Shown here: positions 1 through 64,000 of the stretch, piece by piece | Numbering within the stretch: position 1 is the first letter of the stretch | Layout of the letters: each line of letters starts with the position of its first letter | From: Candidatus Limnocylindrales bacterium | GTDB lineage: Bacteria; Moduliflexota; Moduliflexia; Moduliflexales; JAUQPW01 | NCBI GenBank assembly: GCA_035559535.1 | Contig: DATMBG010000051.1 | Coordinates: forward strand, 186,001 to 250,000 | DNA: 64,000 nt | Direction of reading: 5' to 3' | Translations under genes and position numbers: made by a program | The notes under the pieces: generated by a model | What the model was told of the DNA's origin: nothing | What the model saw: the letters and a program-made list of their open reading frames with translations, nothing else | The model's database searches: none

Positions 1-258
1 GGGAAGGTGGTGAACCTCCATTTTTATAATCTTTTAGGATTTTTAGCCAAACTGGGGCTTGCAGGCATCGCCATGGGAGCTTCCATTTACTTTTATCACG
101 ATTGGGTTAAGGTTTTATTGGACCTCTCTCACCTGGTGGGCCGTGGAATTCTAGTCGGCTCTGCCGGAATGGTAGGACTGTTAACTTTCTTCGGCATGGT
201 TCTCCTTTTGAGGGTCCGAGAGGTGGGAACTCTGGTTCACTTACTCAGACCTCATTAA
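1..258 (+). CDS. MurJ/MviN-like lipid II flippase, C-terminal fragment
   Basis: The reading frame is open to the first base of the window, so this is the 3' end of a longer gene. The visible part has two hydrophobic segments (residues about 9-28 and 45-68 of the fragment) followed by a basic tail containing LRVREVGTLVHLL. This layout, two last membrane spans and a short amphipathic tail with a Glu after LRV, resembles the C-terminus of MurJ, the inner-membrane lipid II flippase of peptidoglycan synthesis. The assignment rests on C-terminal resemblance only. Another polysaccharide exporter of the MOP superfamily is possible. Confidence 0.5.
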   Translation, partial: GKVVNLHFYNLLGFLAKLGLAGIAMGASIYFYHDWVKVLLDLSHLVGRGILVGSAGMVGLLTFFGMVLLLRVREVGTLVHLLRPH

Positions 259-267
259 AAACCTGGC

Positions 268-768
268 ATGGTGCGTATTTTTCTGAAAATACCCGGGCAA
301 CTTCATCCCAAAACCGGTGGAAGGAACAACAGGCAAAAGGCAAAAATAATCGGGGTAGTTCCCTTTGCCTTGGGTTTTCTGTTCGTTCTGGGGAGTTGTA
401 CCAACAAGGGCGAAACCCCTGAGGAGATTGCCAGAATGTTTTTGGATAAGTATTATATCGAAATCGACCAGGAGGGCGCCCTTCCTATCAGTGCCGGGTT
501 GGCAGAGAAAAAACTCAAAGAAGAATTAAAACTGGTGGAAGGCATCCGGGGCATGGGGGTCTCACCCCAACAGGCAAAGCCCAACATTTATTATAAATTC
601 CAGGACGTTAAAGAATCCGGTCCTGCCACCAAAGTTTTTCGATACAAAATTATCATCAAGGGAGGACCGCAAGAGGTCCAGAAAGATGCCATTATGATTG
701 TTTCCAAAGTAAATAATGTCTGGAAGGTAACCAATTACGATACTTTCGAGGCTTCATCTCCCCCATAA
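268..768 (+). CDS. predicted lipoprotein of unknown function
   Basis: A 166-residue protein with a basic stretch, a hydrophobic segment (about residues 27-41) and a lipobox-like LGSC with Cys at about residue 44. This predicts a lipid-anchored periplasmic protein. The mature part (TPEEIARMFLDKYY onward) is a small mixed alpha/beta domain rich in Lys and Glu, loosely like NTF2/DUF4878-type folds, but I do not recognise the family. The n-region before the hydrophobic core is unusually long (about 26 residues), so the true start may be downstream of the ATG given here; no strong ribosome site is visible. It starts 9 nt after the MurJ-like gene and is probably cotranscribed with it. Confidence 0.55.
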   Translation: MVRIFLKIPGQLHPKTGGRNNRQKAKIIGVVPFALGFLFVLGSCTNKGETPEEIARMFLDKYYIEIDQEGALPISAGLAEKKLKEELKLVEGIRGMGVSPQQAKPNIYYKFQDVKESGPATKVFRYKIIIKGGPQEVQKDAIMIVSKVNNVWKVTNYDTFEASSPP

Positions 769-835
769 AGGGTGGTTGAGTGTTATGGATCTGTCCGGAC
801 ATTAAAGAATATCCCAACGAGTTACTCATCCTTCC

Positions 836-3151
836 TTAACGGGTCACACGTACCGATCCCTCTATTTCCACACGATTTTGTGAATGGCTTTTAAAGTGAC
901 TTATGACTTTTAGCCAACTTACTGCTTTCTGTAACTCTTCCCGAGTAATAGGAACCCCTCCATATCGTGCTTTGTAGTAGAGGCAGGTGATTTCTTGAAC
1001 TTCCGGGGTGTAAGGTACCTGTTTTTCTGCCAGTTGAAAAACAAATTCTTGGGGAGTTTGAGGGCCCTTCTTAGGAAATCCCTTTTTAGCAAGAATTCGA
1101 AGCATCCTCACATATAGCCTGGCTATTTGGAGTTGTTCAGGAGAAGCGGGGGAATGGGGAAAAAGTTTTTTGAACTCGGCCTTTTGCTTAGAGCGAAAGA
1201 GGATAATACCCACGGCAGTTAACCCAATGGCTATAACCGAGAGGGTGATCAGATTTTCTCGACTCAGCAAGGTTTTGATCCGATCCAACCGGGGCAGATC
1301 GGAGGGAAGTTTTTCCAGATACTTTGCCATCTGCCGCTGGAGGCGAAGCGTTTTATTCCTCAGGGTTATGGCCATTTCCACCTGATCCATGAGGTTGTAT
1401 TGGACAATATAACGGTCCCAGCGGGTTCGGATAAAATCAAGGTAGCGGTTTACTCTATTTACAACCGGAATCCGGTCGATAACCGGGGCGTATTCTTCAC
1501 TAAACGCAGCAGGGGGAGTGGGATCGAAGGTAATCCAACCTTTGCCGGGGAAGAAAACCTCAACCCAGGAGTGGGCATCGCTTTGTCGAACCACAAAATA
1601 CTTTCCAAACTCGTTCCACTGGCCTTGCTGGAACCCATTGACTATTCTGGCCGGAATATCCAGGGTTCGCAATAAAACCACCATACCCGTCGCGAAATAT
1701 TCACAATGTCCGGCCCGGTTTTTAAAGAAGAAATCTTCCAGGGGATCGACCCCTTTCTCCCTTTTTACCTCCAGACTATAGGTAAAATTATCCTGTAAAA
1801 ATCGCTCAATGGCCCTGGCTTTATCATAGGGATGTAAAGAGTTTTCAGTGATGGATCTGGCCAGTTTTTTTATTTCCGGAGACAGGGGCGGGAGTTGGGT
1901 ATATCTTTCCTTCAGGTCGGAAACTTCTCCATAGTCCATCGGACCTTCCTTGAGTTCTTCTTCAGAAGGGACTTTAAGATCCGAGTAAACGGTATACTTG
2001 CGCCCTCGATAGGGTGGGAAATCAGAACGAATCGTACCGGAAAGTTCATCTACATTGAGAGGGGTAAACATGCCGGCTACTCCTTGAATTTGATGGGCTC
2101 CGAAAATCACCGTAGAGGTAATGGGACTTACCTCGATTTCCTGTCTGAGTAAGGATGAGCCCCCCTTCAACTTTCCACCGAGGAAGGGTAAACGGGGACG
2201 CTCTCCCACGTTAAAAAAGTAGGTTGTTTTTCCGTCTAAAGTCAGTTCTGACCTTCCGGCTACTTTCCTCTCTTGCTTTCTGGAAACCTTCCAACTTCGA
2301 CCATCGTAGAAATCGAGGGATATACCCCGCCAGTAGAGTAAAGTCGAGGGTTTTCCGGATATATCCGGGAGTTCCACCCGCATAATCGGCGTATGGTTCT
2401 TCCGGATATTCCCAAAGGAACCCAGTATTACCTCGTCGGAGAAACCCGAAACAGGTTGAATCCTCTCCTTCTCCTGGAAAAAATAACCAATACTGATCCG
2501 AGGGACTACAAAGAAAATCGTCAGGGTAACTGCAAACATCAGAAGGGTGAGCATCGAGGTACCCAGGAAAAAAGAGGGATTAAGGATACTCTCAAACCGA
2601 TACATCTGAAAGATATTCGGATGCGGCGTACGTTCGGAATCCAGAGCATAGGACGCAATGGATAAAATCTGGGGCTTTTGATGGATCTCGATCTGTTGTT
2701 TAAGATGAAAGATAATTAAGGTCCAGGTGGCCAGAACGGTATATAAGATAAAGGGGATGGAGAAGATCACATCGGTTGTTACAACCGCAACGGTTAAAAG
2801 TTGAATGAAACTAATAACATAAAGAAACAGGTAATCTCTATTTTCTTTTTTCTGGAAGAGCTTTGTGACTTGAAGAAAGATCAGAAAGCTTACAATCCCT
2901 ACAACGGGATATCTTCGGATAAAAAGGATGTCTACAATGGACAGGAAGGCCGCCGGTAGAATCAAGGCATTCCAGAAGCGGTTGGATATACGAAGATGGA
3001 TTCTATCGCTGTCGATCATCCATCCTGTGGTAAGAAGGATCGTAAAGAGAATCAGATAGGAAGTACCAAAAAACTCCGTAAGAAGTAAGGATAGGAAGCC
3101 ACATGCGATGAGTAGATAACTGAATAACCTAAAGTAGGAAAGGAGTTTCAT
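836..3151 (-). CDS. TgpA-like transglutaminase with DUF3488 and DUF4129 regions
   Basis: A 771-residue membrane protein of the TgpA (DUF3488/transglutaminase) type. The N-terminal roughly 220 residues form several membrane spans. A large extracytoplasmic part follows, ending in a transglutaminase core. The catalytic triad is visible as Cys about 482 in GHCEYFATG, His about 527 in SDAHSWVEV and Asp about 542 in TFDPTPP. A further span lies at about residues 640-660, followed by a cytoplasmic DUF4129-like tail. The family is linked to cell-envelope homeostasis; substrates are mostly unknown. It lies 55 nt downstream of the DUF58 gene on the same strand, the usual partner. The MoxR ATPase that often completes this trio is not next to it. 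Confidence 0.9.
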   Translation of the reverse strand: MKLLSYFRLFSYLLIACGFLSLLLTEFFGTSYLILFTILLTTGWMIDSDRIHLRISNRFWNALILPAAFLSIVDILFIRRYPVVGIVSFLIFLQVTKLFQKKENRDYLFLYVISFIQLLTVAVVTTDVIFSIPFILYTVLATWTLIIFHLKQQIEIHQKPQILSIASYALDSERTPHPNIFQMYRFESILNPSFFLGTSMLTLLMFAVTLTIFFVVPRISIGYFFQEKERIQPVSGFSDEVILGSFGNIRKNHTPIMRVELPDISGKPSTLLYWRGISLDFYDGRSWKVSRKQERKVAGRSELTLDGKTTYFFNVGERPRLPFLGGKLKGGSSLLRQEIEVSPITSTVIFGAHQIQGVAGMFTPLNVDELSGTIRSDFPPYRGRKYTVYSDLKVPSEEELKEGPMDYGEVSDLKERYTQLPPLSPEIKKLARSITENSLHPYDKARAIERFLQDNFTYSLEVKREKGVDPLEDFFFKNRAGHCEYFATGMVVLLRTLDIPARIVNGFQQGQWNEFGKYFVVRQSDAHSWVEVFFPGKGWITFDPTPPAAFSEEYAPVIDRIPVVNRVNRYLDFIRTRWDRYIVQYNLMDQVEMAITLRNKTLRLQRQMAKYLEKLPSDLPRLDRIKTLLSRENLITLSVIAIGLTAVGIILFRSKQKAEFKKLFPHSPASPEQLQIARLYVRMLRILAKKGFPKKGPQTPQEFVFQLAEKQVPYTPEVQEITCLYYKARYGGVPITREELQKAVSWLKVISHFKSHSQNRVEIEGSVRVTR

Positions 3152-3206
3152 TTTTGTCCCTGGTCGGTAGTCAGGAGTTCAGCATCTTAAGTCTGTGGAT
3201 TAAGGT

Positions 3207-4337
3207 TTAAGGGCCATCCTTTATGGGAATTGACTGAAAGGGTCGATGGCCATCGACCCGTACTGATGATATACCTCTAATGAACCCAGAACTGTGGAAA
3301 ATGGACGTTTTTCCATCAAGACCTATAAGGATCTGCAGACCGCCTTTTCCATTCAGCTTTTGCGCTGCAGCAAGGAGCCTTGCGCGGGCCTGCCCATGGG
3401 TTGGTTCCAGAAGTGCTAAAACTCGTAGAATTTTAAACAGATGGACACAACCCCCATTGAAGGAGACCGTTTCAGAAGGGGTGATTAACTGGACCTCAAA
3501 GTTTTGATGGAGAAAATGCCAGGCGTAAGAAGCCGCCATATCCACAGCATCGTCGAGCTTCTGAACCAGACTTTGACTCCCCATTTCGGCTTCCCACTCG
3601 GAGGGACAGGAAGTATCCACGATCAGAGTCGCCCTCCTTCTGGACTCATCTTCAAATTCCCGGACCATGAGTCGAGACGACTTGGCCGTTGTTTTCCAAT
3701 GGATCCGTCGGGAACTATCCCCGGGAGTATACTCTCGAATCCCATTAAAATCCGTCCCCATCCCCCTCCGATCTACCTCCTGTTCTCCCTCCAGAAAAGC
3801 AGGGGAATCGGATAACCCGTGAATCGATTCGATTTTGGGATAGACCAGGACCTTCTGTTTGGGATCTAAAATCCTGGCACGCAGGCAAAGGCCGAAGGGA
3901 TATCCTGTCGAGACTTTAAGTCCCTTCAAGGAATGAAGGCCCCGGCGGCCGAGAACCAGGGTATATCGAAGGGTTACCTCACCTTTTGCCGGTATTTTTA
4001 TGAAAAAGGCCTTCGGTAACTCTGAAAATTCTTGCGAAAGATCCTCAACCAGAAGCGAAAAGGAAGGGAAGAGTCGCTTATGGTTAGTTAAAGTTACTTT
4101 CACAGAAAAAGGTTTACGCGCGTAAATGTGTTCGGGGAGGGTTCTCTGAACCTGAATTTTTCGAAGGGAAAGGGTGGAAAGGAGTCCAGAAGTGATAATA
4201 AAGCTGGACATCATTCCGAGAATTAAATAAAGTAAATTGTTACCGGTATTAACCGCGGCAATCCCGATGAGGAGGGTTAAACCTGAGAATATTTTTCCTT
4301 CGCGGGTCAACTTAACGATGTAGTTAGAGGGCCACAT
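3207..4337 (-). CDS. DUF58 domain-containing membrane protein
   Basis: A 376-residue protein with two N-terminal membrane segments (about residues 15-55) and the DUF58 signature: GIREYTPGD followed by RRIHWKTTAKSSRLMVREFE (about residues 205-235), then a von Willebrand A-like region with LIVDTS. DUF58 proteins are partners of MoxR ATPases and transglutaminases. The last twenty or so codons are unusual: they are encoded by a copy of the 28-nt palindromic repeat (3236-3263) plus flanking sequence, giving a tail (VRVDGHRPF...) that looks acquired rather than ancestral. The N-terminus abuts a short spacer after the 99-residue hypothetical gene. Confidence 0.9.
   Translation of the reverse strand: MWPSNYIVKLTREGKIFSGLTLLIGIAAVNTGNNLLYLILGMMSSFIITSGLLSTLSLRKIQVQRTLPEHIYARKPFSVKVTLTNHKRLFPSFSLLVEDLSQEFSELPKAFFIKIPAKGEVTLRYTLVLGRRGLHSLKGLKVSTGYPFGLCLRARILDPKQKVLVYPKIESIHGLSDSPAFLEGEQEVDRRGMGTDFNGIREYTPGDSSRRIHWKTTAKSSRLMVREFEDESRRRATLIVDTSCPSEWEAEMGSQSLVQKLDDAVDMAASYAWHFLHQNFEVQLITPSETVSFNGGCVHLFKILRVLALLEPTHGQARARLLAAAQKLNGKGGLQILIGLDGKTSIFHSSGFIRGISSVRVDGHRPFQSIPIKDGP
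3236..3263. repeat. 28-nt palindromic repeat, copy at the DUF58 C-terminus
   Basis: The inner arms GGGTCGATGG and CCATCGACCC are perfect complements. One end is GTAC, the other is the variant CTTTC also seen in the copy at 11980-12007. It lies inside the DUF58 reading frame and encodes part of its C-terminal tail. Confidence 0.8.
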
Positions 4338-4428
4338 GTATCTTTAATATAGCAACTTCTGTTCCAGGATGCCAGAGCTTTTTGTGGCCCTCTCTCTCCA
4401 TCTCCGGTTTTTCAAAAATCTTAACCAA

Positions 4429-4456
4429 GTACGGGCGCAAGGCCTTGCGCCCCTAC
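4429..4456. repeat. 28-nt palindromic repeat, GCAAGG/CCTTGC type
   Basis: Arms GTACGGGCGCAAGG and CCTTGCGCCCCTAC form a 28-nt near-perfect palindrome between the 99-residue hypothetical gene and the DUF58 gene, where it could also form a hairpin in the transcript. Confidence 0.85.
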
Positions 4457-4516
4457 TGGTTCCTTCCTTCCATCTCCTTATCGGGCTCCCTTTCCATCCC
4501 AGATTTTCAAAAAATC

Positions 4517-4816
4517 TCAAGGATGGTTGACAACTTCAAGTCCTTTGGTCAGCCGCTCTTTCAGTTGAATCATTAGCTGGAATAGATTTTCTTTCAAGAC
4601 ATCCCCGTTTTTAAATCGGACCCAGACCCGGTCGATCTGCTCTTCGAGCTTTCGGACTTCGCGCCATAGATTGGGATATCTCCGCAACCGGGCTCTAAAA
4701 TTTAAAGGGGCTCTGGGATAAGAGAATTGCTGGATAAGCTCTTCATAAAATTGATCCGGGTTAAACCTAGACCCGGTATATCTTTCTTTCAATTCTTTTA
4801 CTTCTAAAAACTCCAT
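4517..4816 (-). CDS. hypothetical small charged helical protein
   Basis: A 99-residue protein rich in Arg, Glu and Leu, predicted to be mostly helical, with a segment (about residues 45-90) that could form an amphipathic or coiled-coil helix. No signal peptide or membrane span. I do not recognise the family. It lies between recA and the DUF58 gene on the same strand, 151 nt downstream of recA. The codon pattern and an uninterrupted frame that reads sensibly support it as a real gene, but evidence is limited to that. Confidence 0.5.
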   Translation of the reverse strand: MEFLEVKELKERYTGSRFNPDQFYEELIQQFSYPRAPLNFRARLRRYPNLWREVRKLEEQIDRVWVRFKNGDVLKENLFQLMIQLKERLTKGLEVVNHP

Positions 4817-4905
4817 ACTGCTTTCAAACGTTTCAAGGGAGAGGTCATCCTCTCATGAAGTTGTTGGAAATAGCATTGATCTGTTGATAGAGATAAAGAG
4901 TGTCT

Positions 4906-4931
4906 GGAGATTTGAGACCTTTAAAATCTCC
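4906..4931 (-). terminator. candidate hairpin downstream of recA
   Basis: GGAGATTT and AAATCTCC form an 8-bp perfect stem with a 10-nt loop 37 nt past the recA stop. There is no clear U-tract, so termination is possible but not certain. Confidence 0.35.
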
Positions 4932-4967
4932 GGGCACCCCCTATCTCCAAGACTAAGATTTCCAGAC

Positions 4968-6074
4968 CTATACCTCGGCAAGGGTAGATACTTCCACCTC
5001 CTCGGAAATGCTTCCCATCTCCATAAATCCTTCCGGTTCCGGCGTTGAAACAGATTTCATACTCCGGGGTTTATCCAGACTCCAACGCTCTCGAATCTGC
5101 TGGGTGATCATCTCGGTTACTTCGGGATGTTCTTTTAAATAGGCCTTGACTGCCTCCCGTCCCTGTCCAATTCGCTCTCCATTATAGGCATACCAGGCTC
5201 CACTTTTGGTCATGATACCCAGGTTGGAAGCCAGATCCAGGATATCTCCTTCTCTGGAGATCCCTTCTCCGTAAAGGATATCGAACTCGGCTTCCTTAAA
5301 GGGAGGAGCTACTTTGTTTTTAACCACCTTGACTTTGGTTCGACTTCCAATAACATCCTGACCTTGCTTGATGGAAGTCATTTTGCGCACCTCCAGTCGT
5401 TGGGAAGCATAAAACTTAAGGGCCCTTCCCCCCGTGGTCGTTTCGTTATTACCGAACATAATCCCGATTTTTTCACGAATCTGATTGATAAAAATCACCG
5501 TTGTACGGGATTTACTGATGACAGCGGCCAGTTTCCGCATGGCCTGGGACATCAATCGGGCTTGAAGCCCCATCTGAGCATCTCCCATTTCCCCTTCCAA
5601 CTCCGCTTTGGGTACCAGCGCTGCAACGGAATCGATAATAACCAGATCAATAGCACCGCTTCGAACCAGAATATCGGCGATTTCTAAAGCCTGCTCTCCA
5701 TGATCGGGTTGGGAAATGAGAAGTTCATCGGTATTGACCCCTAATCTTCTGGCATACTTGGCATCCAGGGCGTGCTCTGCATCGATAAAAGCGACGGTAC
5801 CCCCTTGTTTTTGAGCTTCGGCGGCAATATGAAGCGCCAGGGTGGTCTTGCCGGAAGCTTCCGTTCCGTAAATTTCAATAATTCGACCCCGGGGTACCCC
5901 GCCAACCCCAAGGGCTAAATCCAGAGATAAACACCCTGTTGAGATAACCGGGATGTTTTCGACCGTTTCCTCTTGACCGAGTTTCATAATGGCCCCTTTT
6001 CCGAACTGCTTGTTGATTTGTGAAACTGCTAAATCTAAGGCTTTCGACCGTTTTTCTAAATCATTGTTATTCAT
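4968..6074 (-). CDS. recA: RecA recombinase
   Basis: DNA strand-exchange and SOS coprotease protein. All landmarks are present: Walker [10 protein letters not shown] at residues 70-78, Walker [13 protein letters not shown], the L1/L2 region with [18 protein letters not shown], and the MAW-type residues. I chose the ATG at 6074 (MNNNDLEKR, 368 residues) because family members begin near this point; an ATG seven codons upstream (6095) is also open and has no better ribosome site. The C-terminal tail is Glu-rich ([17 protein letters not shown]), as is usual for the regulatory tail. No LexA-like operator is evident upstream. A candidate promoter lies at 6223-6251. Confidence 0.98.
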
Positions 6075-6222
6075 ATAGATTAACCTGATTTGCAATTTAC
6101 CGGTTAGGGTTTTTGCAAAGAGTGGAAAGAGACGAAGCTCTGGAAGGTTCTTGTACCCTTATGGCTTCCCCCTTATCCTTTCTTAAAAAAATAGGTTTCC
6201 TGCAGATCATGCCTTTTATTCT

Positions 6223-6251
6223 AAGCTAGGGCGAAAAAAAGACGAAGTCAA
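6223..6251 (-). promoter_or_regulatory. candidate sigma70-type promoter of recA
   Basis: On the minus strand TTGACT is followed after 17 nt by TAGCTT, about 150 nt before the recA start. The -10 is weak, and a TAGAAT lies a few bases further on at poor spacing. Confidence 0.3.
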
Positions 6252-6370
6252 GAAAAAAAATAAAAAGTTTCACAAAAAATTTTCAGCAAAGGACGGTAAG
6301 ATAGAACGGTGACCAAAAAAGGAAGAAGGGTAAGGCCGGTCAGGAGGTATGGATCATTTACCTTTTTACT

Positions 6371-7387
6371 TTAGGGGGTCCATTGGAAGCCCAAAGAGGA
6401 AACCACCGAGAAATCAGGAGTGGATTGAGGTCGATTGAGGTTTTCCACGCCGCCCAGTTTCCAAATCAGATCCTTCCAAATCCGACAACTAAATCCCGCC
6501 GTCAACTCAAAAGCACTTCCATTATCCAGGGAGGTAGCCCCTGTGTCGTGAAAGGGGGTGGTATGGAATCCCAACTGGGCAAGGAGCGAAAACCGGGGGG
6601 TCCATCTGTATTCGCCGGCAAACCCAAAGCTAAAAATCGGACGGAGATCCCAATCAAAAGGTTCCAAAGGACCTCCCGGAAAGATGAGATTGGTGTCTCC
6701 ATATAGGGTGAAGTTTCCAAGGGATTTTTGGAAGACCGCTCCGATTCCAAAGTCGGGATGACCGCTTCCGAAGACTAAAGTTTCATCTCCTGTGGGAAGT
6801 TTAAGAGCTGCCCGGGCAGCTATTCCCCAGTGACCCGGGCTTTCCTTGACCAAGTGGAATTTTCCCTTTAAAATAATATCTCCCGGTCCGGAGTCTCCCG
6901 TTGTAAACTCCAAAGAAGTTCCATCGGTGGTTCGGAGAATGGAGAAATCAACGATATTCTGAGGGCGCTGATCCCGTGCCGGAAAGGTAGCTCCGATAAG
7001 ACCTTCGACTCCCTCAATAAAGGGATCCAGGAATCCCCCATGCCGCCACAGAAAAGGGATCTCTACCCCTGCTTCTAGGGCCTCTGTGATACCATAGGTC
7101 AGGATCAGCGCCAATCGACTGATTTCTTGATCCAGAAGGATGAAAATATTCGGGGGATTCGAGTTGATATTTAACGTGTTACTCTCTGCGAAGTTCAGCT
7201 CGACTTTCAATCGATTCCTGGGAAGGGTTTCTGCCTGTTCCGTAGGAAAGCTGAGAAATAATCCTTGGAGGGGGTGATAATTATGTACGGCTAAAGGACC
7301 CTGGGGGAGAGAGGCCGGGTAGGCTACTACACTCAGAACCATCTGGAGAACCACCCACCAAGATCCCCTTAAAATTAAATGTTTCAC
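6371..7387 (-). CDS. DUF3187 family outer-membrane-like protein
   Basis: A 338-residue secreted protein. It has an N-terminal signal peptide (residues about 1-26, ending near AYPAS) and then GPLAVHNYHPLQGLFLSFP, which matches the conserved opening of DUF3187. The remainder alternates short hydrophobic stretches with turns (for example GDIILKGKFHL, AARAALKLPTGDE, FTLYGDTNL), typical of a beta-barrel, and ends in an aromatic-containing strand. Function unknown; probably an outer-membrane protein. It starts 9 nt after the preceding membrane-protein gene, so the two are likely cotranscribed. Confidence 0.8.
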   Translation of the reverse strand: MKHLILRGSWWVVLQMVLSVVAYPASLPQGPLAVHNYHPLQGLFLSFPTEQAETLPRNRLKVELNFAESNTLNINSNPPNIFILLDQEISRLALILTYGITEALEAGVEIPFLWRHGGFLDPFIEGVEGLIGATFPARDQRPQNIVDFSILRTTDGTSLEFTTGDSGPGDIILKGKFHLVKESPGHWGIAARAALKLPTGDETLVFGSGHPDFGIGAVFQKSLGNFTLYGDTNLIFPGGPLEPFDWDLRPIFSFGFAGEYRWTPRFSLLAQLGFHTTPFHDTGATSLDNGSAFELTAGFSCRIWKDLIWKLGGVENLNRPQSTPDFSVVSSLGFQWTP

Positions 7388-7396
7388 AAGCCGTAC

Positions 7397-7888
7397 TTAA
7401 TCGAACTTCCCTGTCTCCTCTAAAGACCGTACTTCTAAAGCTATTGACTCTTCACCAGACTTTTCTTCCAGAACCTGTAGACGACGCTCCAATCTTTCCA
7501 AAGCAGACGTCACTACTAATTCTAAGTGGGTAATCCGTTCCGTGTCAACAGTTAATTTATATCCAACTTTCTTAGCCTGAAGGTGACGAAATCTTTCCAA
7601 GATCTGCAAAACCCACTCCCCTAATAGAAGAACAAAAGTTCCAAAGATGAGTAAGAGCGATCCGGTCAGCCCGAAGACACTTACCATCCAAAGGAGACGA
7701 ATATCTGCCGTAGGGGCGGAGGGCCCTCCGCCCGTACAAACATCACGGCCTACCTGTAAAAGCTGATAGAGGACATACAGGCCGCTAAGACTTCCCAGGA
7801 TGGCAAAAATCCTGAGGCTAATTTTCATAGGGACACGTAGGAATTGCATAAGTAGGTTAAACGTCTCGTTTGATGTCATGACCTCCAT
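7397..7888 (-). CDS. small membrane protein with palindromic repeat inside the frame
   Basis: A 163-residue protein with two membrane spans (about residues 22-42 and 68-92) and a C-terminal coiled-coil-like region (about 118-155). Family not recognised. Two features are odd. The segment between the spans (VCTGGGPSAPTADI) is encoded by a copy of the 28-nt palindrome at 7710-7737. The codons just after the start (TSNETFNLL) are encoded by a copy of the TCAAACG-type palindrome at 7852-7875. ATG at 7888 has no ribosome site; an ATG three codons on is preceded too closely by GGAGG. The start is uncertain, and the repeats may have reshaped this gene. DUF3187 follows 9 nt later. Confidence 0.6.
   Translation of the reverse strand: MEVMTSNETFNLLMQFLRVPMKISLRIFAILGSLSGLYVLYQLLQVGRDVCTGGGPSAPTADIRLLWMVSVFGLTGSLLLIFGTFVLLLGEWVLQILERFRHLQAKKVGYKLTVDTERITHLELVVTSALERLERRLQVLEEKSGEESIALEVRSLEETGKFD
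7710..7737. repeat. 28-nt palindromic repeat inside a coding sequence
   Basis: Arms GTAGGGGCGGAGGG and CCCTCCGCCCGTAC are nearly perfectly complementary. The copy lies within the 163-residue membrane protein and encodes the loop between its two spans without breaking the frame. Confidence 0.9.
7852..7875. repeat. TCAAACG-type palindrome, copy 1
   Basis: GTAGG followed by TTAAACG-TCT-CGTTTGA. It overlaps the first codons of the minus-strand membrane-protein gene and is almost identical to the copy at 7969-7992. Confidence 0.85.
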
Positions 7889-7889
7889 T

Positions 7890-7911
7890 TTTAAAACTTG
7901 GAAGTTTTAAA
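7890..7911. promoter_or_regulatory. perfect 10-bp inverted repeat directly before a start codon
   Basis: TTTAAAACTT and AAGTTTTAAA are separated by GG and lie one nucleotide upstream of the start at 7888. The repeat could be an operator or a hairpin that hides the start codon. Confidence 0.4.
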
Positions 7912-7968
7912 GTTACAAAGTTTACTGCCAGATGAAAGGAGTTAAAGAAAACTTCTCAAAGCGAAGAA

Positions 7969-7992
7969 GTAGGTCAAACGTCTCGTTTGATG
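7969..7992. repeat. TCAAACG-type palindrome, copy 2
   Basis: GTAGG followed by TCAAACG-TCT-CGTTTGA and TG, a perfect 7-bp inverted repeat around three bases. Nearly identical to copy 1, 117 nt away, in the same orientation. Confidence 0.85.
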
Positions 7993-8281
7993 AAGAAAGG
8001 GATCTATTTTTGATATAAATTTAAGGGATAAGAAGTTTAAAAGTCAAAGTGGAGGAAGATCGATCTGGGATGATTAGCAATTAAAATAAACTTTCTTTAA
8101 ACTTTTTTGTCACAGGTTCCACGGATTTTTAGACGAGGGAAAGAAAGAGGGTCAGAAGGTTTCACAGAAACAGAAGGTTTTTATTTCTAACTTTTTTGCT
8201 ATGAAAAGACCTTTTTTCTTTTAAAGGTTGTGTTGGAACCCGGATACCTGTGATTTCCCTTTTTGTTTATTAACTTTTTCC

Positions 8282-8310
8282 TTGACTTCAAAGTTTTAAA
8301 AAGATTCAAT
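8282..8310 (+). promoter_or_regulatory. candidate promoter of the dehalogenase gene
   Basis: TTGACT, 17-nt spacer, TTCAAT. The predicted start of transcription lies about 40 nt before the ATG at 8357. Confidence 0.4.
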
Positions 8311-8356
8311 GTGCTCAAAGCACAGGGGGAGAGTGGATAAGAATAAGGAGGTCAAC

Positions 8357-9079
8357 ATGAAAATTGATGTATCGTCGATCAGAGCCCTGACCTTCGATGT
8401 GTTTGGTACGGTTGTCGATTGGCGTACTAGCCTCATCGAGGAAGGGATGCAGTTTGGAAAGTCCAAGGGAATTGAGGTGGACTGGGCTAAGTTTGCCGAT
8501 GCCTGGCGAGGTGGCTATGCGCCGGCCATGGATCGTGTTCGTCGAGGGGAGCTCCCCTGGATGAAAATAGATGCCTTGCACCGGATGATCCTCGATCAAT
8601 TACTGAACGAATTCAACATTGTTGGACTTTCTCTCGCCGAGAAGGACCATCTGAATCGAGTCTGGCATCGGCTCAAACCGTGGCCGGATGCTGTGAGTGG
8701 ACTTGAAAGATTACGCCGACGATTTATCGTCTCTACCCTTTCTAACGGCAATATCTCTCTGCTGGTTAACATGGCCAGGAATGCAGGCTTGCCCTGGGAC
8801 TGTATCTTATCCGCCGAACTGGCGAAGCATTATAAGCCCGACAAGGAGGTTTACCAGATGGCTGCTGAGCTGTTGGATCTCCGGCCGGATCAAATCCTGA
8901 TGGTAGCCGCCCATAATGGGGACTTGAAAGCAGCCAAGAACGTTGGGTTTAAGACCGCCTTCGTCCAGCGACCCCTGGAGTTTGGCCCCTCTGCAGATAA
9001 AGCAGATTTAACACCAGATCCTTCGGTCGACCTGAGTGCCGGCGACTTCAACGATTTGGCAGATAAGCTGGGCGTTTAG
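8357..9079 (+). CDS. haloacid dehalogenase, type II (HAD superfamily)
   Basis: A 240-residue hydrolase. HAD motifs are in order: nucleophile Asp14 in TFDVFGTVVDWR, motif II STLSNGN (about residue 120), motif III Lys in KHYKPDKEVY (about 156) and motif IV in VAAHNGDLKAAK (about 180). The AAHNGDLKAA and TAFVQRP segments are typical of the type II (S)-2-haloacid dehalogenase family, which hydrolyses 2-haloacids to 2-hydroxyacids. Many members act on other small substrates, so the exact reaction is open. The ATG at 8357 was chosen because AAGGAGG lies just before it (8345-8351); an in-frame ATG at 8309 lacks such a site. The gene stands alone, followed by the repeat island. Confidence 0.85.
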   Translation: MKIDVSSIRALTFDVFGTVVDWRTSLIEEGMQFGKSKGIEVDWAKFADAWRGGYAPAMDRVRRGELPWMKIDALHRMILDQLLNEFNIVGLSLAEKDHLNRVWHRLKPWPDAVSGLERLRRRFIVSTLSNGNISLLVNMARNAGLPWDCILSAELAKHYKPDKEVYQMAAELLDLRPDQILMVAAHNGDLKAAKNVGFKTAFVQRPLEFGPSADKADLTPDPSVDLSAGDFNDLADKLGV

Positions 9080-9080
9080 A

Positions 9081-9108
9081 GTACGGGCGACCGGCGGGTT
9101 GCCCCTAC
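9081..9108. repeat. 28-nt palindromic repeat
   Basis: Ends GTACGGGCGACC and GGTTGCCCCTAC; begins 1 nt after the dehalogenase stop codon, so it may also act as a terminator hairpin. Confidence 0.8.
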
Positions 9109-9212
9109 CCAGGGGGGGAGGAGAATATTGGTCCTTTAAACTCACTGAAGGACCAGGGGGAAATAAGGACTGGTTCGGATCCTCTGGTTTATATCGTCTT
9201 CGAGGGTTTCGA

Positions 9213-9238
9213 GTAGATCAAACGTCCCGTTCGATATT
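9213..9238. repeat. TCAAACG-type palindrome, copy 3
   Basis: GTAGA, then TCAAACG-TCC-CGTTCGA and TATT. One arm base differs from the perfect palindrome. Confidence 0.7.
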
Positions 9239-9335
9239 GTTGGCGTTTGATCCAGTTAATAGGCTCTTTCTTCCTTGCTGCTATAGCCGGGGTGGCTTGC
9301 TGTAAGCGGTTTTTCTCAGCCGTGATCATCTCAAC

Positions 9336-9352
9336 GATCAAATGAGACGTTG
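9336..9352. repeat. TCAAACG-type palindrome, degraded copy 4
   Basis: Contains ATCAAATGAGACGTTGTAC, a decayed form of the core, directly joined to a 28-nt-family copy. Confidence 0.4.
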
Positions 9353-9515
9353 TACGCTTGCCTTGCGCCCCTACTGGCGGCGGTGACTTTCTTAAGGAAG
9401 CCTTCGCCTGGGGAAAGCCCGTCGGGTAAAGGACGCACGGCGTGGGTCGCACCACGAAAGCTTCGTAGGCTAACACCTCGGCCTAAGGTAGGGGCGCAAG
9501 GCAAGGCAAGCGTAC
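9352..9515. repeat. composite of two inverted 28-nt-family copies
   Basis: A shortened copy (9352-9374, GTACGCTTGCC to CGCCCCTAC) and a full copy in inverted orientation (9488-9515, GTAGGGGCGCAAGG to CAAGCGTAC) bracket about 113 nt of unique sequence. This gives a small element with terminal inverted repeats. Confidence 0.65.
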
Positions 9516-9593
9516 GCGGAAGGGGAAACACGGACTACCGCCAATTCTAATCCTCCGGTCGCCTCGACCCCCTTGCTGAATTTATCCTAGCCT

Positions 9594-9621
9594 GTAGGGG
9601 CGGACGGCCGTCCGCCCGTAC
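9594..9621. repeat. 28-nt palindromic repeat
   Basis: Arms GTAGGGGCGGACGG and CCGTCCGCCCGTAC; near-perfect palindrome. Confidence 0.9.
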
Positions 9622-9650
9622 TTTAAGTCTTAACCCGACCTTGCGAGATA

Positions 9651-9678
9651 GTACGCTTGCCTTGCCTTGCGCCCGTAC
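9651..9678. repeat. 28-nt palindromic repeat
   Basis: Runs from GTACGCTTGCC to CTTGCGCCCGTAC; same length and ends as the other copies, with less perfect arms. Confidence 0.75.
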
Positions 9679-9945
9679 TTCAGAATTTTTTCAAGCTTAG
9701 GATAGGCGGTTTGTTAAACAGGTTACCCGTTAGGGCTAATATCCTTATCCTGGCGGGTATGAAGAGAAGGGGGAGGCACGCGAGATTTCAAGAAGGATGT
9801 AAGCATAAAAAATCCTCGCCGATAGGGAAGGGGAGGTCCTCCGGTTAAGTTTTGAGATCATAAAGTCCCGAAGCACAGGGGGGTTTAGGCATCTTTCCCT
9901 TTGAAGGACCCCCCAAGGAGAAAAAAGGGAAGGGGAGAAGGCTTG

Positions 9946-9971
9946 CTTGTGAAGTTTCTCTTTTTCACAAG
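9946..9971. repeat. CTTGTGAA/TTCACAAG hairpin
   Basis: A perfect 8-bp inverted repeat with a 10-nt loop. A related CTTGTGAA...TTCACAAAG structure recurs near 12423-12449. Confidence 0.5.
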
Positions 9972-10118
9972 CTGGAGGATTTATTTTTTCGATTAAACGA
10001 TGTCTTTTTAGGTTTGGGGAGTCACCGGGATAAGAGGGTTCTTTCCATGCTGGGGGAAAGAAAGGAAAAAGATCAAGGCTGGGCATATAGAAATTGGCTG
10101 AAAGAATGCCGGGACTTT

Positions 10119-10141
10119 ATCAAACGAGACGTTTAACCTAC
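10119..10141. repeat. TCAAACG-type palindrome, copy 5
   Basis: ATCAAACG-AGA-CGTTTAACCTAC, the reverse orientation of copies 1 and 2. Confidence 0.75.
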
Positions 10142-10440
10142 TTTTTTTAAAGAGGTTTTGCTTTTTTCTTGCTAGTGAATTATTTCTTAATATGCCGATA
10201 AGAAGTCTTATGTTAACTTCAGGTGGAACTGACCCCCTCCTCCTTCCTCCCCATATTTACGGGCTTTATGACCCCGAAGATAAACCTGCCACCCCCCCTT
10301 CCTAAAAAACCAGGTTCCTCAAAGGATCCGCCTCCTCTTCCCTTCCCCTTTCTGGGACAGGTTTTTTGATCTGCCCCCTCTGACTCCTATAAGTCTCTGG
10401 GATAAGGCACCTCCCCACCCGGTCCCCCCTCCGTTTTACA

Positions 10441-10461
10441 GTCAAACGGGGACGTTTGACC
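10441..10461. repeat. TCAAACG-type palindrome, copy 6
   Basis: GTCAAACG, four to five central G/A bases, then CGTTTGACC. Confidence 0.7.
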
Positions 10462-10493
10462 TTCTAATCTTCCCCTCTCGCTTCGCAGGGGAA

Positions 10494-10514
10494 GGAACTT
10501 TGAAGCGAAGTTCC
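10494..10514. repeat. GGAACTT/AAGTTCC hairpin
   Basis: Perfect 7-bp stem around a 7-nt loop, within C/T-rich sequence. Confidence 0.4.
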
Positions 10515-10722
10515 CTCTCCTGTAAAATGCCTTACCTTACCCCCATCTCTTGGAAATCTTTGAGAAAGAAGATTAAAGAAGATTTTAGACGAATCTGTTG
10601 AGGAGATCTGAGAGAGGGTTGAACGAAGTGAGAAGATAAAACCGAGGAAAGCCCATTCCCGTCTTGCGTTTCCGATTCTTCCTGGCTCATTCTTTTTATC
10701 CGACAGATGGGGTCTTCCCAGA

Positions 10723-10738
10723 GTCAAACAAGACGTTA
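10723..10738. repeat. TCAAACG-type palindrome, degraded copy 7
   Basis: GTCAAACAAGACGTTAG; core recognisable but both arms are altered. It is followed at once by a degraded 28-nt-family copy. Confidence 0.5.
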
Positions 10739-10742
10739 GCAA

Positions 10743-10765
10743 GGGCGCGGCGCGCGTGCCCCTAC
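10743..10765. repeat. 28-nt-family palindrome, shortened copy
   Basis: GGGCGCGGCGCGCGTGCCCCTAC; keeps the CCCCTAC end but lacks a full left end. Confidence 0.55.
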
Positions 10766-10783
10766 GCTTGGGTAATGCAGAGC

Positions 10784-10821
10784 AGGTCAAACGTCCGGTG
10801 GGTCAAACGTCTCGTTTGACA
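10784..10821. repeat. tandem TCAAACG-type palindromes, copies 8a and 8b
   Basis: A half copy (AGGTCAAACGTCCGGTGG) is followed directly by a full copy (GGTCAAACG-TCT-CGTTTGACA). The tandem suggests repeated insertion or slippage at one site. Confidence 0.75.
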
Positions 10822-11086
10822 CTTGATATTATATTAAGGAGGCTCTCCTCAGGACCCTCACGCTTATCCTGGCGTGTATACCTCTGACCCCCTTCCCGAC
10901 CCGGAAAAGGTCCAGGCACCGGGTTAAGGGTAAAAAGCCCCACCAGGGGCGAACCGTGGGTGGCCCCTGACTTCCATGAGGGGATTCTCAGACTTAATTC
11001 CCCCATACACAGGGGGGGAAGGAAGGGGGGTTTCCTCAATTCCTAGTTCCCTGGCCGCATTCTGTTAAACAGATCACGGGGGGATA

Positions 11087-11113
11087 GTAGGGGGCACGAC
11101 CGTGCGCCCCTAC
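11087..11113. repeat. 28-nt-family palindrome, 27-nt copy
   Basis: GTAGGGGGCACGACC to CGTGCGCCCCTAC, one base shorter than the standard length. Confidence 0.75.
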
Positions 11114-11286
11114 TCTGATTCTCTCCAGGGGATAAAGGAAAGCGGTCGATAGGTACCCCGATCAGGGCACCAACCCGTTATGGGCCTGTCCAGGATTCTC
11201 TCCCTAAGGTTCAGAATACCGGGTTCTTAATATTTGAGAAACCAGGCATCCAATGTCTGATTTTCTGCCTCCCACCGGTTTACCGC

Positions 11287-11925
11287 CTAACCCCCCTCTT
11301 GCTCGGAGATAAATGCTAAAAGACGAGAGTAGATCTCGGCAAAATCCGATCGGAAGTCGTAGGTACGCCCTCCCACTGCAATGGCTATCGACTGGGGCGC
11401 AGCCACCGCCAGTCGAACCAAGGTAACTATTTTACTGGGGGCCTGTAGCGGTAACCTTACTATCCACTCCGTAGCCCGGATCTCCGAAGGAGGCCTTGTT
11501 CGGATGGTTAAGAACGGAATCCCAAACGTCGCATAGGACCAAACCTGTCCCCCTACCGTATCGCTATACCATTCCCATTGCTCGGATTCCTGAGGAATCG
11601 GCATTTTTAATTTACCGGGGTCGAGTCCCATGGCAATCCCTTCAATAAGAAACTTGTCCAGAAGATCTCTAAAAACTTCCCCCAGATACATCATCCTTAC
11701 CACCATGGGAACTATCTGAATTTCATCTACAGAGGGTCCTTTAAGTAATCGGGCATAGTAGGCATGGATTTCTTCGGCTATGGGAGCCTCGATTTCAAAA
11801 AGTTCGACACCCTGAAACAGATCGGTCTCCAGTTGACCTTTTACAGCAAATAAAACTGGTACTACATCGGGAGTTACATAAATGTTTCCATTGCGGATAT
11901 TCGATCGTCTATGTTTTCTTCTCAT
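11287..11925 (-). CDS. hypothetical protein, 212 residues
   Basis: Basic N-terminus (MRRKHRRSN), then a mostly soluble protein with helical and strand-like segments; no clear signal peptide, membrane span or metal motif. The C-terminal half has hydrophobic strands around VTLVRLAVAAPQSIAIAVGGRTYDF. I do not recognise the family. It is preceded on the same strand by a 77-residue gene 84 nt away, the gap being largely a 28-nt-family palindrome. Reading frame and amino-acid composition look like a real protein, unlike the repeat-derived frames in the adjacent region. Confidence 0.6.
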   Translation of the reverse strand: MRRKHRRSNIRNGNIYVTPDVVPVLFAVKGQLETDLFQGVELFEIEAPIAEEIHAYYARLLKGPSVDEIQIVPMVVRMMYLGEVFRDLLDKFLIEGIAMGLDPGKLKMPIPQESEQWEWYSDTVGGQVWSYATFGIPFLTIRTRPPSEIRATEWIVRLPLQAPSKIVTLVRLAVAAPQSIAIAVGGRTYDFRSDFAEIYSRLLAFISEQEGG

Positions 11926-11979
11926 AAGTCTTCTCCAAGGGAGACGAGAAGTGAAAGACTCTCCCGCCTCTTCTCCTCA

Positions 11980-12007
11980 GTACGGGTCGATGGTTATCGA
12001 CCCCTTC
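11980..12007. repeat. 28-nt palindromic repeat, GTCGATGG type
   Basis: GTACGGGTCGATGG and TTATCGACCCCTTC; same inner arms and same aberrant CTTC end as the copy at 3236-3263. It begins 2 nt past the stop of the 77-residue gene. Confidence 0.8.
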
Positions 12008-12009
12008 AG

Positions 12010-12243
12010 TTAACAACCCCACCAGGATTTTCGATAAGAATTCCAGGAATAGGGTTTGGGCAATTCAGGATGCCGAAACTCATAGCCACTTTGACAGAGG
12101 GTTTCTAGTAGGGCAGGCTGCCAGGCTGTTCTCAAAAACTCCCATAACTGGCCTGCTTTCACTGCCTCAACCACCTGACTACGGAACATAGCATACCTGA
12201 AAAATCCAACAATAATCGCTACAATCTTAATGAGCGTTATCAT
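12010..12243 (-). CDS. hypothetical small protein with one membrane segment
   Basis: A 77-residue protein opening with a hydrophobic segment (MITLIKIVAIIVGFFRYAMF), suggesting a membrane anchor, followed by a short soluble part ending in aromatic residues and Cys. GAGGACTC lies before the ATG. It lies upstream of the 212-residue unknown gene on the same strand and is probably cotranscribed with it. No family recognised. Confidence 0.5.
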   Translation of the reverse strand: MITLIKIVAIIVGFFRYAMFRSQVVEAVKAGQLWEFLRTAWQPALLETLCQSGYEFRHPELPKPYSWNSYRKSWWGC

Positions 12244-12582
12244 AAACTGAGTCCTCCCTTTTTACCTGTATCCTACGAAGGATTCTTTTATAAGGCACAG
12301 AAAATATCTTCCCAAATTTTCCTTTAATATCTCTCAAATAAACAGGGGTGTCAACCATTCCCGTCAACAAGATTTCAAGCAAGATTTCAAGCTTTTTAGG
12401 GCAATAAAGAAGAGAAAAAAGGGCTTGTGAAAAAAAGAATCTTCACAAAGAACCTGGGGGAAGACACCCCTGTCCCTTTTCTAAGGATTCCTCTAAGATT
12501 ATCCCCCCTTAAGAAAGCATCGCATCTCGTTTTATCTTTAGAAAACCATCGGCTTTAAACCCCTCCTCTCCCCTATCGGAAA

Positions 12583-12609
12583 TAGGGCACGCACGGCCGT
12601 GCGCCCCTA
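12583..12609. repeat. 28-nt-family palindrome, left member of a tandem
   Basis: TAGGGCACGCACGG and CCGTGCGCCCCTA. It abuts the next copy with no spacer. Confidence 0.75.
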
Positions 12610-12637
12610 GTACGGGCGGAAGGCCTTCCGCCCCTAC
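12610..12637. repeat. 28-nt palindromic repeat, right member of a tandem
   Basis: GTACGGGCGGAAGG and CCTTCCGCCCCTAC, a perfect-arm 28-nt copy directly joined to the preceding one. Confidence 0.9.
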
Positions 12638-12737
12638 TCCGATTTTGTTTAAGGACCGCAATAACTCTCTGGCTTTACCCTGCGCGACGTGGTATATTAC
12701 GCTTAAAATGAGTTGTTTTTTCATTCAGGAGTCATAA

Positions 12738-14678
12738 ATGGCTAAGTTCAATTTTTGGCGCAAACTCTTTAGCGCTTCCTTTAAACGCTGGTTCTTTGAA
12801 AGTCAGATCAAAGAAATACAGGGTCCTCATGGATCGGGAGGTAGGTCCCAGGGATATCCCTGGTACAAAGTCATGTGTTTAACCGGGGTAGACTACTTCT
12901 CTACTTTGGGATATCAGCCGGGAATTGCTTTCTTAGCCGCCGGAATTCTTTCTCCCCTTGCAACCCTGGTTTTAATTTTGTTAACCCTTTTCGGAGCCCT
13001 TCCCATTTATAAACGGGTTGCTGCTTTAAGCCCTCATGGGGAAGGCTCCATTTCCATACTGGAACATCTGCTCCCCTGGTGGAAGGGCAAATTGTTCGTG
13101 CTCTGCCTGCTTGGATTCGTGGCGACAGATTTTATTATTACCATGACCCTATCGGCTGCCGATGCGACCGCCCATATTATTGAAAATCCTTTTACCCCTG
13201 AGTTTCTTCACCATTCAGTTGGTCTTACCTTGATATTAATTACCCTGCTGGGAGCCATTTTCCTCAAAGGCTTTGGAGAGGCCATTGGACTTGCCGTCTT
13301 TTTAGTGGTCCTTTATCTCTCATTAAATTCCATTGTGATAGGTGTAGGACTTTATCAAATCTGGATCTATCCAGAAGTATTCACCGGATGGAAGCAGAGG
13401 TTATTTGAAAGCTGCGGCAGTCCCTGGAGGATGCTGGCGGTAGCGTTGCTTTTGTTTCCCAAACTGGCCCTGGGTCTATCGGGATTTGAAACCGGAGTCG
13501 CTGTCATGCCTCTGGTACAAGGGGACCCCACGGATACTCCTGAACATCCTTCAGGTCGTATCCGCAATACGCAGCGTCTGCTTACCACGGCTGCCCTGAT
13601 CATGAGTGGGATGCTGATGACCAGCAGCCTGGTTACTACCCTGCTTATTCCACCCCATGAATTTCAAGAAGGGGGGGTTGCCAACGGTCGAGCCCTTGCT
13701 TACCTGGCCCACAAATACTTAGGTAATCTATTCGGTACTGCCTACGACGTGAGTACCATTCTCATCCTGTGGTTTGCCGGAGCTTCGGCCATGGCCGGCT
13801 TACTTAATATCGTCCCTCGCTATCTCCCTCGATATGGAATGGCTCCCGAATGGACCCGTGCCCCGAGACCCCTGGTGCTCATCTATACGGCAATCGCTTT
13901 TACCGTAACGATCCTCTTCAACGCCGATGTAAATGCCCAGGGAGGAGCCTATGCTACCGGGGTTTTGGTTTTGATGACGTCTGCTGCCATTGCGGTTACC
14001 TTATCGGTATGGCATGCGGGTTGGAGCCGATGGATTTTCCTGTTGATCACCCTGGTATTTGTTTATACGACCCTGACCAACGTTATCGAGCGACCTGAAG
14101 GTATCAAGATAGCTTCCTTCTTTATAGGTTCTATCCTGATAACTTCCCTGATTTCAAGATTATGGCGGATGACCGAACTTCGGGTAGATAAAATCGAACT
14201 CGATGAGCTGGCTCAGGCATTGATTCAAGAAGCGAATCAGGGTACCATTCGGGTTATCGCCAATCAATGTGATACGGGAGATGTTCAAGAATATCGATTG
14301 AAGGAGCAATTCCAGCGCGAATTTAACCATATGCCGACAGGCGATCCCATCCTTTTCTTCGAGGTAGAGGTTCGAGATGCTTCGGAGTTTACCAGGGTAC
14401 TTCAGGTAAAGGGGATAAGGGTCAATGGGTATCGGGTCCTCCGTGCTGAAGGTACAGCAGTACCAAACGCCATTGCAGCCTTCTTACTCTACCTGCGGGA
14501 CAAAACCGGGAAAATACCCCATGTTTACTTTGAATGGGCCGAAGGAAACCCCATCACCAACCTATTCAAGTATCTCATTTTTGGTGAAGGAGATACCGCC
14601 CCCGTAACCCATGAAGTTCTGCGTCGAGCCGAACCCAATCCCGAGAAACGTCCCAGAGTTCATGTTTCAGGCTGTTAA
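12738..14678 (+). CDS. APC-superfamily permease with long C-terminal domain
   Basis: A 646-residue integral membrane protein. About twelve hydrophobic segments span residues 40-470. The first contains the conserved-looking [20 protein letters not shown], typical of amino acid/polyamine/organocation transporters (large bacterial members related to amino acid permeases and KimA-type potassium importers). The last 170 or so residues are soluble and presumably cytoplasmic, a possible regulatory domain. The substrate cannot be read from sequence. CAGGAGTC before the ATG gives a plausible ribosome site. It stands alone, with the cupin gene 126 nt downstream. Confidence 0.8.
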
Positions 14679-14804
14679 ATTTCTTTCCTTTGAGGAAAGG
14701 TAGCAAAACGGCCTGAATAAACTTATTTTTTTGTTGATCTGCTAAATTCACTCGTTCCTGCTCAAAACCTGGAAGGTCATAACCTTATTTCAAGGAGGAT
14801 CAGA

Positions 14805-15155
14805 ATGAAAATAACACGAATTTATACCGGCTCCGACGGGGAATCCCATTTCGAAGAGATAGAGATTCCCCTCCAGGATCGGGGTGATATAGGTAAACTC
14901 TCCCAGCTTCAAAAGGCCACCGGGATCATTTTCCGGGAAACGGGACCGGATTATGACTACGACTGGCATCCGGCACCGAGAAGGCAGTATGTCATCAACC
15001 TGAGCGGTGAAGTTGAAATAGAGGTAGGAGATGGAACCACCCGTCGATTAGGACCTGGAGATATTCTCCTCGCAGAGGATACGACGGGGCGCGGTCATAG
15101 AAGCCGGGCTGTCAATAACCAACCACGAAAATCAATTTTTGTGACCCTGGACTGA
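14805..15155 (+). CDS. small cupin-fold protein
   Basis: A 116-residue single-domain protein. Cupin motif 1 is seen around WHPAPRRQYVINLSGEVEIE (residues about 62-81) and motif 2 around GPGDILLAEDTTGRGHRSR (about 86-104), with a His in each that could bind metal. No signal peptide. AAGGAGG precedes the ATG closely. Function is unclear; small stand-alone cupins include isomerases, dioxygenases and binding proteins. It follows the permease on the same strand but the 126-nt gap leaves linkage open. Confidence 0.8.
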   Translation: MKITRIYTGSDGESHFEEIEIPLQDRGDIGKLSQLQKATGIIFRETGPDYDYDWHPAPRRQYVINLSGEVEIEVGDGTTRRLGPGDILLAEDTTGRGHRSRAVNNQPRKSIFVTLD

Positions 15156-15333
15156 AAGGACCACAAAGAGACTTCCTAAAACCCTTTTCCATACCATTTC
15201 CCTACCGAGAACCCTACAAACTCGGTAGGGCAGCCTCCTCCCTCCCCGTCCCTGGCTTCCTGGAGTAGTTTAAATAGAAATGTCGTATAACCCGTGAGGC
15301 GAACTTTTAAGAATCGTCCTTCGACCGGACTCA

Positions 15334-15360
15334 GTAGGTCGAGCGTCCCGCTTGATATTA
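15334..15360. repeat. TCAAACG-type palindrome, copy 9
   Basis: GTAGG then TCGAGCG-TCC-CGCTTGA and TATTA. The paired changes in both arms (AAA to GAG/CTT) partly preserve the palindrome. Confidence 0.7.
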
Positions 15361-15394
15361 ATGACCGGGGAGGGGATGAGAACAAGGTCGGGAG

Positions 15395-16528
15395 TTATAA
15401 AACTTTTCCCCCACATAAAGTTAAAGTAGAAACTAACTTTTGAGTTCCGATCATGATACTGCCGTCGACATCGCGAAATTCAAAGGCCCCCTGTTGAAGT
15501 TCAAATACGGCAACATCGGCTACAGCTCCCGGTTTCAAGGTTCCTAGCTTCCCTTCATAACCAATAGCCCGAGCCGGATGAAGGGTTGACATGGTGATAA
15601 CTTCCTCTAAGCTTAATCCCAAATTGAGAAACTTAGACAGCGTAGTCGGCAGATCATAAACTGGGCCGTTGACGTTCAACCGGTGGATATCTGTACTAAG
15701 AACGTCGGGACGAAACCCCTGGGCTAAGGCTTGTCGGGCTGTTTTAAAGGTAAAACTACCCACCCCATGTCCTAAATCCGTAATAACCTGTCGTTCCTGA
15801 AGGGTATAAACCTCCGGTCGGATTTTACCTTCACGGGTCAGGATACTTCCGGGTTCTCCACGAAAGATATGGGTAACGATATCACCGGTACGGAGGGCCG
15901 GGAGAATTTCCCAACGTGTGGGAGGAGGATAAGCGGTATGAACCATCAACGGTTTTCCAATGGCATCTGCTGCTTCTCGAGCTAGCCAGAGAGCAGCCAT
16001 TCCATGAGGACCTGTAGCAAACCGATCCAGACGTACCTTGATTCCCACCACTAAATCCCCGTGCTCCCTGGCTACTTCAATGGCTTTTCCTACATCGGCA
16101 TATCGAAGGTCCTGGAGTTCTCCCAAACCCGGGATATACCCAAAACAGCTCAAACCGGTGTAAGAAATATGAAGAAACGGCAAAATTCGACATCGGCTAC
16201 GTTCAATCACATGTAATCGAAAACCCAAAAAATTACCGGCTCCTGCGCTTCCTGCGTCAATAAAGGTAGTTACCCCACTCCGGGCGGCTATGGGATCTGC
16301 CTCCACCCCAATAGGGATGGCTCCGTGATACACATGGGTATGAAGATCTATAAGGCCCGGGGTTACTAGTTTTCCGGTTACATCGATAACTTGGCCCGCT
16401 TGATCAGCGGAAATATGATCGGCAATCTCTGAAACCTTTCCGTTGGAAATGGCTAAATCCTTTAAAGCATTTAAACCCTGGGACGGATCAATGATCTGTC
16501 CCCCCTGGAGCAACAGGTCGTATTTCAT
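15395..16528 (-). CDS. amidohydrolase/deacetylase family metallohydrolase
   Basis: A 377-residue cytoplasmic enzyme of the amidohydrolase superfamily, closest in appearance to the dihydroorotase-like group containing EF_0837-type proteins. Metal-binding landmarks: HTH in DLHTHVYHG (about residues 62-68), a candidate bridging Lys in VGIKVRLDR, later His in MVHTAYPP and DIVTHIFRG, and Asp in STDIHRLNVNG. The C-terminus has LGTLKPGAVADVAVFEL, the usual closing strand region. Substrate unknown; relatives act on N-acyl amino acids or cyclic amides. It converges with the cupin gene and has its own upstream region. Confidence 0.85.
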   Translation of the reverse strand: MKYDLLLQGGQIIDPSQGLNALKDLAISNGKVSEIADHISADQAGQVIDVTGKLVTPGLIDLHTHVYHGAIPIGVEADPIAARSGVTTFIDAGSAGAGNFLGFRLHVIERSRCRILPFLHISYTGLSCFGYIPGLGELQDLRYADVGKAIEVAREHGDLVVGIKVRLDRFATGPHGMAALWLAREAADAIGKPLMVHTAYPPPTRWEILPALRTGDIVTHIFRGEPGSILTREGKIRPEVYTLQERQVITDLGHGVGSFTFKTARQALAQGFRPDVLSTDIHRLNVNGPVYDLPTTLSKFLNLGLSLEEVITMSTLHPARAIGYEGKLGTLKPGAVADVAVFELQQGAFEFRDVDGSIMIGTQKLVSTLTLCGGKVL

Positions 16529-16827
16529 ATTTTTCGTTACCCAGGAGTCGGGAGTCAGAACCCGAATGAACCTATCTTAATTAACTTATGTTTTATCGGG
16601 CTGGTCTTGTGGGATGATCCCATGCTGCTAGTCCGACCTGATTTCTGACTTCAGACTTCCAGCCTTTACAAAATTTTAAAATTTCCTGGTTATAAGCAAA
16701 AAGTACCCGTGTATCATCGGTATGGGCAAAAATAACCCTGTACCTTGAGTTTAATTTTCTCTTTTTATTGATATCAAATTCAGAAAAACCTTCAAGAAGT
16801 TTCTGCAGGTCCTAGGAAATAAGGTTA

Positions 16828-16848
16828 GGGGCACGGCGCGCCGTGCCC
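16828..16848. repeat. 28-nt-family core palindrome
   Basis: GGGGCACGGCGCGCCGTGCCC, an almost perfect 20-nt palindrome resembling the interior of the 28-nt family but lacking the CCCTAC end. Confidence 0.55.
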
Positions 16849-16940
16849 TTGACTCTGGTTGACCTTTGGTAGGTCCAGGGCGAAACGATGAGCCCTATGG
16901 AATGTTCCATCTGAAATTGTTATAAAAGAACCGAAACAAC

Positions 16941-16969
16941 TTGACTCTGGGGATTATTGGATTTAATAT
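16941..16969 (+). promoter_or_regulatory. candidate promoter of the quinone oxidoreductase gene
   Basis: TTGACT, 17-nt spacer, TAATAT: a good match to the sigma70 consensus. It would give a leader of about 145 nt. Confidence 0.5.
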
Positions 16970-17124
16970 CCTCCCATGGAGGTCATGAGAATTGGCGGAT
17001 AAATTCCCATAACTCAGACTTTATGAAAGGATTCCACGATTTACCTGATGGAAAGTCCGCTTCGTTTTCGTATCTGTAAATTTTTATACCGGAGAATTTT
17101 CCCGGTAGAATTTAAAGGTGATTT

Positions 17125-18162
17125 ATGAAAGCCATTGTACTTAGCGCATTTGGTGGAGTTGACAATCTACAACTTTTAGATTGGCCTAAGCCCAAGCCAA
17201 AACAGACTGAGGTCCGTATTCAAATAAAGGCGATTTCCTTTAATCCGGTGGATTACAAGATGCGCCAGGGCCGTTTTGGTGGGAACTTACCCATGATCCT
17301 CGGTCGTGATTTATCCGGCGTGGTGGATGCTGTAGGAGAGGAGGTAACCGATTTCTCCGTTGGAGATGAAGTCTACGCCTACCTGGGTGGGCCCAGGAGC
17401 AACGGTTCTTATGCCGAGTATGTTTGTGTACCCACCGATTTCGTGGGTAGAAAACCGTTGAATCTGTCGTTTGCCCAGGCCGCCGCCGTTCCATTGGTCG
17501 GATTGACCGCCTATCAATCGGTAATGGATAAAGCCAGGGTCCAGGCTTATGAATCGGTATTTATTGCAGGAGGCTCCGGTGGGGTCGGGACGATGGCTAT
17601 TCAACTCGCTCACTACCTTGGAGCTAAACCCATCCTTACCACTGCCGGAAGTGATCAAAGTGTCCGGTACCTGACCCAAGAGTTGGGTATCTTACCGGCC
17701 CATATCCTCCGTTACCGGGGGCTCTCCCTGGACCAACTCAAAGCACAGGTATTAGAAATGAATGGAGGCAGGTTTGTGGGAGCTGCCTTTGACTTTGTAG
17801 GGGGTCTCATGAAGCAGCTATGCTGTGAGATTATTGATTACGATGGAAGAGTTGTATCCATCGTGGAAGAGCCGGAAGACTTCCATCTCAATATCTGGAA
17901 TGGTCGGAAAAGCCCTTTATTTATCAAGTCCGCAACCTTCCACTTTGAATTACTCAGTGCCCGTGCCATGTTTGGGGGGCCCGAAACCTGGAAGATTTAT
18001 CGAAGAGAACTCAATACTCTGACCGAACTTATCGAGATGGGACATATCCAACCTCCTGCGATTACCCATCTGGGTGAGTTTTCAGTTGAGTCGGTTCGCC
18101 GTGCACATACCTTACTCGAAGAAGGGCATGTGCAGGGGAAATTAGTTTTGTCGGTTAGCTAA
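17125..18162 (+). CDS. zinc-independent NADPH:quinone oxidoreductase-like MDR protein
   Basis: A 345-residue member of the medium-chain dehydrogenase/reductase superfamily. The N-terminal GroES-like domain includes NPVDYKMRQGRF and PMILGRDLSGVV. The Rossmann domain has the AXXGXXG-type motif GGSGGVGTMAIQLAHYLGA (about residues 151-169). The structural and catalytic zinc cysteines of alcohol dehydrogenases are absent, pointing to the quinone oxidoreductase branch. Such enzymes reduce quinones or enones with NADPH. It is followed 46 nt later by the GH172-like gene on the same strand, so the two may be cotranscribed. Confidence 0.85.
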   Translation: MKAIVLSAFGGVDNLQLLDWPKPKPKQTEVRIQIKAISFNPVDYKMRQGRFGGNLPMILGRDLSGVVDAVGEEVTDFSVGDEVYAYLGGPRSNGSYAEYVCVPTDFVGRKPLNLSFAQAAAVPLVGLTAYQSVMDKARVQAYESVFIAGGSGGVGTMAIQLAHYLGAKPILTTAGSDQSVRYLTQELGILPAHILRYRGLSLDQLKAQVLEMNGGRFVGAAFDFVGGLMKQLCCEIIDYDGRVVSIVEEPEDFHLNIWNGRKSPLFIKSATFHFELLSARAMFGGPETWKIYRRELNTLTELIEMGHIQPPAITHLGEFSVESVRRAHTLLEEGHVQGKLVLSVS

Positions 18163-18208
18163 AGGTAAAGACCTAAAAACGAACAGCCCGGTACGATTTT
18201 TTATTAAT

Positions 18209-19300
18209 ATGTCCAGGTCAGGATTTAATGGTCTCGGAATGAGTTTGGGGAATCTCCCCCGGTTATCTTCAGCAAAGTCACGGTCCATCAGCCCTGAAAA
18301 TTTTACCGGAGAAAAAGGAAAGGGAGGCATGGCGACCGAAGGGACGGGAGCCAAAGCCGCAAGGGATCTGGGTCGGGGATGGAAGATCTCACCTTCCATC
18401 CGAATGGCTCCCGGTGAGACCTTCACATTGGCCGATATTCAGGGTTCCGGGGCCATTCAACATATATGGATGACACCCACCGGACATTGGAGGCATAGTA
18501 TTCTGCGCATGTATTGGGAGGATTCTGAGAGTCCCTCGGTAGAATGTCCTGTAGGAGATTTCTTTGCCTGTGGGTGGAATCAGTATGCCCAGATTTCTTC
18601 CCTGGCTGTCTGTGTGAATCCGGGGAGTGCCTTCAACTGCTACTGGGAGATGCCTTTCCGTAAGCGGGCCAGGATCACCATGACCAATATCGCTGATGAA
18701 GAAATGACCCTTTACTACCAAATCAACTACACACTAACCGAGGTATCGGAGGAGGTTGCTTATTTTCATGCCCAATTTCGTCGGGTTAATCCGCTACCTT
18801 ATAAAGAGGTCTATACCATTTTGGATGGGGTTAAAGGACAGGGTCATTACGTCGGAACCTACCTGGCCTGGGGGGTTCATAATAACGGCTGGTGGGGAGA
18901 GGGGGAGATCAAATTTTATATCGATGGAGATGACCCGTTCCCGACTATTTGCGGTACCGGTACCGAGGATTATTTTTGCGGATCCTACAATTTTGATGTA
19001 GGTAAGGAAAAAGGAGGGTATCGAGAGTTTACAACTCCCTATTCCGGCTTACCCCAAGTGATTCGACCCGATGGGCTCTATGCTTCCCAAATGCGTTTCG
19101 GCATGTACCGCTGGCATATCATGGACCCTATTCGTTTTGAGAGGGATCTGCGCGTAACTATTCAGGCTCTGGGTTGGCGAAGCGGGCGTCGTTATCTCCC
19201 CCTCCAGGATGATATCGCCTCTGTTGCTTACTGGTATCAAACTTTACCTGCCTCATCCTTCCCGCCGCTACCGGACCGGGATTATTTGGAGATTATTTAA
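18209..19300 (+). CDS. DUF2961 / glycoside hydrolase family 172 protein
   Basis: A 363-residue protein with DUF2961 hallmarks: the N-terminal SRSISPENFTGEKGKGG, then CGTGTEDYFCGSYNF (about residues 250-264, with the conserved Glu), and FGMYRWHIMDPIRFE (about 295-309). Characterised GH172 enzymes cleave or form difructose anhydride, arabinofuranoside or related furanoside linkages and work as oligomers. No signal peptide is visible, suggesting a cytoplasmic enzyme acting on imported sugars. The ribosome site is weak. It follows the quinone oxidoreductase gene; the sugar ABC importer at 25.4 kb is a possible functional partner, by inference only. Confidence 0.85.
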   Translation: MSRSGFNGLGMSLGNLPRLSSAKSRSISPENFTGEKGKGGMATEGTGAKAARDLGRGWKISPSIRMAPGETFTLADIQGSGAIQHIWMTPTGHWRHSILRMYWEDSESPSVECPVGDFFACGWNQYAQISSLAVCVNPGSAFNCYWEMPFRKRARITMTNIADEEMTLYYQINYTLTEVSEEVAYFHAQFRRVNPLPYKEVYTILDGVKGQGHYVGTYLAWGVHNNGWWGEGEIKFYIDGDDPFPTICGTGTEDYFCGSYNFDVGKEKGGYREFTTPYSGLPQVIRPDGLYASQMRFGMYRWHIMDPIRFERDLRVTIQALGWRSGRRYLPLQDDIASVAYWYQTLPASSFPPLPDRDYLEII

Positions 19301-19338
19301 AACTTTTACCCCTTTGCCATGAAAAGGCTTTCTCCCTT

Positions 19339-19361
19339 GTCAAACGGGACGTTCGACCTAC
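19339..19361. repeat. TCAAACG-type palindrome, copy 10
   Basis: GTCAAACG-GGA-CGTTCGACCTAC, in the convergent gap between the GH172-like gene and the enoyl-CoA hydratase; may also serve as a hairpin terminator. Confidence 0.75.
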
Positions 19362-19414
19362 TGTGGACCTGCTCCTACCCGTTTAAGTGATGTTTCAACA
19401 ACGTAGAAAGGATA

Positions 19415-20182
19415 TTATTTCTTTTCCTTACGTCGGGCAACAAAGGCCGCAACCTTCTCCTTTGCTTCAGGAGTTGCATAGCAAATTTCGAAGGCTGCAG
19501 CCGTAGCGGCATCCCATTGGGAACCCCGCAAGGGGGACATTTGATTGATTAAGACCTTGGTGTGATGGACGGCTGCAGCCGGTAAAGCAGCAAGTTGGCG
19601 GGCAAAGGTTTCCACGTGTTCAATGAGCTGCTCATCGGGAACAACTTCATGGACGAGACCCATGGCCTTTGCCTCCGAGGCCGTTACACGCCTGCAGGCC
19701 ATGGCTATCCATCGAGCATTCGCCCCTCCGATAACATCCACAAGTCGACCCACCGCCCAGGGCGGGGTCCATCCCAACTCAACCTCTGGCATACCCAGGA
19801 CCGCCGAGATCGCAGCAATGCGAAAATCATGATAAACCGCAAGGCCGACCCCACCTCCCAGAACATAACCGTGCAGCATGGCAATCGTTGGTTGGGGCAG
19901 GGTATCCAGAAGCGCAAAGGTATGACCCTGCTCACGCTCAGCCGAGGCTGCTTCTGCCGGTGACAGGGGTGCCAGCTCATGTAAATCACTCCCGGCACAA
20001 AAAGCACGCCCTTCTCCCCGGGTGATGACCACACGGATATCAGATCGTTCCCGCAACTCTCGAAGGTATTCCGCATATTGATGGGTCATTGCTCCATCAA
20101 TAGCATTTAACACCTCCGGACGCTTCAGGGTGAGCCAGGCAATGTTACCGGTGATGGAGAGTGCCACTTTTTCTGTTCCCAT
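19415..20182 (-). CDS. enoyl-CoA hydratase/isomerase family protein
   Basis: A 255-residue crotonase-fold enzyme. Oxyanion-hole regions are visible in GRAFCAGSDLHEL (about residues 58-70) and HGYVLGGGVGLAVYHDFRIA (about 104-123). The acidic catalytic region is in MPEVELGWTPPWAVGRL. Members hydrate or isomerise enoyl-CoA thioesters, but others act as hydrolases or decarboxylases. The gene starts one base after the stop codon of the upstream acyl-CoA ligase gene, so the two are surely one operon and probably act in sequence on the same acyl-CoA. Confidence 0.9.
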   Translation of the reverse strand: MGTEKVALSITGNIAWLTLKRPEVLNAIDGAMTHQYAEYLRELRERSDIRVVITRGEGRAFCAGSDLHELAPLSPAEAASAEREQGHTFALLDTLPQPTIAMLHGYVLGGGVGLAVYHDFRIAAISAVLGMPEVELGWTPPWAVGRLVDVIGGANARWIAMACRRVTASEAKAMGLVHEVVPDEQLIEHVETFARQLAALPAAAVHHTKVLINQMSPLRGSQWDAATAAAFEICYATPEAKEKVAAFVARRKEKK

Positions 20183-20183
20183 T

Positions 20184-21773
20184 TTATGACGAAAAGTTAT
20201 TTCTCTTTCCTTCCAATCTTTCCCGAACGATCTGTTTCTGAATTTTTCCTACCGAAGTACGGGGGAGTGTGTCTACAAACTCTACCCGTTCTGGAACCTT
20301 GAAGGGAGCAAGGCGTTTTGCACAATAAGCCTGAATAATCTCGGCGGTTAAACGGGCCTCGGGTTTTGGAACCACGACTGCTACAACAGCTTCATCCCGG
20401 AGGGGGTCCGGAACTCCCACCACACATACATCCAATACACCCGGACAATCCAGGATAACAGTTTCAATTTCTATACTGGAGATATTCTCGCCTGCCCGCT
20501 TGATCAAATCTTTGCTACGGTCAACAAAGTACAGGAAACCTTCTTCATCGGCGTAAACGGTATCCCCAGAAAATAACCAGATCCCATCGGACAGGGTACG
20601 GAGTGTTCTGACCGTAGCTTCTGGATTCTTGAGATAACCCAGCATCAGGCTACGTCCCGGTATACCCCGCACAATCAATTGACCGGACTCGCCAGGTGCA
20701 ACCTCTTGACCTTCCTCATTTATCACCTTGACTTCGTAACCCGGCACGGGTCGTCCCATCGCCTGTAAGTTTCTCTCGCCGGTTAAAGGACTCATCACCG
20801 GCAAGCTGCACGTTTCTGTCATCCCCCACAACTGTTGGAGTGGCACCCGAAAGCGACGATGCCAGGTTTCGTATTGGGTCGGTGTGAGGTTCTGGGCAAA
20901 GGTTATATTTCTCAATTTATGGGCCCTATCCGTCGGGCGCTCGGGCTGGTTAAGAAGCATTCGCAACGGCGCACCAAATAAGGCAGCCATGGTACCCTCA
21001 TAGGTAATGGCTTGTTCAAAAAAACGGCTGGCGCTAAATCGGGATAAGATCACCACGCTTGCGCCTGCAATTAAGGAAGGCCAAAGGGCATGACATTGGG
21101 CAGCAGCATGGAATAAGGGTAAGGCAATCAAATGGCGATCTTCCTGCCTTAATCCGGTTGCCGCCCGAAATACCTCTGCCCCGTATACAAAATTGGTATT
21201 GGTCAACATAACCCCTTTGGGACGTGCGGTGGTCCCAGAGGTGTAAAGGAGTTGCACGACCCGCTCTGCCTTACCCTCTCCCCACGGCAGCGATACCGAC
21301 TGGTTGGCCAGTTCCTCTTCATAGATAGGATAACCCTGGGGTAGAGAAGCTTCCGTCTGACACAGTATGATCTGGCGTACCGAGGATCTCCCGGCGGCTT
21401 GCCGGACCACATCCAGACACCTTGCTTCCGTGAAAATAACTTTACTTTCAGAATGTTGAACCAGATAGGTAAGCTCGTCTGGAGTACTAACCGGATTGCT
21501 CGGCATGGCTATTGCGCCCAGGTAAGAAGCTGCCAGGATCAATTGAGGGTAGGCGGGATGGTTGGAAAGATGTAAGTTGAAAACATCTCCAGGACCTATG
21601 CCCAAGGCACACAACAGGTTCACGGCTCGATGGACACTCTCCAAAAATTCTGCAAACGTCCAGCGAGAAGCCAGGCCATCATCCCGTTCGTAGATCAACC
21701 CTTCCCGGGTCGGTTGTTGTCGGGCATGGGTGGCAAAAACAGAGTAAAGGGTACGGTTTCCGGCAATGTCCAT
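20184..21773 (-). CDS. acyl-CoA/carboxylate-CoA ligase (AMP-forming)
   Basis: A 529-residue member of the ANL superfamily. Visible motifs: the P-loop-like LLYTSGTTARPKGVMLTN (about residue 175), A5 WGMTETCSLP, A7 FSGDTVYADEEGF, A8 DRSKDLIKRAGENISSIEIE and the C-terminal lysine in PRTSVGKIQKQIV (A10). It activates a carboxylic acid to the CoA thioester via an acyl-adenylate; chain type cannot be read. ATG at 21773 is preferred over the TTG two codons upstream. A promoter candidate at 21781-21810 would place transcription start almost at the start codon. The enoyl-CoA hydratase gene follows with one base between. Confidence 0.9.
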   Translation of the reverse strand: MDIAGNRTLYSVFATHARQQPTREGLIYERDDGLASRWTFAEFLESVHRAVNLLCALGIGPGDVFNLHLSNHPAYPQLILAASYLGAIAMPSNPVSTPDELTYLVQHSESKVIFTEARCLDVVRQAAGRSSVRQIILCQTEASLPQGYPIYEEELANQSVSLPWGEGKAERVVQLLYTSGTTARPKGVMLTNTNFVYGAEVFRAATGLRQEDRHLIALPLFHAAAQCHALWPSLIAGASVVILSRFSASRFFEQAITYEGTMAALFGAPLRMLLNQPERPTDRAHKLRNITFAQNLTPTQYETWHRRFRVPLQQLWGMTETCSLPVMSPLTGERNLQAMGRPVPGYEVKVINEEGQEVAPGESGQLIVRGIPGRSLMLGYLKNPEATVRTLRTLSDGIWLFSGDTVYADEEGFLYFVDRSKDLIKRAGENISSIEIETVILDCPGVLDVCVVGVPDPLRDEAVVAVVVPKPEARLTAEIIQAYCAKRLAPFKVPERVEFVDTLPRTSVGKIQKQIVRERLEGKRNNFSS

Positions 21774-21780
21774 GGACAAA

Positions 21781-21810
21781 ATACTAAACGGTAATGGATT
21801 TATAAGTCAA
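21781..21810 (-). promoter_or_regulatory. candidate promoter abutting the acyl-CoA ligase start
   Basis: On the minus strand TTGACT, 18-nt spacer, TAGTAT. The -10 ends eight bases before the ATG at 21773, so the mRNA would be leaderless or nearly so. Confidence 0.35.
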
Positions 21811-22068
21811 GTACAAAATAGTACTCTGTAAATAACCGTTCCGGGGGTTTCTTTTCCCCCAGGGAGTTTAACACAGACCTTTTACTTATCTCCCTCCCAG
21901 GTTGGAGCCAGGTATATTTGCAAAATGCCGGCGAAATTATTCTCCCTCCCTTTCTCGCCTTTGAAAGCTTGTAATTCTCTCCCTCAGGCAACATTATATA
22001 AATTAAGTAAAAAAACCACAAACTTATTGTAAAGTCAGGACTTCTAAACTAAAAAGAGATCCCTGTCT

Positions 22069-22530
22069 ATGGACCCTGAAACCTATATCATCGAAAAAGC
22101 TTGTCCTGAAGACGTTAAGTGGATTGCCCGCTTCCAACTGGCCTTGGCCTTCGAATCCGAAAATCTCTGCCTCGACCTGGCCGTAGTCACCCAAGGAGTT
22201 CAGCATGTCTTTGAAAATCCTTCGCAAGGATTTTATATTGTCGCCAGATACAACTCGCAAGTTCCCGTGGGTTGTTTGCTTGTTTTAAAAGAGTGGAGTG
22301 ACTGGCGTAACGCAGAAGTTTGGTGGCTTCATAGTGTATATGTTTCTCCAGATCATCGGCGACGGGGAGTTTTTACGAAGATGTTTGAATATGTGGAAAC
22401 CCTAGCCCGTTCATCGGGAGCCCGAGGGCTAAGGCTTTACGTAGATAAAAATAATAAGCAGGCCCAGGCAGTTTATTCCAGGTTAAAAATGAGCAAAGAG
22501 CATTACGAACTCTTCGAGAAGATGTTTTAA
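22069..22530 (+). CDS. GNAT family N-acetyltransferase
   Basis: A 153-residue single-domain acetyltransferase. The acetyl-CoA binding motif A is seen in YVSPDHRRRGVFTKMFEYV (about residues 91-109), followed by motif B GLRLYVDKNNKQAQAVYSRL with the conserved Asn and Tyr. Substrate unknown. It starts the plus-strand stretch and is followed 47 nt later by the radical SAM gene, a likely operon partner. Confidence 0.88.
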   Translation: MDPETYIIEKACPEDVKWIARFQLALAFESENLCLDLAVVTQGVQHVFENPSQGFYIVARYNSQVPVGCLLVLKEWSDWRNAEVWWLHSVYVSPDHRRRGVFTKMFEYVETLARSSGARGLRLYVDKNNKQAQAVYSRLKMSKEHYELFEKMF

Positions 22531-22577
22531 TCGGAGAAAATTTCTACCTTTTCCATTGAGCAGGGTAAAGGTTAGTC

Positions 22578-24203
22578 ATGACGAAACTTATCCTCTTACA
22601 ACCCCCTATTCAGGATTTCTATGAAACCGATGTCCGTCTTCAACCTATCGGATTGTGCTATCTCAAAGCCGCGGTAAAAAAATACCTGCCGGATGTGGAA
22701 GTCGTCATCAAGGATTATCATCAGGGTTGGGGACGTCGAACGATTCCCATACCCAAGGAACTTGCCTATCTTAAGGATTTTTATCCCTGGCCGGATAAGA
22801 GTCCTTTTTCCTCTTTTTATCATTATTACCATTTTGGAGCCCCCTTTGAAGTCCTCGCGGAAGAGGTGGCCCGTGAAAAACCGGATCTTGTCGGTATCTC
22901 TTCCCTGTTTTCTCCCTACTACCGGGAAGTTCTACAAAGTGCCCATGAGATAAAAAAACGTCTGAAAGTTCCTATCCTGGTCGGAGGGTCCCATGTATCG
23001 GCAGCCCCTTTAACCATGCTTAAACATCCCGACATCGATTTTGTCATTCGGGGAGAGGGAGAAAGACCCCTGGTAGAATTTCTGAGGGCCTGGAAAAACG
23101 GAGAATCTCTGGACCGGGTCCCTAATTTGGGTTTTAAAAAAAAGGGTACCTATGTTCTCAATGAGATGGAAGATAATTTTCCCCTTGAAGAACTTCCTTT
23201 CCCGGATCTCTCTGATCTGCCGCGTGAAAGGTATCTTTTTGAAAACCGTCCCCTCAGCTTTGTGATTACTTCACGGAGTTGTCCCCACCGTTGTACATTC
23301 TGTTCGGTTCATCTTACCTTTGGCTATCGTTATCGCAGGCGTACCCCCGAGCAGGTATTTCAAGAAATTAAACAACGTTATCGGGAAGGATTTCGGGTTT
23401 TTGATTTTGAAGATGATAACCTGACCTTTTACATGGATGAAATGAAGGTCCTGTGTAAAAAACTCATCGAGGCGTTTCCTGCCGGTGACCTTCAATTGGT
23501 GGCTATGAATGGAATTTCCTATTTGAGTCTGAACCCTGAGCTGTTGCAGTTCATGAAGAGAGCTGGATTTACCCATCTCAATCTGGCTTTGGTCAGCTCA
23601 GATGAAGTAGTTCGAGAAACTACCAAACGTCCCCATACGATAGAAAAATATCTGGAAGTAGTCCATGAGGCGACACGTTTAGGGTTTAAAATTGTTTCTT
23701 ATCAAATCCTGGGGTTACCAAATGAAACTTTAGATTCCATGGTTCAGACCCTTTCCTTTGCAGCTCGACTTCCAGTTCTTCTGGGAGCCTCCATGTTTTA
23801 CCTTACTCCTAACTCCCCGATAGCTAAAGGATTTCCAGAACCTGCCGAAGAGGACATTTTCAAATCACGTCTCACGGCCATGGCCATCGAATCAAAGCAG
23901 TTCAGGCGAGAAGATATTTATACCCTCTTTATAACCACGCGGATTATCAATTTTATTAAAGGAATCCAATTTGAAGGCAACTCCCTGACGCTTGGAGAAG
24001 CTTTAGATAAGGCCCGTTCTCAGGGGAAAAGATCGGCCCTGGGAGCCGATCTTTTAGAAAAACTCCTGACGGAGCAACGTCTTTATGCCGCAACCGGGCA
24101 CGGTTTAAAGTTACTTCCCCGGTTTAAATCCGAGCTTTTTTTCCGGGTATGGTCAAATCTCGATCAAATCGGGACCCAAGAAGGAAAAACCATAATTTTA
24201 TAG
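22578..24203 (+). CDS. B12-binding-domain radical SAM protein
   Basis: A 541-residue enzyme. The N-terminal region (about 1-200) has the cobalamin-binding fold pattern (PDLVGISSLF, VPILVGGSHVSAAP), but the classical DxHxxG motif is not evident. The radical SAM core follows with SRSCPHRCTFCSVH, whose Cys235, Cys239 and Cys242 bind the 4Fe-4S cluster. Such proteins carry out methylations, cyclisations or thiolations in cofactor, lipid or natural-product pathways. The partner GNAT gene upstream suggests a small modification pathway of unknown product. RBS before the ATG is weak. Confidence 0.88.
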   Translation: MTKLILLQPPIQDFYETDVRLQPIGLCYLKAAVKKYLPDVEVVIKDYHQGWGRRTIPIPKELAYLKDFYPWPDKSPFSSFYHYYHFGAPFEVLAEEVAREKPDLVGISSLFSPYYREVLQSAHEIKKRLKVPILVGGSHVSAAPLTMLKHPDIDFVIRGEGERPLVEFLRAWKNGESLDRVPNLGFKKKGTYVLNEMEDNFPLEELPFPDLSDLPRERYLFENRPLSFVITSRSCPHRCTFCSVHLTFGYRYRRRTPEQVFQEIKQRYREGFRVFDFEDDNLTFYMDEMKVLCKKLIEAFPAGDLQLVAMNGISYLSLNPELLQFMKRAGFTHLNLALVSSDEVVRETTKRPHTIEKYLEVVHEATRLGFKIVSYQILGLPNETLDSMVQTLSFAARLPVLLGASMFYLTPNSPIAKGFPEPAEEDIFKSRLTAMAIESKQFRREDIYTLFITTRIINFIKGIQFEGNSLTLGEALDKARSQGKRSALGADLLEKLLTEQRLYAATGHGLKLLPRFKSELFFRVWSNLDQIGTQEGKTIIL

Positions 24204-24255
24204 AACAAACAAAGGATCCGCTTCTTACGAAATGGTATTTCGTTCTACGGCCCGG

Positions 24256-25092
24256 TTAGGTTACCATCATCTCTCCGTATAAAGGGAGACCCGGATAATC
24301 CGTGTTGAATCGAAACACCGCATTGTTATCGACTTCAGTTACATACAGGGTTTTCCGGTCGGGTCCGCCAAACGCTACGTTTGTAACCCGCATCCCCCCA
24401 ATTGGGACCCGTTCCAGGATTTCTCCCTTGGGGTTAATAATGACGACATCGCCGGCTCCAAAGTGGGCCACGTATAAATTTCCGGCTACATCTAAAGCCA
24501 TCCCGTCGGGTCCCCAGCCTCCACTGAGCTGGCAGAAGATGGAGCTCCGAATGATATTACCGTGCTCGTCTATTCCATAGCGTAGAATTCGGTTCTTACG
24601 CGTAATGGCAACCCATAGATCTTTCCCATCTCGTGAAATGACAATTCCATTGGGAAAGGCCAATTTTGAAGCGAAAAGTTTAAGCTCTCCCTGGGCCGAT
24701 AAGCGATAAATATTCCCAAAGGGCTCTTCTGCGGAAGATCCCCAAGGATCTGTAAAGTAAAGGTTTCCCATAGAATCGAATACAAGGTCGTTGGGTCCAT
24801 TAAAGTTCCTTCCTTTATAAGTATCGACAACCGTACGAATTTTTCCTTCAGGGGAGATGGCTAGGATGCCTTTTCTTCGATCGGCCACATACAAGTCCCC
24901 ATTTGCATGGAACTTGGCACCGTTGGGAACTCCTCCGGTGTTTACAAAAGTTTCTACTCGACCCTCCGGGGTAATTTTCGAGATATCCCCTGTATCAATG
25001 TTCACCGTGAACAGGTTCCCTTTCTTATCAAAAGCGGGACCCTCTGGAAATTTTAAACCTCGCGCAAAAAGTGTAACAGATCGACCGGTCAT
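24256..25092 (-). CDS. SMP-30/gluconolactonase-like beta-propeller protein
   Basis: A 278-residue six-bladed beta-propeller of the SMP-30/LRE family. Metal and active-site landmarks are Glu in FPEGPAFD (near residue 17), Asn/Asp in GPNDLVFDSMGNLYFTDPWG (about 98-117), and Asp in WGPDGMALDVAGNLYVAHFG (about 193-212). Family members hydrolyse sugar lactones or act on related esters. No signal peptide is seen. It is transcribed divergently from the sugar ABC importer operon, which suggests (inference) a role in metabolism of an imported sugar or sugar acid. Confidence 0.85.
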   Translation of the reverse strand: MTGRSVTLFARGLKFPEGPAFDKKGNLFTVNIDTGDISKITPEGRVETFVNTGGVPNGAKFHANGDLYVADRRKGILAISPEGKIRTVVDTYKGRNFNGPNDLVFDSMGNLYFTDPWGSSAEEPFGNIYRLSAQGELKLFASKLAFPNGIVISRDGKDLWVAITRKNRILRYGIDEHGNIIRSSIFCQLSGGWGPDGMALDVAGNLYVAHFGAGDVVIINPKGEILERVPIGGMRVTNVAFGGPDRKTLYVTEVDNNAVFRFNTDYPGLPLYGEMMVT

Positions 25093-25425
25093 GTTTAAGC
25101 CTCCTCGGTTATGAAGTTAGAATTTTAGACTGTGGATCGATGATTACGGATTACTTCAAAAAGGTCAAGGGAAAAACGATATCCTTCTCGACTCTTTTAA
25201 CTTCAGGAGGCTCCAGGACAGGACCTCGGATATGAAATCACTCCGTACTCCCCAGAGGTAGAGTGAAAAGTGGGTAGGGGCCTTCAAGGCCAGAGTTCTA
25301 AATTTTAAAAAGATTTTTTCAGATAATCCCATTTAGAGGCAATTTCAAGAGGTACTGAAGAGAATTCTCGGGTAAAATGCTATTTTTCCATTGACTTTTC
25401 TTAAAGAGAGTGAAAAAACAGAATT
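25093..25425. other. 333-nt divergent intergenic region
   Basis: Lies between the lactonase-like gene and the ABC permease operon. AT-rich; a TTGACT near 25392 lacks a good -10. No gene, palindrome of the two families or riboswitch-like structure was recognised. Confidence 0.5.
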
Positions 25426-26376
25426 ATGGCGGAGATTGAAGGTAAATTATATAAAGTTTATACAAAAAAATACAAGCCCGGCAGTCGGTTATGGACTCAA
25501 GGTCTGGAAAATGAATGGCTTTTGGGGTACCTGCTTCTTTTCCCCATTTTTGTTATTCTGGTCGGTTTGATCGGTTACCCTTTCATAAGTACGATTATTT
25601 TCAGCTTTCAGAATAAGCTGATCGGGGTGAAGGAAAGTGAGTGGGTAGGTTTAGATAATTATCGGTATCTACTTCACAATCCCATCTTTCTGAAGACAGT
25701 TGTTAATTCCTTTGTTTATACGATCCTAGGTGTGGGAATAAAATGCCTGTTGGGTTTGACGACGGCAACAGTGCTCAATCAACCCATTCGATTCCGGAAT
25801 TTTTTCAGAACCCTTTTGTTTGCTCCCTGGGCTATCCCCGCGGTCATGACGGCCCTAAATTTCCGCTGGATCTATGATGATATGAATGGGGTTCTTAACC
25901 TCATGTTGGTCCGATACTTGGGTCGCAAAGAGTTTATCTATTTCTTAAGCGATCCCAAGATTGTTATGTTCTCGGTAGTAGCCGTGGTGGTCTGGCAGGG
26001 AACGCCTTTCTACAGCATGAATTTTCTGGCCGGCATGCAAGCCGTTCCCATGGAACTCTACGAAGCGGCAGAGATCGATGGGGCGTCGGCTATCCAGAAG
26101 TTCTTCTATATCACGATCCCCAGTATTCGTCATGTTATTGCCATTACCGTACTTCTCTCTACCATCTGGACGGCTAACGAAGTACAATTTGTTTACATTC
26201 TTACCAATGGGGGTCCCGATTATGCCACCCAGATCTTTCCTAATCTGGCCTTAGAACTTTTCCAAGGGCAGCATCTACTGGGAAGGGCCGTTGCGGTAAC
26301 GCTCATTTTTTTCCCCCTTTTCCTGGTGGCTATCGCTTTCCTTACCAGAAAAATGCTCCGGCAAACAGAACTCTAA
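25426..26376 (+). CDS. carbohydrate ABC transporter permease, MalF-type
   Basis: A 316-residue inner-membrane permease with about six spans. The cytoplasmic EAA loop that contacts the ATPase is visible as YEAAEIDGASAIQKFFYITI (about residues 210-229). The length and N-terminal region fit the MalF/UgpA-like group (binding-protein-dependent sugar or glycerol-phosphate importers). The second permease gene follows at once and the solute-binding protein gene comes third. No ATPase gene is in this cluster, so the importer probably shares an MsmK/UgpC-type ATPase encoded elsewhere. Confidence 0.9.
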   Translation: MAEIEGKLYKVYTKKYKPGSRLWTQGLENEWLLGYLLLFPIFVILVGLIGYPFISTIIFSFQNKLIGVKESEWVGLDNYRYLLHNPIFLKTVVNSFVYTILGVGIKCLLGLTTATVLNQPIRFRNFFRTLLFAPWAIPAVMTALNFRWIYDDMNGVLNLMLVRYLGRKEFIYFLSDPKIVMFSVVAVVVWQGTPFYSMNFLAGMQAVPMELYEAAEIDGASAIQKFFYITIPSIRHVIAITVLLSTIWTANEVQFVYILTNGGPDYATQIFPNLALELFQGQHLLGRAVAVTLIFFPLFLVAIAFLTRKMLRQTEL

Positions 26377-26457
26377 ACAACTCTGCTGGGCAGAGAGGTG
26401 AAGACCTGGGGACATAGGGAAAATCCTCCTGTCCTTACGTCTCCGGGTTTTATTCTT

Positions 26458-27306
26458 ATGGAGGTTGTAGAAAGACGATTCAAAAGTAAAGGCGCTGCTG
26501 TAATCACTTATTTTGTATTGGCTTTACTCTGTTTATGGACCCTGGGACCTATTTACTGGGTGGTAGCAACTTCGTTTAAAGAAGATAAAGAAATTTACGG
26601 ATCGGAAGCGACCTTGCTACCCCGGGAATTTACCTGGAAGAATTATCGTACCATCCTCTTTCAAAAACCTTTCCCAAACTTTTTTTATAACAGCCTCCGA
26701 ATTGCCCTGGTTACAACCTCGGCTTCTATTCTCTTGGGGACCCTTGGGGCCTATGCCTTCATTTACCTCCATTTTCCCGGTCGACAAATGCTGGCCCGTA
26801 GTATGATCGTAACCTACTTAATTCCTCCTGTATTGCTGGCTTTTCCTTTGTTTGCCCTCTTTAACCGATTAGATCTTATCGATAATGTTTATGGACTCAT
26901 GTTGGCCCATCTAACTTTTACAGTTCCTTTCTGCACCTGGATGTTGATGAGTTATTTTAGAACTGTTCCTAAAGAACTTCATGAAGCCGCTCTGGTAGAT
27001 GGGTGTACCCATCTGGGGACCCTCTTCCGTATTATTTTTCCCCTTTCCGGCCCAGCAATTGCCGTCGTGACCCTTTTTTCCTTTACCCTTTCCTGGAATG
27101 AATTCCTCTATGCGATCCTGTTTACCCAAAACAAATGGTCTCAGACGATTACGTCTGGGCTGAGTAGCCTCATGGTGGAGGATATCTTTTTCTGGGGTCA
27201 GATGATGGCCGGAAGTGTGTTAGCTTCTCTGCCGACGGTTCTTATCTACTTTTTATTCCAAAGACTCATGATTAAAGGGCTGGTTGTGGGAGCCGTAAAA
27301 GCCTAA
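26458..27306 (+). CDS. carbohydrate ABC transporter permease, MalG-type
   Basis: A 282-residue permease with six spans and the EAA loop HEAALVDGCTHLGTLFRIIF (about residues 179-198). The ATG at 26458 (MEVVERRFKSKG) was chosen because it gives the short basic N-terminus followed directly by the first span, as in relatives. An in-frame GTG at 26398, preceded by GCAGAGAG, would add twenty residues and cannot be excluded. It pairs with the MalF-type permease just upstream. Confidence 0.88.
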   Translation: MEVVERRFKSKGAAVITYFVLALLCLWTLGPIYWVVATSFKEDKEIYGSEATLLPREFTWKNYRTILFQKPFPNFFYNSLRIALVTTSASILLGTLGAYAFIYLHFPGRQMLARSMIVTYLIPPVLLAFPLFALFNRLDLIDNVYGLMLAHLTFTVPFCTWMLMSYFRTVPKELHEAALVDGCTHLGTLFRIIFPLSGPAIAVVTLFSFTLSWNEFLYAILFTQNKWSQTITSGLSSLMVEDIFFWGQMMAGSVLASLPTVLIYFLFQRLMIKGLVVGAVKA

Positions 27307-27310
27307 ATCG

Positions 27311-27351
27311 GTAAGCAGAGGGGAGCCTGTAAATCAGTTCTTTCTGCTTAC
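27311..27351 (+). repeat. hairpin between permease and binding-protein genes
   Basis: GTAAGCAGA and TCTGCTTAC form a perfect 9-bp stem with a 23-nt loop. It may tune expression of the binding protein relative to the permeases by partial termination or mRNA protection. Confidence 0.5.
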
Positions 27352-27382
27352 TTCCCACAATCCAAGGCCTGCTTCTTAAAAT

Positions 27383-28696
27383 ATGACCGAAAAAACTTTT
27401 ACCCGTAGAGAAGTTTTAAAGCAGGGTGCAGCCGCCGTTGGTGCGGCCGCTTTTTCTGCCTGGACGCCTCGAAAAACGTGGGCAAAGCCCCAGATAACGG
27501 TTTGGACTATTGGTTTTTTCAATCCTAAAGCCGACGAAATTATTCAACAGCAGTTTGCCGAGTTTGCCAAGAAAGCCAATGCCGATGTAAACGTAGTTAT
27601 CGTCCCAGGTCCTCAGATTACCCGTAAGTTACAAACGGCCGTAGAGGGAGGGGCTCCACCGGATCTCTCTATGATCTACGACTCGGATACCCAGTACTAT
27701 CGATCTATCGGCCAGCTTCTGGAGGTTACCGACTTGGTCAATGAGATGAAGAAGGAGCCTGAGGGGCTCTTCCCTGCGGCTCTGGATACCGTAGAATACG
27801 AGGGAAAAGCCTTTGGAGTTCCCCTTACCATAAGCCCCTGGCCCCTGCACTGGCGAAAAGATCTCTTCGAACAGGCTAAATTGGAGTATCCCAAAGACAT
27901 CTTTGAATTTGTCGAGGTCTGTAAAAAGCTCCAGAAACCACCTTATCTCTATGGGGCCGGATTCTGTTTGGGAAGAGCCCTGGATGGCGTAGACAACATC
28001 CAAAACATCCTTTGGCTTTTTGGGGGCTGGATGACCCAGGATGAGAAGACCTTGAGTATTGACTCCCCCGGCACCATAGAAGGGTTAAAATTCCTTAACA
28101 AAATGTATAATGAAGATAAAATCATTCCACCTGGAGCTATCAATTGGGATGATAGTGGAAATAACAAGGCCTATCAGTCCAGACAGGCTATCTTTATCTG
28201 TAACCCGACCAGTGTTTACTCTTATTTATCCATCAACGACCCCGATCTTATGAGTAAGACCGGACTTTCTCCCTTCCCACCGGGGCCAGCCGGATCCTTC
28301 AGTCTCATTGATGCCTGGGCCTATGGAGCTTTTACAAAAACCAAAGAACCGAATCTGGTAAAAGATGCCATGATGTGGATGATGCAACCCGATCGTTATG
28401 CCCGCCTTATTGAGGAAGCAGGTGGTCGGGCAGTACCTGTCTACCGGCGCTTGACAAAGGATGAGTTTTGGCAGCAACGCCCGGTATTTAGTGAATTTCT
28501 TAAAATGCCGGAATACGGATATAGAGTGACCGCCAAATCGCCTCCCACCCCAGCCACGGCAGAGGTCGTAGACTCTTACATCATCCCCGATATGGCCCAG
28601 GAGGTATTGGTACGAGGGGTAGATCCGGCTGAAGCTGCTAAGCGAGCCCAGGAACGAGCCCAGGCAATCTTTGATCGCCATTACAAGAGGGGATAG
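27383..28696 (+). CDS. extracellular solute-binding protein of a sugar ABC importer
   Basis: A 437-residue family 1 (MalE/UgpB-like) binding protein. The N-terminus has a Tat-type signal: TRREVLKQG then an Ala-rich core and a cleavage region near TWAKPQ (about residue 34). Use of Tat suggests export in folded form. The mature part shows the usual two-lobe pattern, with ligand-pocket candidates such as GVPLTISPWPLHWRKDLFE and the hinge region near GFCLGRALDG. It follows the two permease genes in order and would deliver the substrate; the sugar is unknown. Confidence 0.9.
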   Translation: MTEKTFTRREVLKQGAAAVGAAAFSAWTPRKTWAKPQITVWTIGFFNPKADEIIQQQFAEFAKKANADVNVVIVPGPQITRKLQTAVEGGAPPDLSMIYDSDTQYYRSIGQLLEVTDLVNEMKKEPEGLFPAALDTVEYEGKAFGVPLTISPWPLHWRKDLFEQAKLEYPKDIFEFVEVCKKLQKPPYLYGAGFCLGRALDGVDNIQNILWLFGGWMTQDEKTLSIDSPGTIEGLKFLNKMYNEDKIIPPGAINWDDSGNNKAYQSRQAIFICNPTSVYSYLSINDPDLMSKTGLSPFPPGPAGSFSLIDAWAYGAFTKTKEPNLVKDAMMWMMQPDRYARLIEEAGGRAVPVYRRLTKDEFWQQRPVFSEFLKMPEYGYRVTAKSPPTPATAEVVDSYIIPDMAQEVLVRGVDPAEAAKRAQERAQAIFDRHYKRG

Positions 28697-28701
28697 CACA
28701 T

Positions 28702-28992
28702 ATGCCCAAACGAGTCAAAAGTGCCATCGTTGATGTAGAAGATCTCTACGAAGGAATGGAAATCCTCTGTAGACCCTGTGGCTTTACCGGTTATTTAACT
28801 TTAAAGGAGGATTCCGGGGAGTATTTCATTGGGATAAAGGCTTTTCTGGAAATCGGAAGGGCCCTCCTTCGCTGCCCGGCTTGCGGCGCTGAAAATCTCT
28901 TAACCTATTGTGATGGAAAAAAAGGTCTTTACCGAGGCTGCAAAAACTTCATCCTGGGAGGAGGTACCTGCCAGGAGTGTGAGCAGAGTTGA
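28702..28992 (+). CDS. small zinc-ribbon-like protein
   Basis: A 96-residue protein with many cysteines: CRPCG (about residue 25), CPACG (about 57), then single Cys residues and a terminal CQEC. The spacing suggests one or two zinc-binding knuckles. Family not recognised. It begins 5 nt after the binding-protein gene and ends 3 nt before the next enoyl-CoA hydratase start, so it is part of the same transcript. A role as a small subunit or regulator of the neighbouring enzyme is conceivable but unproven. Confidence 0.6.
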   Translation: MPKRVKSAIVDVEDLYEGMEILCRPCGFTGYLTLKEDSGEYFIGIKAFLEIGRALLRCPACGAENLLTYCDGKKGLYRGCKNFILGGGTCQECEQS

Positions 28993-28995
28993 ATA

Positions 28996-29766
28996 TTGGA
29001 TAAAATAAGTTTACCGACCATCCTTTACGAGAAAAAACAGCGTGTGGCTCGAATTACCTTAAATCGGCCGGAAATTCTCAATGCCGCCAACCATCAATGG
29101 ATCGAAGACCTTCATACGGTGGTCAATGTTGTAGCCTCTGACGGAGAGCTCCGAATCGTGGTCATTACCGGAGCTGGAAGGGCTTTTTGTACCGGTATCG
29201 ATTTGAAGGATTTATCCACCGGGAAAATTGCCCTATCTTTTCATAACCTCTGGGAGCGTACCATGCGAATCCTGGAAACTATGGATAAGATTGTCATAGC
29301 CGGAATTAATGGGTATTGTCTGGGTGGTGGACTTCAATTGGCCCTGGCCTGCGATATTCGAGTCGCCAGCCAAACAGCTATCTTAGGACTTCCCGCCGTG
29401 AAAGAATGCCTGATTCCAGGATTGGCTACCTATCGTCTCCCCCGATTTGTCGGAATGGGCCGGGCCAAACGGTTAATCCTCACAGGAGAAAATATTACAG
29501 CCCTGGAAGCTGAAGCGATAGGTCTGGTGGATTGGGTGGTGCCCCCGGAAGAGTTTGAGGAAAAACTTCAAGCCATTATCCAAAAGTTCCTCAAATTCGC
29601 CACCAAAGCCGCCAGACTGGCCAAGATTCTGACCAGTCAGGCCTTTGACCTCTCCTATTCAGAATTTCTGGAGAAATACTTTGAGTTTCAAAAGATTGCC
29701 AGCGAATCGGAAGAACATCAAGAAGCCATGCGGGCGTATAGAGAAAAACGGGAGCCCAAATATTAG
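28996..29766 (+). CDS. enoyl-CoA hydratase/isomerase family protein
   Basis: A 256-residue crotonase-fold protein starting at a TTG codon 3 nt after the zinc-ribbon gene. Landmarks: GAGRAFCTGIDLKDL (about residues 55-69) and NGYCLGGGLQLALACDIRVA (about 100-119) for the oxyanion hole, and LPAVKECLIPGLATYRLPRF for the active-site region. It is clearly distinct from the crotonase at 19.4 kb. Its position behind a sugar importer is unusual for beta-oxidation, so the substrate may be another CoA thioester. Confidence 0.88.
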   Translation: MDKISLPTILYEKKQRVARITLNRPEILNAANHQWIEDLHTVVNVVASDGELRIVVITGAGRAFCTGIDLKDLSTGKIALSFHNLWERTMRILETMDKIVIAGINGYCLGGGLQLALACDIRVASQTAILGLPAVKECLIPGLATYRLPRFVGMGRAKRLILTGENITALEAEAIGLVDWVVPPEEFEEKLQAIIQKFLKFATKAARLAKILTSQAFDLSYSEFLEKYFEFQKIASESEEHQEAMRAYREKREPKY

Positions 29767-29797
29767 GAACCGGACTACGATCCCAAGAGCCCGGTTC
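29767..29797. terminator. hairpin between convergent genes
   Basis: GAACCGG and CCGGTTC form a perfect 7-bp stem with a 17-nt loop immediately after the crotonase stop and just before the end of the convergent peroxidase gene. It could terminate from both sides. Confidence 0.45.
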
Positions 29798-29798
29798 T

Positions 29799-30836
29799 TC
29801 ACTCTGTTGGTAAAGTCGGAAGAGTGAAGGAGGGTAGTTCACCTGTCAAGGCTTTTAAAAAGGCGATAAGATCCTTCTTTTCTTCATCGGTCAGATTTAA
29901 CGGTTTCATGCGTTCCGATTTACCCGGCACCTCTCCCCCACCTTTGTTATAAAACTCGATAACTTCCTCCAGGGTTTTAAAAACTCCGTTGTGCATATAG
30001 GGGGGGGTTAAAGCCACATTCCGAAGCCCGGGGGTTTTGAATCGACCCCTATCCTCCTCTTTTTGGGTTATGCCAGACCGACCTGGATCTTTATCATCCG
30101 GTCCACGAGGCGGGACCCCGAGGTTGTGAAACTCGTCATCGGTGAAAAGAATCCCTTTGTGACATTGCACACAGGCCCCCTTCAGCAAAAAGACCCATAA
30201 CCCTCTCTTCTCCGATTCGCTCAAAGCCGATTTATCTCCCCGGGCATAGCGATCAAAGGGAGAATTGGGGGTGGTCAAAGTCCGTTCAAAGGTCGCGATA
30301 GCCTTTGCCATATTCTCAGCGGTCACTTCTTCCGTCCCAAATACTTTGTGAAATTGTTCTTTATAACCCCGGAGTCGGGTTATCCCATCGCTTACGGCTA
30401 GTCCCATTTTGATCAGACTCAAAGCCTGGGCTTCTAAAGAAGGGAACCTCCCATCCCACATCTGAAGCTTATTATAAGCAGCGTTTAAGAGGGTCGGCGT
30501 ATTTCGGGGGCCTTTGGCTCCAATATCGGTCGGATGATCGGTTGCATAAGCCTTTTCCGGAATATGGCAGGTCAAACAACTCGACTTTCCATCCGGTCCA
30601 AGGGAAAGTCGTCCATCAACAAAGAGCATTTTTCCCAGGGCAACCTTATCCGGGGTCCAGGGATTATCGGCCGGGACAGGTACTTCGGGAAGAGGCCCTA
30701 AATCACCCGGAAACCGAGAAAGTTTATCCAGCATTTCAATATCCGACCGGGAAACCTGAGCCTCTGTTACAGATAAGCTCAGGAATAGAAACCTCCCAAC
30801 GAAGATCGCAATGGAGATCGTTAAGCCTTTTTTCAT
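29799..30836 (-). CDS. di-haem cytochrome c peroxidase family protein
   Basis: A 345-residue periplasmic protein of the CcpA/MauG family. It has a signal peptide (about residues 1-26) and two c-type haem sites, CLTCH (about residue 84) and CVQCH (about 220), the typical spacing of the two domains. Met in KSERMKPLNLTDEEK is a candidate distal ligand. Such enzymes reduce hydrogen peroxide with electrons from small cytochromes, or oxidise protein side chains in MauG-type members. ATG at 30836 (MKKGLTIS) gives a proper signal peptide; a start six codons upstream is less likely. Confidence 0.9.
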   Translation of the reverse strand: MKKGLTISIAIFVGRFLFLSLSVTEAQVSRSDIEMLDKLSRFPGDLGPLPEVPVPADNPWTPDKVALGKMLFVDGRLSLGPDGKSSCLTCHIPEKAYATDHPTDIGAKGPRNTPTLLNAAYNKLQMWDGRFPSLEAQALSLIKMGLAVSDGITRLRGYKEQFHKVFGTEEVTAENMAKAIATFERTLTTPNSPFDRYARGDKSALSESEKRGLWVFLLKGACVQCHKGILFTDDEFHNLGVPPRGPDDKDPGRSGITQKEEDRGRFKTPGLRNVALTPPYMHNGVFKTLEEVIEFYNKGGGEVPGKSERMKPLNLTDEEKKDLIAFLKALTGELPSFTLPTLPTE

Positions 30837-30899
30837 AATCTTTTCCCCAGGCATTTAAACTGCATAAAAGAGTATTTTCGCGATGCAGAAAATCCCGGT

Positions 30900-31223
30900 T
30901 TATTTTCCATGAATAGAAAGATAAAGAGCTATTTTAATGCTGGCCAGGGCAGCATAAGAAAGTTGGATTGACTTGAGGTGATCTTCAAGACCTTTAGCAT
31001 TCTCATGAAGCTCTTTTGCTTTTTTAATGGAGTCTTTGGCGTTTGCCAGCTCTTTCATCACCCGGTCTTTAACGCCAGGTGCTGCCTTGGCTGCAAAGAA
31101 TTCGGCTTCAGGAAGAGCTTTTTCTGCTGCACCATAAATATCCGGACATTCGTACGCGTAGGCAGTGCTTATCGTAACCAACCCAAAGAAGAACAGAACC
31201 GCAAAGGGAGTAAGTTTTTTCAT
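30900..31223 (-). CDS. small periplasmic helical protein
   Basis: A 107-residue protein with a clear signal peptide (residues about 1-23, ending at AYAYE). The mature part is a lysine- and alanine-rich helical bundle (for example KELANAKDSIKKAKELHENA). It has a single Cys near the mature N-terminus, not in a lipobox. GAGGAGAT precedes the ATG at good spacing. Family not recognised. It lies 63 nt upstream of the peroxidase gene on the same strand, so it may be cotranscribed and serve in the periplasm with it. Confidence 0.65.
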   Translation of the reverse strand: MKKLTPFAVLFFFGLVTISTAYAYECPDIYGAAEKALPEAEFFAAKAAPGVKDRVMKELANAKDSIKKAKELHENAKGLEDHLKSIQLSYAALASIKIALYLSIHGK

Positions 31224-31480
31224 TACGATATCTCCTCGAGACCTTCGTACGCATGGGACTATCGCCTGGGACGACAGGGAAATACGTACGGCTTTTTGTG
31301 TAACTGCATTTAAGTTAATTCAATCGATTGTCAAGAGCTTATCCGAAGAGTCTTGATCTTTCCAGGCTACGCGTTCAATAGGCGGATTTTCCTGGATAAA
31401 CTCTACAGAGGAGGTCCTTGCAAGACTAGCTCCTCCCAGTGAAAATGATCTGAGGCAGCCTCCTCAGTTAATTTACACTG

Positions 31481-31882
31481 TCAAAAAGTGGCAGCCTCTT
31501 CAAAGAACTTGATATCTACTACATCCAAACCTTTTTCTCTGGCGCTGTTAGCTACTTTCTGGATCACCATCTTCCGGACAAAGGGAATGGGAATCCGACT
31601 TACCCGATGCACTACCTCTTCTGTACATCGAATATTGGTCCCTTCTAAGAAAGGCCCGTTGACCCGATCTATCTCGGTATGCTCGCAGGTCTCCGGGACC
31701 AGTTGCTGGAGCCGAAGCGAAACATAGTCCGTGATCCATTTTTTCAGGGTTTCTTCCCGGGAAGAGATTTTTTCTTCCTCCTTTTCCAGCTTCTGATGGA
31801 TCTGGATCAATACCTCCTCTAACCGTTGGAGCCGATCTTCAATGGCTTGTAAACGACTTCCTACGTTCAGGTCTTCCATCAA
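31481..31882 (-). CDS. coiled-coil protein with a PCP_red-like C-terminus
   Basis: A 133-residue soluble protein. Residues about 8-52 form a charged coiled coil. The C-terminal segment EEVVHRVSRIPIPFVRKMVIQKVANSA (split here for reading as about residues 89-132) resembles the PCP_red domain found at the C-terminus of light-independent protochlorophyllide reductase subunit B and in many small bacterial proteins. The usual leading Trp is missing. Two more PCP_red proteins occur at 58.8 and 61.8 kb in this window. Function of stand-alone PCP_red domains is not established; a redox-linked role is suspected. Confidence 0.55.
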   Translation of the reverse strand: MMEDLNVGSRLQAIEDRLQRLEEVLIQIHQKLEKEEEKISSREETLKKWITDYVSLRLQQLVPETCEHTEIDRVNGPFLEGTNIRCTEEVVHRVSRIPIPFVRKMVIQKVANSAREKGLDVVDIKFFEEAATF

Positions 31883-32201
31883 GCTACTCCTTCCAACTAT
31901 CCTGATGAATAAAAACCTCGGTTAACCTTACGGTTGCATTCATCTGGAAAAACTTGTATGAATTTAACTGAAGGGATCAGGTAATAACCTCGTCAAGCTA
32001 TTCATTAATAATAAATAAGCTCATTTAGATATAAATTTTTTCCCTGAACTTGTCAAGAAAAAGGGGGCTTAAAACTTTTCACGAAATAAAATTTCTAAAA
32101 TCTCACTTTGAGTTCTTTATTCCCCTTGACATTTGGGGGGAGAGAGTTATATGAAGAAACAGCCTTATCCCTGAGTATTTAGAGAGAAAAAGGAGAGAGA
32201 T
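31883..32201. other. 319-nt divergent intergenic region
   Basis: AT-rich region between the PCP_red-like gene and the SH3/FGE-fold gene; holds the promoter candidate at 32126-32153. No gene seen. Confidence 0.6.
32126..32153 (+). promoter_or_regulatory. candidate promoter of the SH3/FGE-fold gene
   Basis: TTGACA, 16-nt spacer, TATATG, about 50 nt before the start codon; the -35 is a perfect consensus match. Confidence 0.5.
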
Positions 32202-33602
32202 ATGAAACGAGTTTACAGACTTTTAGGTTGGGGACTTTTTACAGGCTTTTTACTTTTCGGGGCCGATTGGAGCAAAATCAGCTCTGCGGATATAACTATT
32301 AAAAAGAAATCTCAAGAAAGTTTGCGCTCTTCAGAATCTCAAAGGGCTCCAACTTGGTCTAAATCTCGAAGGATTTCTCCCCAATCCGTAACGACGAAGA
32401 AATCTAAATCTGTTTTTAAAGAAGGTCAGATTTTATATGTCAAAACAGAGGCTGCAAATTTAAGGGCGAGCCCCGTAGAGAACCCCGGTAATATTATTGA
32501 CAGGTTGGTTCGGGATACAAAGGTTACTTTTTTAAGGGGTGAAGGGAACTGGTCCCTGGTCCAACTGGAGGATGGCCGAATTGGATGGATCGCTTCATCC
32601 CTTTTGATCCCTAAAAAAATAAAACAAGAAGAGATCCAGACGACAGAAAAATCCCGACCTCAGAAGAAAGCCGAAGAAGTATCTAAACCCCCTTCGTTCT
32701 CCCCTCGAGGGGTATTTCCGGCTCCTTCTCCCTTCAAAGAGAAATCGGAGGAAGTACCTCCGGCACCTCCCCCCAAGCAGGTCTTAATCCCTCCTCAACC
32801 CAAAGTGGAATTTCCTGTTCAAACAGAAACCAAACCTTCCGGTCAACCCGATGTGGAATCTCCCATTCAAATAGAGACAAAATCTTCCGATCAACCCGAT
32901 ATGAAGCTCTCAAGAAAAGTCAGAACCCCTGAAGATATGGTCTTTATTCCGGCCGGAGAGGCTACCCTGGGAAGTAGTGAGGGGGAAATTAATAAAATTG
33001 CTCAGCGTCAGGGCGTCGACCCCTCTGAATTGGCCGATGAAAAGCCCCAACGTCAGGTCTTCCTCAAAGGCTTCTTTATGGATAAATACGAGGTAACCAA
33101 TGCCCAATATAAAAAATTTGTCGATGCCACCGGGCATAAACCCCCTCGCCATTGGGAAGGAAATGTTTACCCGTCTCATAAAGCCGATCATCCGGTCGTT
33201 TATGTTTCCTGGGAAGATGCGGCAGCCTATTGTAAATGGGCGGGGAAACGGCTTCCTACGGCTGAAGAGTGGGAGAAAGCGGCCAGGGGATCTGAAGGAT
33301 TTATCTATCCCTGGGGAAATGAGTATGGAGGAGAGAAAGTCAATCTGGTCAATGCCGGTCGAGGTGATACCTCTCCGGTGGACGAGTACCAAGGAGACGT
33401 AAGCCCCTACGGAGTTTACGATATGGGCGGTAATGTATCGGAGTGGACCCGTAGCTGGTATGACTCAGATCAAAATAGCTATACCCTCAAAGGAGGGTCC
33501 TGGTATACTGAACTCTATACAGCCCGTGGAGCCCATCGTAGCCCGGGTTTGCCCGAATATGAGTTAAATATCGTTGGATTTAGATGCGCCAAAGATCCCT
33601 AA
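32202..33602 (+). CDS. secreted SH3b-linker-FGE-sulfatase-fold protein
   Basis: A 466-residue exported protein. It has a signal peptide (about 1-30), an SH3b domain (about 75-142: ANLRASPVEN, GNWSLVQLEDGRIGWI) and a Pro/Lys/Glu-rich linker with an imperfect tandem repeat (VEFPVQTETKPSGQPD then VESPIQIETKSSDQPD). The C-terminal SUMF1 fold (about 243-466) shows FMDKYEVTNAQYKKFVD, RLPTAEEWEKAARG and YDMGGNVSEWT. The copper-binding cysteines of true formylglycine-generating enzymes, expected after GGSW, are absent (GGSWYTELYTARGAHRS). It is therefore probably a non-catalytic binding domain. No sulfatase gene is nearby. AAGGAGAGAGAT precedes the ATG. Confidence 0.85.
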   Translation: MKRVYRLLGWGLFTGFLLFGADWSKISSADITIKKKSQESLRSSESQRAPTWSKSRRISPQSVTTKKSKSVFKEGQILYVKTEAANLRASPVENPGNIIDRLVRDTKVTFLRGEGNWSLVQLEDGRIGWIASSLLIPKKIKQEEIQTTEKSRPQKKAEEVSKPPSFSPRGVFPAPSPFKEKSEEVPPAPPPKQVLIPPQPKVEFPVQTETKPSGQPDVESPIQIETKSSDQPDMKLSRKVRTPEDMVFIPAGEATLGSSEGEINKIAQRQGVDPSELADEKPQRQVFLKGFFMDKYEVTNAQYKKFVDATGHKPPRHWEGNVYPSHKADHPVVYVSWEDAAAYCKWAGKRLPTAEEWEKAARGSEGFIYPWGNEYGGEKVNLVNAGRGDTSPVDEYQGDVSPYGVYDMGGNVSEWTRSWYDSDQNSYTLKGGSWYTELYTARGAHRSPGLPEYELNIVGFRCAKDP

Positions 33603-33646
33603 AGGAAGAAGAATAAAAGGGTAGGTCACTTAGCCCCGGCTTTCTC

Positions 33647-35092
33647 CTATTTTAACTTATCCAGGTGCTCCTTTACCACCGGGTCCTGCGGGTTGGTTTG
33701 GAGGTATTTGCGGAAATACTCAAGGGCCTGATCCCGATACCTGGCTTCTCGTGTCTTTTGATAACGGATTTCAAAGAGTAAACCCAGATTAAAGATGGGA
33801 AAATCGCTCTTCTCCTGGATATGTAAAGCCTTTAGAAAGGCTGATTCGGCCTCGTCGAGTCGATCGGTCTCAGCAAAAACTACTCCGAGATTGTTATGGG
33901 CATGGGGATTTCCCGGTGCTTGCTCCAGTACCGCCCTGTAAGCTTCCTCGGCTTTTTTTAAAGCAATCCAATTGCCGCTTTTCTCTTCACCTCGCACCAG
34001 GAGATTCATCAAATCTAACTCCACCTCTTCCACATATGAGATGAGAAAATCATCCGGTTGCGTAGAACTCCAGTACTCTAGATGCCGGGCAATACCAAGC
34101 CCTAAACGAGCGGCAGAACTTTGAGGCAGAATCGAGAGAATGGATTCAAAAATAACTGAAGCCGTTTCATAATCTCCACGCTCCAGGGCTTTCACCCCAT
34201 CCGGGAAAAGTTTGACAATTTCATGGGCCTTAATTCTAAAGATTTCCAGTTGTTCCAGTCGCTTAGATAAACTCGGATGAACTTCTGTCTGGCTTTCCGA
34301 TCTGGCTCCCTGATCGGGAGTCTTTATCACATCCTGTTCGGCAGAAGTATCCAGCAGAAACTGATCCCCATAAGCCAGTTTAAGCTTCTCCAATAATCGA
34401 AGGGCCCCCGAGAATTTGTAACCTGTCCGGAGAGCATAAAGTACCCCAAACTGATCGGCTTCGATTTCCTTAGCCCTTTTGATATTCAGAAGGTAAGGTG
34501 AAAGGACTTCGTTCAATTCCATAATTAACCGGGATCTTTCCAGGAAATCTGAAGCGTCCAGATTCTCAAGGATTTTTCGGACATGCCGGGTCTCTTCCTC
34601 ACTATTTAGTTTATAATCTGCGTAATGGCGGAGTGCGACATGGGCAACTTCGTGCCCTATTACAAAGGCAATTTCATCATCTCCCTCACAAAAATACTCC
34701 AGCAAACCCTGGGTGAGATAAATATACCCTCCGGGAAGGGAGAAAGCCTGGGGGCGTAAAACTCCCCGGATCACCCTAAAGGTGTAGTCTAAATTGGGAC
34801 GCTCGGAAACTCGGACGATACGCTCTCCAATTTCTACAACTTTTGGATTCACCACTACTTCGTACCCCTTACTCCTCAAGGTATTTTCAACTTTTACAGC
34901 CGTTGCCTTTCCGGCTATTTTCTCCTCAAAAACGCTCAAGACGATCAGCTTTTTACCTTCTGAATCCATTCCCTCCTGGGATAATGGCAGGTCTATAGCC
35001 CCTATCGAGGTTTGAAAGAACCCAAAGAATAAGTCAAGGAGCACGAAAACAAGAAAACTCTTCGCTAACTTGCCTCTATAAATTCTCCTCAT
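33647..35092 (-). CDS. M48-type metallopeptidase with TPR domain
   Basis: A 481-residue exported or membrane-anchored protein. A hydrophobic N-terminus (about 8-28) is followed by a zinc-metallopeptidase domain with HEVAH in FVIGHEVAHVALRHY (HExxH) and the third-ligand region EIEADQFGVLYALRTGY. The C-terminal half holds TPR units (for example AHNNLGVVFAETDRLDEAES). This is the BepA/LoiP-like layout of periplasmic quality-control proteases. ATG at 35092 overlaps the TGA of the upstream CHAT gene as ATGA, implying translational coupling; a TTG two codons earlier is also open. It ends 45 nt from the convergent SH3/FGE-fold gene. Confidence 0.88.
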   Translation of the reverse strand: MRRIYRGKLAKSFLVFVLLDLFFGFFQTSIGAIDLPLSQEGMDSEGKKLIVLSVFEEKIAGKATAVKVENTLRSKGYEVVVNPKVVEIGERIVRVSERPNLDYTFRVIRGVLRPQAFSLPGGYIYLTQGLLEYFCEGDDEIAFVIGHEVAHVALRHYADYKLNSEEETRHVRKILENLDASDFLERSRLIMELNEVLSPYLLNIKRAKEIEADQFGVLYALRTGYKFSGALRLLEKLKLAYGDQFLLDTSAEQDVIKTPDQGARSESQTEVHPSLSKRLEQLEIFRIKAHEIVKLFPDGVKALERGDYETASVIFESILSILPQSSAARLGLGIARHLEYWSSTQPDDFLISYVEEVELDLMNLLVRGEEKSGNWIALKKAEEAYRAVLEQAPGNPHAHNNLGVVFAETDRLDEAESAFLKALHIQEKSDFPIFNLGLLFEIRYQKTREARYRDQALEYFRKYLQTNPQDPVVKEHLDKLK

Positions 35093-38000
35093 TTCCAATC
35101 CCCCACCAGGACAAAGGGAGCCCAGAAAAAAGGATGCGATAAGGATAAATCCTTGACTGTTCTTCTCCCATGGGTTATGTGCTGTCCCATGACCATCAAA
35201 GAAGCTTGGCGCAACGCTTCTGCCCGGGTTTTTGTTTTAAGGTTTTGATAAAACTGGTACATCAAAATCGGAGTTGCAAAATCGCTAACCCTCCAGAGAC
35301 TGGATAAAACAGTCGGAACTCCGGCATACATAAAGGCTCGATTAAAAGCTATAATCTCATCCCCGGATACCAGAGTTTCCATCTCCTGGGAAGTAGAATC
35401 TTGAGGTAAAGAGGTCTCGCAGCCACTCAGGGTTACTAAATTCGCTTTTAAGCTCAATCCCAAGACCTGACTGACATAGAATCTCCCATCTCCTGGATCC
35501 TCAGAAGCCAGTTCCAGGTAAGATAGCAAAGGTTTTTCCTTGTCATAGACACTATGGGTAGCCAAGTGGAGGATCTGATACGATGGGGAAAGTTTCATAA
35601 ACCGTTCCTTTGAAGCCTCGGAACCTTGATAAAGAGTTACCTGTGAAAAAACCCTGGATAGGGACTTAAGTTCAGCTTCTGCACCCGGTAAGTTTCCATA
35701 GGGATTTCCCATGGCTAATAACTCACCTGGTACAGGATATCGTTTATTTTCCAGGTTTTTTTCTCGAAGCAACGGCAACAGACTCAACGAAGGAAGATAA
35801 AACACGGCATAGTCCTGGATAAGGTATCTCTGATTCTTAAGGGCTGCAAAGGGTATAAAATTCAGGATTTCATGGGGAACAATCCCAAGCACCTTCTTCC
35901 CTGCCAGAACTTCTTCAACAGGAGCTATCAGAGCTTCATGAAGTTTCTTAGCAGGGTCTACAAAATCCCGAGAGGGCCCTCCCTCTGCCCTCCCCGCGGG
36001 CGGAGAGATTCGGGCCTTCACCGAAGAACGAAAAGCCAGAACCTCCCGGGTCATTATCTCTCGGCTGATGGGAACTTCTCGATAAACCAGCCGCTCCTTC
36101 GTTACCACCCAGATATAAATCTTTTCTTCGTCTAAAAAGTACTCTATGATGGCTACCTCTGGATCTAGTAAGGCTCTGGCTTTGGTCATCATCTCTCTAA
36201 GCTCTTCAGCCTTGACACTTTTTAGATGAGCATAATCCGGTTGCGTCAATTGAATCCGAATCCATAATTCCTCATATCGGTTTTTAGCAGATTCCAGTTC
36301 CTCTTTGAGTTCCAGGAGTTGTCGATTCAGATAACTCTCGGATTTCAAGTTTCGCGTCTCGGAGGAATCCTTAGAACCCGGTGGATTAAAGCGATAGGCC
36401 GGATCACTTTTACTTGAAACCTCATTCAAAGGGGTATCTAAACCTGTAGAGCCGGACTCTAGGAGACTGGATTGAGAGAGAAGATTAATTTGTCGATGTA
36501 AAAAGCGAATTTCGGCAAAAAGTTCCTGTTCTTCTACCAGGAGTGGACTTCCCTCTTTTATTTTAAGGGAAGGTCCGCTTAAGAGCGTTTCTAAGAAGGT
36601 TCTGGCTCGAAATCTTTCCAGGTAAAATAAAGCTTCTTCCACCTTACCTCTTCTCAGAAGCAGGCGGATGGTATCCCTATAAAGATTCGATTTCTGTTGT
36701 GTATATAAACGCCGAATATCTGCTTCCTCCAGATTAGCCCGTAGACTTTCTACCTGATTGATGGCATCTAAAAAATTCTGCAGGGCCATTTCTTCTTGGC
36801 CCATTCTTCCATAGACAAGCCCAAGCCGGTGAAGTAAATGCGCTTCTATATGAAGACGATTTTCCCGCCGTGCAAGCTCCAGCCCCTTCTTATAAGCGCT
36901 CAGGCTTTTCTCCCAGTCTCCGATCAACCCATAACCATCTCCCATATATCCCCAGGTTTCCATAACTCCCTGTGAATAGTCCGTCCCTTCGTAAAGAGTC
37001 AGGGCTTTTTCAAAATTTTCCAAAGCTGCTGCGCCTTCCCCTTGATCTTGTGAAATTAATCCCATCCCCTGTTGAAGGTCTCCTTCGAGTAAAGGCAATG
37101 TGAAAGGTAGATCGGTTCCCAGGTGCTTCAATTCTCTGACGAGCTCAAGCCCTTCTTGAAGAAAATTTTTTGCCTTAACCCAATCCTTTTCCTTTCGATA
37201 TAAAAGAGCCAGATTTTTGAGGGTTATAACCAGCCCGATCTTATCCTGGATTTCCCGTCGAAGCGTTAAGGAAGACCGATAATAAGTCTCGGCTCGATTT
37301 AAATCCCCTAATTCATTAAATAAGTCCCCCATATTGCTCAGGGTTACTGCCTCACCTTGTTTATTTCCTATTTTTTGATAAAGATGCAAAGCCTCCCAAT
37401 ATTGCTCCAAAGCCCTGGAATAGTCCCCCAGACCGGCATAAGCAAGTCCAAGATTGACCCGGGCATTACCCTCTCCATAGACATCACCTTGTTGTTGTTT
37501 TATCTCCAAAGAACGACGTTGATTCTTTATAGATTCAGTCAGGTTTCCTAAGAAAAGCTGGGTAAGGCCAAGATTTCCCAGGGCAAAGGCCATCTTATCA
37601 GTGCGTTGAAGGGTTTTATAGATCTCCAGGGCTTCTTGTTGGACTTTCAAAGCGTCCCGGAGTCTTCCCAAGTTCACATAGATAGCGCTTAGATTCATCC
37701 GGGAGTCCGCAATACCTTCAGGATCTCCTAACTCCTCCATAAGGGCTAAGGCTTGATGTTGAGCCTCCAGGGATTTTTTTAACTCTCCAAGGTTTCGATA
37801 GACTACCCCGATTCGTCTCAAAGCGATGGCTTTCTCTCTGGTTTTACCTAGCCGATTATAAAGTTCCAGGGCTTTAAATTGAAATTCCAGGGAAGTTTGG
37901 ATTTGCCCCAAGCGTCGGTAGATGACCCCCAACTCGCTCAAGGTTTCGGCTTCCAGAAACAACTGACCCTCTTTATGAAAGAGATCCAGAGCCTGGTTAT

Positions 38001-38211
38001 AAGTATCCCGTGCTTCCTGGAGTTTGCCGGCCCTGACCAACTGTTTTACCTGGTTAAAATATTCAAGTCCAGGACTCTCTCCCCCTAACCGGCTGAAATT
38101 TCCCTCTTCACCCGGCGCAACCGCTATCCACTCTATGGTTACCAATAATAACAGTCCTATAAAATTGAATCGCCGAGTTTTAGGTTGGAGGCCTGTCAAG
38201 GGTATCAACAT
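35089..38211 (-). CDS. TPR-CHAT caspase-like protease
   Basis: A 1040-residue protein with a hydrophobic N-terminal segment (about 16-34, a signal or anchor) and roughly a dozen tetratricopeptide repeats (about 45-500; for example AIALRRIGVVYRNLGELKKS, ARVNLGLAYAGLGDYSRALE). A coiled linker (about 560-660) leads to a C-terminal CHAT domain. The catalytic dyad is visible as His (about 884) in LHLATHSVYD and Cys (about 931) in TLSGCETS. CHAT is a clan CD (caspase/separase-like) protease; TPR-CHAT proteins act in regulated proteolysis and some in defence. An M48 metallopeptidase gene follows with an ATGA overlap. The N-terminal hydrophobic segment suggests action at or outside the membrane. Confidence 0.9.
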   Translation of the reverse strand: MLIPLTGLQPKTRRFNFIGLLLLVTIEWIAVAPGEEGNFSRLGGESPGLEYFNQVKQLVRAGKLQEARDTYNQALDLFHKEGQLFLEAETLSELGVIYRRLGQIQTSLEFQFKALELYNRLGKTREKAIALRRIGVVYRNLGELKKSLEAQHQALALMEELGDPEGIADSRMNLSAIYVNLGRLRDALKVQQEALEIYKTLQRTDKMAFALGNLGLTQLFLGNLTESIKNQRRSLEIKQQQGDVYGEGNARVNLGLAYAGLGDYSRALEQYWEALHLYQKIGNKQGEAVTLSNMGDLFNELGDLNRAETYYRSSLTLRREIQDKIGLVITLKNLALLYRKEKDWVKAKNFLQEGLELVRELKHLGTDLPFTLPLLEGDLQQGMGLISQDQGEGAAALENFEKALTLYEGTDYSQGVMETWGYMGDGYGLIGDWEKSLSAYKKGLELARRENRLHIEAHLLHRLGLVYGRMGQEEMALQNFLDAINQVESLRANLEEADIRRLYTQQKSNLYRDTIRLLLRRGKVEEALFYLERFRARTFLETLLSGPSLKIKEGSPLLVEEQELFAEIRFLHRQINLLSQSSLLESGSTGLDTPLNEVSSKSDPAYRFNPPGSKDSSETRNLKSESYLNRQLLELKEELESAKNRYEELWIRIQLTQPDYAHLKSVKAEELREMMTKARALLDPEVAIIEYFLDEEKIYIWVVTKERLVYREVPISREIMTREVLAFRSSVKARISPPAGRAEGGPSRDFVDPAKKLHEALIAPVEEVLAGKKVLGIVPHEILNFIPFAALKNQRYLIQDYAVFYLPSLSLLPLLREKNLENKRYPVPGELLAMGNPYGNLPGAEAELKSLSRVFSQVTLYQGSEASKERFMKLSPSYQILHLATHSVYDKEKPLLSYLELASEDPGDGRFYVSQVLGLSLKANLVTLSGCETSLPQDSTSQEMETLVSGDEIIAFNRAFMYAGVPTVLSSLWRVSDFATPILMYQFYQNLKTKTRAEALRQASLMVMGQHITHGRRTVKDLSLSHPFFWAPFVLVGDWK

Positions 38212-39094
38212 CCCCTTTATCCGAACCCGCCGATCCCCAAGTAGGAGTCGAATCTCTCCTCCCCTAGAAGGGATTTAGAAAATTTTTCCGGCAGGCTTCA
38301 AGCAGGGACAAAAAGGTTATTCCACAAAGAGAGGAGTTTTCCAAGTAAGTAAGTTAAAATTGTTTATTGACACTTTTTCCGGTTCGGTATATCCTGACCT
38401 ATACCTGGTATATTTATTGCTTATAAATTTATAACGATATTTTATGCACCACTGTATAACACGTTAGTCTGAACATCTAGAATTCTAAAATTCCCCACCG
38501 CGCTAGTTTTCATGGGATGGGGTAACGCAAAGAACTGTGAAAGTCTCGTCTACTCTTTGTTTTTAGCTAAAACCCGGAAGTAAGAAAACACGGTTCCAGA
38601 CAAAAACGGAATGTATCATTTTTTACCAAATTTTAAACGCAGGCTACTCCAGGTCTTCCCTTCAGCTCCCCGAGGAGTAGACCTGGAATATCTTGCGATT
38701 TTACAGATCCTTCCGAGGGTTTAGCAAAACTGCATGCAAAGGTATGACCCGGATAAATAGGAATTTTATAAACGCAGGTTAACGTTTGTAAGTTCATACA
38801 AGATTTCTGTTCCCGATGCAAGAAAAATATGTAGGAAATCTTGTGGAATTAGTGATCTATTGAATTCTTATTAAAAGTAAGAAATATAAAAAAAGGTGAA
38901 TTTTTCTATCCAGCCCATTTAGCGGCATTATTTTCAATTTCCAGATAAATGAGGGGGTATCTTCACCCAGAGCTTACAAGGATTTCCCTTTTTTATAAGA
39001 TGTGAGGGAGTTATTGTAAGAAACTCTTTGCACCTACTTAGAACTTTCCAGAAGGTAATAAAAGAGTAGGCTCTGTGAAGAAGCCATCCTGAAA
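38212..39094. other. 883-nt divergent intergenic region with possible structured leader
   Basis: A consensus-like plus-strand promoter (38367-38395) lies 700 nt before the J-domain gene. Between them are several potential stems: a CCCCA/TGGGG stem near 38492-38521 followed by AACGCAAAG, TCCAGGTCT/AGACCTGGA near 38648-38688, and ACAAGATTTC/GAAATCTTGT near 38808-38843. A direct repeat of AAACGCAGG occurs at about 38635 and 38769. No tRNA or known riboswitch could be established. The minus-strand frame at 38633-38821 is not convincing. Confidence 0.45.
38367..38395 (+). promoter_or_regulatory. candidate promoter facing the J-domain gene
   Basis: TTGACA, 17-nt spacer, TATCCT. It would produce an approximately 690-nt leader or a separate short RNA. 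Confidence 0.45.
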
Positions 39095-40843
39095 ATGAAC
39101 CTTATACCACTTATTAATCTCTGGTTGGGCTTTCCGTTTTATATAAAATTCTTAGGAGTAATAGGCATTTATAGCGTTATTTGTTTTTTGACCTATCAAA
39201 TCGGGCGGATAAATATTCAGATAGCTCAACAGATTCCCCTTAGGGAAGGGGCTTTAAGAGTTCATCTGGCTAATGTAGGTATTCTCCTTCTATCTGCCGT
39301 GGCAGGTTCTTTGGGATTAGCCTTGGGTCCACTTCTTACCTCTTTTCCTTACAACTTTCAGTATGCGATCAGCTTAGTTCTAACGGGTCTTTTTAGTTTC
39401 TGCACCGTCTATAGTATGGGAGCTTTTCAACCTGGTATCCGGGGAACTCGGGTTTTCGAAACCACTTACCTGAGGAGGGTAGTGGAACTTCCCATTATCT
39501 TTTTCAAGGCCTTATATCAATTAGTAAATCGAGTCCTTCATGCAATTTTGGCTCCTGGTCAGGACCTTTGGGGACTTTTTATCGGGGTGAGCCTTTTGGT
39601 ATTACTCCCCTATGGTTTTGTATCTGGAGAGGTATTTCTGAAAATTGTATGTTTAACCTTAGGGGGTATGGGACTCACCCTATCCTTTTCAGAAAGTCTC
39701 ACGAAGCTCTTTAACCACTCTTTTTTCCCAGAGTCTGTCATACATAAACACCGGGTGTTACAACTGATACTCGGGGCAGCGGGTTTTTTCTTAAGTATTC
39801 TGGTCTCAGAGGTCTCATTTGTTCTGACGCTTCAGTCTTATTATCTAATGGTAAGTGGGATAGCCGGTTTTTTTATAGGAATAGGAGTAGGTATTCCCCT
39901 CACCGAGACCCGGTTTTACCAGCAGCAACTAAGTCGAGAGCAGGAGCGACAAAGACACATTGAAAAATCCGATGTGGAGAAATTACTCGCCAGAATCCCT
40001 CGGCATATAGAGGATTATCGTCGACTAATTTCTTCTCATCCTGATACTTCTGCCCATTCCCTTTTGACAGAGTTAGAGGAAAATTTTCAAGCCTTAAAGA
40101 CGGAATTTCTCTCCCAGCCAACTTCTTATCAGAACCTCAAGGAGAGGTCTATTCGACTGGAAAATCGATTAAAAGTTCTGATTCGAGAGGTTTACCAGGG
40201 TCACATTGCCGGAGGAGGAAAGCCTGCTCCATCGGTTGTGAACTCCTCTACCCGGACCAGGCAGTATGAACCGAAGGTCCAGCACGAAAATGCCAGAGAA
40301 CCACAGGAACAACCATCTGGAAGGACGTTTACCCCACAGACCCAGATAGGGCAGAAAAGTTCCCAGGGAGAGTCCGAGATTTCTAAGGAAGCCCTTCAGC
40401 AGATCCTTTCAACGACCCGGATGCTGATCGATGAACTTAAAATCAAAAATGCAGGTGGAGGAGCCGTCTTGAGTAACACCTTAGCCCTGGAGGCCCGGTT
40501 AAACGGCTTACAACGGAAGTTAGAAGGACGACGGGTCGCCCTAGCTACAGCCTATATGGAAGCCTCCAAGCTTAAAGAAACGGTAGAAATGCTTAGCTAT
40601 GCTGTGGCGAGTGAAGAATCCGCCGAAGTCATAAAACCACTGACCGAGGCAGAATGCCGTGAGATCCTCAATGTAAAGGTAGGGGCGAGTAAAGAAGAGA
40701 TTAAAAAAGCTTATAAAGAGCTGGCCAAGCTCTACCATCCGGATAAGTTTGTTAATAGCCCACCGGAAATGAAGGAAAAGGCCGATAAAGCATTTAAGAA
40801 AATTAACGAGGCCTATCAATTCCTCATGGGTCAACCGGAATAA
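39095..40843 (+). CDS. membrane-anchored J-domain protein
   Basis: A 582-residue protein with about seven hydrophobic segments in residues 12-275, a charged soluble middle (about 280-500) with coiled-coil stretches, and a C-terminal J domain (about 515-580). The J domain contains LNVKVGASKEEIKKAYKELA and the HPD tripeptide in LYHPDKF (about residue 548), needed to stimulate Hsp70 ATPase. The layout, membrane N-terminus with J domain at the very C-terminus, is like DjlA-type or cyanobacterial-style membrane J proteins, but the N-terminal domain is not recognised. It probably recruits DnaK to a membrane site. Confidence 0.85.
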   Translation: MNLIPLINLWLGFPFYIKFLGVIGIYSVICFLTYQIGRINIQIAQQIPLREGALRVHLANVGILLLSAVAGSLGLALGPLLTSFPYNFQYAISLVLTGLFSFCTVYSMGAFQPGIRGTRVFETTYLRRVVELPIIFFKALYQLVNRVLHAILAPGQDLWGLFIGVSLLVLLPYGFVSGEVFLKIVCLTLGGMGLTLSFSESLTKLFNHSFFPESVIHKHRVLQLILGAAGFFLSILVSEVSFVLTLQSYYLMVSGIAGFFIGIGVGIPLTETRFYQQQLSREQERQRHIEKSDVEKLLARIPRHIEDYRRLISSHPDTSAHSLLTELEENFQALKTEFLSQPTSYQNLKERSIRLENRLKVLIREVYQGHIAGGGKPAPSVVNSSTRTRQYEPKVQHENAREPQEQPSGRTFTPQTQIGQKSSQGESEISKEALQQILSTTRMLIDELKIKNAGGGAVLSNTLALEARLNGLQRKLEGRRVALATAYMEASKLKETVEMLSYAVASEESAEVIKPLTEAECREILNVKVGASKEEIKKAYKELAKLYHPDKFVNSPPEMKEKADKAFKKINEAYQFLMGQPE

Positions 40844-40937
40844 TTAAGAATCTACAAAGGGGGTTCATCCAAAGAATCCTTAAGAAGGTTTCAAACTTTG
40901 AGATTCTGGGGGGACCCCTAATGGATAATATTTTACC

Positions 40938-41885
40938 TTGTATCGGCTTCTGATTATTGAACAGAACCCAGAAAGTTATCGACAAATAATCCAGAAGGAG
41001 ATTCCGGACCTGGAAATTTATTTTTTAGAGGACGTAAAGAAGGATCCAGGTCTTCTGTCAACTCTGGACATTTTTCTGGCCGGAAAAGTGGATGGAAAGT
41101 TTCCGGAGGATCTTTTGAAGCAGGCTTATAGAGTCCAATGGATCCAATCAACTCTGGCTGGGGTGGATCATATTATAAGATCCCCCTTTTTAAGGGATGA
41201 GATCCTTTTAACGAGAGTTGGCGGTGTTTTTGGAAGGTTTATGGCCGAGTATGTGTTGGGATATCTACTTTATCTGGTTCTTCGAATTGCCCAGGTAGTA
41301 GAAAATCAAAAAAAGGCTCATTGGGAGCCTTTTATGCCTGGGACCCTGGAGGGTCGGGTTCTGGGAATTCTGGGTCTGGGAGAAATCGGCAGCGAGATTG
41401 CACGAAGAGCTAAAGGGTTTGGCATGAAAGTTATAGGCTTGAAGCGAACCGCCGGGCATTATCCTTATGTGGATCGGTTATTTCTGGAATCCCAGCTACC
41501 GGAATTTTTGCCCCAGGTAGATTTTCTGGTTATTACCGTCCCCTTGACTCCCAAAACCCAGGGTATGATCAAGGCCCATGAGTTAAGGTTAATGAAACGA
41601 GAAGCTTACCTGATCAATATTGCGCGGGGTGCAGTTGTTCAAGAAGAGGATCTTATCCGGGCTTTAGAAGAAAATTGGATCGCCGGAGCAATTCTGGACG
41701 TCTTCGAGCATGAACCTCTTCCCAAAGAGAGTCGGCTCTGGAGCCTGAAAAATGTTATTATAACACCACACATTTCGGGACCGGATGACCCGGCCCGTGT
41801 CAGTCAAATCTTCTGTGATAACTACCGCCGCTTTCTTGCCAAAGAACCCCTTCGATACCTGGTAGATAAACATCGTGGCTATTGA
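40938..41885 (+). CDS. D-isomer-specific 2-hydroxyacid dehydrogenase
   Basis: A 315-residue NAD(P)-dependent dehydrogenase. The Rossmann motif is GILGLGEIGSEIARRAKGFG (about residues 138-157). Catalytic residues are Arg in NIARGAVVQEEDL (about 229), Glu in DVFEHEPLP (about 258) and His in ITPHISGP (about 277). Substrate not predictable; relatives include glyoxylate/hydroxypyruvate and phenylglyoxylate-type reductases. The frame opens with TTG at 40938; an ATG at 40921 is out of frame and ends after ten codons, so TTG is the best start although no strong ribosome site precedes it. It sits alone between signalling genes. Confidence 0.9.
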   Translation: MYRLLIIEQNPESYRQIIQKEIPDLEIYFLEDVKKDPGLLSTLDIFLAGKVDGKFPEDLLKQAYRVQWIQSTLAGVDHIIRSPFLRDEILLTRVGGVFGRFMAEYVLGYLLYLVLRIAQVVENQKKAHWEPFMPGTLEGRVLGILGLGEIGSEIARRAKGFGMKVIGLKRTAGHYPYVDRLFLESQLPEFLPQVDFLVITVPLTPKTQGMIKAHELRLMKREAYLINIARGAVVQEEDLIRALEENWIAGAILDVFEHEPLPKESRLWSLKNVIITPHISGPDDPARVSQIFCDNYRRFLAKEPLRYLVDKHRGY

Positions 41886-41935
41886 TGTTTTAAACCTTAT
41901 TGTGGTATAACCCCGAACCCTATTTAAATTTTTTA

Positions 41936-41965
41936 TTGACATTGCAAACCTGACAAGTGTATTAA
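41936..41965 (+). promoter_or_regulatory. candidate promoter of the kinase/FHA/cyclase operon
   Basis: TTGACA, 18-nt spacer, TATTAA, with the operon's first ATG about 180 nt downstream. Confidence 0.5.
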
Positions 41966-42150
41966 GATAGGAATCGTAATGGGTAAATCCTAAAGGAATA
42001 GGGGCGAAGGGATCTGATAGGGAAGGGTTAGCCTGGTCTTCATAATTTTCTTATCCTGAGAGGTTTGGTAAATTAGAAAATACGATCCATCTTATTTAAG
42101 ATAATCCTCACACGGGTTACCATCCAAAATTTCAATTCTTGGATATTTTT

Positions 42151-45100
42151 ATGAGTTTGTGGGATAGATTAAAAGGTAAGAGTGACAAGAAGAGGAAGGA
42201 ACCTACAGTCTCTTCATCTTCAGATAATGGATCTTCTGCTTCCGATCCGAATCAACTTCGCAGCTCACCCACTCCTGCCAAAAACTCTCCGGAAAGTCTG
42301 GCTAAGGAGGGGATTTCTGCCCATTCCAGAGGTCTCAGATCCGGCAGTGGCTCTTCCATTTTAGGTTCTCGACAGAGTAAGGATCCCCTACGGGTATGGA
42401 TGCCTGGAGAGATTATAGAAGGTCGTTATGAAGTTATCCAGGAATTAACTGGAGGAGCTATGGGACAGGTTTATCGGGTAAGGCATCGGGATTGGAACAT
42501 CGAGTTAGCTATTAAGAGTCCCTTACCCCATCTGATTGCCAATGAAGATCTCAAGGCCCGATTTATTGAAGAGGCTGAAAGCTGGGTGGAGCTGGGTCTT
42601 CATCCCCATATCACAACCTGTTATTATGTGGCTCAAATTGAAGGAATGCCACGCATTGTTTTAGAGTATGTCGAAGGGGGCACCCTTAAGGACTGGATCA
42701 CCCGGGGGGTGTTTCTTCAGGATCTGGAGACCCCATTGGCCGTGGCTATCCAGCTTTGCCTGGGGTTGGAGTATGCCCATAGTAAAGGGGTTATTCATCG
42801 AGACTTAAAACCAGCCAATGTACTTCTGACAAAGGGAGGAACTCCCAAACTTACGGACTTTGGTCTGGTCAAACGAAGTGCCAGGGTCAGAGATCAGGAT
42901 TCGATACGATCTTCCTCCCCGAGGTTAGATACTCGATCTGTAGAAGCGACCCAGGTAGGAACCATCTTGGGGACCCCAGAGTATATGGCGCCTGAGCAGT
43001 GGGCCGGAGCAGAACAGACGGGGGTTCATACAGATATTTATGCTTTGGGATTAGTATTTTATGAACTCTTCTGTGGTCGGCGTCCTTTCGAGCTTACAGA
43101 AAATCTACGATATGCCCATCCGACCCTTCAGGAACGGGAGTGGGAGCGGATGCATTCCCAGGAGCCCGTTCCCGATCCCCATCAATGGCGAAGGGATCTT
43201 CCCGAAGCACTGGTCATGATCTTGAGGGAATGTCTAGCCAAGACTCCTGTGGACCGGCCACCGGATGTTAAATCGGTCAGAGAACGGCTGGAGTTGATCT
43301 ATCAAATGCAAGTCGGGCGGACAGCTCCTTACACGCAGGCGGCGACAGATCTGGACCTTCGGGCAGATAGCCTCAATAACCGGGCCCTTTCCTACTTAGA
43401 TTTGGGGAAAGAAGTAGAAGCGGAGGCCACCTGGCGAAAGGCTCTCGCAGTGGATCCTCAACACCCTGAAGTGGTTTACAACCATGGAATTTTCCTTTGG
43501 CGCCGGGGTCGTTTAACAGACGAAGCACTGGTAAGGCAATTGGAAGAGGTCCGGGCCACCCACGGCAATTGGTGGCAGGCCATGTATCTCCTGGCTCTTG
43601 TGCAGTTTGAGCGGGGAGAGATAGATTTAGCCCTCTTACTCCTGGAGGAAGCAGCCCGACAGGCTCCCCAAGAAACAGAACTCCAGGAGCCTCTTCGGTT
43701 AGCCAGATCCCGTAGTCTCGCTACCCGTCGCTTTTTACGGAACTTTGAAGGGCATAACAGTTATGTAAGTTCTGTATGCCTGAGTCAGGATGGACTTTGG
43801 GCACTCTCCGGGAGTGGAGATAGTACTCTGCGGCTCTGGGAAGTTGCTACGGGTCGCTGTCTGAGGGTCTTTGAAGGACATACCAGTTATGTAAGTTCTG
43901 TGTGCCTGAGTCCTGACGGGCGCTGGGCCTTATCGGGAAGTGGAGACAATACCCTGCGACTTTGGGAGGTAACGACAGGCCGATGCTTAAGGATCTTCGA
44001 GGGGCATACTAAAGGAATATCCTCTGTTTGCCTGAGCACTGAGGCCGATAGTATGGGTGTTGCCCGTTGGGTCTTATCGGGAAGCTGGGATAAAACTCTA
44101 CGACTTTGGGAAGTTGCCACGGGACGATGTCTGAAGGTTTTCGAAGGACATACCAAGGAGGTCCTTTCGGTTTACCTGAGCAGCGATGGAAAATGGGCCT
44201 TATCCGGGGGTGGAGATAATACCTTGCGACTCTGGGAAGTAGATACTGGCCGATGCTTGAGAATCTTCGAAGGGCATATCAAGGGGATCATGTCTGTTTG
44301 TTTAAGTACCAATAAACGCTGGGCCCTTTCAGGAAGTCTGGATAAGACACTGGCATTATGGGAGGTGGATACGGGTCGATGTTTGAGGGTCTTCGAAGGA
44401 CATACCAACTACGTGACTTCTGTACATCTCAGTGAAGATGGACGTTGGGCCTTATCCGGGGGTGGGGATAATACCTTGCGACTCTGGGAAGTAGATACCG
44501 GTCGATGTCTGCGGACTTTTCAAGGACATGTCGATTGGGTGACTTCTGTCTATCTGAGCAAGGACGGGCGTTGGGCGTTATCCGGGAGTGGGGACAGAAC
44601 CTTAAGGCTTTGGGAATTACCCCGGGAGAGTATCTGCTCTTTTCGCCTCAGTCGCCCCAGGTCCCATACCGACTGGTTGGAAGTTCAGACCCGGATAGCC
44701 GAGTTATTAAAGGGAGCCGAGGAGGCATTGAAAAAGGCCAACTTTAGTGGGGCTCTGACCCTGGTACGAGAGGCTCGAAGATTACCAGGTTGTGAACGTA
44801 CCCCCCAGACCCTGGAAGCCTGGGCAAAACTTTCTCTTATTTGTCCCCGGGTGGGCCTGCGGGCCGTATGGTTAACCAAAACCTTTGAGGGACATAAGAA
44901 TGAAATCAATACCGTTTGTCTCAGTACAGACGGACGCTGGGCCCTCTCCGGAGGAGGTAATAACATCTTACTTTGGGATGTGGTTACCGGACGTAATTTG
45001 CGAACTTTTCAGGGGCATACAGGTTCCGTACTCTCTGTTTATCTCAGCAACGATAAACAGTGGATTCTCTCCGGGGGGAGTGATAATACGCTGCGACTCT

Positions 45101-45999
45101 GGGAGACGGAAACGGGCCGCTGTCTGAGGGTTTTCCAGGGTCATACCAACTGGGTGAGATCGGTTTGCCTGAGTCCCGACAGACGCTGGGCCCTCTCCGG
45201 AGGAGGTAATAACATCTTACTTTGGGACGTGGCTACCGGACGTTGTATCCGGACCTTTTTAGGACATACCAACTCGGTACTATCGGTTTGCCTGAGTCCC
45301 GATGGATGTTGGGTTCTCTCCGGAGGTGGAGATAATGTAGTACGGCTCTGGGATGTGACCACAGGACGTTGTATCCAGACCTTTCAAGGACATACCAGTT
45401 GGGTGAGATCGGTTTGCCTGAGTCCCAACGGACGCTGGGCCCTCTCCGGGAGTGGGGATAATACCCTGAAACTTTGGGAAATAACTACAGGACGTTGCCT
45501 ACAAACCTTCCAGGGTCATACCGATGGTGTAAACTCCGTCTGTCTGAGTACCGATGGACGTTGGATTCTGTCAGGGGGCAGCGATAACACCCTACGGCTC
45601 TGGCAAACCGGCACAGGACGTTGCATACGCACCCTTGAAGGACATACCAGCTGGGTAAGATCCGTCTACCTGAGTGCCGATGGACGTTGGGCCCTTTCCG
45701 GAGGAGGGGATAAAACTTTGCGACTCTGGCAACTGGATTGGGAACTTGAAGCCCGTGATCCGGCTACCTGGAATGAAGGGGCTTTACCTTATCTTAAGTC
45801 TTTCCTGATACTTCATACTCCTTACGCCAGCTCAGATCCCACCAAGCCAGAGGGACTTACACGACGGGGCAAACCTTGCTGGAATGAGCAGGATTTTCAA
45901 GAGCTTCTTCGTCAACTCCAATACGCAGGTTATGGAAGACTTCGCCCTGAAGGGATACGTACCAAGCTCGAAGAGCTTGCCCGGTCTCTAACCCCCTGA
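42151..45999 (+). CDS. Ser/Thr protein kinase with fourteen WD40 repeats
   Basis: A 1282-residue cytoplasmic protein. A Ser/Pro-rich N-terminus is followed by a Hanks-type kinase domain (about 91-385). It has the glycine-rich loop TGGAMGQVY, the lysine in LAIKSPLP, the catalytic loop HRDLKPANVLL (about 217) and DFG in LTDFGLVKR. The activation segment has a long Ser/Arg-rich insertion before GTPEYMAPEQW. A short TPR-like region (about 405-520) leads to WD40 repeats (about 529-1197): seven units, a 70-residue break, then seven more, fitting two seven-bladed propellers. The C-terminal 80 residues are unrecognised. ATG at 42151 is preferred over an upstream TTG. First gene of a four-gene operon. 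Confidence 0.93.
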   Translation: MSLWDRLKGKSDKKRKEPTVSSSSDNGSSASDPNQLRSSPTPAKNSPESLAKEGISAHSRGLRSGSGSSILGSRQSKDPLRVWMPGEIIEGRYEVIQELTGGAMGQVYRVRHRDWNIELAIKSPLPHLIANEDLKARFIEEAESWVELGLHPHITTCYYVAQIEGMPRIVLEYVEGGTLKDWITRGVFLQDLETPLAVAIQLCLGLEYAHSKGVIHRDLKPANVLLTKGGTPKLTDFGLVKRSARVRDQDSIRSSSPRLDTRSVEATQVGTILGTPEYMAPEQWAGAEQTGVHTDIYALGLVFYELFCGRRPFELTENLRYAHPTLQEREWERMHSQEPVPDPHQWRRDLPEALVMILRECLAKTPVDRPPDVKSVRERLELIYQMQVGRTAPYTQAATDLDLRADSLNNRALSYLDLGKEVEAEATWRKALAVDPQHPEVVYNHGIFLWRRGRLTDEALVRQLEEVRATHGNWWQAMYLLALVQFERGEIDLALLLLEEAARQAPQETELQEPLRLARSRSLATRRFLRNFEGHNSYVSSVCLSQDGLWALSGSGDSTLRLWEVATGRCLRVFEGHTSYVSSVCLSPDGRWALSGSGDNTLRLWEVTTGRCLRIFEGHTKGISSVCLSTEADSMGVARWVLSGSWDKTLRLWEVATGRCLKVFEGHTKEVLSVYLSSDGKWALSGGGDNTLRLWEVDTGRCLRIFEGHIKGIMSVCLSTNKRWALSGSLDKTLALWEVDTGRCLRVFEGHTNYVTSVHLSEDGRWALSGGGDNTLRLWEVDTGRCLRTFQGHVDWVTSVYLSKDGRWALSGSGDRTLRLWELPRESICSFRLSRPRSHTDWLEVQTRIAELLKGAEEALKKANFSGALTLVREARRLPGCERTPQTLEAWAKLSLICPRVGLRAVWLTKTFEGHKNEINTVCLSTDGRWALSGGGNNILLWDVVTGRNLRTFQGHTGSVLSVYLSNDKQWILSGGSDNTLRLWETETGRCLRVFQGHTNWVRSVCLSPDRRWALSGGGNNILLWDVATGRCIRTFLGHTNSVLSVCLSPDGCWVLSGGGDNVVRLWDVTTGRCIQTFQGHTSWVRSVCLSPNGRWALSGSGDNTLKLWEITTGRCLQTFQGHTDGVNSVCLSTDGRWILSGGSDNTLRLWQTGTGRCIRTLEGHTSWVRSVYLSADGRWALSGGGDKTLRLWQLDWELEARDPATWNEGALPYLKSFLILHTPYASSDPTKPEGLTRRGKPCWNEQDFQELLRQLQYAGYGRLRPEGIRTKLEELARSLTP
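43735..45735 (+). repeat. WD40-encoding tandem DNA repeats
   Basis: About 126-nt units repeat within the kinase gene, in two blocks (43735-44620 and 44875-45735). Neighbouring units share long near-identical stretches in DNA, such as those coding for GRWALSGSGDNTLRLWE, indicating recent duplication or conversion between blades. Confidence 0.85.
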
Positions 46000-46050
46000 A
46001 CAGGAAGACCTCAACTGAGATCCTGGGCTTGACTGTGGGGAACTGGAAAA

Positions 46051-48279
46051 ATGCCGAGTTTGATTATCAAAAAGCCCAACGATACTGAAACCTATTTCGT
46101 CCTTGATAAAGAGGTTATAACCCTTGGCAAGAATGAACCTGAAGAAGGTGTCCAAAATGATATCGGCTTTGAGGATAAGACGGTCTCCCGTCATCATGCC
46201 AGAATCCTGAAAGAAGGAAACCATTACTTCATCGAAGACCTGGGAAGTAAAAATCATACTTTTGTTAATGGTAAGGAAATAAAAAAAGCGGAACTTAAAC
46301 ATGGGGATTTGATTACCATTGGACTCAACACCTTGATATTTGAAGCAGAGGACGCCACAGTTGTGAATCCTGCCGATCTGGAAGTTAAGTTTCAGGAATT
46401 AGATAAAAGTAAAACCGTAGACCTTAATTATATTATTCTCTATCAGATAAGTGAGAAACTGGTTACGGTCGCTGACCTGGATGAGTTTTTAAAGTCAGTT
46501 ATGGAGATGATCCATCTGGCTATTAAGGCTGAAAAGAGCCTGCTCCTGCTTTTGGAAGAGGATGGAGAGCTACATCATCGAGTGGGTATAGGTCCGGATA
46601 AACTTTACAGTAAGACCATGGTTGAAAAGGTTCGCCGCGAAAAGCGATCTTTCATGACCTCCCTTAAAGTAGACATCACAACCTCTATGATCTTTCGTAG
46701 TATCCAATCGGTTATGGCAGCTCCCTTACTAAAATATAACGAGGTTATAGGTGTCATTTATATGGAAGATCCCAGGCCTGCTAAATTTAGCCCCAGTGAT
46801 CTTACCCTGTTAACCGCCATTGCCAATCATGTTTCTTCAGGGATAGAACGCGTCAATCTCAATGCCCGAATAAAAAAGGAGGCCTTAATAAGAAGTAATC
46901 TCGAGCGCTTTCTTTCCCCACATGTGGCCGATAAGATAACCCGAGACAGTCTGGAAACCGGAAAAGTAGACTTAAAGGCTGAAAAAGTACTTGCAACTAT
47001 TTTATTTGCAGATATTAAGGGGTTTACCCTCCTTACTGAAAGACTGGATCCCTCTGAAATCGCAGATCTCTTAAATGAATATTACTGTTTTGTAACTGAC
47101 ATTATCTTTAAATATGAAGGTACGCTGGATAAGTATATGGGGGATGGAGTTATGGCCATATTTGGAGCTCCTATTCCTTATCCCCATCATGCAAGAAATG
47201 CCGTGATGGCCGCCCTGGAGATACAAAAAGAACAGAAAAAGTTTAAGGAAAGACTTGACCCGCGAAAAAAGTTCGATGTAAGAATAGGCATCAATACAGG
47301 TGAAGTGGTAGCCGGTTATATTGGCTCACCTAAAAGGATGGAATACACGGTACTGGGGGAAGAGGTAGTTCTTGCCTACCGTTTGGAATCTATGGCGAAT
47401 GCAGGGGGGATTTTTATTGGAAAGCAAACCTACAAGCTGATCGAGCAGGACTTTGAGGTTCAGTTCGTAGAAAAGATTAAAATGCCTAAAGGAGAAAAAG
47501 ATATGGAAGTTTATAAGGTTTTGGGAGAGAAACCCAAGGTGTCATGGAAAGTTGGATACAAAAGCGATGTGGGAAGGGTACGAACCGGTAACGAAGATAG
47601 TTTCTATGTGGATGAAGAGGGCGGCCTATTTATTATTGCAGATGGCATGGGTGGACACCAGGGGGGAGAAGTAGCCAGCAAAATAGCTGTGGAAGTAATA
47701 TCCAGTTTCTTAAAAGATAAGATTTCTCGAGAAACCACCCCTGAGGTTACTGCTGAGCTTATCATGAAGGCCCTTTTTAAAGCCAACGATGAGGTTAGAA
47801 TAAAAGGAGAAAGTGATTTCTCGCTCCGGGGAATGGGTACTACGGTTGTCCTGGCCTTTTGTCGAGATAACGACCTTCATATCGCCCACATTGGAGATAG
47901 CCGGGCTTATCTGATCCATGATGGGAAGATTCAACAACTTACAGAAGACCATTCGGTTATCACCCAAATGGTAAAAACCGGAAATCTTACAAAGGAAGAG
48001 GCAAAAAACCATAAACTGAAACATATGCTGAGCCAGGCCCTGGGAACTTCTACTTATTTGGCTCCCGATATCCAAGTATTTAACTGGATAGCCGGGGATT
48101 ATATTCTCCTCTGCTCGGATGGGCTTACAGATATGCTAAATGATCAAGAATTGCTTTCGACCATTCTGGAATGCAGCATCGGAGAACCTCAAGAAGGCTG
48201 TGAAATGCTGGTAGATCTGGCAAATAAAAAAGGTGGAAAAGATAATATTACGGTGATTTTGTTATATAAAACCTTATAA
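46051..48279 (+). CDS. FHA-GAF-class III cyclase-PP2C phosphatase fusion
   Basis: A 742-residue four-domain signalling protein. FHA (about 1-100; SRHHARI, GSKNHTFVNGKEI) binds phosphothreonine. GAF (about 130-275) is a sensor fold. The class III cyclase domain (about 308-490) keeps both metal Asp residues, in FADIKGFTLL and DKYMGDGVMAIFG, and the adenine-type Lys, but the transition-state Asn is replaced (GEEVVLAYRLES). The PP2C-type phosphatase (about 504-742) has GNEDSF, IADGMGGHQGGE, HIGDSRAYL and GGKDNITV, all metal sites retained. It can thus read, signal through and erase phosphorylation. It lies 51 nt after the WD40 kinase gene. Confidence 0.93.
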   Translation: MPSLIIKKPNDTETYFVLDKEVITLGKNEPEEGVQNDIGFEDKTVSRHHARILKEGNHYFIEDLGSKNHTFVNGKEIKKAELKHGDLITIGLNTLIFEAEDATVVNPADLEVKFQELDKSKTVDLNYIILYQISEKLVTVADLDEFLKSVMEMIHLAIKAEKSLLLLLEEDGELHHRVGIGPDKLYSKTMVEKVRREKRSFMTSLKVDITTSMIFRSIQSVMAAPLLKYNEVIGVIYMEDPRPAKFSPSDLTLLTAIANHVSSGIERVNLNARIKKEALIRSNLERFLSPHVADKITRDSLETGKVDLKAEKVLATILFADIKGFTLLTERLDPSEIADLLNEYYCFVTDIIFKYEGTLDKYMGDGVMAIFGAPIPYPHHARNAVMAALEIQKEQKKFKERLDPRKKFDVRIGINTGEVVAGYIGSPKRMEYTVLGEEVVLAYRLESMANAGGIFIGKQTYKLIEQDFEVQFVEKIKMPKGEKDMEVYKVLGEKPKVSWKVGYKSDVGRVRTGNEDSFYVDEEGGLFIIADGMGGHQGGEVASKIAVEVISSFLKDKISRETTPEVTAELIMKALFKANDEVRIKGESDFSLRGMGTTVVLAFCRDNDLHIAHIGDSRAYLIHDGKIQQLTEDHSVITQMVKTGNLTKEEAKNHKLKHMLSQALGTSTYLAPDIQVFNWIAGDYILLCSDGLTDMLNDQELLSTILECSIGEPQEGCEMLVDLANKKGGKDNITVILLYKTL

Positions 48280-48336
48280 AGACCTTTAAGTTAAATAAGT
48301 CTCAAACGAGGGTTTAAGGACAGGAGGATAAATAAA

Positions 48337-49833
48337 ATGCCGCGTTTAATTATAAAAGGGCGGAATGCTCCTGAGAGGGTTTTTAATCTGGATAAAGATG
48401 TCATTACCATAGGTAAGGACGATCCGGAAACAGGGATTCAAAATACCATAAATCTGGACGATAAAACGGCTTCACGTCGTCACGCCAGAATAACCCGAGA
48501 AGGAGAAGACTATTTTATTGAAGATTTGAAAAGTACTAATCATACCTTTGTCAATGGTAAGGAAATAAAAAAGGCAAAACTTAAACATGGAGATCGAATA
48601 ACCATCGGATTTAGTACCCTCGTTTTTGAAACCGAAGGTATCAAGTTCATTAATCCCTCCGATCTGGTCATTAAATTTCAAGAATTAGATAGAAGTAAAC
48701 CCCTGGATCTTAATTACTTTATTCTCCATCAGGTGAGTGAGAGGTTGGTAACGGCTACCAATTTAGAGGAGTTTTTAAAATCCATCGCAGACCTGGTACG
48801 CTTATCTATAAAGACCGAGAAATGTCTGTTGTTCCTTCTAGGGGATGATGGAGAGTTATATTGTCGTGGGGTTAGCGGTCCGAATAATTCCTATAGCAAA
48901 TCCTCTGTTGAGAGGGTTCGGCACGAAAAACGATCCATGATAAGTTCCCTTGAGTTTGAACCTACCGATACCTTGAAGACCCTTATGTTTCAAGGAATAC
49001 AATCCATCATGTGTGCACCTATACTTAAATATGGGGATGTGGTGGGGGTTATCTATGTGGAAGACTCCAAACCGGGAAGGTTCAGCGAAAGTGACCTTAT
49101 CCTGTTAACTACCATCGCCAATCATATCTCCTGGAACATAGAGAAGGTTATCTGGAATGAAAAGAGAAAAAAGGAGGGAATTGTTCGAAGCAATCTGGCA
49201 CGGTTTATTCCCCCCCACATTATCGATAAGATGATCCGGGATAGCGTAGATCCAGAAGAAATATGTTTAAAAACTGAGAGGATTCCAGTGACGATCCTGA
49301 TATCGGATATCCATGGATTTCCACTTCTTATTGAGAAACTCAATCCTTTTGAAATTGCCGAGGTTTTAAATGAATACTATACCCTGATGACCGAGGTCAT
49401 CTTTAAATATGAAGGAACCCTGATCAAATATGATGGCGGCGTGGTGGTAGGGGTTTTTGGGACCCCTATTTCCTTTCCCGATAGAACAAAAAATGCAGTA
49501 CTGGCGGCTATTGAGGTGCAAGACCGGCAAAGAACTTTCAAGGAAAAACAAGATCCGAGAAAAAAATTGGATTTAAAGATCGGAATCAATACCGGGGAAG
49601 TTGTGGCAGGTTATATGGGATCTCCCATCAGAATGGAATATACCGTACTTGGAGAAGCGGTCACCCTGACCCATCGCCTGGCATCCCTGGCAGAACCTGG
49701 CAGTATTCTTGTGAGTAAACAGATTAATGACCTCGTTAAAGTGGATTACATTACGAAATTTATAGGAAAAATGAAAACCTCTAAGGGAGATGAAAAGATA
49801 GAAGTTTACAGCGTCTTGAGTAAAGTTTTATAA
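48337..49833 (+). CDS. FHA-GAF-cyclase-like paralogue, probably inactive cyclase
   Basis: A 498-residue paralogue of the first three domains of the upstream protein, clearly arisen by tandem duplication: FHA (about 1-100; SRRHARI, KSTNHTFVNGKEI), GAF (about 130-278) and cyclase fold (about 312-495). The first metal Asp is kept in ISDIHGFPLL, but the second is lost: the expected MGDG is DGGV in IKYDGGVVVGVFG. The transition-state Asn is also changed (GEAVTLTHRLAS). Catalysis is therefore unlikely. A regulatory or dimerising role is plausible. The PP2C domain is absent. ACAGGAGG before the ATG is a good ribosome site. Confidence 0.92.
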   Translation: MPRLIIKGRNAPERVFNLDKDVITIGKDDPETGIQNTINLDDKTASRRHARITREGEDYFIEDLKSTNHTFVNGKEIKKAKLKHGDRITIGFSTLVFETEGIKFINPSDLVIKFQELDRSKPLDLNYFILHQVSERLVTATNLEEFLKSIADLVRLSIKTEKCLLFLLGDDGELYCRGVSGPNNSYSKSSVERVRHEKRSMISSLEFEPTDTLKTLMFQGIQSIMCAPILKYGDVVGVIYVEDSKPGRFSESDLILLTTIANHISWNIEKVIWNEKRKKEGIVRSNLARFIPPHIIDKMIRDSVDPEEICLKTERIPVTILISDIHGFPLLIEKLNPFEIAEVLNEYYTLMTEVIFKYEGTLIKYDGGVVVGVFGTPISFPDRTKNAVLAAIEVQDRQRTFKEKQDPRKKLDLKIGINTGEVVAGYMGSPIRMEYTVLGEAVTLTHRLASLAEPGSILVSKQINDLVKVDYITKFIGKMKTSKGDEKIEVYSVLSKVL

Positions 49834-49855
49834 GAGCTGATATTAAAAACTTAGG

Positions 49856-49910
49856 CAATGAACAGTTGTTATTTACAAACCCGAGATTGTAAAAAATCAA
49901 TTATTCATTG
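49856..49910 (+). repeat. imperfect hairpin between signalling genes
   Basis: CAATGAACAGTTGTTATTTACAA pairs with most of 49887-49910 (TTGT...TTATTCATTG) with few mismatches. It lies just before the start of the FHA kinase gene. Confidence 0.55.
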
Positions 49911-49934
49911 TTAATAACTAAACTAAACTTAAAG

Positions 49935-51434
49935 ATGAAAATCGTTTTATCGATTGTAGAAGGTCCCCGACAGGGTGAACACTTTGAGTTTGATCAACCG
50001 GATTGCTTTTTAGTGGGAAGATCGCTTCAATCCCATTTTCAACTCAGTCAAGACGATCCTTATGTATCCAGAAATCATTTCCTTCTAGAGATAAGACCCC
50101 CTTACTGTTATATTCGGGATAATAAAAGCACCAACGGGACTTATGTGAAGTGTGTGAAGGATAAGGAGTTCAAACGTATTACCGAAGCAGAACTTCATGA
50201 TAAGGATCTCATTAGAGTAGGAAAGACGGTGCTGAGGGTTGAGGTGATTCCCGAGCAGTCGGTTGAAGCAGAGAAGGTTTTCTGCATCCGATGTGGCTCG
50301 GATCTTACCGAGGCTCTAAAAAATAAAAGAGCTGCTGACCTGGCTATTTCCGATTATATTTGCCAAGATTGCAAAAAAAAGGAAGCCATGAAGATAAAAC
50401 CGCTCGCTGCTCCCAGGATACATCACGTGTGTTCCGGCTGTGGTAAAGATGTATCGCGTCGGGCAAACTCAGACGGGAAAGCTGAGGAATTAGCCGATGT
50501 AATGTTATACCTCTGCGAAGAGTGTGCAGCCCAGGAGCAGCGAGAGGTGGATATTCCAAACATTAAAGATTATCAGTTATTGAAGGAGCTGGGTAGAGGT
50601 GGAATGGGGGTAGTTTATAAAGCCTGGCATAAGCCTACAGGTCGCCTGGTTGCCTTAAAAAAGATGTTACCGGGTGTTGCCATGGATGAAAAGGCGAATA
50701 AGCTCTTTCAACGTGAAATGGCCGTCATGACCCAGCTTATCCATCCCCATATTGTTCGTCTCCTGGATCAGGGAATGATTGGCCGAGAGCATTACTTTGT
50801 TTCCGAGTATTTGCCCCATGGCGATACAGAAGAGCTGGTGGTTAAAGTTTATAAGGGACCCGTCCCTATTCCAGAGGCCTGTAATTTAATCTGTCAGATT
50901 CTTGGGGGGCTGGATTATGCCCACAAGAAAGGGTTCATTCATCGGGATATTAAACCCCCTAACTTACTTCTGACTAAAAATAAAAAAGGGGAAAGGATCG
51001 CCAAGTTAACGGATTTTGGACTTTCTAAAAGTTATGAAAAGGCCGGAAATTCCGGAATGACCATGCGGGGTGAAACCAGTGGAACTCCATTTTTTATGGC
51101 CCCGGAGCAGTTTACCAATTACCGTTTCGTAAAACCTCCGGCCGATGTTTATTCTGCGGCTGTCACCCTTTATTATCTTCTGACGGCCAAGTATCAGTTT
51201 CACTTTCCTACTCCCCTGGATATGGTCAAAGGGATTCTTAAAGAAAAAAAACCGAAGGATCCCATTCTTGTTATTCTGGAAGATCCTCCTATACCTATCC
51301 GGGAACAAAATCCTGCGATCCCGGAAGCCCTGGCAACGGTAGTCGATAAAGCCATCCAAAAGGATGAGAAGGAGCGATTTCAAACCGCCAAGGAATTAGA
51401 AGAGGCCATCAAAGAGGCTCTTAAGAAAATTTAA
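49935..51434 (+). CDS. FHA-zinc ribbon-Ser/Thr protein kinase
   Basis: A 499-residue protein. FHA domain (about 1-105; VGRSLQSHFQLS, YVSRNHFLLEI, NKSTNGTYV). Two cysteine knuckle pairs follow: CIRCG with CQDC, and CSGCG with CEEC (about 117-203). The Hanks-type kinase domain (about 208-499) has LGRGGMGVVYKA, Lys in VALKKM, HRDIKPPNLLL, LTDFGLSKS and GTPFFMAPEQF, all catalytic residues present. ATG at 49935 (MKIVLSIVEGP) starts directly at the FHA fold; an upstream TTG nine codons earlier lies in a hairpin and is less likely. Last gene of the signalling operon; the FHA domain may recognise the autophosphorylated partner kinase. Confidence 0.93.
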   Translation: MKIVLSIVEGPRQGEHFEFDQPDCFLVGRSLQSHFQLSQDDPYVSRNHFLLEIRPPYCYIRDNKSTNGTYVKCVKDKEFKRITEAELHDKDLIRVGKTVLRVEVIPEQSVEAEKVFCIRCGSDLTEALKNKRAADLAISDYICQDCKKKEAMKIKPLAAPRIHHVCSGCGKDVSRRANSDGKAEELADVMLYLCEECAAQEQREVDIPNIKDYQLLKELGRGGMGVVYKAWHKPTGRLVALKKMLPGVAMDEKANKLFQREMAVMTQLIHPHIVRLLDQGMIGREHYFVSEYLPHGDTEELVVKVYKGPVPIPEACNLICQILGGLDYAHKKGFIHRDIKPPNLLLTKNKKGERIAKLTDFGLSKSYEKAGNSGMTMRGETSGTPFFMAPEQFTNYRFVKPPADVYSAAVTLYYLLTAKYQFHFPTPLDMVKGILKEKKPKDPILVILEDPPIPIREQNPAIPEALATVVDKAIQKDEKERFQTAKELEEAIKEALKKI

Positions 51435-51450
51435 ATAGAGACAGGGAAGT

Positions 51451-51477
51451 GTAGGGCGAAACACCCCTTCGCCCTAC
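51451..51477. terminator. palindrome ending the signalling operon
   Basis: GTAGGGCGAA and TTCGCCCTAC are perfect complements around ACACCCC, a 27-nt relative of the 28-nt repeat family, in a convergent gap; likely a bidirectional terminator. Confidence 0.55.
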
Positions 51478-51547
51478 AGTCAATAGGCACCTGGCGTGCA
51501 TTTTTACTTTTGTTCGAGACTTTTAAGATAATTTCAGAAAAAGGGGA

Positions 51548-51880
51548 TCAGGCTTTGAACAGAGTGGATATAAGGCCTATAAGGATCAGCAACCCCCCTA
51601 ACCCCCCTAGAAAGTACCCCATAAACGGAAAGATAAACCAGAAAGGTAAGCTGGTCAAAAAGATTAGCACCCCAAAACCCGTTAAATTCGTACTTTCCTT
51701 TTTAATAGGAGCCATCACCGGCTCCTGGGTCCGCACACCCCGAGATATGACTTCTAACACATAATTCATCCGATTCTCACGCTCAGAAAGGGGTAATGAA
51801 TTAAGTTTTTTTATAACTTTATCTGTCAAGGTCTCAATCTCATCCAGCAGGATGAAATTAATTTTTTCTTGTTCATCCAT
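51548..51880 (-). CDS. hypothetical small membrane protein
   Basis: A 110-residue protein: a helical charged N-terminal half (about 1-60), then two hydrophobic segments (about 67-86 and 88-107). It is preceded by GGAGGGTTTT at good distance from the ATG. Family unknown. It is convergent to the signalling operon and divergent from the respiratory operon. A small membrane-anchored regulator or stress protein is possible. Confidence 0.6.
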   Translation of the reverse strand: MDEQEKINFILLDEIETLTDKVIKKLNSLPLSERENRMNYVLEVISRGVRTQEPVMAPIKKESTNLTGFGVLIFLTSLPFWFIFPFMGYFLGGLGGLLILIGLISTLFKA

Positions 51881-51989
51881 AAAACCCTCCTTTATCTATC
51901 ATCTTTCTTAAAAGCTAACCGGCGAAGATGCCTTTGTCAAAGCAAAAATATCCAGAAATGGTTTAGGTTTAAAAAATAAAATTATTATG

Positions 51990-52017
51990 TTGACAAGAAT
52001 CTTCGTTACGATATTAA
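51990..52017 (+). promoter_or_regulatory. promoter candidate of the respiratory operon
   Basis: TTGACA, 16-nt spacer, TATTAA (then AT), the best promoter match in the window; predicted start about 80 nt before the Rieske ATG. Confidence 0.6.
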
Positions 52018-52103
52018 ATAATTTAATTAAGAGGTCGCCTATCTATTTGAGTTTTGTCATGATTTAAGTTCATAAACCAAGGAGGGTCTAAGAATTATTC
52101 CAT

Positions 52104-52697
52104 ATGGCCAATGAAACTACTGTAGCTACCCCACCAACTCCTGAAGTAAAAAAAGAGCTGGCTAAGCCGGCAACAGTTGTTGAACAGGCACCGACAGAAG
52201 GGAAGTGGAGTTTACTTTCCCGTAGAGATTTTCTAACCCGAGCTGCGTGGGCGGGATTTACCATAAATTTTTTAGCAGCCACCTTCGCCTGTCTCCGATA
52301 TATGTTCCCCCGGGTTCTTTTTGAACCTTCTCCGATTTTCAAGGCCGGGTTCCCCAATGAATATGCCGTGGGAGAAGTGAATGAGCGATTCAAACAATCT
52401 CAACGGGTATGGATCGTTCGGGATAGCGGTGGCTTTTATGCCCTTTTAGCTATCTGCACCCATTTGGGATGTACGCCTAATTGGTTTGCAACGGAGGATA
52501 AGTTTAAATGCCCCTGCCATGGAAGTGGATTCCGAAGAACCGGAATCAACTTTGAAGGCCCTGCCCCTCGGCCTTTAGAACGAATCAAAATAACCTTAGC
52601 CGAGGATGGGCAACTCTTGATAGATAAAAGTGTTAAATTCCTCTATGAGAAAGGGGAGTGGACTAAACCTGGGGCTTATCTACCGTATAGTAGTTGA
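52104..52697 (+). CDS. Rieske 2Fe-2S protein of a cytochrome b6-type complex
   Basis: A 197-residue protein with a Tat-like membrane anchor (SRRDFLTRAAWAGFTINFLA, about residues 34-53). The Rieske cluster domain has the binding boxes CTHLGC (about 117) and CPCHGSGF (about 135) that supply two Cys and two His. It transfers electrons from quinol to cytochrome c within the bc complex, with the cluster head on the outside of the membrane. A GGAGG site lies rather far (about 18 nt) from the ATG. First gene of the respiratory operon, followed by cytochrome b6. Confidence 0.93.
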   Translation: MANETTVATPPTPEVKKELAKPATVVEQAPTEGKWSLLSRRDFLTRAAWAGFTINFLAATFACLRYMFPRVLFEPSPIFKAGFPNEYAVGEVNERFKQSQRVWIVRDSGGFYALLAICTHLGCTPNWFATEDKFKCPCHGSGFRRTGINFEGPAPRPLERIKITLAEDGQLLIDKSVKFLYEKGEWTKPGAYLPYSS

Positions 52698-52698
52698 A

Positions 52699-52749
52699 GG
52701 TTAAGGGTTGAGGGAAAGAAGGATCTTTTACCCCCTCCACCCTTAATCC
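52699..52749 (+). repeat. hairpin between Rieske and cytochrome b genes
   Basis: GGTTAAGGGTTGAGGG pairs with CCCTCCACCCTTAATCC with one bulge and one mismatch; fills most of the 70-nt gap. Confidence 0.55.
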
Positions 52750-52767
52750 TCAATCCTATTAGAGAGT

Positions 52768-53577
52768 GTGCTTAAGTTACCTATTCCTAAATTAAAATTA
52801 CCGGAGCGGTCGGACTTTGAAGAAATAAAACGACAGATCGTAGAGTCCCAAGTCTGGCGATCTATTTTTCGACATGGTTATGAAGATACTCCCAGAAATC
52901 GGGTCCTGGCAGTTCTGGATAACGTCTGGTTACATTTACATCCTACCAAACTCCCTGTACACGGAACCAAACTGCGTTTTACCTGGTGCATGGGAGGATT
53001 AACTTTTCTGATGTTTTTGGTGACCACGGTGACCGGGGTTTTTTTAATGTTCTATTACCGTCCAACTGCCGAGTACGCTTATAACGACATTAAGTATCTG
53101 GAGTTTGATGTCCCCTTTGGAATGATTATGCGGAATATGCATCGTTGGGCTGCCCATGCCATGGTTATAACCGTATGGCTCCATATGCTGAGAGTTTTCT
53201 TGACAGGCTCCTATAAACCACCCCGGGAATTTAACTGGGCCGTAGGTGTTATGCTGCTGACCATAACACTTCTTTTGAGCTTTACAGGATATCTTCTCCC
53301 CTGGGATCAACTCTCCATCTGGGCGGTCACTGTAGGTACCAATATGGCCCGTGCTACTCCCGTCTTAGGCCATGAGGGACCTTTTGCACCCCCTTCTATT
53401 ATAACCCCTTCCTCCGACGTACGTTTCATGCTCCTGGGAGGAACTATCGTAGGTCCTTCGGCTCTTTTAAGGTTCTACGTCCTCCATTGTATCTTCTTCC
53501 CCCTCTTGGCCGGAGGGTTGATGATGCTTCATTTTTGGAGGGTTCGAAAAGATGGGGGGATCTCAGGACCCCTCTAA
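52768..53577 (+). CDS. cytochrome b6-type subunit
   Basis: A 269-residue membrane protein, the four-helix haem-carrying half of cytochrome b. Haem ligands: first pair in [18 protein letters not shown] (His spaced 14 apart), second pair in [19 protein letters not shown] (His spaced 15 apart). The 15-residue spacing and the C-terminal ISGPL are features of the split b6 type rather than mitochondrial-type cytochrome b. The Q-site helices of subunit IV are in the separate gene at 53.9 kb. It starts with GTG at 52768. It oxidises quinol and passes electrons to the Rieske centre and across the membrane. Confidence 0.94.
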
Positions 53578-53602
53578 AGTTTTAACTTTAACGAAGACGA
53601 CA

Positions 53603-53650
53603 AAGAATCCTGAGAGAGAAGAAAAATAAACTACACTGCTCAGGGTTCTT
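53603..53650 (+). repeat. hairpin after the cytochrome b6 gene
   Basis: AAGAATCCTGAG and CTCAGGGTTCTT pair over 12 bp with one mismatch; loop 24 nt. Confidence 0.5.
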
Positions 53651-53684
53651 AAGTAAGGGTTCTTAAGGCTCTTCGGGATAAGTT

Positions 53685-53852
53685 ATGGAAAACTTTATCC
53701 AGATCATCAGTAAACCGGATAATATTCCCATTGTGGCCATGTTGCTACTGGTGATATTTTTTACCTGTGTGGGTCTCCGACAGGCTTTACAAAACGACCG
53801 ACTGATCCAAGAAGGACGCAAAGACGAAATTATTGATAGGATGAGTGAATAA
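53685..53852 (+). CDS. 55-residue single-span protein of the b6-type complex
   Basis: A short frame with ATG at 53685 and TAA at 53850 encodes 55 residues: a polar N-terminus (MENFIQIISKPDN), one membrane span (about residues 14-31, IPIVAMLLLVIFFTCVGL) and a charged tail (RQALQNDRLIQEGRKDEII). It lies between cytochrome b6 and the subunit-IV-like gene on the same strand, where small single-helix subunits are found in related complexes. The polar-span-charged pattern and position support a real gene, probably a small structural subunit. Confidence 0.7.
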   Translation: MENFIQIISKPDNIPIVAMLLLVIFFTCVGLRQALQNDRLIQEGRKDEIIDRMSE

Positions 53853-53876
53853 CCCTTTTATAAGGATATAAGGAGA

Positions 53877-53913
53877 AAGGGTAAAGGGGATCCTTTTTCC
53901 CCCATCTACCCTT
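53877..53913 (+). repeat. hairpin before the subunit-IV-like gene
   Basis: AAGGGTAAAGGGG pairs with CCCCCATCTACCCTT with small bulges; lies 24 nt before the next ATG. Confidence 0.45.
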
Positions 53914-53936
53914 GCCGGGTTTATCCTTTTAAAAGA

Positions 53937-54917
53937 ATGGCCGACGAAAAAGATATGCAAAGGGAGCTCCCCAAGGAACCCCAACCAGATGGAGCTTCAA
54001 AGCCTGCTCCAGGCTCTAAAGAGGGGGGCGAATCTCCTAAAAAAGGGGCAGAGGCGGCGGCTCCTAAACCAACTCCTCCTGCGGGTACGGTTTCGAAACC
54101 CCCTACAACAGCCACTACGGCTAAACCGACTGCACCAACTACCTCAAAACCGACCCCTGCCGTTAAAACGGTGGCCAAGAAAAAAACACGATTAGATTAC
54201 CGGGTCCATACCTGGCCCCATCTGGTAAGAAGTGAATTTTTAGTGGCTATTGCCGCTTTGATTGTCCTGACGATATGGTCTATTTTGGTAGATGCTCCCC
54301 TGGAGGATCCCGCTAACCCCAACAGAACCCCGAATCCTTCTAAAGCTCCCTGGTACTTCCTGGGTTTGCAGGAAATGCTCGTCTACTTTGACCCCTGGAT
54401 AGCCGGAGTCGTTCTCCCCGGTTTGATTATTCTAGGGCTTATGATTATCCCCTATGTGGATATTAACCCAAAGGGAAACGGATATTACACCTTCAAAGAA
54501 AGGAAATTTGCCATTACCGTTTTTCTATTTGGATTCCTCGTCCTGTGGGTCAGCCTCATCATTGTGGGAACTTTTTTGAGGGGACCGGGATGGAATTTTT
54601 TCGCACCCTGGGATAAATGGGATCCTCATAAAGTAGCCGCTCTTACCAACGTAAACCTCTCTTATAAAGTGGGTATTCGGGATGATTTTATAGCTTCCAT
54701 TTTTGGAGGGGCTGTGGTTATCGGTTATTACCTCCTGGGGGTAATCTACTACTTGATCATGCGAAATCGGAGTGAAGTCCTTCAAAAATTGGGAGTTGTT
54801 CGATATAGTATCGTGGCTTTCTTATTCCTGACCATGATGGCCCTTCCCATTAAAATGATCTTGAGATGGACCCTAAATATCAAATATATCTGGGTAACGC
54901 CCTGGTTCAATATCTAA
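53937..54917 (+). CDS. cytochrome b subunit IV-like protein
   Basis: A 326-residue protein. The first 85 residues are a low-complexity Pro/Ala/Thr/Lys-rich extension, not found in ordinary subunit IV. Then about five membrane spans follow. Residues about 135-165 (APWYFLGLQEMLVYFDPWIA) match the quinone-binding PEWY-type loop of subunit IV, here PWYF, and VDINPKGNGYY resembles the conserved following loop. It completes the split cytochrome b with the 52.8-kb gene. The Pro-rich extension may be a flexible cytoplasmic linker. Confidence 0.88.
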   Translation: MADEKDMQRELPKEPQPDGASKPAPGSKEGGESPKKGAEAAAPKPTPPAGTVSKPPTTATTAKPTAPTTSKPTPAVKTVAKKKTRLDYRVHTWPHLVRSEFLVAIAALIVLTIWSILVDAPLEDPANPNRTPNPSKAPWYFLGLQEMLVYFDPWIAGVVLPGLIILGLMIIPYVDINPKGNGYYTFKERKFAITVFLFGFLVLWVSLIIVGTFLRGPGWNFFAPWDKWDPHKVAALTNVNLSYKVGIRDDFIASIFGGAVVIGYYLLGVIYYLIMRNRSEVLQKLGVVRYSIVAFLFLTMMALPIKMILRWTLNIKYIWVTPWFNI

Positions 54918-54958
54918 CAATTGGCAATTAACAGGAAAGAAAATAATTGCTAATTGTT
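54916..54958 (+). repeat. hairpin before the octahaem cytochrome gene
   Basis: AACAATTGGCAATTA and TAATTGCTAATTGTT pair over 15 bp with one mismatch; 18 nt before the next ATG. Confidence 0.6.
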
Positions 54959-54975
54959 AATGAAGAGATCGATCA

Positions 54976-57864
54976 ATGGCGGAGAAGGATCAAGAGAAGA
55001 TTTTTATTGAGGCTGTCGAGAGAAAATCCTATGGACATATTTACTTTATTATTACTTTGATCGGTTTGATCATGACGGTGTGGGCTTTCTGGGACGAGGT
55101 GATTACCCGAAGACCCTGGAAAAAATATCAGAAAGAATTTAATCGATTTGAATTAGCACGGGCGGAAGCCGAACTTAAACAAGCCCAGGCCAAATTAAAT
55201 ACTCCGGAATATAAAGAGTTAGAAAAAAAATTGGCAGAAGCTGAAAAAGATTTTAATTCTCATAAAGGAAGTTATCAAGATGCTCTGAGACGTTTAAAGG
55301 AAGCCAAGATTAAGTTATTCGAGGTCTCTCAAGAACAGCAGTTCCTCAAAAGCGAAGCCGATGAAGCTTTTTACTGGTACAGTAAGGCCCTCCATGAAAA
55401 CGACAAAGATGTGTTAATCCGAAAACATGAGCTGGATAAGCTGGAAGCAAAAGTGAAAGAGATGCAGCCCGAGATTGATAAACGACAATCAGAGGTAGCT
55501 GCCATCGAAAAAGAGATTGAAAGCATCAAAGGAAATCTGGAAAATCTTCAGGCAGAAAAGCGCAAATATACTGCCGATATTGAGCAGATCCAACGAAAAA
55601 TAGAAGGAATCAAGGCTCGACCTATTGAAATCAAGCAGATTATCGTGGAGAAGTCTTTTATTACAAATTTTGGAAATCACATAGCCCGGGCCGAGCGGTG
55701 TATGACCTGTCATGTGGCCATTGATCGAGCCGGTTTTGAAGATGCCAGTATTCCTCAACCCTTTAGAACCCATCCAAAACGGCAAGAGATCTTTGGAAAA
55801 CATCCCATCGAGAGGTTTGGTTGTACCCTTTGCCATGCCGGACAAGGTGCTGCCCTTACCGTGGAACAAGCCCATAATGGAGAACAACAGGTAAAGGCCA
55901 TCCATGACAAAGATAGACCCCTCAAGATCAACCATAATACCGAATTCTGGTCCCGTCCTCTCTTCTTAGGGGAAAATGTTCAAATTGGATGCAGGAAATG
56001 TCATGAGATAGATAAGGGTCTGGAAGAGGCCCCCCGTTTGACTCAGGGAAGAAGGAATTTCGAAGAATTAGGATGTCATGGATGTCACCTGGTTAAGGGG
56101 TATGAGAATTATCCTAAAGTCGGTCCCGATCTGACCCGCGTAGGGGATAAGGTTACGGCAGAGTGGATGTTCCAATGGATCAAAAACCCGAGGACCTTTC
56201 GCGTGGAAACTCGAATGCCGAATTTCCTCCTCTCAGATGAAAACGTCGAGGCTATTGTAGCCTATTTGATGAATGTAACGAGGGGAAAATATTTGGCCCA
56301 AGCCCCAGGTCAGAGAACAGAAAATGAAGGAACCGGAGGACAAGGCGATGGAAATTTTTCTCTTTCTTTACCTTCTTACTCTGCCGTTCCCGTTGCCCTC
56401 TCAAAGAACTATCAACCTTCTCCTGAAAGGGGTAAAGAGCTCGTTCGATCCATCGGATGCCTGGGTTGTCATGTCATTGGGGAAGGAACGGAGGTCAAAG
56501 ATGAACAGGGAAATCCCATTAAAATAGTACCCCAGATAGATGACAATGGAGTTATTCGGGTTCCCGTACCCAGAAAAACAGGCCGGAAATTCGGTCCAGA
56601 TCTGAGCGGCATCGGTAGTAAGACGAACTTTCAATGGCTTGTGCGGTGGCTCAAAGATCCTAAAAGCTATGATCCTAAAACACCTATGCCGAATTTTAGA
56701 TTGAGTGATGAGCAGGCCCAGGATATAGCCGCCTATTTAATGACTTTAAAATGGGAGGGGGAAAGTAAAATTTTCGGTCTGGAAGAAAAAATCAAGGATC
56801 CGGCTCTGATTGAAAAAGGTGCGCAATTGATCCGGAATTATGGCTGTTTTGGATGCCATACCATACCGGGGATGGAAAAGGAACAGCGCATCGGAGCAGA
56901 ACTGACTACCTTTGGTAATAAATGGATCGCCCAAATGTCGTTTGGTAATGCCACGCATATTCCGGAGACCTGGTGGGATTGGACTGTAAATAAGCTTAGA
57001 AATCCGAGAATTTACGCCACGGAGCGGGAGATTTTACGAATGCCTAATTTTGGCCTCCTGGATGAGGACATCAAAGCGATTGTTATGTTTTTAAAGAGTT
57101 TGACCGGAGAAGAACGCGAAATTCCAGATTATATTTATAAACCTGATCCAATTAAAATGGCCCTCATTCAGGGTCGAGAACTGGTTCGACAGTATAATTG
57201 TATTGGCTGTCATATCATCGAGAATAAAGGAGGGGCGATCCGGGCGTTTTATAAACCTGAAGAACTCAATATGGCTCCGCCGTTGTTGGAAGCTGGAGAA
57301 CTTCATGAGGGGGAGAAAGTACGCCATGACTGGCTCTCTAATTTCTTGAAAAATCCCATTCCTATTCGTCCGTGGTTAAAGGTTCGAATGCCTACTTTTG
57401 GCTTTTCCAATGAGGAAGTCGCCACCCTTGTATCCTATTTTTCAGTTCTTGCTAAAAAGCGATTTCCCTACGAACTTCCCCAAGAGCACCCCCTTCTTCC
57501 AGATATGGTTCAGGCCGGTGCTCGTCTGGCTTCTCCCGACTACTTGAACTGCTTCAATTGTCATCAGCAGGGGGATAAGAAACCGGAAGGTCCGCCGGAA
57601 GGATGGGCTCCAGATCTGGCTATGGCTGCCAGTCGCCTCAATCCAGATTGGATTATCAAATGGATTAAAGATCCACAAAAAATACAACCAGGAACCAAAA
57701 TGCCCATGTTCTTCCCCGATGAAAATTCAGGTCCTGACGATATTCTAGAAGGAAATGAAGAGCAACAAATTCTGGCTCTACGGGATTATGTGCTTTCCCT
57801 TGGATCAATCCCTACAGGAAACATATCCCTGACCCCAGTAAAACCTCCACCAGAAGAAAAATAG
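54976..57864 (+). CDS. membrane-anchored coiled-coil cytochrome c with eight CxxCH motifs
   Basis: A 962-residue protein. Residues about 18-38 form one membrane anchor, followed by a long charged coiled coil (about 45-225). Eight c-haem motifs follow: CMTCH, CTLCH, CRKCH, CHGCH, CLGCH, CFGCH, CIGCH and CFNCH. Five have a downstream Met in an RMPNF-like motif (TRMPNF, TPMPNF, LRMPNF, VRMPTF, TKMPMF), so five mono-haem cytochrome c domains plus a three-haem section near the coiled coil seem likely. It is the last clear subunit of the b6-type operon and probably serves as the electron acceptor of the complex in place of cytochrome c1 or f. Confidence 0.92.
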   Translation: MAEKDQEKIFIEAVERKSYGHIYFIITLIGLIMTVWAFWDEVITRRPWKKYQKEFNRFELARAEAELKQAQAKLNTPEYKELEKKLAEAEKDFNSHKGSYQDALRRLKEAKIKLFEVSQEQQFLKSEADEAFYWYSKALHENDKDVLIRKHELDKLEAKVKEMQPEIDKRQSEVAAIEKEIESIKGNLENLQAEKRKYTADIEQIQRKIEGIKARPIEIKQIIVEKSFITNFGNHIARAERCMTCHVAIDRAGFEDASIPQPFRTHPKRQEIFGKHPIERFGCTLCHAGQGAALTVEQAHNGEQQVKAIHDKDRPLKINHNTEFWSRPLFLGENVQIGCRKCHEIDKGLEEAPRLTQGRRNFEELGCHGCHLVKGYENYPKVGPDLTRVGDKVTAEWMFQWIKNPRTFRVETRMPNFLLSDENVEAIVAYLMNVTRGKYLAQAPGQRTENEGTGGQGDGNFSLSLPSYSAVPVALSKNYQPSPERGKELVRSIGCLGCHVIGEGTEVKDEQGNPIKIVPQIDDNGVIRVPVPRKTGRKFGPDLSGIGSKTNFQWLVRWLKDPKSYDPKTPMPNFRLSDEQAQDIAAYLMTLKWEGESKIFGLEEKIKDPALIEKGAQLIRNYGCFGCHTIPGMEKEQRIGAELTTFGNKWIAQMSFGNATHIPETWWDWTVNKLRNPRIYATEREILRMPNFGLLDEDIKAIVMFLKSLTGEEREIPDYIYKPDPIKMALIQGRELVRQYNCIGCHIIENKGGAIRAFYKPEELNMAPPLLEAGELHEGEKVRHDWLSNFLKNPIPIRPWLKVRMPTFGFSNEEVATLVSYFSVLAKKRFPYELPQEHPLLPDMVQAGARLASPDYLNCFNCHQQGDKKPEGPPEGWAPDLAMAASRLNPDWIIKWIKDPQKIQPGTKMPMFFPDENSGPDDILEGNEEQQILALRDYVLSLGSIPTGNISLTPVKPPPEEK

Positions 57865-57994
57865 AATTGTCCATAATGGGTTGTCCGTCGTATTTTGTTA
57901 GTGAGAAGAGTAGACTGTGTTCTTGTACAGTTCGTTGTCTGTTGTAATTTTAATAAGCCCCAATAGATAACGGACAAGCAAAAGGAGGAAATTC

Positions 57995-58717
57995 ATGACC
58001 AAATTATTTACTTTTCTTTTCACAATAACCTGGCTGGTAAGCTTCTTAGGTACCTCTGCACTTGCCTATGAAGCCGTAGAAGTGACCAATGGCGGGACGA
58101 TTACAGGTACGGTAAAGTTTGCTGGGGAACCCCCAGAGCGACCCATGATTGAGCCTGCAAAGGATAAGGAGGTGTGTAAATCCCATCCTGCTAACGATCT
58201 GATTGTTTCTAAGGAAACAAAAGGAATTCAATATGCCGTGGCTTATCTGGCGGATATTCAAAAAGGAAAACCCCAGGAAAAGCCTGCTGAGAATCCAAAA
58301 TTTGATCAAAAAGGATGCGAGTATCTTCCCCATGTTCTTATATTCCCGGCCGGATCTACCATCGATATTCTCAATAGTGACGGGATTTTGCACAATATCC
58401 ATACCTTTAGCCAGGCAAATCCGCCTATTAACAAGGCTCAGCCTAAGTTCAAGAAGGTATTACAGGAAAAGGTTGAGTATCCTGAGGTTATCAACGTAAA
58501 ATGTGATGTCCATACCTGGATGAACGCCTATTGGGTAGCTACAGGGCATCCGTATTACGCCGCTACCGATGAGAATGGCAACTTCAAATTAGAAAATGTT
58601 CCTCCGGGTAACTATAAACTGGGAGTCTGGCATGAAAAGCTAGGTACCGTAACCCAAGATGTGGTCGTAAAGGAAAAAGAAGAAACTAAAGTGACCGTCG
58701 AAATGGCCCCGAAGTAA
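57995..58717 (+). CDS. secreted cupredoxin-like protein with carboxypeptidase-regulatory-like domain
   Basis: A 240-residue exported protein with a signal peptide (about 1-24, ending at ALAYE). The N-terminal part (GGTITGTVKFAGEPPERP) and the C-terminal part (NGNFKLENVPPGNYKLGVWH) resemble carboxypeptidase-regulatory-like/CnaB repeats. The middle looks like a cupredoxin: His in GILHNIHTF and Cys/His/Met in VKCDVHTWMNAYW could form a type 1 copper site. Similar proteins in respiratory clusters are proposed electron carriers, but copper binding is unproven. AAAGGAGGAAATTC before the ATG is a strong ribosome site. A strong terminator follows. Confidence 0.8.
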   Translation: MTKLFTFLFTITWLVSFLGTSALAYEAVEVTNGGTITGTVKFAGEPPERPMIEPAKDKEVCKSHPANDLIVSKETKGIQYAVAYLADIQKGKPQEKPAENPKFDQKGCEYLPHVLIFPAGSTIDILNSDGILHNIHTFSQANPPINKAQPKFKKVLQEKVEYPEVINVKCDVHTWMNAYWVATGHPYYAATDENGNFKLENVPPGNYKLGVWHEKLGTVTQDVVVKEKEETKVTVEMAPK

Positions 58718-58732
58718 CCCTTAATTTTTATT

Positions 58733-58775
58733 AAAAGGGCAATAAAACCAGATTATCCGGTTTTATTGCCCTTTT
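58733..58775 (+). terminator. strong intrinsic terminator of the respiratory operon
   Basis: AAAAGGGCAATAAAACC and GGTTTTATTGCCCTTTT form a perfect 17-bp stem with a 9-nt loop and a terminal T-run, 16 nt after the cupredoxin-like gene. Confidence 0.9.
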
Positions 58776-58818
58776 ATGTGAATACCGAAATCGATTAAAC
58801 CGAGGAGAGAGAAAAAGA

Positions 58819-60699
58819 ATGTACAAAAAAATCTACGTTCCCCTGGATAATTCAGAGCACTCCAATGCCTGCGTTGATTTTTCTGTAGCTCTGGCAAAAC
58901 ATTTTGGATCTCAGTTAGTAGGAAGCCATGTTTATGCGGCCAGAATGCACGATATACGGTTTAGACAAATGGAATATACTTTACCTGAGGAATATCAGGA
59001 TGAGCAGGAACTGGAACGGCAGAGAAAAATTCACGATAGCCTTATAACGATGGGCCTACAACTCATTTCAGATTCTTATCTGGATGTCATGGCCCGAATT
59101 ACGGAGAAAGAAGGGTTATCCTTTGAAAAAAAAATGTACGATGGGAAAAATTTTCAGGTCATCGTAGACGACATCCAGAACAGCGATTATGACCTGGTCG
59201 TTATTGGAGCTTTAGGAATGGGAGCCGTTAAGGATAGTCAGATTGGGAGTGTCTGTGAGCGGGTCGTCCGTCGGATTAAGGTTGATACCTTCGTTATCAA
59301 AAATACGCTTCCCTTACAAGAACAAACCGGGAATATCCTTGTTGCCGTGGATGGAAGCCCCCAATCCTTTGCAGGCCTCAAGACCGCCGTTGAACTCGGT
59401 AAAGCTTTTCAGAGGTCTGTGGAAGCTGTGGCTGTTTATGATCCTTATTTACACTATGCCATGTTCAACAGCATTGTAGGGGTTCTCTCTGAAAAGGCAG
59501 CCAAGGTCTTCAAATTTAAAGAACAGGAACAACTCCATGAAGAAGTCATTGATACGGGATTAGCCAAGATTTATCAATCCCACCTGGAAATTGCTCGAAA
59601 CGTGGCGAAGGAAGAGGGGATCGACTTAAAGATCACTCTATTGGACGGTAAAGCCTTTGAAAAAATTTTAAAGTATGTCCGAAGGGAAAAACCCTGGTTA
59701 CTGGTGGTGGGTCGGATCGGTGTACATAGTGATGATAACATGGACATTGGAAGTACTACCGAAAATCTTCTTCGACTGGTTCCCTGCAATGTTTTAATCT
59801 CCAGCAGGAAGTTCATCCCCCCCATTGATATTAAGGCCGAGGCCAGTATTGTCTGGACCGAAGAGGCCAATCAGAGAATGGAACGGGTTCCGGCCATGGT
59901 TCGAGGAATTGCACGAACTGCCGTTTTAAGATATGCCATGGAGCGCGGACACTCCATCATAAGTTCCAGTGTTATTGATGAGACCATGCGCGCTGTTTTA
60001 CCGGAAGGAATGGTCCGGGCTATGGGGCTTGCCGCGGAAACCATCGCCGTAGAAAAGGGTCGGCTAACAGAAGGTACAACTTACATTTGCCGATACTGTG
60101 GGTATGCAGCCAAAAATGTACGTCCCCTCAATTGCCCTGTGTGCCATGCTAATGCCGATCAATTTGAAAAAGTTGATAAAGTAGCCATCGAGTCCCTGGC
60201 CCCCCTGGAAGGAGGGGTTGAAGAGGAAGAAACCTTCGATGGGATTAAATTGAGCTGGACCCAGGAGGCTAAAGAGCTTTTAAGAACGGTTCCTTCGGGC
60301 TATATGAGACGAAGGGCCAAAGCCCGGATCGAAAAATCCGCCCGGGTTCGTAAACTGACCACCATCACCAGGGATCTGGCTGCTCAGGTTATCGAACAAA
60401 CTTTGGAAGAAGATCGCCTGGGTCGAGAACCCGAGTCAGAAAAGGAAAAGAAAGGAAAAGATGTTACCTCTTCCCCATCCGATCCTTCGGCTGAATTAAC
60501 CTGGACCGAAGCTGCCATAGAACGCCTGAATCGAGTTCCTGCCGGATTTATGCGAAATATTACCAGGGATAAAATCGAAGGAGTGGCCCGCGAAAAAGGT
60601 TTGAGGCAAATTACTTTGGAAGTCACCGAAGAGGGTATTGGAATAGCCAGAAAAATGATGGAAGAGGCCATCGGAAATTATACCAAGGGCAACTCTTAA
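58819..60699 (+). CDS. double universal-stress/rubredoxin-like/triple PCP_red protein
   Basis: A 626-residue soluble protein. Two UspA-type domains (about 1-150 and 170-335) each keep the ATP-binding GxxGx(9)GS/T pattern, as in GALGMGAVKDSQIGS and GRIGVHSDDNMDIGS. A PCP_red domain (about 343-400, VWTEEANQRMERVPAMVRG) follows. Next comes a rubredoxin-like knuckle CRYCGY...CPVC (about 424-445), then two more PCP_red domains (SWTQEAKELLRTVPSGYMRR and TWTEAAIERLNRVPAGFMRN). The fusion links an ATP-binding stress sensor to an iron or zinc site and PCP_red modules; function unknown. It is separated from the respiratory operon by the terminator. GAGGAGAG is its ribosome site. Confidence 0.88.
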   Translation: MYKKIYVPLDNSEHSNACVDFSVALAKHFGSQLVGSHVYAARMHDIRFRQMEYTLPEEYQDEQELERQRKIHDSLITMGLQLISDSYLDVMARITEKEGLSFEKKMYDGKNFQVIVDDIQNSDYDLVVIGALGMGAVKDSQIGSVCERVVRRIKVDTFVIKNTLPLQEQTGNILVAVDGSPQSFAGLKTAVELGKAFQRSVEAVAVYDPYLHYAMFNSIVGVLSEKAAKVFKFKEQEQLHEEVIDTGLAKIYQSHLEIARNVAKEEGIDLKITLLDGKAFEKILKYVRREKPWLLVVGRIGVHSDDNMDIGSTTENLLRLVPCNVLISSRKFIPPIDIKAEASIVWTEEANQRMERVPAMVRGIARTAVLRYAMERGHSIISSSVIDETMRAVLPEGMVRAMGLAAETIAVEKGRLTEGTTYICRYCGYAAKNVRPLNCPVCHANADQFEKVDKVAIESLAPLEGGVEEEETFDGIKLSWTQEAKELLRTVPSGYMRRRAKARIEKSARVRKLTTITRDLAAQVIEQTLEEDRLGREPESEKEKKGKDVTSSPSDPSAELTWTEAAIERLNRVPAGFMRNITRDKIEGVAREKGLRQITLEVTEEGIGIARKMMEEAIGNYTKGNS

Positions 60700-60707
60700 A
60701 GTGAGCT

Positions 60708-60764
60708 AAAGTGCCTAAAGCGGCTAAAGTATAAAATTAATTTTAGCTCCCTTTAGGCACTTTA
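60708..60764 (+). repeat. long hairpin after the stress-fusion gene
   Basis: AAAGTGCCTAAAGCGGCTAAA pairs with TTTTAGCTCCCTTTAGGCACTTT with one bulge. Direct repeats of CTAAAG-like units occur on each arm. It resembles the hairpin at 61690-61799. Confidence 0.65.
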
Positions 60765-60805
60765 AGGCACTTAAAAACTTAAAACACCTTAAGGTACTTA
60801 CATAA

Positions 60806-61696
60806 ATGAAAAAATATAGAGACATCGTGGGGGATGGAGGATCTAATATCCTCGGCCAAGTCGGGCAACAGATGAATCGGTTAAAAGCCCGGATGGATAA
60901 AATCCGCCATAAGGTGGCTATTATGAGCGGAAAGGGAGGGGTTGGCAAAAGTTCCATTACCGCCAATCTGGCCGTTCTTCTTTCTTTAGAAGGGTATTCC
61001 GTTGGAGTCCTGGATGCAGATATCAACGGGCCTTCCCTGGCTAAAATGATGGGAGCTCGCGGGCAGAAACTCAAAACCACCCAAGAAGGTGTTCAACCTG
61101 CTCGGGGTTTTCTGAATATCCCGGTTATGTCCATGGACCTCTTTCTCCCCACCGATGAAACTCCTGTTATATGGGAGGCACCTACGCAACAGGACTCCTT
61201 CACTTGGCGAGGAAGCATGGAAGTAACAGCCCTGCGAGAGTTTCTCTCGGATACAAACTGGGGAAACCTGGATTTTCTACTCCTGGACCTCCCACCGGGT
61301 ACAGATCGCCTCCCCAATATCGTAGAATTGCTTCCAGACCTGGGAGGAACCTTGATTGTTACCATCCCTTCGGAAGTCTCCCAACTGGTCGTCAAAAAAT
61401 CCATCTCCGTTGCCAAAAACATATTGAAAACTCCTGTGATCGGACTGGTAGAAAATATGGCGGGTTATGTTTGCTCCCACTGCGGTACTTTAGGAGAGCT
61501 ATTTCCCTCTGGAGATGTAAAAGAATGGGTCCAATCCTTAGAGATTCCCTTTTTAGGAGAAATACCCTTTGATCCCCGTATCTCAACCTCTGCCGATTCA
61601 GGTACTCCCTTTCTGCTGGAATACCCAGATTCACTGACCGGACAGGCTTTCAGGGAGATTGGAAAAAAAGTGAAGGAGTTTTTTAAAGTAAGCTAA
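60806..61696 (+). CDS. Mrp/NBP35-family iron-sulfur carrier ATPase
   Basis: A 296-residue P-loop ATPase. The deviant Walker A is SGKGGVGKSS (about residues 42-51), followed by VLDADINGPSLAKMMG and the switch region LLLDLPPGTDRLPN. A CSHCG pair (about 219-223) near the C-terminus is the likely site for carrying a bridging iron-sulfur cluster between dimer subunits. Role: transfer or assembly of Fe-S clusters, fitting the Rieske and radical SAM genes nearby. No ribosome site stands out before the ATG. Confidence 0.92.
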   Translation: MKKYRDIVGDGGSNILGQVGQQMNRLKARMDKIRHKVAIMSGKGGVGKSSITANLAVLLSLEGYSVGVLDADINGPSLAKMMGARGQKLKTTQEGVQPARGFLNIPVMSMDLFLPTDETPVIWEAPTQQDSFTWRGSMEVTALREFLSDTNWGNLDFLLLDLPPGTDRLPNIVELLPDLGGTLIVTIPSEVSQLVVKKSISVAKNILKTPVIGLVENMAGYVCSHCGTLGELFPSGDVKEWVQSLEIPFLGEIPFDPRISTSADSGTPFLLEYPDSLTGQAFREIGKKVKEFFKVS

Positions 61697-61799
61697 AATG
61701 TCTAAAACGTCTAAGGGTCTTTTAACTTTCATTTTCTGGAGCCCCCTTAGAGGACTCAAAAACTTAAAACCTCTTAGCCCGGTTTAAACACTTTAGCTT
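61690..61799 (+). repeat. long imperfect hairpin after the Mrp gene
   Basis: Left arm 61690-61717 starts AAGCTAAAATGTCTAAA; right arm 61770-61799 ends AAACACTTTAGCTT. Most of 27 bp pair. The arm ends are related in sequence to those at 60708-60764. Confidence 0.6.
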
Positions 61800-61813
61800 G
61801 CTTATTTCCAGTT

Positions 61814-62365
61814 ATGAAATTTCTTTGTGTCGATTGTGATGAGCCTATGAAAATCAAGAGAACTGAGGGGCCTGAAGAGGGGTCCTTAACGGTTATATTT
61901 GGTTGCCCTATTTGTCAAAGGGATATCGCTTTATTGACAAATCCCTGGGAAACTCAATTGCTCAGATCCATGGACATAAAAGTAGGGGGAAAGACGGTCC
62001 CGGCGGAACCTATGTCCATGATTCGAACAACTTTAGCCCAAAAGCGCGAAGAAAGTAAGGATAAACAAACCGTCTTGGGCCCGGCATTGGAAACCCAGAA
62101 TCAGAAGGATCAGGAACTTCAAACCTTGGATTCCGGACCGGGTTGCCCTTTTTCGCAAATAGTGTCCGATGCCTTTGCCCATAATACCTCTTCATCTGGT
62201 AAAGAGCCTGTTTGGACCGCAGAAGCTGAGAAACGGCTAGAACGGATTCCAGGCTTTGTAAGGCCTATGGTAAAAAAGGGTGTTGAGATGTACGCCAGGG
62301 AACGGGGCTATAGCGAAATAAATGAAGCCGTTATGGATGAAGCTAGAGGAAGATTCGGCATGTGA
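61814..62365 (+). CDS. zinc-ribbon protein with C-terminal PCP_red domain
   Basis: A 183-residue soluble protein. The N-terminus has CVDCDEPM (about residues 5-12) and a second pair CPIC (about 36-39), a likely zinc or iron knuckle. After a variable middle, the C-terminal 55 residues form a PCP_red domain (VWTAEAEKRLERIPGFVRPM, then KGVEMYARERGYSEINEAV). It shares this module with the stress fusion at 58.8 kb. It is followed 8 nt later by the CopD-like gene on the same strand, so those two form an operon. Confidence 0.8.
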   Translation: MKFLCVDCDEPMKIKRTEGPEEGSLTVIFGCPICQRDIALLTNPWETQLLRSMDIKVGGKTVPAEPMSMIRTTLAQKREESKDKQTVLGPALETQNQKDQELQTLDSGPGCPFSQIVSDAFAHNTSSSGKEPVWTAEAEKRLERIPGFVRPMVKKGVEMYARERGYSEINEAVMDEARGRFGM

Positions 62366-62373
62366 GATAAGTT

Positions 62374-62880
62374 ATGAGCTATCTGGCTATTTTCATTCTC
62401 TGGTTACATGTTTTAGCAGTTATTACCTGGATTGGGGGAATGATTTTCACGCTGGTAACCCTTGTCCCTAATCTGAAAACGCCTTTGTCCATTGAACAAC
62501 TACGGCTTTTTCAGAATGCCCAGACCCGATTTCACTTCCTTGCGGCAAGGGCCGCCGAAATTATTGTGCTGACCGGTATTTTCAATGTGCTGATTCGTGG
62601 ATATTATTCTCAATTTCAATATTCCCCGGCTTATATGTGGATACTTACCTTAAAAATCATCCTCCTCGGAGTGATGATTGCGATCCGGGTGATAAGTTCC
62701 CGTACGGCGGTTTCGAAGATCAGTGATTTTCTTTTGACCCTCCCACCTGCTAAACAGTTCACCGACCAAATACCCGATTCTATTATGCAATTACAACGAA
62801 AGTCCCAATATTTCTTGATGATTAATACGGTGCTTGGGATGGTCGTTCTGTTTCTGGCTCTCATGCTCAGGAATTTTTGA
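62374..62880 (+). CDS. CopD-like four-span membrane protein
   Basis: A 168-residue protein with four membrane spans (about 5-27, 50-70, 85-104, 143-165). It keeps the early WLHVLAVITWIGGMIF and FHFLAAR histidine positions typical of the CopD/DUF2269-like group, whose members are linked to copper uptake or haem binding. The His pair could bind copper or haem. It overlaps functionally with the neighbouring cytochrome and cupredoxin genes by context only. It starts 8 nt after the PCP_red gene. Confidence 0.75.
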   Translation: MSYLAIFILWLHVLAVITWIGGMIFTLVTLVPNLKTPLSIEQLRLFQNAQTRFHFLAARAAEIIVLTGIFNVLIRGYYSQFQYSPAYMWILTLKIILLGVMIAIRVISSRTAVSKISDFLLTLPPAKQFTDQIPDSIMQLQRKSQYFLMINTVLGMVVLFLALMLRNF

Positions 62881-62982
62881 GGTGGGAAGATGTCCTGTTG
62901 AATACCTCTACAGCCGGGGAGCCCAACTTAAAAAGTAACGGGAGGTCCTCATTTAATTCCTAAATTTAAAAATCGAAAAATT

Positions 62983-64000
62983 ATGGAGTATAGAGTTCAC
63001 ACCATCTCCTGGAACATTACCAAACGATGCAATATCCAGTGTGCCCATTGTTATCTGGATGCTGCCTACAGAACCGGGGAACGGATCGGGGAATTAAGTA
63101 CCGAAGAATGCTTCCGAATTATTGACCAGATTGAAGAGGTAAATCCCCATGCTTTATTGATTCTGACGGGAGGAGAACCTCTATTAAGAAAGGATATTTT
63201 TGAGATTGCCCGCTACGCTTCGCAGAAAAAATTTATGGTCGTTATCGGAACGAACGGGACCATTCTCAATGATAAACTGGTACAGAAAATGGTGGCGGCG
63301 GGAGTTAAAGGGGTCAGTATCAGTCTTCATTCGGTAAGACCGGAAGCCCATGACCACTTTACCCAGGTTCCTGGATCCTGGCAAAAAGCAGTCCGAGGGG
63401 CTCAAGTCCTCAAGAGGAATCAGGTGGAGTTTATTATCCAGACTTCTACCATGTCCTGGAATTACGATGAAATCCCCAGGATTGTGGATTTTGCCTATGA
63501 ACTGGGGGCCCGGTTTTTCAACCTTTACTTTCTTGTGTGTACCGGTCGAGGCCAGGGACTTAGTGGAAAGGATATTAGCGAAGCCCGGTATGAAGCCATG
63601 CTGGTGCAGGTATTTGAGATGCAAAAGAAGTATCAGGGTAAAATGCTTATCAGTGCCAAGTGTACCCCTCAATATAAACGGATTGTTTACGAAGCTGATC
63701 CCAACTCTCCTTACCTCAAGAGCTACTCAGGCGGCTGTCCGGCAGCTACCCACTATGCCCAGATTACTCCCACCGGGGAAGTAACCCCCTGTCCTTATAT
63801 GTCTATTCCCTTAGGAAATGTCAGAAAGAAATCCTTTGCCGAGATCTGGCATACCTCACCCCTTCTTAATCAGCTTCGAGATCGAAAACTTCTCCAGGGA
63901 AGGTGTGGAAGTTGCGAATTTAAGGTGGTTTGTAGTGGATGTCGGGCCAGGGCTTTTGCAGAGACGGGTAACTACCTTGCCGAAGATCCCTCCTGTCAGT
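62983..64000 (+). CDS. radical SAM/SPASM protein, haem-synthase (AhbD)/NirJ-like, cut by window end
   Basis: The frame is open from ATG 62983 to the end of the window (339 codons visible), so the 3' end is missing. The radical SAM cluster motif is CNIQCAHC (Cys16, Cys20, Cys23), followed by LLILTGGEPLLRKDI. The C-terminal SPASM-like region has CPAATHYAQITPTGEVTPCP and CGSCEFKVVCSGC. This pattern matches the AhbC/AhbD/NirJ group that trims haem precursors to haem or haem d1. GGAGGT at 62941-62946 is far from the ATG, so the real start may be an upstream rare codon (ATT at 62956 is in frame). It fits the multihaem context. Confidence 0.85.
   Translation, partial: MEYRVHTISWNITKRCNIQCAHCYLDAAYRTGERIGELSTEECFRIIDQIEEVNPHALLILTGGEPLLRKDIFEIARYASQKKFMVVIGTNGTILNDKLVQKMVAAGVKGVSISLHSVRPEAHDHFTQVPGSWQKAVRGAQVLKRNQVEFIIQTSTMSWNYDEIPRIVDFAYELGARFFNLYFLVCTGRGQGLSGKDISEARYEAMLVQVFEMQKKYQGKMLISAKCTPQYKRIVYEADPNSPYLKSYSGGCPAATHYAQITPTGEVTPCPYMSIPLGNVRKKSFAEIWHTSPLLNQLRDRKLLQGRCGSCEFKVVCSGCRARAFAETGNYLAEDPSCQ

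Follow-up and report, generated by a model that had tools for sequence, protein, structure and literature searches.

A putative envelope operon pairing a caspase-like TPR-CHAT protein with a BepA-like M48 metallopeptidase in Candidatus Moduliflexota, and a similar operon in a second lineage

Bacterial caspase-like CHAT proteins have been studied mostly inside the cell. In a 64,000-nucleotide stretch of DNA (hereafter the window) from a genome of Ca. Moduliflexota (KSB3), the gene of one such protein overlaps that of a zinc metallopeptidase, and both proteins start with hydrophobic segments. Are these two proteases functionally linked, and do they work in the envelope? With only two proteins, the pair offers a way to test whether caspase-like relays operate in that compartment of bacteria.

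The sequence confirms both frames and the ATGA through which, according to the first-pass annotation, the TPR-CHAT and TPR-M48 genes overlap (Table 1), and translational coupling of the two is predicted from this arrangement. A listed form of the M48 protein with 483 aa starts at a TTG (35098), two residues upstream of the ATG. The cysteine placed at about 931 by the same annotation is exactly C931, the partner of H886 in a catalytic dyad that is kept in at least 90% of 33 relatives, and the TPR scaffolds that it assigned to both proteins are also present, with six TPR_12 stretches recognized by Pfam N-terminal to the CHAT domain and C-terminal TPRs in the M48 protein. The profile match and the His/Cys dyad place the first protein in the CHAT family (PF12770, clan CD), with a predicted caspase-like protease activity. 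The second is assigned to the M48 peptidases (PF01435) by its HExxH motif (H147, E148, H151), a downstream Glu ligand (E209) and an HPx4R plug (H272-P273-R278); H147, E148, H151, E209, D213, H272, P273, and R278 are invariant among 19 M48 proteins. Both genes are under purifying selection of matched strength, with dN/dS of ~0.17 for M48 and ~0.16 for CHAT. The intergenic region 5' of the operon holds no ORF of 90 aa or more and promoter- and terminator-like counts near chance, and there is no Rfam match within 25000-47000.

Table 1. Coordinates of the gene pair, its surroundings, and further loci mentioned in the text.
Feature	Position	Strand	Size	Details
TPR-CHAT caspase-like protein	35089-38211	minus	1040 aa	Pfam CHAT 7.3e-62, residues 752-1038; export segment ~12-31, TPR solenoid 47-540, coiled-coil linker 556-656, CHAT domain 752-1038
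BepA-like M48 zinc metallopeptidase	33647-35092	minus	481 aa	ATG at 35092; Pfam M48 6e-25; signal segment ~10-31, M48 domain 82-283, C-terminal TPRs ~300-479
ATGA overlap, CHAT stop/M48 start	35089-35092	minus		direct sequence reading
Intergenic region 5' of the operon	38212-39094		883 bp	place where a minus-strand promoter would lie
SH3 and FGE-sulfatase protein	32202-33602			convergent to the M48 gene
DnaJ-like protein	39095-40843
Signalling cluster	42139-51434			first gene product 1286 aa
PCP_red segments	31481-31882, 58819-60699			first below the Pfam cut-off
M48 and truncated TPR-CHAT ORF, contig C5 of the window genome	L106:1542-3674		251 aa, 382 aa
S8 genes directly downstream of CHAT	L140:6108-7325, L144:6594-7883, L149:1376-2728, L165:8566-9948, L175:5747-7144			four families
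Giant CHAT proteins, examples	L103:7464-15953; also L100, L126, L136, L142, L168, L169, L179, L182, L183

The hydrophobic N-termini reported for the two proteins are export-type segments, in each case a positive stretch followed by a hydrophobic core. The signal of the M48 protein (MRRIYRGKLAKSFLVFVLLDLFFGFF...IGA) is good, that of the window CHAT protein (KTRRFNFIGLLLLVTIEWIAVA) is weaker and imperfect, with a Glu within the hydrophobic core, whereas the signals of the orthologues in Ca. Vecturithrix granuli are clear, including that of CHAT (MAYRFFWIWSIIIVCLLPEWSDA). As judged by a simple, permissive N-terminal heuristic, these segments bear out the shared envelope destination proposed earlier. 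However, the accompanying claim that an exported CHAT protein would be unusual does not hold, because signal-like N-termini are frequent (74 of 120 complete CHAT proteins, sampled across many phyla, vs 158 of 345 other genes), the PDB contains DdvA, a transmembrane CHAT anti-sigma factor (8rot/8rw5), and a survey of bacterial caspase homologues described many with N-terminal helices or signal peptides (PMC3501461).

We found that the pair extends beyond the window genome. The nearest named records are from an uncultured bacterium JAUQPW01 (~91%) and bacterium UASB270 (~44%), which we take to be Ca. Vecturithrix granuli; the latter is also placed in Ca. Moduliflexota (KSB3), and its genome groups with the window genome at the order level. 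The two genes are kept in the same-genus genome G001, at 90-91% identity and with the same ATGA layout, and in Ca. Vecturithrix granuli (M48 45%, full-length CHAT 36%), where they are separated by a 19-bp gap. These pairs rule out that the arrangement is unique to the window genome, and its conservation across genomes, on which the first-pass reading depended, is thereby established for Moduliflexota, where the pair occurs in only three genomes, two of them from one genus. All three M48 proteins retain every catalytic residue. In G002, a fourth genome of the order, the M48 matches are weak throughout and a strong CHAT match is lacking. When the window was compared with 19.5 kb around the Vecturithrix pair, CHAT and M48 were the sole matches besides weak TPR ones. 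Since the pair is kept across two genera while its flanks differ, and since dN/dS indicates purifying selection, we conclude that the association is not due to chance.

Several neighbouring genes were considered on their own account. The SH3/FGE-sulfatase gene (formylglycine-enzyme fold) was rejected as a linked third member: it is kept in G001 but does not lie beside the Vecturithrix pair, its best match in that genome being on a different contig. On the other side of the operon, a protein that begins with hydrophobic segments and ends in a DnaJ domain has no counterpart in Ca. Vecturithrix granuli, and G002 and G003 gave no match to it. Further along, a Ser/Thr kinase with TPRs and 14 WD40 repeats opens a dense signalling cluster that continues with FHA-GAF-cyclase genes, one of them with PP2C, and an FHA-kinase gene. 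Two segments resemble a protochlorophyllide reductase subunit (PCP_red), and no photosynthesis genes were seen near them in the window. Elsewhere in the window genome, on contig C5, a small M48 gene precedes a truncated TPR-CHAT ORF; with its reversed order and truncated CHAT, we judged this to be a different, degraded locus.

A search with PF12770 (E <=1e-25) matched 93 of 385 genomes, and ~120 CHAT loci were retrieved with their flanks for neighbour comparison. Outside the order of the window genome, an M48 gene is near only three of the ~120, two of these being distant, and a single further lineage, that of G026, has it as the next downstream gene in the same orientation. Broad conservation of a CHAT-M48 arrangement is thus ruled out, with two lineages only among these loci. 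G026 belongs to a genus of ~15 species that resembles a sulfate reducer because dsrA is present. In this genus CHAT is followed by M48 with gaps of 1-25 bp on all 11 contigs that carry both genes, and both proteins have signal peptides wherever the N-terminus is readable. The CHAT protein is much larger than that of the window (~2800-2900 aa), and the M48 protein lacks TPRs and carries an SH3-like region at its N-terminus. A similar operon thus recurs outside Moduliflexota.

Phylogenetic tests bear on how the two operons are related. The paired M48 proteins of the G026 genus group with an unpaired M48 of their own genus (support 99), and constraining all paired M48 proteins to one clade is rejected (p-AU 0.006), which on the M48 side rules out a single ancestral CHAT-M48 module; the paired M48 proteins come from different branches, and the M48 partner, at least, was therefore recruited twice. 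One clade for the CHAT proteins of both lineages is not rejected (p-AU 0.499), and these orthologues may share ancestry. Taken together, the comparisons indicate that the link between CHAT and M48 is real and recurrent, and that it arose independently in the second lineage.

The G026 genus also suggests which of the two is the constant member. CHAT is found in 15/15 species, with an intact dyad where readable, and three of these lack an M48 gene near CHAT (tblastn found none); in the one M48-less locus that was fully read, a convergent RelA/SpoT-like gene lies directly after CHAT. Among 12 M48 proteins, eight keep HExxH and four have the zinc ligands replaced (HESAQ, RESAQ, REAAH, RETAQ) in frames that remain open, the plug His being gone too. 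In a tree in which several forks are weak, paired M48 is found on either side of the genus, which makes it likely that loss and inactivation of M48 are derived and repeated. With CHAT constant and M48 decaying or lost, CHAT is the core member. The zinc-ligand loss and gene absence beside an intact CHAT dyad speak against M48 as an obligatory activator of CHAT in this genus; the loss of M48 shows that CHAT can act alone there, and M48 may in part be a dispensable passenger.

What the two proteins might do together is suggested by their nearest relatives. A structural model of the M48 protein is of moderate confidence (pLDDT 65.8), and details of how its two halves meet were left aside; its best Foldseek matches are BepA (6ait/6sar) and 3c37. 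E. coli BepA (YfgC) and the window M48 share a signal segment, HExxH, the third-ligand Glu, the HPx4R plug, and C-terminal TPRs. However, the window protein reaches only 42.6 bits against the BepA equivalog NF052400 (cut-off 570) and is therefore no BepA orthologue, and we did not find a CHAT gene neighbour described for E. coli BepA in the literature consulted. In BepA, an active-site plug with the HPx4R motif holds the enzyme shut (PMC7950410), and the window M48 retains this motif. The AlphaFold model of the CHAT protein (mean pLDDT 81.8) has separase, Csx29/TPR-CHAT, and DdvA as nearest Foldseek matches. Csx29 of Craspase (type III-E CRISPR) has the same TPR solenoid and CHAT domain with an equal dyad position, but the window protein scores 30.3 bits against a cut-off of 300 and carries an export signal, and no Cas family was found among the neighbouring window proteins examined. 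DdvA is a membrane-linked protein whose CHAT domain matches in both structure and sequence profile, although an anti-sigma domain is absent from the window protein, as is a sigma gene from the neighbours scanned. Around ECF54 sigma factors, a CHAT gene lies near a second protease, as in the window, but there it is a subtilase, and the loci include an ECF sigma gene (PMC8999054). Pro-nuclease/protease pairs, including caspase-nuclease (canu), offer a precedent for a protease recurrently paired with the gated enzyme that it activates, though the partner is a nuclease and the systems are antiphage (PMC12799240).

Because the M48 protein is nearest to BepA and 3c37 and retains the plug motif of closed BepA, we favour an action of CHAT on or through M48. 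Under this reading, both proteins would be periplasm-facing envelope proteases made from one conserved operon, with TPR-CHAT as the controlling member; its TPR solenoid would bind an envelope ligand, its caspase-like active site would make a specific cut, and the co-translated BepA-like M48, shut by its HPx4R plug, would most likely be bound or cut by CHAT, and thereby opened or redirected toward the breakdown of envelope proteins. We infer from the above a direct contact between the two, the direction from CHAT to M48, and a role in envelope stress or quality control. We hold this account of a conserved envelope operon as tentative, at somewhat less than an even chance, and its recurrent, gated BepA-like partner provides a concrete substrate candidate for an exported CHAT protein.

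The main rival is that both are periplasmic proteases, expressed together but each acting in parallel on envelope proteins and not on the other, M48 on outer-membrane proteins like BepA, and CHAT on a separate substrate of its own. This would agree with the BepA-like architecture of M48 and with the persistence of CHAT without M48 in 3/15 species of the second lineage, but the ATGA coupling, the retention of the pair despite flank turnover, and the zinc-dead M48 proteins kept beside CHAT suggest more than this, and we regard purely parallel work as rather unlikely. A bolder version of control by CHAT, in which an envelope proteolytic relay between an exported TPR-CHAT and a plug-gated M48 was assembled separately in the two lineages, with M48 sometimes a pseudoprotease, we consider unlikely as a whole.

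CHAT could also be the sensor or effector of an envelope-side conflict (phage, attack by a neighbour, self-killing) with M48 as executioner, given that conflict systems (PMC10907252), and also Craspase, use CHAT domains as proteolytic effectors, and that the phylum includes filamentous bacteria (PMC4312070). Yet PADLOC returned for the CHAT protein only a generic TPR match and one weak match to the TPR part, and none for M48 or the CHAT domain alone; BovA matches 6 of 40 CHAT domains, that of the window not included; the genes around the pair serve transport, metabolism, and signalling; and a dN/dS of ~0.17 shows no diversification. A defence-island setting is thus unsupported by neighbours or PADLOC, and we find such a role improbable. 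Still less probable is that M48, active or dead, serves CHAT in the manner of a pseudoprotease, either as an adaptor that brings it substrates or as an inhibitor that holds it back: four of the 12 second-lineage M48 proteins, without zinc ligands or plug His but with open frames, would fit, whereas eight of the 12 keep HExxH and the three Moduliflexota proteins retain all catalytic residues. Chance adjacency, for which one may recall that both families are common and that M48 is near so few CHAT loci outside the order, is largely refuted by cross-genus conservation amid flank turnover and by independent recurrence, and we hold it very improbable.

Both proteins belong to known families; we found no paper on CHAT paired with M48, and no description of the CHAT-to-M48 operon, in the literature consulted. 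The pair may nevertheless be viewed beside other cases of CHAT with a second protease. Among 66 genes directly after CHAT, Pfam identified five S8, three M48, three C14, and two CHAT proteins, and none of these is among the families with at least two members in 49 control genes. With a custom profile, S8 directly after CHAT is enriched (5/87 vs 3/804, p 0.0004), a value that is optimistic, one family supplying two of the cases and the profile having been built from such genes. The association of CHAT with subtilase has already been described around ECF54 sigma factors (PMC8999054). A CHAT signal is absent in some of the S8 pairs (Table 1), so that CHAT and a second protease need not share a compartment. 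Giant CHAT proteins of ~2300-2950 aa are found in many families, and several of them have signal-like N-termini.
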